From assembly GCA_900128395.1 (NCBI GenBank), contig LT649416.1, forward strand, positions 1-27,485: DNA of 27,485 nucleotides, given 5' to 3'. The position numbers and the translations under genes were made by a program. The stretch is from Stramenopiles sp. TOSAG23-2 (taxonomy: Eukaryota > Sar). Below the pieces are notes generated by a model. It was not told where the DNA came from. It was given only the letters and a program-made list of their open reading frames with translations, and did not search any database. Positions 1 through 27,485 of this stretch are shown in pieces. Positions within the stretch are counted from its first letter, which is position 1. Every line of letters starts with the position of its first letter.

Positions 1-53
1 TCATATATTAAAATATATAAATTTCTTTTACTCCCGTTCATTAACATCTCAAA
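1..53 (+). repeat. 53-bp inverted repeat, left copy (exact reverse complement of 3056-3108)
   Basis: Bases 1-53 are the perfect reverse complement of 3056-3108. The match stops at base 54 and may continue beyond the left edge of the window. The copy abuts the EGF-like gene with no spacer and replaces whatever its true 5' end was. An exact inverted copy 3 kb away at the very end of a sequence is typical of a chimeric fold-back junction from whole-genome amplification or assembly. A real mobile or palindromic element is the alternative. Confidence 0.9.
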
Positions 54-1193
54 ATACTACCTTGTTGAAACAAGCATGTAAAAACCAATGTTCCGGCCAT
101 GGTACATGCGATCTTTCCAACATGATCAAGAAAGGCAACATGTGCTTCAAATGTAACTGTGTTAAAAACTGGTATGGCGAGGATTGCAGTCAAATGAAAC
201 CACCAAGTGATGATATTAATGAAAAATGCAACATGGCTAACCATGATTGTGGTTCCGGCGGCAAAGTAGATGAAAAAAGCTGTAAATGTATCTGTGGAAA
301 ATGTAGAACTGGTAAATTCTGTACAACTGTTAAGAAAACAGCAGAATGTGCTGAGTTCAAAGAAGATGATTTCAAGAACGTAAATAAAAAAGTTATTAAT
401 AAAGGGGGTGATGATGATTTAAAACCTCCTGATGCAAACAAGGCAGCAACGTTAGATGCACCTGCAAAAGATTCTGCTGCAAATATACAAATTCCAGCAA
501 AATATAAAAAAGATCTTGAAAACAAATTAGGAGACTTAGTAGCGGAAGGTAAAAACTTTGATGAAAAAGCAAAAGGTTGACCAAGATGAGAAAAAAGTGA
601 AAGCTGATTTCGAATCGATTCAATCCGGTGCTATGATTGAAATGGCTAGTAAAAAAGAATGCGAGAAAGGATGTGAGGAAAATGGTGTCTGTCTGAAAAA
701 TGGTGTATGTGACTGTAATCCTGGATTCAAAGGCAAAGCATGTAGTAAAAAAATCCCTTGCCCAAATGGATGTAGTGGACGTGGTAAATGCCACAGGGCA
801 CAATGCTTTTGCCACCCAGGTTTCTCAGGCAAAGATTGCACAAAAGTGGACAGTAGTTTTAGTCCACAAGCAACAATAGCACAAGCAACAAATACAGTAG
901 CAGCATCATTAAAAGCAGCAGCAGCAGCACCACCAGCAACAACCCATGTTGAGAAAAAATCAGATGCATGGCATACAAGTGGCGTTATCATACTTGGAAG
1001 CGCCATGTTCACCATCGGTGTTGTTGCAGGATTATTTAGTAAATTTATCAGTGATAAAAGAAAACGTAGCGAGGCGAAGAAAATATTGGAGGAAACAAAC
1101 CATGGCGATTTTGAAGACGATTCAATGCGTAACGTATTGTATTCATCCTTGGCAAGCCCACCAATGCCTATGCCTCCAACGGTTGGATTGTAA
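54..1193 (+). CDS. EGF-like repeat single-pass membrane protein, 5' partial, one internal frame break
   Basis: This is the C-terminal part of a cell-surface protein. The frame is open back to the window edge with no ATG, so the real start is missing. The first segment (about 54-548) has one EGF-like unit with the CSGHGTC pattern, then a Cys-rich stretch ending GKCRTGKFC and a charged Lys/Asp/Ala-rich linker. A second segment in the next frame (about 560-1193) has two tandem EGF units (GVCDCNPGFKGKAC and CFCHPGFSGKDC), an Ala-rich low-complexity linker, one TM helix (SGVIILGSAMFTIGVVAGLF) with a basic stop-transfer, and a short Pro/Met-rich cytoplasmic tail. The two halves form one coherent type I membrane protein if a +1 shift is made near 549-585, by a short intron or an extra A in an A-run. 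EGF repeats suggest adhesion or ligand binding, but the specific role is unknown. Confidence 0.8.
549..585 (+). other. Candidate 37-nt intron (or +1 frame break) in the EGF-like gene
   Basis: A GT(AAAA)...CCAAG segment of 37 nt whose removal joins the two halves of the EGF-like gene in frame, reading ...LVAED-EKKVKADF... . It includes the in-frame TGA at 578-580. The alternative is one surplus A in the A5 or A4 run at 564-574, which restores the frame equally well. RNA evidence is needed to choose. Confidence 0.35.
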
Positions 1194-1675
1194 TTACTGT
1201 TAAACACATTTTAAAAGAGTCGAAAATATAAAAAATTATTTATAAAAAATCCCAATAATACTAAAAATAGAAATACTGAAATTTTTTAATAATTTTTTAT
1301 AAAATGTATATACCCGTGTTCCTAAAATGCCTTGTTTGTATTTTTATACGCGCGCGATGCATGTACGTATATTATATATACACTCTCCCACTGTGTATCA
1401 ATCGTTCTCTAGATGTACATGTGTAATATTTTAAAATACGCTTCCTGTCTTTTGCTTCTTGTTGTTTTTTGCATGCTTGTGGTGGTTGCCTATATGCTGG
1501 TTTTTTGTTGTTGCGCATAATGCATAATAACAATGATGGTTAATAATTGAAATAATACAAAGTATATATATTAATATGATATTAATAAAAATAGACAAAT
1601 AGAAAAATTATTAATAATAAATCATTTATATATATTTATGTAATATGAAACAAAAAACCAAATACAGAGTAAAAC
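1194..1675. other. Intergenic, 482 bp, no gene seen
   Basis: Very AT-rich spacer between two head-to-tail + strand genes. It holds T/A runs, a CG-containing patch around 1350-1370 (CGCGCGATGCATGTACG), a TGCATAATA word near 1518-1530 and AT-repeat tracts just before the next ATG. It must contain the 3' end of the EGF-like gene and the promoter of the 1676 gene. No clear TATA box or RNA gene could be assigned. Confidence 0.6.
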
Positions 1676-2770
1676 ATGGCGACACCATTTACGGAAACAG
1701 AAATAAATTCAGCAATTGAATCATTAATTGCTTTGGAACCTACTTTTAGCGAGAATGCTGAACAATATACAGCTCTATTAAAACAATATGCACATTTATC
1801 ACATAAACAATGGAATGTAACAGAGAATTGTTCAAATGAATTAGCAAAATTAATTGGAGATGTAGACGCTACATTATTTCAAACGCTCTTTAAAAGAGTG
1901 CTGAGCGGTGGTAATTGGGCTGGTGCAATGGAGGCAAAAATAAATAGAAACAAGAACGATAAGAATAAGAAACCATGGGTAGTATTAGTAACAGGGCTTA
2001 ATGGTATTCGTAAGACCACTTCAATTTATCAAAAATTTTTCAAAAAATTATTATCAGAAGCAATTGTCACTCCAACAACAACAACAACGACGATAGTAAA
2101 TATTGATGATTTACCTGACGGAAACAATTCATTTTTCAGGCAATTAGATTACATGTTAGCAACATTAGCAAATAACGAATTTAAAGGATTATACACTGAT
2201 TTTTCGGATAAGCCCGTTGCAGACTATAGTAAACAGAAAGCAAGTATATTTAAAAGATATAGAATGTTAGCTGAAATGCTTGGCATATACTTGATGAAAA
2301 CTTGTAAAAAACATGGGATGAATGTAATGGTAGAAACTAGTGGACGTGATGTAGCAATGTTTAAATATATTGAGCATATCTTTCCAGAGAACGATTTATA
2401 TAATAAACTAGTTTTACATTTTACGATCAATGATTTGAAACATGCAGAAACAAGTGTTGATAGTAGAATGTTAAAAGAGATGTCTAATGGAAAAGCTGCA
2501 CTTTCTTCTAATACTACCGATCGAAATAAAATTATTGAAGCCAATGCCGGTGGACCATATGGATCGGAAGTATTACATGATGTACAAGCTGCTTCTGATA
2601 AAGTATGGGAATCTATTTTAGATAATAGCGCAGGTGTTGGTGATGGTTGGCACAAGGCTAGTTTCCTTGTCAATGGGAATGAGGATCCAAATAAATGGAC
2701 AATATGCGCATGCAATAATGAGAAAATAAACGAGGAAAAACAAGTCTACGGATTTGAACCTTTATCTTGA
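1676..2770 (+). CDS. P-loop NTPase/kinase-like protein of unknown function
   Basis: A complete 364-residue ORF with a strong ATG context (AAAAC-ATG-GC), ending in TGA. A Walker-A-like loop, GLNGIRKTT (residues 107-115, Lys113 and Thr114), follows a hydrophobic strand (WVVLVT). It departs from the GxxGxGK[ST] consensus by having Arg before the Lys. Downstream are a NNSFFRQLDYM block, a probable VETSGRD strand-turn (Walker-B-like position), LVLHFTIND, and a NAGGPYGSEVL block. This order resembles small P-loop kinases of the AAA_33/zeta-like fold, and I recall similar proteins in algae and stramenopiles, but the substrate is unknown. No signal peptide or TM helix is visible, so it is probably soluble and cytosolic. 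An ACA/ACG-rich stretch gives a Thr run near residue 138. Family assignment is tentative; coding status is firm. Confidence 0.85.
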   Translation: MATPFTETEINSAIESLIALEPTFSENAEQYTALLKQYAHLSHKQWNVTENCSNELAKLIGDVDATLFQTLFKRVLSGGNWAGAMEAKINRNKNDKNKKPWVVLVTGLNGIRKTTSIYQKFFKKLLSEAIVTPTTTTTTIVNIDDLPDGNNSFFRQLDYMLATLANNEFKGLYTDFSDKPVADYSKQKASIFKRYRMLAEMLGIYLMKTCKKHGMNVMVETSGRDVAMFKYIEHIFPENDLYNKLVLHFTINDLKHAETSVDSRMLKEMSNGKAALSSNTTDRNKIIEANAGGPYGSEVLHDVQAASDKVWESILDNSAGVGDGWHKASFLVNGNEDPNKWTICACNNEKINEEKQVYGFEPLS

Positions 2771-2920
2771 TAATGCCTTATATGTATAGCTATGATATAT
2801 ATTATAATGTAGGTACTAAAAAAATTACGAAGCGTACGAAGTATGGCATAGCGGGCCATTAATTAAATTCTTGTTTTTTTAAATACCTTTGGTATATATA
2901 TTTAATATTTTAAAATATTT

Positions 2921-2934
2921 ATATATATATATAT
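2921..2934. repeat. (AT)n microsatellite
   Basis: Seven AT units in the 3' flank of the P-loop gene. Typical low-complexity sequence of AT-rich spacers. Confidence 0.85.
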
Positions 2935-3055
2935 GATTTACAAACTTTATGAAGGAGTAGCTTCTTCACCTTAACTGTAAATCACAGACAGAGGAAGAAT
3001 CTTTTGAATACTATCATTTAAATAATTTACTAAACTTTATATAAATCATTTTTGA

Positions 3056-3108
3056 TTTGAGATGTTAATGAACGGGAGTAAAAGAAATTTATATATTTTA
3101 ATATATGA
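3056..3108 (-). repeat. 53-bp inverted repeat, right copy
   Basis: Exact reverse complement of bases 1-53, lying in the convergent spacer between the P-loop gene and the CAAX protease. Similarity stops sharply at 3055/3056. This copy sits inside continuous intergenic sequence, so it is probably the original and the window-start copy the displaced one. Confidence 0.9.
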
Positions 3109-3205
3109 GTAAGAGAACATTTTATATGATGTAAATATAATATACACGAATAACACACACCGAAAATGTATCCATAAAAAGATATGAAAGATATATCATG
3201 TATAC

Positions 3206-3219
3206 GTACGAGCTCGTAC
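3206..3219. repeat. 14-bp perfect palindrome in a CG-rich patch
   Basis: GTACGAGCTCGTAC is self-complementary. It sits in a 60-bp patch (3200-3260) much richer in CG steps than its surroundings and containing further TACG/CGTA words. It lies about 165 bp past the stop of the CAAX protease gene. It could be a 3'-end or termination element or a protein-binding site; function unknown. Confidence 0.6.
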
Positions 3220-3381
3220 AGTACGAAGTTCGCCCGGCCTGACGTATACGACTCGTATGCATATATTTTAATAGTAAACATGGCACACTTTCTCTCTTTC
3301 TCTCCCTCTCTCAACACACTTTTGTACTCTCTTCAAACCATCACATGTATAATCACATACATTTTTTTATCTGTGTGCAAA

Positions 3382-4743
3382 TTATTTCTTTTTCTTCTGT
3401 TCCATTTTCAATTTTTCTTTATATTCATCAGCAGCTGCTAAACGTTCTAACAAAGTGGGGTGACTGTGATGATACATTGAATGCAACCAATCTGGGTTAA
3501 AATCTGATTTATTTGCTTTACTGATCAATTTCAAACTACTATTAATATCATACCCAAGATATACAGCATAACGATCTGCGCTAAATTCTAATTGGCGTAC
3601 GAAAAAGTTTTGAATTACACTCCAGGTAGGCATTATAGCCATAGAATAAACGGCTAAAAAACAATGTAATTTTAAAAATGTTGTTGCATAATTTTCATTT
3701 GTTAAATCGTCTGTAAAACCAAAGCTGGTTACAACACTTGGTACATTTTGCATGAAGCCAAATGAAAAAAACATTAAAAAGAAATTGATCATACTCATTC
3801 CTAATAACATCCAATTATGATTCATAATACTATGTCCAATTTCATGCCCAACAACTGCTTTAATTCTCTCAACATCATCATTTAAATCTTTTACTAATGT
3901 ATCATAAATTACAATACGTTTGGAGCAAAAAAAGCCAGCAACATATGCATTTGAGTGCGAGCTTTGTTTACTACCATCAACCATAAAAGCATTCTTACAA
4001 TCAAGACCAGTTTGTCCAATCAATTCATCAATGCCAGTTTTTAATTCACCATCTTCCAATGGTGTAAATTTATTAAAAAGTGGTGCAAATACTATTGGAT
4101 ATAGTGTATTCATTACAAGTGCAAATATGGTAATAAATACCCATAGATAAAACCAAGCATTTGGCCCTGCCCACATAATAATATATAACATACCAACATT
4201 TAGTAATCCACCAATTACTTGATTCATAAGAAATCCCTTTACAGTATCTCCAGCAAAACTGCCAATGGTATGTTTATTAAATCCAAATTTTTCCTCAATA
4301 TGGAATGTAATTAAAAGTGCTACTGGTAAACCTACAAGTTGTTCAATAACGGAGGAATAAAGTGAAAATGCCAACACTTGTGCTAATGTATTCCCTGGCA
4401 TAAGTTCCGAACTTTTTTCCCAAATAGTTGGCCAATACATGATAACTACTAAACTAGTAATTGTGGAATATGTATCCGTCAGAAAACCATATCCATTTTT
4501 ATACATATTGTAATCATATGATTTTTGATATTCATCCTTGGTCACAATACCTTTCAACTCTGGTATATATCCCTTTTTCAATGCAAAACGTTTTCGTAAG
4601 CGTAAATACGATTCTATTACAAAGAAAAAACCTACGGTGTAAATCAAATTCATTCGAAAATCAATATCATTCACATATTTTGAGTTAAACAACTCTTCAA
4701 TAGTTTCTAACATTTGGGTCAGTTGAGTGGCCATTATTATCAT
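3382..4743 (-). CDS. STE24: CAAX prenyl protease, STE24/ZMPSTE24 family (M48 metallopeptidase)
   Basis: A zinc endopeptidase of the ER/nuclear-envelope membrane that, in this family, removes the -aaX tripeptide from farnesylated CAAX proteins. The 453-residue length fits the family. The zinc motif HEIGH is at residues 300-304, and the third ligand Glu lies in LEFSADRYAV (about residue 386). Family blocks SNAYVAGFFCSKRIVIYDTL and the C-terminal HHSHPTLLERLAA are present, with several TM helices through the N-terminal half and around the active site. The protein ends KMEQKKKK, a dilysine-type ER retrieval signal (KKxx). Two ATGs are possible: 4743, or 4734 four codons in (ATA-ATG-GCC), which has at least as good a context. 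It is intronless and convergent with the P-loop gene. Identification is firm. Confidence 0.96.
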   Translation of the reverse strand: MIIMATQLTQMLETIEELFNSKYVNDIDFRMNLIYTVGFFFVIESYLRLRKRFALKKGYIPELKGIVTKDEYQKSYDYNMYKNGYGFLTDTYSTITSLVVIMYWPTIWEKSSELMPGNTLAQVLAFSLYSSVIEQLVGLPVALLITFHIEEKFGFNKHTIGSFAGDTVKGFLMNQVIGGLLNVGMLYIIMWAGPNAWFYLWVFITIFALVMNTLYPIVFAPLFNKFTPLEDGELKTGIDELIGQTGLDCKNAFMVDGSKQSSHSNAYVAGFFCSKRIVIYDTLVKDLNDDVERIKAVVGHEIGHSIMNHNWMLLGMSMINFFLMFFSFGFMQNVPSVVTSFGFTDDLTNENYATTFLKLHCFLAVYSMAIMPTWSVIQNFFVRQLEFSADRYAVYLGYDINSSLKLISKANKSDFNPDWLHSMYHHSHPTLLERLAAADEYKEKLKMEQKKKK

Positions 4744-5333
4744 TAAATATATATATTACGTCAATATAATTTAATATATATAAATATATATATATATACT
4801 TGCTTTAATTTAGTATAGAGTAAAGAGAAGAATGTACAATATTAACAGATACTGTAATCAATATATTTGTATTTAGATTGTTAAAACTATAAGAAGAAGA
4901 AAGATCCTTATAAGGATCTTATATTATATTATACCAGGTATATATTGGATCTTCTATGCACCTATAATAGCCAACCTATATTTAGTTTGTTTGTTTGATA
5001 TGAGGGCACATGTGGGGTTTGTAAAAATTTGTTTAAATAATAATATACTAAGAAGTATAATTACCTATGAAGTTAATAAAAATGTTTTTTTTTACACTTC
5101 TCAATGTGCCAATAAATATTTGATGATGTCACACATGTGTTGAAATAATATATAAAACACATTTTGATTCATATTAATATTTTTCAAATAATCTCTCTCT
5201 TCTCTAATTCATTTGTTTCTGTCTATATATATACTATACGTATATATATATACACACACATTGTAAAATAACATAAACGAAAATCATTTTTTTAATATTT
5301 TTTTCTAAAAATAAATTTCACGAATAATAAAAT
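4744..5333. other. Intergenic, 590 bp: upstream region of the CAAX protease
   Basis: The spacer lies between the start of the CAAX protease gene and the stop of the next minus-strand gene. It holds AT repeats next to the start codon, a perfect 20-bp palindrome at 4901-4920, a second small palindrome (TATACC-A-GGTATA, 4930-4942) and the word TATGCACCTATAATA at 4955-4969, which recurs with one mismatch at 9337-9351. CT-rich and AT/AC repeats occur near 5190-5265. No gene was seen. Confidence 0.6.
4901..4920. promoter_or_regulatory. 20-bp perfect palindrome upstream of the CAAX protease
   Basis: AAGATCCTTATAAGGATCTT reads identically on both strands with no loop and no mismatch. It is 158 bp upstream of the protease start. 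A second 13-bp palindrome follows 9 bp later. Size, symmetry and position suit a binding site for a dimeric regulator, but no known factor matches. A hairpin in the 5' UTR is the alternative. Confidence 0.4.
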
Positions 5334-8300
5334 CTAATAATGTTGAACATCCAGATTCTGACCAACGATCGATCCAATATTAGCAAATGCTTCATCGATT
5401 TCGGAACTGCTAGATATTTCAATGATTTCACCAATGCATTTATCCGCATTAGAGTTTGCAACATGTCGCATATCATCTAATGCCTGCTTTTCCGTAACAC
5501 CAACGGATAAAATAACGATATTGATTCTTAGTCGTTTGATTAAATTGCCGACTTGAGCAGGAGTAAATTTCTTTGACTTATTGTCTTCCCCATCACTAAC
5601 ACATACAATCCATGAATCTACTTTTTTATTGTTGATGGAACCTTCCTTCAACATTTCAATCGCAGCACCTAATCCATCCCACAATGCAGTGGCACGGCTT
5701 GGTTTTGATAAGTTGGCAATGATATCATATAATTTATCCTTATCACCTGTTAATTCGCACATTGTAGTTACACTTGAATTAAATCTAATAACAGCAGCTT
5801 TATCCATCCCTTGATACATATGGTCTCTAACTACACTAGTAATACCCTCACGTGCTCTGCGTATTTTACCACCCGACATACTGCCACTATAATCAACGAC
5901 GAATATGACATCTTTTGGATTTCCACCTCCAGTGGCTCCTTTATTTTTTGCTAATTCTTCTGCATAAGATTGGCAAAATTTCACAGACAATCGTTCAAAA
6001 TTTCGATTGACAACGGCTTCCATTCTAATAAAGATTTGTGCAATAGTATATTTTTTAGTTCGCTGACTGCATGATAATGCTTCTTTGAACAAACTTAATG
6101 CTTGCATATCATGCCGTTTTTGTGGATCATTTGCCATCATAGTTGCAGCATCAATCAAACCGTTTTGAAATGCTTGAAATAATTCTTCTTCTTCTTGATA
6201 CTGAGACTTAGAACGTTTAAGCTGGTCTCTAGTCATTCCTTGAAGTCTTTCTGCTGTTAATTCAGCATGTTCAAACATTGCAACACGGTTACGCAATATA
6301 TTTAATTGCCCCATAACTTTTTTTTCAGCAAGTTGATATTGACCCAAACCAAATAAAACTTCGCCATATAAACCAACTCTAGCACTGTACCCAAGTAAGT
6401 TATTCGTATTTGTATCTAACATCAATGCTTGCTCGAGCATAATTTTAGCTTGATTGTATTTATTTAACTGCGCTGTGTCGACAAGTAATTGCGAATAATG
6501 ATGTAAACGGGCTGCTAATTTATCAGCCATGTCATTACCAATTAAACGTTTTGGAATTCTTACGTCTTGATCTTCATCAATTCTTGCCGAATCATCTGAA
6601 CTTTGCTGTTGCATGACGGGATCCATCATGATTGGAGCTACGGCCATTGGCTGCCCTTTCCCACTTTGCTGCCCACCACCTCTAGTTTGCAATTCAATCC
6701 CACCTGGATTGATAGGAACAACGAATTCCTCATCATCTTTCCCATTATTATTCAATAAGGAATTCCATATCTCGTTTCCATTGTCAATTGAAAGTTTATA
6801 AAAATTTTCCGCATCTGCGTATGCTCGCATATTCTGTTTCTCACTTTGCAACCATATTTTGTGGGAAATGACACCTAAATTGAACGTAGCAATTCCTTCC
6901 CCTCTTACATTGGACAAAGATTTAAACATATTTCTAGCTTCATCGTATATCATAAATGCCGATTTCAAATCGTTTTTCGCAGCACTCTCAGAACCAAACC
7001 GTAATGCCATTAACATATGCTCAAAACTTTCTTTCATCATGGACACTTCTTTACAACCTTCATCCTCTGGTTTAATTAAATCATTCACATGAAGTTCAAA
7101 TCTACCAACCTCACCACGATTTTTTTTCCCTCCACGCCTTTTATTCGGTTGACGAGCATCCGCCTCGTCTCTTGCAATATCCCTAATAATCAAATCGATA
7201 ACACGAGTTAAAGATTGTACTGGTAACACAACAAAATGCGCAACTTCAACTTGCATCCAAATAAAAATAAGCGAAGAGACAACAACCATAGCGATAAATA
7301 TGCCAACTTGAGTTTCTACTATAGAGGCTATCAACTTTTCAACTTGCGTAGCTGGTAATCGTATATCGGTATCCGGGACTACAAATGCTAATGTGTATTT
7401 TGGTGTTTTCACCGGTGCATATGCAATATGCCATACATTATCACTTTTATTATATGTACCTAATGAAGGTACTGTTAATGGATCAATCAATCTTTTATAT
7501 ATGTCATTTACAAATGCCGTAGCTTCAAAATCATTAGCACTTTTAAATTCCCATCGGATTAATTGAGTATTACCACTATCAATATCAGCAGCGGCTAATC
7601 CAGGATAAACAACTAATTTCCCAGCATCTTCTATATTTGGTTTACCATATTCTTCATATTTATAACCTTGATCTGCTGTTACTAAATATGCATATCCATG
7701 TTGCAATACTTTTGCCGATAAGACAATTTGAGCCAAACGTGCAATAGAAACATCATACCCAACAACAGCTAAAAGTTTGTTGTTATTATCATAAATCGGT
7801 GTCGATACGGTAATAACCAATTCATCTGTCGTCGCATCAACGTATGGTGGTGTTACCATCGTTTTCCCAGCTTGCTCACATTGCCAATACCATGGACGAT
7901 GCCTTGGATCATAGCCACTGCGTGTTATGCCATCCCTTGCTGATTTTCGATCTTTAGTTACTCGACCTGCGGAATGTCCATATGGAAATGTACGAAAGAC
8001 GCCATGCCCATGTGTTCCAATATACATAAATTCAATTGCTTCATTGGACAGAAAAGTTTGTTGAAACAATTCACTTATATACGAAGTTAATTTAATCTCT
8101 TCAAGAAGGGCACTGTCTAAATTCTTAACATCGCGAAATTCATATGCTGGATCTGGTACGCATGGAGTGCCTTTACCCCCTTCACAGTTACCTGTAGCAC
8201 CTCCTTGGGATGGACCCATTTTCCCCGTTGCTCGTGGATGCGGCCAATAGATACCAGTCGTTTTTAACGAGATAGTTAATTTTTCAGCACTTGTAACTTG

Positions 8301-8807
8301 CCCAGCACCTTCCACGACACGGCCAGCAGTTAATGGAATTTCTGGATCAAACCAACAATTTTTTAATACATTTTGGTTCTGTATTTGGGAACATACATTC
8401 GAATTGGGAGGGGGGCTTTGTTCAATTAGCTTCATATCATATTGCAATTTATTAACTTCAGTAAGTGACACAGGTAATGTAAATTGGTATCCACCTTCCG
8501 GCATAACATTATTTGTTGCTGAAAATTTTTTATTCAATATTTTTGTGGCAAAGTCTTGTGCCATATTTGCCTCATCAAACATTTGTCCCATAATCTCTTC
8601 AGCAAATCCAGCTTGTGCAATAGCAAGACGTTGCAATGACTCCGTTTCTTCCTTCTCTAATGATTTCACAACTGGTACCATCCATTTCGTAGCATTTAAT
8701 TCAATTAAACTAACACTGACAGCTATAATAATGATAATTCCAGTTAACAAGGGGACACCCGTAGCCACACGTAGAATAGTTTTTAACGAGTTGTTCTGTA
8801 AACACAT
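5334..8807 (-). CDS. Cache-TM-linker-VWA membrane sensor protein
   Basis: A 1,157-residue intronless protein. An N-terminal signal anchor (TGIIIIIAVSVSLIEL, about residues 22-38) is followed by a large double-Cache-like ectodomain (about 45-490) with a helical N-part, the signature YDPRHRPWYW near residue 298, LLAVVGYDVSI, and paired Cys residues. A second TM (VGIFIAMVVVSSLIFIWM, about 497-515) leads into a HAMP-like helix and a basic segment (NKRRGGKKNR). A helical, TPR-like region (about 590-930) follows, broken by a Gln/Gly-rich linker. The C-terminal VWA domain (about 965-1140) has a complete MIDAS: DYSGS, the Thr in RATALWDG, and the Asp in VSDGED. Two TMs put the Cache outside and the VWA in the cytoplasm, unlike animal alpha2delta proteins where both are outside. 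It is probably a ligand sensor that signals through a metal-dependent VWA; the ligand is unknown. It is divergent from the 9677 gene. Confidence 0.9.
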   Translation of the reverse strand: MCLQNNSLKTILRVATGVPLLTGIIIIIAVSVSLIELNATKWMVPVVKSLEKEETESLQRLAIAQAGFAEEIMGQMFDEANMAQDFATKILNKKFSATNNVMPEGGYQFTLPVSLTEVNKLQYDMKLIEQSPPPNSNVCSQIQNQNVLKNCWFDPEIPLTAGRVVEGAGQVTSAEKLTISLKTTGIYWPHPRATGKMGPSQGGATGNCEGGKGTPCVPDPAYEFRDVKNLDSALLEEIKLTSYISELFQQTFLSNEAIEFMYIGTHGHGVFRTFPYGHSAGRVTKDRKSARDGITRSGYDPRHRPWYWQCEQAGKTMVTPPYVDATTDELVITVSTPIYDNNNKLLAVVGYDVSIARLAQIVLSAKVLQHGYAYLVTADQGYKYEEYGKPNIEDAGKLVVYPGLAAADIDSGNTQLIRWEFKSANDFEATAFVNDIYKRLIDPLTVPSLGTYNKSDNVWHIAYAPVKTPKYTLAFVVPDTDIRLPATQVEKLIASIVETQVGIFIAMVVVSSLIFIWMQVEVAHFVVLPVQSLTRVIDLIIRDIARDEADARQPNKRRGGKKNRGEVGRFELHVNDLIKPEDEGCKEVSMMKESFEHMLMALRFGSESAAKNDLKSAFMIYDEARNMFKSLSNVRGEGIATFNLGVISHKIWLQSEKQNMRAYADAENFYKLSIDNGNEIWNSLLNNNGKDDEEFVVPINPGGIELQTRGGGQQSGKGQPMAVAPIMMDPVMQQQSSDDSARIDEDQDVRIPKRLIGNDMADKLAARLHHYSQLLVDTAQLNKYNQAKIMLEQALMLDTNTNNLLGYSARVGLYGEVLFGLGQYQLAEKKVMGQLNILRNRVAMFEHAELTAERLQGMTRDQLKRSKSQYQEEEELFQAFQNGLIDAATMMANDPQKRHDMQALSLFKEALSCSQRTKKYTIAQIFIRMEAVVNRNFERLSVKFCQSYAEELAKNKGATGGGNPKDVIFVVDYSGSMSGGKIRRAREGITSVVRDHMYQGMDKAAVIRFNSSVTTMCELTGDKDKLYDIIANLSKPSRATALWDGLGAAIEMLKEGSINNKKVDSWIVCVSDGEDNKSKKFTPAQVGNLIKRLRINIVILSVGVTEKQALDDMRHVANSNADKCIGEIIEISSSSEIDEAFANIGSIVGQNLDVQHY

Positions 8808-9676
8808 TTTCTTCTTTTTTATTTCAACAAATTTAGTTAAAGCGTAATGCAGTAATGTAGTAATTTGTATTTGTTATATGCGTTCGTTTGTCAACATATA
8901 TATAACGTCTCTCCTCTCGCGATATAGTCTTTCTTTAATTATCCTCTTTTTCTAGTTATTTATTCAAAATGTATAACCTAGATAACCGGGTGGTGGTGCA
9001 TAATAGCGATACATTAAAGTGCGTGATGATACATGGGTGCAAAAAAGTGCTCTTCCGTGTGAGGTTAAATTTTGGTGAGCGTTTAATTCTATTAATACTG
9101 TGTTCATGTTAAAAAGCACTATAAACGAAAACCCAAAACAAATTAAATTAAAAATTTCGAATTTTTCTAGAAGAATCTGTTTGGTGACACAACAACGTGC
9201 ATAAAAATTTGACTTTATTGTAAAATAACTTTTTGTATTAATACTATGTCTACTATATAATACTGACAAAAAGTACGATTGGTTTTGCAATAAATAATAT
9301 ATTTGAAATTTCCATAAAATTCAAATTGGCCCCTATTATGCACATATAATACATCTGTATTTATTGGTTATTATTGGGGTATAGTTCATAGTGCCATACC
9401 AGGCATACAAACATATATATATATATATATACTATAGACTATACAATTTTTGAATAAATCTAGTAGAATAAAAAGGGATAATTAGAAAAATAAGATTATA
9501 AGATATATACATATATATAAAACCGTATTATATAGTAGAATATATATATTTATATTTTTTGTTGTTGTTAAAATATCAATCATTTACTGACATTTAAAAA
9601 AAAAACGTATTACAGGTATATAATAAAAAATATCATTTTGAAAGAATAAATAAATATATAATTATTATATCTAAAC
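8808..9676. promoter_or_regulatory. Divergent promoter region, 869 bp, between two Cache genes
   Basis: This spacer separates the starts of two divergently transcribed Cache sensors, so it should hold both promoters. The middle (about 8960-9290) is less repetitive than the edges and contains TGCATAATA words at about 8996 and, on the other strand, at 9333-9343, plus TATGCACATATAATA (9337-9351), shared with one mismatch with 4955-4969. An (AT)n run lies at 9413-9431. A 108-codon minus-strand ORF (8964-9290) is present but looks like chance. No RNA gene was recognised. Confidence 0.5.
9413..9431. repeat. (AT)n microsatellite
   Basis: Nine and a half AT units in the divergent promoter region of the two Cache genes. 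Confidence 0.9.
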
Positions 9677-11532
9677 ATGGCAAACCGAAGAAAAAAAGAG
9701 AACAATCAATACAAACAAAAAAATTTGTGGGTGCATAAGTGTCAATTTACGAAATTACACTATCAAACAACAAATCAGTACCGGTCTTATATCAGTCTCG
9801 TTTATCATATTACTTTCCTTGTGCTTGGTCAGTATTATATCAATTGTTGATCTTGGAAACCAAACTTCAAAAGCGGCCATGGACAATTTAAGATTACAGA
9901 TCGAAACAAATGCTAGAAATTTCTCTACGTTAAATGCAGATGAAATCAGTGCCACTTTGCAACGCAGGGCAGCTGCAGCAAATTTGATTGCATATGCTAT
10001 GAGTGATTTTTACTTAGCCACGGAACTAACATTTGATAAGGATGCGATATCCTACTTTGATGAACAAGTGACAGCTGGTTCACCAGTCCCAGGGGTTACG
10101 TTTAATAAGAACGATAATAACTTTCCATTGTATAAAACAAAGGAAACATCGAGTTATTATATACCTAAAACAACTAATACTACAGCAGGCACACCAGCGC
10201 GAGCACGATTGAATGGTTGCTATTTACCAAAAGGAGATACGCTTCGACAATATGGAACTCCAATGGATGAGTCAGGTTGTAAAGAGTTAACAACGGTGTT
10301 AGCAAGTGACCCATTGTTGGTGAAACAAATTCAACGTAGCGTAAAAATCAATCGTTACTTTAAAGATTTTTCAAAAAAAATTCCTGATATCTATGCAATA
10401 TACTTTGGCTTCCGTTCATCTGGCCTATTTAGACAGTTCCCTGGGAGTAATGACAACTCAGACGGAAACACTCCACGTACGTATGATCCAAGAAAGCGAC
10501 CATGGTATTTAGATGCAATGAATGGAAAGAAATACGCATCAAGTACAACAGGGGCATGGTTTGGCCAAACGATTATTACAGCACCATATCAAGATTTTTG
10601 GAGTAAAGTATGGATGGTAACAGTTGCAAAAGCAGTTTACGATGACGTCAAAAATTTAGTAGGTGTATTAGGAATTGATGTTAGCATCAAAACCATACAA
10701 GATGAAATTCTTAAAGTACATTTCTTAGAATCAGGTTATGTTATATTGACTGAATCTGCATCGAGATCAGCAAGCAATATGAAAGAAAGACTTGTCGTTT
10801 CTGCGCCAAATTTTGAAAGTTACGTTACAAATGGAAATGTATATTTTAAAGATGTACTGCCATCCGTTGCAAGCAATTCCACGTTATTCAATAGTTTGTG
10901 GTCGGAAACAAATGTCAAATATTACTCAGAACGGGAAAATGATGAAGAAAAAAACTATTTACTTGCATATAGCAGTGCTGGCAGCACAATGTTTCGTGAA
11001 CGGTATACTGTTTTTATAGTTATTCCGGAAGGGGAAGCATTAGGCGTTTTGCCAACATTAGAAAAAACAATTCTTGAAACAATAGAGGAAGTTGTTGGAA
11101 TTGTCAGCGCAACTTCCATTACTACTGGTCTTGTCACTTTATTGATAATTATTACGGTAACAAATTCGATATCAAAGCCTGTACAAGCAATGGTTCAAAT
11201 AGCTCAATCCATTGTCAAAGGTGCAGCTGAACAGAATTTAGTGAAAGACTTTGAAAGACAAGAACGAGCAATGAAAGCAGTACGTGATTATGCCGGAGTG
11301 AAAGAAGGCTTTACAAATGCTGATGCAGGAAGGAGAAAAAATTAATAATGAGATGCAATTATTGGCAAGGAGTTTTTTGACGATGACTAGTGGTTTGAAA
11401 CGAGATGCCAATCGAGAGAAAGCACTTGTTAAGCATCCAATTAATCCATATCACATGGATCAAGAAAGTGAATTTATGGGTGATTTTATAGATCAAAATT
11501 TAGCAGTGGAAGTTGAAGCAAAACAAATGTAA
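9677..11532 (+). CDS. Cache-domain membrane sensor (TM-Cache-TM), two frame breaks
   Basis: A shorter relative of the neighbouring Cache/VWA protein. The central frame (about 9779-11345) codes for a signal anchor (SFIILLSLCLVSIISIV), a helical segment, a Cache ectodomain with YDPRKRPWYL, VGVLGIDVSI and SGYVIL, then a TM helix (about 11100-11160, ATSITTGLVTLLIIITV) and a HAMP-like SKPVQAMVQIAQSIVKG. I place the start at ATG 9677 (AAAC-ATG-GC), a basic N-terminus (MANRRKKENN) in a different frame. An ATG at 9819 exists but falls inside the signal anchor. The C-terminal tail continues in the next frame to TAA at 11532 (...NNEMQLLARSFLTM...VEAKQM). Both joins need a +1 shift: short introns (9727-9778 or 9739-9778; 11298-11328) or surplus bases in A-runs. 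There is no VWA domain, so it probably senses a ligand outside and signals through its cytoplasmic tail or a partner. Confidence 0.8.
9727..9778 (+). other. Candidate first intron (52 nt; 40 nt if 9739-9778) of the Cache gene
   Basis: A GT...AAATCAG segment whose removal links the ATG at 9677 and its basic N-terminus to the signal-anchor frame (...KQKNF-TGLISVSF...). A GT at 9739 gives a 40-nt version. An indel in either A7 run (9691-9697 or 9717-9723) would also give a basic N-terminus followed by the same TM helix, so the intron is not proven. Confidence 0.35.
11298..11328 (+). other. Candidate 31-nt intron in the Cache gene
   Basis: A GTGAAAG...GATGCAG segment of 31 nt lying between codons (phase 0). 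Removing it joins the HAMP-like helix to the C-terminal tail frame (...VRDYAG-EGEKINNEMQ...). One surplus A in the A6 run at 11335-11340 is the simple alternative. Confidence 0.3.
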
Positions 11533-11878
11533 TTTAACATGTGGAGTTTTTTTTTAGAGGAGATTTAAAGCGAATGATCAAACTACGAACTCCAGTTCGT
11601 ATATTGGAATATATATTTTTTACGGAATATATGATATTAGAAATGTTTAATTTTTTTAATTACGTCCCGTAAAAAACAAAAGTAAAAAATATTAACACAG
11701 ATACGCGAGAGTATTTATTATAAAAATCTACGACGTATGTGTATGATATTTGTAATACAAAGTGTATCATACGTACTCGTATATATCATATCATACGCTT
11801 CAGTATCATACAATACCGAATATATTTTAATAAATATTTTAAAAAATCAGTGCACATATTTCCCGCCTCCCCGTTTTT
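11533..11878. other. Convergent 3'-3' intergenic, 346 bp, no gene seen
   Basis: This spacer separates the stops of the short Cache gene and the giant minus-strand gene. It contains a hairpin at 11584-11601, a 10-bp inverted repeat (TTTTTTACGG at 11616-11625 against 11667-11676) and a patch of GTATCATACG-like words at 11755-11810. These may mark 3' ends on both strands. Confidence 0.6.
11584..11601. terminator. Hairpin (8-bp stem) past the Cache gene stop
   Basis: TACGAACT-CC-AGTTCGTA can form a perfect 8-bp stem, starting 52 bp after the stop. TACGAA/TTCGTA words recur in the other 3' spacer of the window (2825-2841, 3220-3231). A role in 3'-end formation is inference; eukaryotic genes do not normally need such hairpins. 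Confidence 0.3.
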
Positions 11879-13453
11879 TTATTTTTTATCCTCTTTTCTA
11901 TCTTCTTCTTCGGTATCAAAACAACGAAGATTTTCCCTCACTTTCCCCGCTGCTACCCATTCATTTATAAAATCGTTTTTAGCCTCCTTTGATATATGTG
12001 CATTGAATCGTATATCGACTGTGGTTACACTTGTACTATTTAATGCATATGCTTTTAAAGCATCGAAACCTTCCATACCAATCATATTACCACTCAATTC
12101 AATTTCTTCCAATGCCATTACATCTTCATTGTCTAACTTAACCAATTCGTTCACCAATGCTATTATACCATCTGAACTAATGTCATTTTCTCTCAAATCC
12201 AATCTCGTCAGATTTCTAAAGCAAGGAGACTTTTCATCATCTGCAAGTGCAGCTGCAAGACTTTTAACCCCACCATTGCCAATGTTATTACCTGCAATTG
12301 ATAAGTCATCGAGCCTGGCTGTGTACGACATGCCTTGCAATATGGCATCAAAACCTTCTTCATTCATATTAATAAACATCAAATTCAATATTCTTAACTT
12401 GTTGCATCGCTGAATGATTTTAAATAAGACTTTGCATCCCACCGGTCCAAGAGGATTTTTGCTTAAATTTAATATTTCAAGGTTCCTCCAGTCACAATTT
12501 GAATCTAAAATAGTCTCTAAACCATATGGATCAACGTGGTTGTCTGATAAATTCAACATATTTAAATTTAAAACGTTTTTCAATATGAATTTAATTGTAT
12601 CGCAATCTCTATTAATAATATTTTTCCCCGACAAATCCATGACATCATAATGACCACCTTCTAATTCTTTCTCATTCGGTTTGCCAATCAACTGCCTGAT
12701 TTTCCTCTGTTGTTTCTTAAGAAATGGGCGTTCCCATAAATATACTGAATATAAATGACAAAATACCATAAGCCATGATATAATCAACGTTGGATACCAG
12801 AATAAGCCTATGATATTGTTCAATCCTTGATCGACCTTTGCATTCCTAAAAAAATCTTCACACCCATCCTCTACTGCTTCTTCTGAACATGCATTGAACA
12901 TACCCCTTTTCCAAAAAAGATTGCTTTCATCGGCCATATGTTTCGGCATATGGCCCATAAAGACTGCAAAAATAACAATCCAAACTAAGTTGAAAGACAG
13001 GATAACGCCTTTATAAACTATATTTTCCCCACTTTGATTTAAATAAAACCCGCCAAATAAAAACACAAAGCCACTTTGGATTACAGAAATGATCATTGCA
13101 ACATCGTGGAAAATCATGATGGGAACATAAATGAAACCCATGAAGGCTAACAATGGTAAATGGATACATGTTAGCGTAGCGATTAGAATTAAAGTTGTTT
13201 CGATTTTCATCGCTTTGCGTCTCTGTTGGAAAAATGCAGTTGAAGTTAATCTCGCAAGAGTACTACTTAATCTCGCACGAATACCATCATCAATTTCATT
13301 ATCACCATTTGCTAACTCTGCTTCTAAGATTACCCTTTCGTAATTTGTTTCTATAACAAAAATTTCTAATACTGCTATTAGCACCCTTTGCCAACATTTC
13401 TGGCCATAGATAGAACTTTCTACTAACATATGCTCTAATTTCCAAAGCAACAT
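11879..13453 (-). CDS. C-terminal segment of the giant membrane protein: TM helices plus RI-type LRR domain
   Basis: A 524-codon frame that opens inside the 3' end of the preceding minus-strand segment (13302-21179), in a different frame. It starts with amphipathic and TM segments (WQRVLIAVLEIFVI; TLILIATLTCIHLPLLAFMGF; GFVFLFGGFYL; GVILSFNLVWIVIFAVFMG; LIISWLMVFCHLYSVYLW), then a basic linker. About six leucine-rich repeats of the ribonuclease-inhibitor type follow (LNMLNLSDNHVDPYGLETIL, LEILNLSKNPLGPVG, LTRLDLRENDISSDG, LEEIELSGNMIGMEG), and the tail is acidic and basic (EEEDRKEDKK). In 13302-13453 this frame has the more natural protein, whereas the rival frame becomes Arg-rich and stops. 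I therefore read it as the continuation of the giant gene, joined by a +1 shift near 13416-13470. A separate gene starting at ATG 13453 cannot be excluded. The LRR should face the cytoplasm and bind partners. Confidence 0.8.
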   Translation of the reverse strand: MLLWKLEHMLVESSIYGQKCWQRVLIAVLEIFVIETNYERVILEAELANGDNEIDDGIRARLSSTLARLTSTAFFQQRRKAMKIETTLILIATLTCIHLPLLAFMGFIYVPIMIFHDVAMIISVIQSGFVFLFGGFYLNQSGENIVYKGVILSFNLVWIVIFAVFMGHMPKHMADESNLFWKRGMFNACSEEAVEDGCEDFFRNAKVDQGLNNIIGLFWYPTLIISWLMVFCHLYSVYLWERPFLKKQQRKIRQLIGKPNEKELEGGHYDVMDLSGKNIINRDCDTIKFILKNVLNLNMLNLSDNHVDPYGLETILDSNCDWRNLEILNLSKNPLGPVGCKVLFKIIQRCNKLRILNLMFINMNEEGFDAILQGMSYTARLDDLSIAGNNIGNGGVKSLAAALADDEKSPCFRNLTRLDLRENDISSDGIIALVNELVKLDNEDVMALEEIELSGNMIGMEGFDALKAYALNSTSVTTVDIRFNAHISKEAKNDFINEWVAAGKVRENLRCFDTEEEDRKEDKK

Positions 13454-16400
13454 ACCTATAGAAAATTCTATTAATGCTAATTATCAATAAGTTTAGGCAA
13501 TATAATAAAACAAAAAGAGGGGGATTTAAAATATTTTGGATGAAAATATAGAAAAACCAAAACACGACTGGAAAAACAAGTCGAAAATACTTTGAATGTG
13601 GCTCCATGTCGTCGTCTAGTATCCTTCTATCATTTTCCATTTGTGCATTAGGGAAAAGTTCATTATCTCTTTTCTTAACACAACATTTACAACCAAAGAT
13701 GTGAACAAAAACACGCATTGGTTGGTAAAAAGGAAAGGTCAAGATGTGCATAATGGCGAATGGAAATGCAAGCGGTATGACCAACAATCTATTATACCAT
13801 TCAACCTTATTATCTCCAGTACATTTTATTACCTTCCATACCTCTGGTAAATACATGCCATTTACCCCCGACATTTCCAAGTAACCTAAAACACCAGAAA
13901 AAACTATAAAGACAAACATAAATGCCTCTATTGCAAGTATTACTAACCCGAAAGAAAACCCTGCAATACCAACAATAATTTGTACAACTATCATAAAAGA
14001 TTTCCCAAGACATGGCATTAATGTTTCAATAGCAAAGTGTCCCAATGCCAGCGGGAAATATTGGAAAAACAGAAAATGTTTAGTTGGAAATCCAACTTCA
14101 CCATATTCTTTGAGTCGCTTATCTTTATATTTTTTATTATATTTTTGACTTGTTGCTTCACGCAAAAGCACAGTTGATCCACACAGCACATATTGTATTG
14201 GCATTGTTGCCAACCAAACTACAGACACAATAAAATATGCAGGAATTAGTGAGCCAGCATGGACTATGCCGCCTTTAAAGCTGAGACCATCTTCGAAGCA
14301 AGGGCCATATGGAGTGATCGAAATCACAATCAATAAAGGAATACAGATGCACCCACAAATTATTGCAAAAATAATTGCAATGCCATATGCCATTCCTTTT
14401 AAAAATATTTTAATTACAACATCATAAGAAAACCATTTAAGTTGCCTCCAAAAAATAGAGAAGAAAAGTACATGTAAGTTCAATATAGAAGATGTGGATA
14501 CTTGCATAATGAGCACGGATGGATCTGGGCTCAGCGCAGTCTCCATATTCTTCTCTACACCCATATGTACATCATACGCCATTTTGACAATATGTGGCTC
14601 AATATCTTGATATTTCTCAATATAATTAGCGTATACATCCTTTTCGACTTCATCATCGCCATCTTTACCAATGGCATGTGGTACTACCTTTTCCTTGCTG
14701 CGCCCTTTATATTTACCACAGCAAATTGCTCTCCATGCTGCAACAACTATACCTTTCTCATCATTACTTTTTGCAAAACAAAAACAATAAAGGAACATCA
14801 ACGGGAAAATAGCTAAGTTTGTGAACGGGTATATATGGAGTAAAATGGCGTACATGAAAAGGGCAAGTATTGTTGGGATAAGATCCCGTTTTTTGTCTTT
14901 AACGTTTCCAACACTTTCTATGAAAGTCCCAATCAATAGAACATTGGAACAAATTACAATACTCATGGCCAATGATAAGGAGCCAGCAATTAATCCAAAA
15001 ACAAGCAATATTAATCCAACGCATAAATAATATAATAATGAACCAAACAATTGGCCGATATTTTTGCCACATTTACAGGTCGTATTTAGAATATCATTTA
15101 ATCGTTCTGCCAAATGTTTCCATACTATATTCCAAATTTTATTCTCGAACGTTATGTTTGGATCAAAAAAATCATTAAATAATTGAAATTTACAAACCAA
15201 AAGATTCAAAACAACCCCCAACAAGAAAAACGTAAAGAAATAAAATACAAATTGTATCGTTATTAATGTTGCATTGAACGCTATTTTAAACAAATTGGAA
15301 CGAATATTTAATTTATCAGACTTCTTTAATCTGTTTGATTGCAACACCACTTTTAGTGCCTCTACAGTTTTTGCCATGTCTTTTTCATTTGCTAAATATA
15401 CTTTTGACAACAGCGCCTCATCAAACATGTTTAGTTCTAACAAAGCAAGATAGGCTTTATTGGAAGATATGCTTTTGTCGTCTTCCTCTTTTTCTCCATC
15501 TTCAATTGTATCTGCTTTGTCAGTAGTATCTGATAGCTCTTCTTCTACGTCAATATTGTCAAGATTTAGCATGGTTTCTTTCTCGTGCTTAAATTTTGAC
15601 TTTACTTCCTTGAATTCTTTATATGCGCGCTTCGAGTTTTTAATCCACGTTCGCCATTGAATACAACCGAGTCTAATAATTAATGACATAATACACATTG
15701 ATACATAAAAGATGATTCTTACTGGAAGATAATATAGACTAAAAATCAAAAATTTCCCTGTAACATCGCGAATAAGGAATATCATTACAATTTTTGTTCC
15801 TTTCAAAAATTTTGATATAACCCAAATCGTACCAACGATAGTATGCACTATAATTTTACCAAGCATGGTAAAACAGTTGCTAGGAATCGCATAAAATTTC
15901 TGATAAAGACGTATCTCCTCAAGTCTGTTATCCAAACATTTTGCAATCTGTTTGTTTGTACGATTGCAAATAATTTTTTCCAGCCTCTTCAGAACGGCGT
16001 TTTGAGCTGTTTGCCTTAACCTGCTACGTCCAATCGAATTTGCATTAATAAAATCTGGTGTCTTTTTTAATTCTAGATACATCAGTGCCCCATACAATTT
16101 AAATATTGGTTCTTTTTTCTTCGTATTAAATTTATCACCATTATTTTCCATAAAGTCTATCAAAGCATTTTTATCATTGTTTCTAAGTTTTTTTCTTTTG
16201 TGGCACCAACCAAGATCAAACATTAATTTTTTGAATTGTATACAGGTAATACATATCATAATTGTCATAAACAATTGGAACGGAAAAACGATCAGGAAAA
16301 GAACACTTTCAAGGAACCATGGGATAAGAACCGCAAAGAATATTTTACTATATCTACCCGTGTCCGGATCTTTCATGTCCTTATAATACTCCAACAGATT

Positions 16401-19400
16401 TCCACTGACAAAAACGACTATTACCATTGGAAATTGTATAATCACACAAAGAAACGTTACAATCCCACTTATTACATACACAATAATCCAGCCCATGTTT
16501 AGCAATATATTTTCTGCAAACCATTTTGAAAAATATACTAAAAATTCCTTGATCCAAAAAGAGATATCACCAATATCTTCACTTCTACCATCTAAAGTTA
16601 GCATAAAATACTTGAATACACTTTCAAAAACTCGTTTATCCAATGGTATGGTTGCATCTGACAATTCATTAATCAGTAACCTGACATGCGTCAAATTGAA
16701 AAATATGAAGAGGGCCATTACCAATTGAAACGGTAAATATAGATAAAACAACACCGTAAGAACAAAATAACGAACTAAAACCTCATTGTTCCATGGCATG
16801 GTAATTTCTAGAAAACGCTCAAATAATGTATCTTTGTCCTCCTCCTCCTCGCCTTCTTCCACCTCTGGTTTAGCTCCTTCAATAAAAAGTTGCTTCCATG
16901 CTTTAGACCAAAACAGTCTACCACAACAAGTAGTAAATAACATAATTATGGTCAGTAACCATAATGGTGACAAAACCAGAAAGGCAATAAAAGAAAAGAC
17001 ACCTGCCAAGAAATTTAACGTGATGATGTAGAAAAGATTTCCATAAAATTCAAACCATGTCAACAACGCAACCCGTATCATGTCATCGAATGCTTTTCCT
17101 TCATCCTTTCCGGAAGCAAGGAAAATCTTTTGCACGCGTTCACGTGGCAGGATTTCCATTGCCAACAGTCTTTCCATAGCAGCACCATCTTTGGTTAGCT
17201 TCCGTAATATATTAGTTTGCGCAGCTAATTCATTTTCACTTGACTTGGCATTATCCCCTTTCCCTTCATTGTCGTTCTCCTCTATTTTCTTTTCCTCGTC
17301 AGTCTCCGTTCCATCTTCAATATCAATGGTTTCATGATCCGAATCTTTCGGTCCAAACACTGTGCGGCGTATTGTAGTACTAGTCACAAATAACAGTGAT
17401 GGTTTATTATTGTTTTCAAAAAAATGATCTTCTACACCATCTATGAATTCCATTAAATTGAAAATCGTACACGCAATGACAATTGCCATTGCGATTTCAA
17501 TTACAAATGATACAACTACGCATGTTAATGCCAAAATGAAACATAATATTCCAATTAGAGATATTACCATCGCAACAATTGTATCAAAAACGTACAGCTT
17601 GAAGCAAGCACCAGCATTTTTCAAGCCCTTAGGACCTTCTTTGGCAACAGCAGCTTTGTACTTAATCATGACATTATAAATATCTTTCATAATGCTTGCA
17701 AATTCACTCCCTATTACCCCAAAGCGTATTATCCATTTTTGATAAAGTGTTGTTCCCGGATCACAAAATAAGTTTTTACAAAGTCTTGGTATCCTATAGA
17801 AACTTAAAAAAATCACCACTAACATTAAAAGTTGACATGGGAGGACGAAAGCGAAAAATATAATAGTTAGAAACAAATACTCTACAGCAGAGAACATGTA
17901 CCTGTGACTATTACTTAAATTCTTTCTCTTCAATTTGTTAACTAATTCCATACGATAAGGCCCCAAACAAACGATTAGGCCGCTTATAACATTAAAAATA
18001 CACATACAAGATACAGGGATCCATGACAATATAACAAGTAAAAGCCTTGAAGTCGAATTAAGAAAATAAATTGGAACAATTGAATATAAACGTACATCTG
18101 TAAATCGTTCAAACCATCGATAGATATGTTCCGTATACTGTTTACGTATTTCAAAAGTCGATTGTTTCCGAATGATTTCCATGTCCATCGTCTCTTCTAT
18201 CTTCTCTTCGTCGGTGTTCGTTGGTTCTTTTTCCTTTTTTTCTTTATTTAATGTCTTCTTGTCTCGTTTTGGTTTCACAAATATTATTTTTTTGTTTCTC
18301 TTTTCAGTCCCATTTACCAGTTTGTAAATCGCCTTTGTCAGATCTTCAATATCATCTTCGACTTCCTGCTTATTTTCTTGGTTACTTATTAATATGCCTA
18401 AGCTTAAAAAGCGACCAATAAGATCAAATACTTGTGCTAAGAGAAACAATATAACTTCTAAGAAAAAATACGAACCAATATGAATAAAAACCACAACAAG
18501 CATAATACTACGTATTATTCTCCAAGTAAAAACATACATTGCAACAATGAAACACTGCGGTATGATAATATACATTTTTTCCATCCTACTTGATTCTTTG
18601 CTAAATAATTTTTCTAGGCATCGTTTAAATTCCACGTGTAGAGGCGAGGTAGCGATTAAAACGATTAAAAAAACAAATTCAACTGGCATCCAAAGCCATT
18701 GCAAGAAATATGTTTCGAGAAAATACTTTACAATGATAGACAATCTTGTAAATGGTAATGCTAGACTATATGGTTCGTAACCAGGTTTTTTGCCCTCCTC
18801 TACCAACTCATCGTAGCAATATTTCCATGTAATATGTTCATTCGGACCGAAAAAATAATACACGACCTCGCCGGGAGAAGGAATTAAAATTAAGATAAAC
18901 AATACCGCACCAACTACATGCAACACAATTTGTACGACGCACCATGCTACGATTGCAATGTCAAATATAACTGAAGCACAAAACATTTTGGGAATGAGAA
19001 CAAACCAAGCGTAAAAGTTAAGCGTTAGCCATTCGTTACACTTCCCTATAAACAGAGGCATTGTTAACATATTTACGTGCGTTTTTTTAATTTCACTTAA
19101 CGTTTTAGTACGATTGTATCCATTCTTGATATATACTTCAATGATCTCATCGTCCGTGATAGATTTCGTATAAGGCTTGAAATTAAGAACAAGTATATCT
19201 TTGCCTTCCTCCACCTTCTTTACGTCCGCTATTTTTGCATCCGTTAATTTCGAATCAACGGATATTGCCTTTGTTTTTTCATCTTCGTCGTTTGCTGTAG
19301 CATTGAACACATCCTTACTTTTCAATTCAATCCCTACAACTTGAGTCTCCGCATTTGTATTAGTAGTATTTTTGTCGTTGTTATCTCTTCCGAACCAAAA

Positions 19401-21179
19401 AGACTGTTCCTTGCTAACTTCAGAATATTCTTCTTTCCCTAAGATACACGTATACACTAGCATAATCATTTCAATTGGGATCCATACCAAAGAAAAACTT
19501 GCGAAGATTATTAACAATGGCAGGTAAAGCACAAATATTATGAAATCGATAAGACTAAATAAAAATCTAGAAATTACAGCAAACAGGCGTTCATTGAACG
19601 TGAAACGATTATACTTCATATCTAAAATAAATATTATATTTCCAAAATGCCATGGATTCAAGAAAGGTGTTACAAAGGCTAGCGGCACTGATACTAAGAT
19701 CACCAAATCTTGGGCTATATTTATAAATAACATTGCAGGGAATGTAAAAAATATAAATACCCAACCAACAATTGGCTCCATCCAATTTTTATTTCGGAGG
19801 GCGCCAAACGTTGAGTCCTCACGATACCAATTGTAATTAAAATAAATCGGATTAGTAACTGCCAATAATAATAAGCAAACGCCAATCACAATAAAATATG
19901 CAGCAATTGCTGGAAAGAAAATAAAAATGAGGAAGCGTCGAAGTGCAATTAAACCATGAGTCCAAACGAACTTAAACAATTTGTCTTCTCGATCCATATC
20001 CTTTGCATTCTTGTAATTCTTGACAAACTCAAAATAGTTATCCGTATCATAAATCGAGGTTATCAAAATAAGCGAAATGAAAAAAATATACGATGGAATC
20101 AAGAAGATATGAGCAAGCGCCTCACAAAAGTACGCGGTAGTTCCGAAGACGTATTTCCAAAACCAATCTCCTATTTTTTCCTCTGGTTTTATAATCAAAT
20201 GTGCTTTTTTATTCATTATCTCATTCCTCCAGGCATCATATTCCACAGGACTTAGCCAAATGACGATTACCATGCAACTTTGTAATAAAAATAAACACAA
20301 TAAAATTGGGGAAAATATGACCAGACTAAGTAGTTTTATCTGATGCATTAACTTTCCCTTTCCATCCCGTACAAAACAACACATTGATATGGCGTATATA
20401 ATAACCAAAACGATAAATACGATGAAGTAAACCCACCAAGGTATACATGGAAAATACCAAATGTCCATCTCACTTTTAAAATTTCCGCTGGATGGTACCG
20501 GTTGTGGGCATATACCTGCTAGTATTTTATTGGAGTTGCTTACATTTCCAGCTTTCAGCGACTGTGCGTAACATGAATGGACAGGCTCTTGACATCTAAA
20601 GTTTGTCCTTGTCGTAAATCGCGTTTCATCCTGTTCTGTTATAGGATTCTTGTATTTATAATGAATCAATGTAGCGTAGGAATTATCATCACTACATTTT
20701 CGCCCGTACAGGCACTCATTAAATGGGAAAATTTCGTTTGTGCATGTATCAATCTTCTCCATTCTTGCACATGGTGGATCAGCGCAGTGATAGCTGTTGT
20801 GGGGGGGATCTTCTTCATCGTCTATTTTGCAAGAATCTTCACTAGATTCATGCTTTGCTTTATCTTGTATGATTAAAATTGCGTTGGAGCCTGGGATACG
20901 TTTAGCTATTAGACCGTCACGTTTCTCATTTTTTACGATCATTTGCTCTGCGATTTGACTGGTCTCTAAGAATTCCATAGTGGACAAATCTTTGCAAAAA
21001 CTATTCCCCCAATTTAAAGATCTTGCAACACATTTTTCCAATTTACCAATAGTAGGGGAACCAGTATCTCCTAATAAAGCTTTGAATTTTTCTATCTCAG
21101 GGTGGTATATTAACGCACCACTTAAATCGACGACATAATATTGTGAAGAATCTGGTTTATAATGTTGCCCCCCCCCCAC
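13302..21179 (-). CDS. Central segment of the giant membrane protein: end of Cache, Cys-rich stalk, very large multi-pass region
   Basis: About 2,600 codons without interruption. The first residues (QYYVVDLSGALIYHPEIE) complete the second Cache module begun upstream, and match FLIDFSGRVLYHP of the first module. A Cys-rich ectodomain stalk (about 10 Cys) precedes a TM helix (WWVYFIVFIVLVIIYAISM), and then some 30 or more hydrophobic helices in bundles separated by charged loops. At least four loops carry a short helical motif of UBA-like look (around 19087-19165, 17079-17180, 15345-15450, 14535-14610), each followed by a TM bundle. A P-[FC]-QL-x-M pattern recurs in TM helices. Large charged loops (rich in Lys/Glu) predict cytoplasmic exposure. 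No known transporter, channel or enzyme motif was recognised, and no ATP-binding or pore signature was seen. The start codon given by the frame (GTG in the G-tract) is artificial: this is the continuation of the 21122-24874 segment. Confidence 0.85.
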   Translation of the reverse strand: MGGGQHYKPDSSQYYVVDLSGALIYHPEIEKFKALLGDTGSPTIGKLEKCVARSLNWGNSFCKDLSTMEFLETSQIAEQMIVKNEKRDGLIAKRIPGSNAILIIQDKAKHESSEDSCKIDDEEDPPHNSYHCADPPCARMEKIDTCTNEIFPFNECLYGRKCSDDNSYATLIHYKYKNPITEQDETRFTTRTNFRCQEPVHSCYAQSLKAGNVSNSNKILAGICPQPVPSSGNFKSEMDIWYFPCIPWWVYFIVFIVLVIIYAISMCCFVRDGKGKLMHQIKLLSLVIFSPILLCLFLLQSCMVIVIWLSPVEYDAWRNEIMNKKAHLIIKPEEKIGDWFWKYVFGTTAYFCEALAHIFLIPSYIFFISLILITSIYDTDNYFEFVKNYKNAKDMDREDKLFKFVWTHGLIALRRFLIFIFFPAIAAYFIVIGVCLLLLAVTNPIYFNYNWYREDSTFGALRNKNWMEPIVGWVFIFFTFPAMLFINIAQDLVILVSVPLAFVTPFLNPWHFGNIIFILDMKYNRFTFNERLFAVISRFLFSLIDFIIFVLYLPLLIIFASFSLVWIPIEMIMLVYTCILGKEEYSEVSKEQSFWFGRDNNDKNTTNTNAETQVVGIELKSKDVFNATANDEDEKTKAISVDSKLTDAKIADVKKVEEGKDILVLNFKPYTKSITDDEIIEVYIKNGYNRTKTLSEIKKTHVNMLTMPLFIGKCNEWLTLNFYAWFVLIPKMFCASVIFDIAIVAWCVVQIVLHVVGAVLFILILIPSPGEVVYYFFGPNEHITWKYCYDELVEEGKKPGYEPYSLALPFTRLSIIVKYFLETYFLQWLWMPVEFVFLIVLIATSPLHVEFKRCLEKLFSKESSRMEKMYIIIPQCFIVAMYVFTWRIIRSIMLVVVFIHIGSYFFLEVILFLLAQVFDLIGRFLSLGILISNQENKQEVEDDIEDLTKAIYKLVNGTEKRNKKIIFVKPKRDKKTLNKEKKEKEPTNTDEEKIEETMDMEIIRKQSTFEIRKQYTEHIYRWFERFTDVRLYSIVPIYFLNSTSRLLLVILSWIPVSCMCIFNVISGLIVCLGPYRMELVNKLKRKNLSNSHRYMFSAVEYLFLTIIFFAFVLPCQLLMLVVIFLSFYRIPRLCKNLFCDPGTTLYQKWIIRFGVIGSEFASIMKDIYNVMIKYKAAVAKEGPKGLKNAGACFKLYVFDTIVAMVISLIGILCFILALTCVVVSFVIEIAMAIVIACTIFNLMEFIDGVEDHFFENNNKPSLLFVTSTTIRRTVFGPKDSDHETIDIEDGTETDEEKKIEENDNEGKGDNAKSSENELAAQTNILRKLTKDGAAMERLLAMEILPRERVQKIFLASGKDEGKAFDDMIRVALLTWFEFYGNLFYIITLNFLAGVFSFIAFLVLSPLWLLTIIMLFTTCCGRLFWSKAWKQLFIEGAKPEVEEGEEEEDKDTLFERFLEITMPWNNEVLVRYFVLTVLFYLYLPFQLVMALFIFFNLTHVRLLINELSDATIPLDKRVFESVFKYFMLTLDGRSEDIGDISFWIKEFLVYFSKWFAENILLNMGWIIVYVISGIVTFLCVIIQFPMVIVVFVSGNLLEYYKDMKDPDTGRYSKIFFAVLIPWFLESVLFLIVFPFQLFMTIMICITCIQFKKLMFDLGWCHKRKKLRNNDKNALIDFMENNGDKFNTKKKEPIFKLYGALMYLELKKTPDFINANSIGRSRLRQTAQNAVLKRLEKIICNRTNKQIAKCLDNRLEEIRLYQKFYAIPSNCFTMLGKIIVHTIVGTIWVISKFLKGTKIVMIFLIRDVTGKFLIFSLYYLPVRIIFYVSMCIMSLIIRLGCIQWRTWIKNSKRAYKEFKEVKSKFKHEKETMLNLDNIDVEEELSDTTDKADTIEDGEKEEDDKSISSNKAYLALLELNMFDEALLSKVYLANEKDMAKTVEALKVVLQSNRLKKSDKLNIRSNLFKIAFNATLITIQFVFYFFTFFLLGVVLNLLVCKFQLFNDFFDPNITFENKIWNIVWKHLAERLNDILNTTCKCGKNIGQLFGSLLYYLCVGLILLVFGLIAGSLSLAMSIVICSNVLLIGTFIESVGNVKDKKRDLIPTILALFMYAILLHIYPFTNLAIFPLMFLYCFCFAKSNDEKGIVVAAWRAICCGKYKGRSKEKVVPHAIGKDGDDEVEKDVYANYIEKYQDIEPHIVKMAYDVHMGVEKNMETALSPDPSVLIMQVSTSSILNLHVLFFSIFWRQLKWFSYDVVIKIFLKGMAYGIAIIFAIICGCICIPLLIVISITPYGPCFEDGLSFKGGIVHAGSLIPAYFIVSVVWLATMPIQYVLCGSTVLLREATSQKYNKKYKDKRLKEYGEVGFPTKHFLFFQYFPLALGHFAIETLMPCLGKSFMIVVQIIVGIAGFSFGLVILAIEAFMFVFIVFSGVLGYLEMSGVNGMYLPEVWKVIKCTGDNKVEWYNRLLVIPLAFPFAIMHILTFPFYQPMRVFVHIFGCKCCVKKRDNELFPNAQMENDRRILDDDMEPHSKYFRLVFPVVFWFFYIFIQNILNPPLFVLLYCLNLLIISINRIFYRYVALEIRAYVSRKFYLWPEMLAKGANSSIRNFCYRNKLRKGNLRSRVSKW
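13416..13455 (-). other. Candidate 40-nt intron (or frame break) in the giant gene
   Basis: On the minus strand a GTATGT...TAGAAAG segment of 40 nt; GTATGT is a classic 5' splice-site sequence. Removing it joins the central frame (...SINRIFY) to the LRR frame (SSIYGQKCW...). One surplus T in the ATTTTC run just upstream (about 13465) would also restore the frame. Confidence 0.4.
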
Positions 21180-24100
21180 ACTGCTTTATCAAATATAGAT
21201 TTTAATGTTTCTACACTAAAATCTAAACCAGCGACTCCAGCAACAGTCTTATTTTCATCACTTAACACAGCAACCGATAAAGTCGAACACGGTTTTTTAC
21301 TAAAGGTATCTATGTAAGTCGACAAACATGTCCACGTGGGATATTCTACGCTACGCATGTACCATGGCCGTTTTCTAGGATCGTAAAAGCGTGATTCGGG
21401 TGCGCCAGTCAATTTTCGGAAAACACCATTCGTTGTTCCAAAATATTTAGCAATGACCGATGTCCCTAAACCTGGACGTTCTTTCCAACATTTTTCAACG
21501 GAGCGAGTTAAGAAAATATCTTCCAGTACACGAGGTCTTACCATTTTTTCAAAATCAAGACGTGCATCAAGCTCATCGCTATTAATTAAGTCATTATACC
21601 GAGTTACGCGATCTACGCTTTCCTTTATTGAATGTCCTCGGTCCAAATCCCCTTGTTGAATATATAGGTACGGATCACGATATGCACTGGATGCCAATTT
21701 CCAAACGCTTTCCTCAAACGTAACATTCGTCTGCGTATAATACCCTTCACAAGTAGGGAACCCAGAGTCAAAATATGTATTAGGCGTTGGTACAACGTCT
21801 ACACGATGGTACCAATCTTTGTAGTCCTTGCTTAATTTTGTCTGTGCATTGGTAACACTTCCAGGTTCAATGACACGAATTTTTGCATCTTGATCTTCCA
21901 ATACGAATGCCACGCTAAATTCAACCTTATCAACTTTCTTCCAATATATGTTTGCGCAAAATGTTAAATGCGTTGCTCCTTCCGCCGATGTCCCTCGTGG
22001 CATTAGCATTTGCATTTTTACGTATTTCGAACCGCTACCGCCAGCAGTCATGCTGTTACGAATTTCATTGATAAAAGTTTGATCCACGCCTTTTGAACTG
22101 TCCCAACTAGATGCAATCCCATCACATGATTGTAAAATCATCAAATCTTTGATATCCACAAATTTTGGATTTTTGCCATTTTTATCCTCAGGGGATGGCA
22201 GCGAGGGGTGATAAAGAACCCTGCCAGAAAAATCAATTAAGAACCCAAATGATTTTTTACCGTGATTTTTTGCATCTGCTAAATCTTTGAAAATATCAGC
22301 AACTGCTAAATCAATGCCTGCAACACCAAAATAACGTTCTTGATCTTGCAAAATAAACGTTTCGTTTTTGGACACATCTTTATTCATATACATTGGTACT
22401 GCCCCGGTTATGACTACGCCTAAGCCTGAAAAATCGAAATATGGTAATGTCAAACGTACTCCTCCTTGTTGTGATTCATACAAGTAATTCCCTGTCTCGT
22501 AGTAGGTGCCCATTTTGGACATCAAATCGCCAAAATTTTCATCCTTCACAAACACAGGTTTTATTACGGACATATCTGAAATTTCAGATTGATATTCTTC
22601 CACGCCTGCACCTAATAAGAAGTTAAAGAGATCAGGTGGAGTTGCCATTTCACCGCTTAATTTTTCAATTAAAGCTTCTACTTGTTCGAAATTTTCTGTA
22701 ACGCCTTCTTTCCCTGTTTTTGGCAATGTTGGAGCGCCATCTGTTAAAAATATAATAGCTGACTTACGAGAACTTAATGTTTTTCTTGAATTTAAATATT
22801 CAAATGCCGTAGTAAATGCAGCATGGTAATTTGTTTTGCCATTAGGTGCAATAGTCTCGATAAAATGGTTTAAAAACTCTTTGTTGTGATGATTTGCTGG
22901 TGCTAAATTTCTAGTGCCTTCTTCTATCGATCCTCTGTAATCGATTGTTTTGCGAGCACCGGCCGTGCAAACATAATCAAATGGATCACTTTCCAATTTG
23001 CTTTTCCATAATTTATTTTCTAGACTATTAGGATCTTCAAGGCAGCACAAATAGGCGTCTCCACGCCCGCGGCAATGGCGGGCATCTTCCAGTTTGAAAG
23101 CTTTGTAATCCTTATTATTATTGCAAGTAGTAGCACCACAACAGTCAGAATTATCACACAAATCAACCCTGCAGTTGCGGGGTCCAGTCGTTGGAAAATG
23201 CACTACATCACTAAACGATATAACTGCAACACGATCATCATCATTCAACGTTTTTAAAACTTGTTTGGCAGCTTTTTTTGCATATTTCATACGATCGTAC
23301 TCCAACATACTACCACTGCTGTCGATGATGATGACAATATCTTTTGGTTCACCAGCAGCTTTAACATACCATGGTCGTGTACGTGGATCATATGCAGGAA
23401 TATCCGTTAAAAAATACAACCAAACCCACATAAGTAATAGCGGCAAGGCAAATCCAACCAACCAATATGCAGTGCATTTTTTGCCCAGGCCTCTACCACC
23501 TGTTGTAGCTTCATCATCACCATCATCATTATTCTTATCTAAAACAACTTTATTTATCTGTGGAAAAATCACAAAAGTTGAGATGTAAAATAATGAAAAG
23601 ATAGAAAGGGCCCAAAATACAATTACGGCAATTAACCCCCCGGACATTTCTTGTCCAAAATTATTTGAACCATTCGCATCAATAAATTCGCCATCTTCTG
23701 TTATATCACGCCGAAACCCTACTAACAATGCCAATGTAAAAGGAACGTAATCAAGCCAAAACAATAAAAGAGCAATCCATGCCATAGCCCTTTTCTCATA
23801 TAATTGACCAGTTTCAATAGTTTCAGATTGAAAATGGACCAAATCTTCCTCAGCAAGCGTCTCATCATCGTTCTCATTTTCTTCTTCTCTTTCATGATCC
23901 CTATCACCACGCACTTTAAAAGTTTCTTTTTTCAGTTTAAATGTTTTTTGTTCATTGGTCATCGCTCGTAATTCTCGACTGGGCATTTTCATCAACCGTT
24001 TTCCATTTTCACTTTTTCCAATCAAAATTATGCCATAATAATCTTTGATGAAATAAATCCACCATATATGGAAAATTATTGTTGGCAACACAAGTAGCGT

Positions 24101-24874
24101 TAAAGCAAATATCAATACACGAAATGTCGGTGTAAAATTGCGGCCAGTAGATATGCCTAGTATTCTATCCCTTCGAGCGGGGTATCGCCTGTGATAGCCG
24201 GAAGTCGATGAAACATATTGCCATTTAATTGTTTTCGCAGTTTCAAAATTTTCTTTAAATACTTCATCCAGTTTCGCTTCTTTACACGCTGCTTCAAATC
24301 GAAGTAAATTTAAATGTGAACTAAATATATCATCGGTTTTCTGGGGGTAAATCTCTGTATACCATGGTAAATTTGCACATGAATGTTTCGGATCGACTGA
24401 GGAGTAAAATGCATCGTTGTACCGCGCCTCGTGATCGTTAAAGTCTTGACATAGATCAATTGTCCAAATGGCATCTCTTCCTTCTTTGGCATACATTTCG
24501 TTCGCTTTTTTATCTATAAAGTCAAAATTTGTATTATACTGGTCCTCTAATTTATTTTTCAAATTTGTTAACGGAGTAATTAACTTCTGTTCAATGGTAG
24601 TTGCAACATGCGCTGCCATATCTTCAAGTATACGCGTACCATTTACATTATTCGAAATGTATTTTGCATCGTTTGAATAAGTATTTTGCAAGACGTTGGT
24701 ACATAGTTGCTCACGTGATAATTTTTTTAAATCAGCAGATATTTTATCAGCAATCTCATTGATTTGTGTAAAACTAGAATAACTTGGAGCACAAGACACG
24801 ATTGTTGTTTTTATTATTATTATAGTTAAAATAATAACTAAATGTTTTAGACTACAATGGTGAACTGGCGACAT
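21122..24874 (-). CDS. N-terminal segment of the giant membrane protein: alpha2delta-like VWA/Cache ectodomain with four TM helices
   Basis: About 1,235 meaningful codons. A signal peptide (LVIILTIIIIKTTIVSCA, to about residue 29) is followed by a helical ectodomain (30-250) with Cys and an ANLPWY motif. Four TM helices follow (about 251-276, 365-390, 410-435 and 470-490) with an acidic loop between the first two. Then comes YDPRTRPWYVKAAGEPKD leading directly into VWA (from about 511), as in animal alpha2delta. MIDAS is complete: DSSGS, Thr in GKTNYHA, Asp in FLTDGAP. The VWA carries a Cys-rich insert (9 Cys). Two Cache modules follow: VRLTLPY...FGVAGIDLAV...FLIDFSGRVLYHP, and YDPRKRPWYM...VAGVAGLDFSV. 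The frame then fails in a G10 tract (21168-21177). The last 16 residues (NIINQILHN...) are a frameshift product, and the true continuation is 13302-21179. An even number of TMs keeps the VWA/Cache outside the cell. It is related to alpha2delta/CACHD1 by domains only. Confidence 0.88.
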   Translation of the reverse strand: MSPVHHCSLKHLVIILTIIIIKTTIVSCAPSYSSFTQINEIADKISADLKKLSREQLCTNVLQNTYSNDAKYISNNVNGTRILEDMAAHVATTIEQKLITPLTNLKNKLEDQYNTNFDFIDKKANEMYAKEGRDAIWTIDLCQDFNDHEARYNDAFYSSVDPKHSCANLPWYTEIYPQKTDDIFSSHLNLLRFEAACKEAKLDEVFKENFETAKTIKWQYVSSTSGYHRRYPARRDRILGISTGRNFTPTFRVLIFALTLLVLPTIIFHIWWIYFIKDYYGIILIGKSENGKRLMKMPSRELRAMTNEQKTFKLKKETFKVRGDRDHEREEENENDDETLAEEDLVHFQSETIETGQLYEKRAMAWIALLLFWLDYVPFTLALLVGFRRDITEDGEFIDANGSNNFGQEMSGGLIAVIVFWALSIFSLFYISTFVIFPQINKVVLDKNNDDGDDEATTGGRGLGKKCTAYWLVGFALPLLLMWVWLYFLTDIPAYDPRTRPWYVKAAGEPKDIVIIIDSSGSMLEYDRMKYAKKAAKQVLKTLNDDDRVAVISFSDVVHFPTTGPRNCRVDLCDNSDCCGATTCNNNKDYKAFKLEDARHCRGRGDAYLCCLEDPNSLENKLWKSKLESDPFDYVCTAGARKTIDYRGSIEEGTRNLAPANHHNKEFLNHFIETIAPNGKTNYHAAFTTAFEYLNSRKTLSSRKSAIIFLTDGAPTLPKTGKEGVTENFEQVEALIEKLSGEMATPPDLFNFLLGAGVEEYQSEISDMSVIKPVFVKDENFGDLMSKMGTYYETGNYLYESQQGGVRLTLPYFDFSGLGVVITGAVPMYMNKDVSKNETFILQDQERYFGVAGIDLAVADIFKDLADAKNHGKKSFGFLIDFSGRVLYHPSLPSPEDKNGKNPKFVDIKDLMILQSCDGIASSWDSSKGVDQTFINEIRNSMTAGGSGSKYVKMQMLMPRGTSAEGATHLTFCANIYWKKVDKVEFSVAFVLEDQDAKIRVIEPGSVTNAQTKLSKDYKDWYHRVDVVPTPNTYFDSGFPTCEGYYTQTNVTFEESVWKLASSAYRDPYLYIQQGDLDRGHSIKESVDRVTRYNDLINSDELDARLDFEKMVRPRVLEDIFLTRSVEKCWKERPGLGTSVIAKYFGTTNGVFRKLTGAPESRFYDPRKRPWYMRSVEYPTWTCLSTYIDTFSKKPCSTLSVAVLSDENKTVAGVAGLDFSVETLKSIFDKAVWGGGNIINQILHNIMSSI
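21168..21177 (-). repeat. G10 homopolymer where the giant gene loses frame
   Basis: Ten consecutive C on the + strand (G on the coding strand) in the middle of the second Cache module. The protein is continuous across it (DKAVWGGG then QHYKPDSSQYYVVDLSG) if the tract is 8 or 11 G, not 10. No other mononucleotide C/G run of this length occurs in the window. A length error, somatic variation or real slippage is possible. Confidence 0.9.
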
Positions 24875-25694
24875 TATTTGTTTATATTTGTTTGTTTCTT
24901 TCTAAAATCGTTAAAATCGTTTTTTATAGCTTTTCTATTTCTTACTTTAATTATATATATGTAAGCCGCTCTTTTGTGGGTGTGTGGGTGTTTACAGAAT
25001 GTGCATATATGGTGTACATACGTAGTAGTAAGTGGGAAAGGGGAAATGGGTTTTTTCTTTCCAAGGGGGTACTATACTAACAAGTATAAACACGAAATTT
25101 AAAAATCAAATTTTTTTTTGTTTATAATCTTGTTTGTGATAATCCAATGATATTACTATATACGTTAAAATTTAAATTTAAAAATACTTTCACTTATCCC
25201 CATTTAGTGCGTACGCGTCGTTTACCTATCAAAAAAATATTATAATCTGATATAATGCTATAATGCTATATTGCTGTATTAATATATTATAATATAACAC
25301 ACATCATCACCCACAACTGGCCAACCTAAAATAAAAACCCCCAAAAAAAACAACACCCTACTCTGGCAAGCGCAGAGTCTTCCCTAACAACACCCCAACA
25401 AGAAGATATTAGCACATTAATATTAATAATTATATGTATCGATATAGAATAGTATACATACAAAATATAAAACATATAACAAAAATAATATATATATATA
25501 CATATATATATACATACATTCAATACAAAATAAAACTAACAATCTCTCTTTTTCTCTCTTCCAACAACAACAACAACAACAAACTAAATAAAAAATAGAA
25601 TCAAACAAGCAACATTAGATCGAGCATTATTAATATACAAACGTATAGCAAAATTAGATACATACATACATACAGATACTTTTTCTATTGTGCA
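24875..25694. promoter_or_regulatory. Divergent promoter region, 820 bp, giant gene / xylulose kinase
   Basis: The spacer lies between divergent start codons. It holds T-rich sequence close to the giant gene start, a GT-rich patch (24975-25015), TATAATGC repeats near 25255-25275, C/A tracts (25335-25400), AT/AC repeats (25485-25517), a (CAA)7 run and a CATA repeat just before the xylulose kinase ATG. No gene or RNA was recognised; short ORFs here are low complexity. Confidence 0.5.
25562..25582. repeat. (CAA)7 microsatellite
   Basis: Seven CAA units about 110 bp upstream of the xylulose kinase start, possibly in its 5' UTR. Confidence 0.9.
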
Positions 25695-27401
25695 ATGTCT
25701 GATAATACTGAACAACAAGAAGAACCAATGTATGCTCTTGGAATTGATTCTTCCACGCAATCTTGTTCAGCTGTAATAATTGATTTAAAAAATAAAAATG
25801 TTATCATAGAAGAGTCTATTAATTTTGGACAATCGTTGCCGCAATATAATGCACCACAAGGTTTTATTGTTAATAATGATATTCCAAATGAGTTTCACTC
25901 AAATCCATTAATGTGGTTAGATGCGCTTGATTTATTAATGGAAAAGTTAAAAGCAGAATGTGATTTGTCTAAAGTGAAATTTATATCTGGTGCTGGTCAA
26001 CAGCATGGCTCTGTTTATTTAAATTCAACATGGTTTGATACTATAAAAAATTTAAATCATGAGCAAACGTTAAGTTTACAAATAAAACCATGTTTGTCTA
26101 GAGATTCGTCACCAATTTGGATGGATACGTCAACGTTAAGAGAATGCCAAGAAATTGCGAAGGAAGTTGGCAATAGTGAAAAAGTATGTGAATTATCTGG
26201 ATCGATACCAACAGAACGTTTTACAGGGCCACAAATTCGTAAATTTTACAAAGAAAGTGCTTCAAATTACGAAAATACGAGTAGAATACATTTAGTCTCT
26301 TCGTTTATTGGTAGTATAATTGCAGGTATAGATTCGCCGATAGACGTAGGGGATGGCGCAGGAATGAATTTAATGAATATAAAACAATTCGATTGGGATG
26401 AAACTTTATTAAATGCAACTGCACCAAATTTAAAGTTAAAATTACCTTCCATTTGCAATGAAAATTTAAATATAAGCTCTTCTGTTTCTAGCTATTTTAT
26501 CAATAAGTATGGATTTTCAAATGATTGCAATGTTGTTCTATTTACTGGCGATAACCCTTCGTCCTTAGTTGGTATGGGTGCTACTTCAACTGGTAAAGTT
26601 GTTATCAGTTTAGGTACAAGTGATACTTTTTTTGCTGCAATGAAAGATCCATGCACGGATCCAAATGGTAGTGGCCATGTATTTGGAAATGCTATAGAAT
26701 TGAATCCTACTACATCGTCCTCAAACGATGACATATCAAAGTATATGACCTTGCAATGCTTTCTAAATGGTTCATTAGCACGTGAAAAAGTAAAAGATCG
26801 TTTTCAAATGTCATGGGATGATTTTTCCAATGCATTATCTTCAACAAATATTGGAAATAATAAAAATATAATGTTGCCATTTTTTGGAAATGAGATAAGT
26901 CCAAAAATAATCGGGGATAACATTGAACCCATACTTTCTGGTACGGAAGATTTTAAAAATTGGAAAAATGCCAATGAAGCAATACGTGCATGTGTGGAAT
27001 GTCAAATTATTAATATGAAATGTTGTGTGAAATGGATGAATTTGTCACCAACACATATCTTTTTAACTGGTGGTGCAAGTGAAAATAATAATATTGCACA
27101 GATTGTAGCAAATATATTTCAGGCACGTGTATCTAGATTACAATCAAGTAGTTCATGTGGATTGGGTGGTGCTATTAGAGCAGCTTCATGTAGCAGTAGT
27201 AATAATGATGGCAACAAATTATATGAAATGATTGAATTGCAAAATATTTATTGTAAGTTTGATCCAAATAAAGATGTATTACCATCATCATCAAATGGTG
27301 ATAGTGACAATAATGTGAAGGCTACTTACGATGATTTGTGTAATTCATATGTAGAGTTATTATTATCAACACAAAAAGAGGGAGGTTGGAGTAAAGTGTA
27401 A
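25695..27401 (+). CDS. XYLB: D-xylulose kinase (FGGY family)
   Basis: Phosphorylates D-xylulose with ATP to xylulose 5-phosphate, feeding the pentose phosphate pathway; cytosolic. The 568-residue length suits eukaryotic xylulose kinases. Motifs in order: ALGIDSSTQS (N-terminal phosphate loop, about residue 15), GAGQQHGSVY (about 99), SPIWMDTST, ERFTGPQIRKF, LVSSFIGSIIAG with DGAGMNLM (sugar site region), FTGDNPSSLVG near 283-292 whose Asp is the expected catalytic base, SLGTSDTFFA (about 304), FLNGSLARE, TGGASEN (about 458) and GLGGAIRA (about 489) of the ATP side. The pattern resembles animal-type XYLB more than bacterial XylB. It is intronless, with start context GTGCA-ATG-TC. The C-terminal region has a Ser/Asn-rich insert. 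It is divergent from the giant sensor gene; no functional link is evident. Identification is firm. Confidence 0.95.
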   Translation: MSDNTEQQEEPMYALGIDSSTQSCSAVIIDLKNKNVIIEESINFGQSLPQYNAPQGFIVNNDIPNEFHSNPLMWLDALDLLMEKLKAECDLSKVKFISGAGQQHGSVYLNSTWFDTIKNLNHEQTLSLQIKPCLSRDSSPIWMDTSTLRECQEIAKEVGNSEKVCELSGSIPTERFTGPQIRKFYKESASNYENTSRIHLVSSFIGSIIAGIDSPIDVGDGAGMNLMNIKQFDWDETLLNATAPNLKLKLPSICNENLNISSSVSSYFINKYGFSNDCNVVLFTGDNPSSLVGMGATSTGKVVISLGTSDTFFAAMKDPCTDPNGSGHVFGNAIELNPTTSSSNDDISKYMTLQCFLNGSLAREKVKDRFQMSWDDFSNALSSTNIGNNKNIMLPFFGNEISPKIIGDNIEPILSGTEDFKNWKNANEAIRACVECQIINMKCCVKWMNLSPTHIFLTGGASENNNIAQIVANIFQARVSRLQSSSSCGLGGAIRAASCSSSNNDGNKLYEMIELQNIYCKFDPNKDVLPSSSNGDSDNNVKATYDDLCNSYVELLLSTQKEGGWSKV

Positions 27402-27485
27402 AACATACGATTCATAACTGTATTATATATATTTTAATTTACGCATAATTTATTGTTTTAATTTACTCATGATAATTCCTACTAG
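27402..27485. other. 3' flank of xylulose kinase, window end
   Basis: 84 bp of AT-rich sequence after the stop codon. No gene or clear polyadenylation signal could be assigned. Confidence 0.5.

Follow-up and report, generated by a model that had tools for sequence, protein, structure and literature searches.

Three consecutive frames on the minus strand of the window (the whole 27,485-nucleotide stretch of DNA that was analysed) are, by comparison with two homologues, one gene interrupted at two sites. Its product is a giant protein of a microbial eukaryote in which a head of the alpha2delta/CACHD1 type is joined to a large polytopic membrane region and an LRR tail. This fusion, put forward in the initial annotation, is supported by the database proteins P0001 and P0002, the kinship of the head being one of sequence. 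The gene and its parts are as follows.

11879..24874, minus: whole giant gene, three frames, about 4,326 aa; first ATG at 24874, stop at 11879-11881
24794..24874, minus: putative signal peptide (MSPVHH...IVSCA), an N-terminal hydrophobic segment also in P0002; boundary by eye
24176..24547, minus: VWA_N (PF08399), opening the alpha2delta-type head and ending ...KTIKWQYVSSTSGYHRRYPA; 45.1 bits in Pfam (cut-off 34.7)
23402..24172, minus: four-TM insert of 257 residues in Cache1, TM1 and TM2 joined by an acidic loop; in P0002, 79 of 246 aligned residues identical
23366..23392, minus: first half of the Cache1 amino-acid motif, YDPRTRPWY, aligned with YDVRRRPWY of alpha2delta-1
22532..23341, minus: VWA domain, MIDAS residues DSSGS, GKTN and LTDG; end by eye
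21830..22504, minus: second part of Cache1, ligand-motif residues in LPYFD and VAGID; boundaries by eye
20843..21826, minus: Cache2 (dCache), with STYID, VAGLD and, at 21359-21385, YDPRKRPWY; junction 1 inside; based on the PctA alignment, boundaries by eye
21168..21177, minus: junction 1, a frame break at a ten-G run; P0001 is a near-identical intact copy
20451..20842, minus: Cys-rich stalk, aligned in P0002; boundaries by eye
12758..20444, minus: polytopic region, 33 hydrophobic segments common to P0002, by hydropathy; no family match in frame 2
13302..13480, minus: junction 2, where frames 2 and 3 are both open and the frame changes; P0002 is single-frame over the matching part
11981..12658, minus: C-terminal LRR tail, ribonuclease-inhibitor type (LRR_6), also in P0002; boundaries by eye

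The gene model and its two junctions

Frame 1 (21122-24901), frame 2 (13302-21185) and frame 3 (11879-13480) are all open. P0001, a database protein from another record with 2,680 residues in one frame, is 98-99% identical to the giant protein and is continuous over junction 1, with 1,223 identities in 1,237 residues against frame 1 and, next, 1,416 in 1,440 against frame 2, as far as its C-terminal end at frame 2 residue 1436. P0002, a distant homologue from another database record, has 4,018 residues in a single open frame and matches all three pieces in order: residues 87-1220 align with frame 1, frame 2 aligns in four collinear significant blocks between residues 1238 and 3503, and residues 3634-4015 align with frame 3 (E 2e-33). 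The proposal that the three segments encode one protein is thereby upheld and, of the two homologues seen, the only full-length one (P0002) is one frame rather than three separate genes. Junction 1 falls inside Cache2, so the Cache fold is split there, as had been noticed from the sequence. Since P0002 residues 3504-3633, the 130 residues opposite junction 2, lie in no significant block, the second join is supported by order and continuity, with no significant residue-level similarity to P0002 at the join itself.

Both interruptions are probably assembly errors. It is very improbable that the three segments are neighbouring genes with the junctions as true gene ends: there are stops in all three frames of the assembled sequence and P0001 ends inside frame 2, but P0001 crosses junction 1, P0002 carries all the pieces in one frame, frame 2 would start in the middle of the Cache fold, and two other genes of the window apparently break, by eye, beside homopolymers. 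An intron at junction 1 is not needed, given the continuity of P0001 across it; at junction 2 no convincing GT...AG pair was found by eye, though a short intron could still lie there. Programmed frameshifting is disfavoured by the unshifted passage of P0001 through junction 1 and by the apparent breaks in the other two genes. The genome carrying the giant gene is 17.45 Mb.

P0002 keeps VWA_N, the four-TM insert, the VWA domain with its MIDAS, two dCache modules, the Cys-rich stalk, the 33 common hydrophobic segments and the ribonuclease-inhibitor-type LRR tail. Since the insert, the 33 later segments and the tail are held in common at an identity of only about 27% (frames 2 and 3), the architecture has been kept across a wide divergence. 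Members may be regulated differently, since a loop of P0002 contains a weak EF-hand-like stretch (17.8 bits against a Pfam cut-off of 25) and no EF-hand was matched by Pfam in the frames of the window. The homologue searches covered proteins of 0.55-1.75 times the query length, and the P0002 search scored the 7,975 candidates with the most words in common; further members may therefore exist. No relative was confirmed by scans of viral contigs and prokaryote genomes, which reach only close relatives.

The head and the insert in its first Cache module

The head is of an extracellular type and, as judged from its alignments, homologous to alpha2delta/CACHD1. Frame 1 matches the Pfam families VWA_N (E 1.9e-11), VWA_2 (8.6e-15) and dCache_1 (2.5e-10; at 40.8 bits, just below the cut-off of 45), and it matches two CACHD1-like animal proteins at E 1e-40 and 1e-32, the former from Lineus longissimus with 26% identity over 46% of the query. 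Among PDB sequences its best match is alpha2delta-1 (1e-22), with CACHD1 matched at 5e-18; the best PDB match of P0002 is CACHD1 8s7c (5e-18). The order VWA_N, VWA, Cache1, Cache2 is that of CACHD1, and the setting of the VWA domain into Cache1, with a split ligand motif, is shared with alpha2delta-1 (by alignment and PMC9901441). The giant gene provides the only VWA_N match found in the genome.

The MIDAS (DxSxS...T...D) is complete in the window and the same residues are found in P0002. The full motif Y-x4-R-x-W-Y ... Y ... D, described as amino-acid-binding in PMC9901441 and PMC10104139, occurs in each of the two Cache modules, in the window as in P0001 and P0002, whereas for alpha2delta-1 PMC9901441 describes it in the first dCache. 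Free amino acids or amines related to them are thus candidate ligands of both modules, the motif leaving the identity of the ligand unspecified. Cache2 also aligns (E 6.5e-9) with PctA, a dCache_1AA receptor of Pseudomonas, and the alignment takes in YDPRxRPWY, the Y after it and the last D of the motif. PctA belongs to the bacterial methyl-accepting chemotaxis proteins, whereas in the giant protein no chemotaxis signalling domain was matched by Pfam. The same amino-acid motif occurs in two other dCache genes of the window. Between the start of frame 2, in the second half of Cache2, and the first TM there are 11 Cys within 243 residues.

The four-TM insert comprises residues 244-500 and is flanked by the end of VWA_N (YPA) and by AYDPRTRPWY. 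The initial annotation was right that four TMs are present here, but its placing of them as a separate module after the ectodomain does not hold, since the block sits in Cache1. Neither the two aligned CACHD1-like animal proteins nor the alignment with alpha2delta-1 showed a counterpart. The idea that the insert is a copy of a module of the membrane region was unsupported (best score 24.5).

The membrane region and the LRR tail

The presence of some 30 or more TM helices was correctly anticipated: besides the N-terminal segment and the four TMs of the insert, 33 hydrophobic segments are common to P0002. The count varies with the method, being 33 when hydropathy is averaged over the window and P0002, 33 for P0002 alone and 41 for the window alone. 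Pfam, NCBIfam and PDB sequences revealed no functionally characterised relative, frame 2 giving no match in the first two and nothing better than E 1.2 in the third. Thus Pfam matches no Ion_trans domain in frame 2, and none of the genome's 39 Ion_trans matches falls in the giant gene; no Piezo domain is matched, but the sequence is highly divergent and yielded no usable model; and no class C 7TM domain is matched, the segments numbering some 33 against seven. Structure prediction gave a pLDDT of 33 and no usable fold. By eye, some loops of frame 2 seemed to hold UBA-like motifs, but seven loop pieces yielded no UBA hit at E 10; the other Pfam answers for them were HBS1_N (E 0.012, under the cut-off), PBP2 (0.22) and EF-hand families.

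There is a hint of tandem repeats or internal duplication in this region. In hhalign comparisons a two-row profile, in which misaligned copies could inflate the score, reached 164.8 and 145.8, and its reversed version no more than 45.1; when the window served as master the scores were 91.7 and 38.3. With P0002 as the single sequence, a segment some 150 residues long is seen again 360 residues downstream (60.1 against 48.3 reversed), and in the window alone no repeat rises above the reversed control (32.4 against 37.1).

The identification of the tail as ribonuclease-inhibitor-type LRRs is confirmed by its presence in P0002, by an LRR_6 match well over the Pfam cut-off (48.2 bits against 23.4, E 6e-13) and by PDB matches that include ribonuclease inhibitor (3.4e-10), RanGAP1 (4e-7) and NLR chains. 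Unlike in ribonuclease-inhibitor-type LRR proteins, the LRRs here end a polytopic membrane protein. The tail is putatively cytoplasmic; an odd segment number would agree with that, the count itself being method-dependent.

Function and comparison with known systems

The single C-terminal anchor of alpha2delta/CACHD1 proteins is not matched by the giant protein, with its 4 + 33 common hydrophobic segments. The polytopic region of the giant protein is lacking in alpha2delta. According to PMC9901441, alpha2delta is GPI-anchored after processing and Cachd1 is a transmembrane protein, to which plan the giant protein adds the four-TM insert, some 33 further segments and the LRR tail. Receptors of the mGlyR/GPR179 type also join a Cache module to a multi-pass membrane receptor (PMC12716839), but through a class C GPCR 7TM domain, to which the giant protein has no Pfam match. 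Within Metazoa, Cache domains are described only in alpha2delta and Cachd1 by PMC9901441, to which PMC12716839 adds mGlyR/GPR179; the latter paper reports no Cache in non-metazoan GPCRs. No description of an alpha2delta/CACHD1 head combined with a polytopic region and an LRR tail was found among the literature matches listed.

The reading favoured here, judged to have about an even chance of being right, is that the giant protein would be a nutrient or chemical (amino-acid) receptor with its own membrane transducer and no separate channel partner. Given the amino-acid-binding motif in each Cache module, a self-contained sensor-transducer, as the initial annotation suggested, is plausible. Both Cache pockets would accommodate free amino acids or amines related to them, while the MIDAS perhaps engages a protein partner or divalent metal; binding would shift the head relative to its two sets of anchors, and the membrane region would relay the movement to the LRR tail, where cytoplasmic partners would be drawn in. 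More tentatively, and rather less probably, the protein may represent a new receptor family, with the alpha2delta/CACHD1 head, otherwise known from channel accessories and as a Frizzled partner, built into its own effector of some 33 TMs, such that two amino-acid pockets, a metal-dependent VWA domain and a four-TM staple in Cache1 gate or steer the membrane domain and the LRR tail. The genome does contain four-domain cation channels that the head could serve instead, an observation that counts against the receptor reading.

Indeed, the head could be a channel accessory subunit as in animals, binding a four-domain cation channel through its MIDAS and Cache1, with the polytopic region mainly an anchor or trafficking module. 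This seems unlikely, even though three frames of the genome have four Ion_trans matches each (1,636, 1,721 and 1,257 aa, on contigs C621, C123 and C31), no second VWA_N match was found in the genome, the MIDAS is complete, and the MIDAS of animal alpha2delta touches the channel (PMC9901441): some 33 common membrane segments are not obviously required for an anchor, and animal alpha2delta has a GPI anchor (same source). A similar doubt attaches to a receptor and effector fused in one chain, in which the head would gate a membrane region acting as channel, transporter or mechanical transducer in its own right. The size of the region and the number of its common segments would suit such a role, and the repeat seen only in P0002 hints at internal duplication, but frame 2 lacks any Pfam match, and hence any to Ion_trans, Piezo or a transporter family, its PDB matches are no better than the E of 1.2 given above, and the repeat score of the window alone is under its reversed control. 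Quite improbable is a cell-adhesion or mating protein, with a MIDAS-dependent adhesion head, an LRR scaffold and purely structural Cache pockets. The MIDAS is complete, animal CACHD1 has been solved in complexes with FZD5 and LRP6 (PDB entry titles) and Wnt receptors are named in the title of PMC7615972, but a purely structural role would not obviously call for the full ligand motif that the two divergent members keep in each Cache module.

Gabapentinoid drugs target alpha2delta. The same head, covalently joined to a large membrane region, offers a separate route to the purpose of the alpha2delta amino-acid pocket. The membrane region, which has some 33 common segments and matches no functionally characterised family, would represent a novel family of membrane proteins with members in two or more divergent genomes. 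If the effector is indeed built in, as the more tentative receptor-family reading has it, the giant protein would show how a bacterial-type nutrient sensor came to be coupled to eukaryotic membranes outside animals.

Reading frames and homologues of the giant gene

The giant gene takes up three consecutive open frames on the minus strand of the window:

21122-24901, minus strand, frame 1
13302-21185, minus strand, frame 2
11879-13480, minus strand, frame 3

The ATG nearest the start is at 24874, and the three frames sum to about 4,326 residues. The join between frames 1 and 2 (junction 1) coincides with a run of ten Gs midway through a Cache domain; at the join between frames 2 and 3 (junction 2) both frames are open over 179 bases. 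The safest statement is that these frames specify a single protein, with an alpha2delta/CACHD1-type head, a four-TM block in the first Cache module (Cache1), a large membrane region and an LRR tail.

Two database proteins bear on the joins. P0001, the sole match among 3,017 candidates in a protein search, has 2,680 aa in a single frame on an 11 kb contig (its cluster holds 21 sequences). It is identical to frame 1 at 1,223 of 1,237 positions and to frame 2 at 1,416 of 1,440, crossing junction 1 without a break. It ends at frame 2 residue 1436, followed by eight non-matching residues; because it stops inside frame 2, it is uninformative on the remainder of the gene. The more distant P0002 (4,018 aa, single frame, cluster of eight sequences) was one of two matches among 7,975 scored candidates, the second being P0001. 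In local alignments, P0002 residues 87-1220 correspond to frame 1 (39% identity), residues 1238-3503 to frame 2 in four collinear blocks (24-29%) and residues 3634-4015 to frame 3 (26%). The stretches of frame 2 between the blocks lack a significant local match to P0002, as do P0002 residues 3504-3633, opposite junction 2. Global alignment gives identities of aligned residues of 43%, 27.5% and 27% for frames 1, 2 and 3.

Frame breaks seem not to be peculiar to the giant gene. Other genes in the window include:

2-1193, plus strand, EGF-repeat protein truncated at the left edge of the window, hydrophobic segment close to its end
1673-2770, plus strand, 365-aa protein with a P-loop-like GLNGIRKTT (by eye)
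3382-4755, minus strand, housekeeping-type CAAX prenyl protease (Peptidase_M48; Pfam)
5334-8873, minus strand, neighbour gene of 1,179 aa, dCache with YDPRHRPWY and a C-terminal VWA
9675-11530, plus strand, second neighbour dCache gene, motif YDPRKRPWY
25599-27401, plus strand, housekeeping-type FGGY carbohydrate kinase (Pfam)

By eye, the EGF gene (2-580, then 543-1193) appears to shift frame next to runs of A at about 560-575, and the second dCache gene, open over 9675-11345, to lose its frame close to an A run around 11336 before going on to about 11530. These breaks beside A runs point to indel errors of assembly in the giant gene also, a judgement made from the assembled sequence. GC per kilobase is 27-40% across the window, which is bases 1-27485 of contig C183. 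The genome has 17.45 Mb on 793 contigs; its size and gene content (CAAX prenyl protease, EGF repeats, four-domain channels) suggest a microbial eukaryote.

The head and its insert

Frame 1 matches VWA_N, VWA and dCache in Pfam, with dCache_1 scoring slightly below cut-off, and the MIDAS residues of the VWA domain are in place. A profile search for VWA_N found one match in the genome, the giant gene. The nearest named proteins to the head, the two matches among 7,326 candidates, are CACHD1-like proteins of Lineus longissimus (E 1e-40) and Saccoglossus kowalevskii (1e-32); the best PDB matches for frame 1 are alpha2delta-1 (1e-22) and CACHD1 (5e-18).

The alignment to alpha2delta-1 ends at YPA (residue 243) and picks up at IPAYDPRTRPWY (501). 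These points are separated by an insert of 257 residues, which contains an acidic loop and four hydrophobic segments. Neither CACHD1-like animal protein has a counterpart, but P0002 does (79/246 identical). The insert is therefore set within the split Cache1, adjoining the VWA domain. In alpha2delta, Cache1 is already interrupted by the VWA domain (PMC9901441).

At least two dCache_1 matches were found in the genome, a lower bound that misses the giant gene's own Cache; the two listed are in the window, beside the giant gene. The C-terminal VWA of the 5334-8873 gene has a MIDAS-like DYSGS, and helical repeats are suspected by eye between its dCache and VWA. The 1673-2770 protein has no Pfam match and a weak NCBIfam match to FtsY, coinciding with the GLNGIRKTT stretch.

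Membrane region and tail

When hydropathy is averaged across both sequences, the window and P0002 share 38 hydrophobic segments: one N-terminal, four within the insert and 33 beyond the Cys-rich stalk. Single-sequence hydropathy after the head gives 41 for the window and 33 for P0002, so the number of membrane segments is approximate. The membrane region appears to be without known relatives: frame 2 has no family match in Pfam or NCBIfam and nothing better than E 1.2 among PDB sequences, and structure prediction gave no usable fold for the region. A hint of internal repeats is seen in P0002 alone. In one of the membrane-region loops of P0002, residues 3154-3196 form a weak EF-hand-like stretch under Pfam cut-offs; the window's frames have no EF-hand match in Pfam. 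Frame 3 ends in ribonuclease-inhibitor-type LRRs, also found in P0002. With the head outside and an odd number of segments, this tail would be cytoplasmic.

Possible roles

A role as a channel accessory is unlikely. Ion_trans is matched 39 times in the genome (E of 0.001 or less), and three of the frames carry four matches apiece:

C621:4668-8708, minus strand, 1,636 aa
C123:18986-22858, plus strand, 1,721 aa
C31:14027-17578, plus strand, 1,257 aa

These four-domain channels make a partner for the alpha2delta-like head possible. Two further Ion_trans matches (C19:26470-27393 and 43121-44044), of equal score and length and 16.7 kb apart, may stem from recent duplication or from a repeat in the assembly. 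That the protein is itself a built-in channel or transporter is equally unlikely, and an adhesion protein is very improbable.

Literature matches listed from open-licence full texts, as titles and abstract starts, include none on such a protein. Metazoan Cache domains are reported to be mostly confined to alpha2delta (PMC4822843), and PMC12716839 reports none in a non-metazoan GPCR. The amino-acid motif of dCache_1 (PMC9901441, PMC10104139) is printed as YxxxRxWY in PMC9901441; the present alignments show the spacing Y-x4-R-x-W-Y. The giant gene, P0001 and P0002 each have the motif in both Cache modules, where the Y and D further on are also kept. The motif is found in the two neighbour dCache genes too. 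Its strict first half occurs twice in P0003 and once in P0004, the two animal relatives scanned. The working reading that we rank as most likely, with about even confidence, is that the giant protein may be an amino-acid or amine receptor that carries its own transducer.
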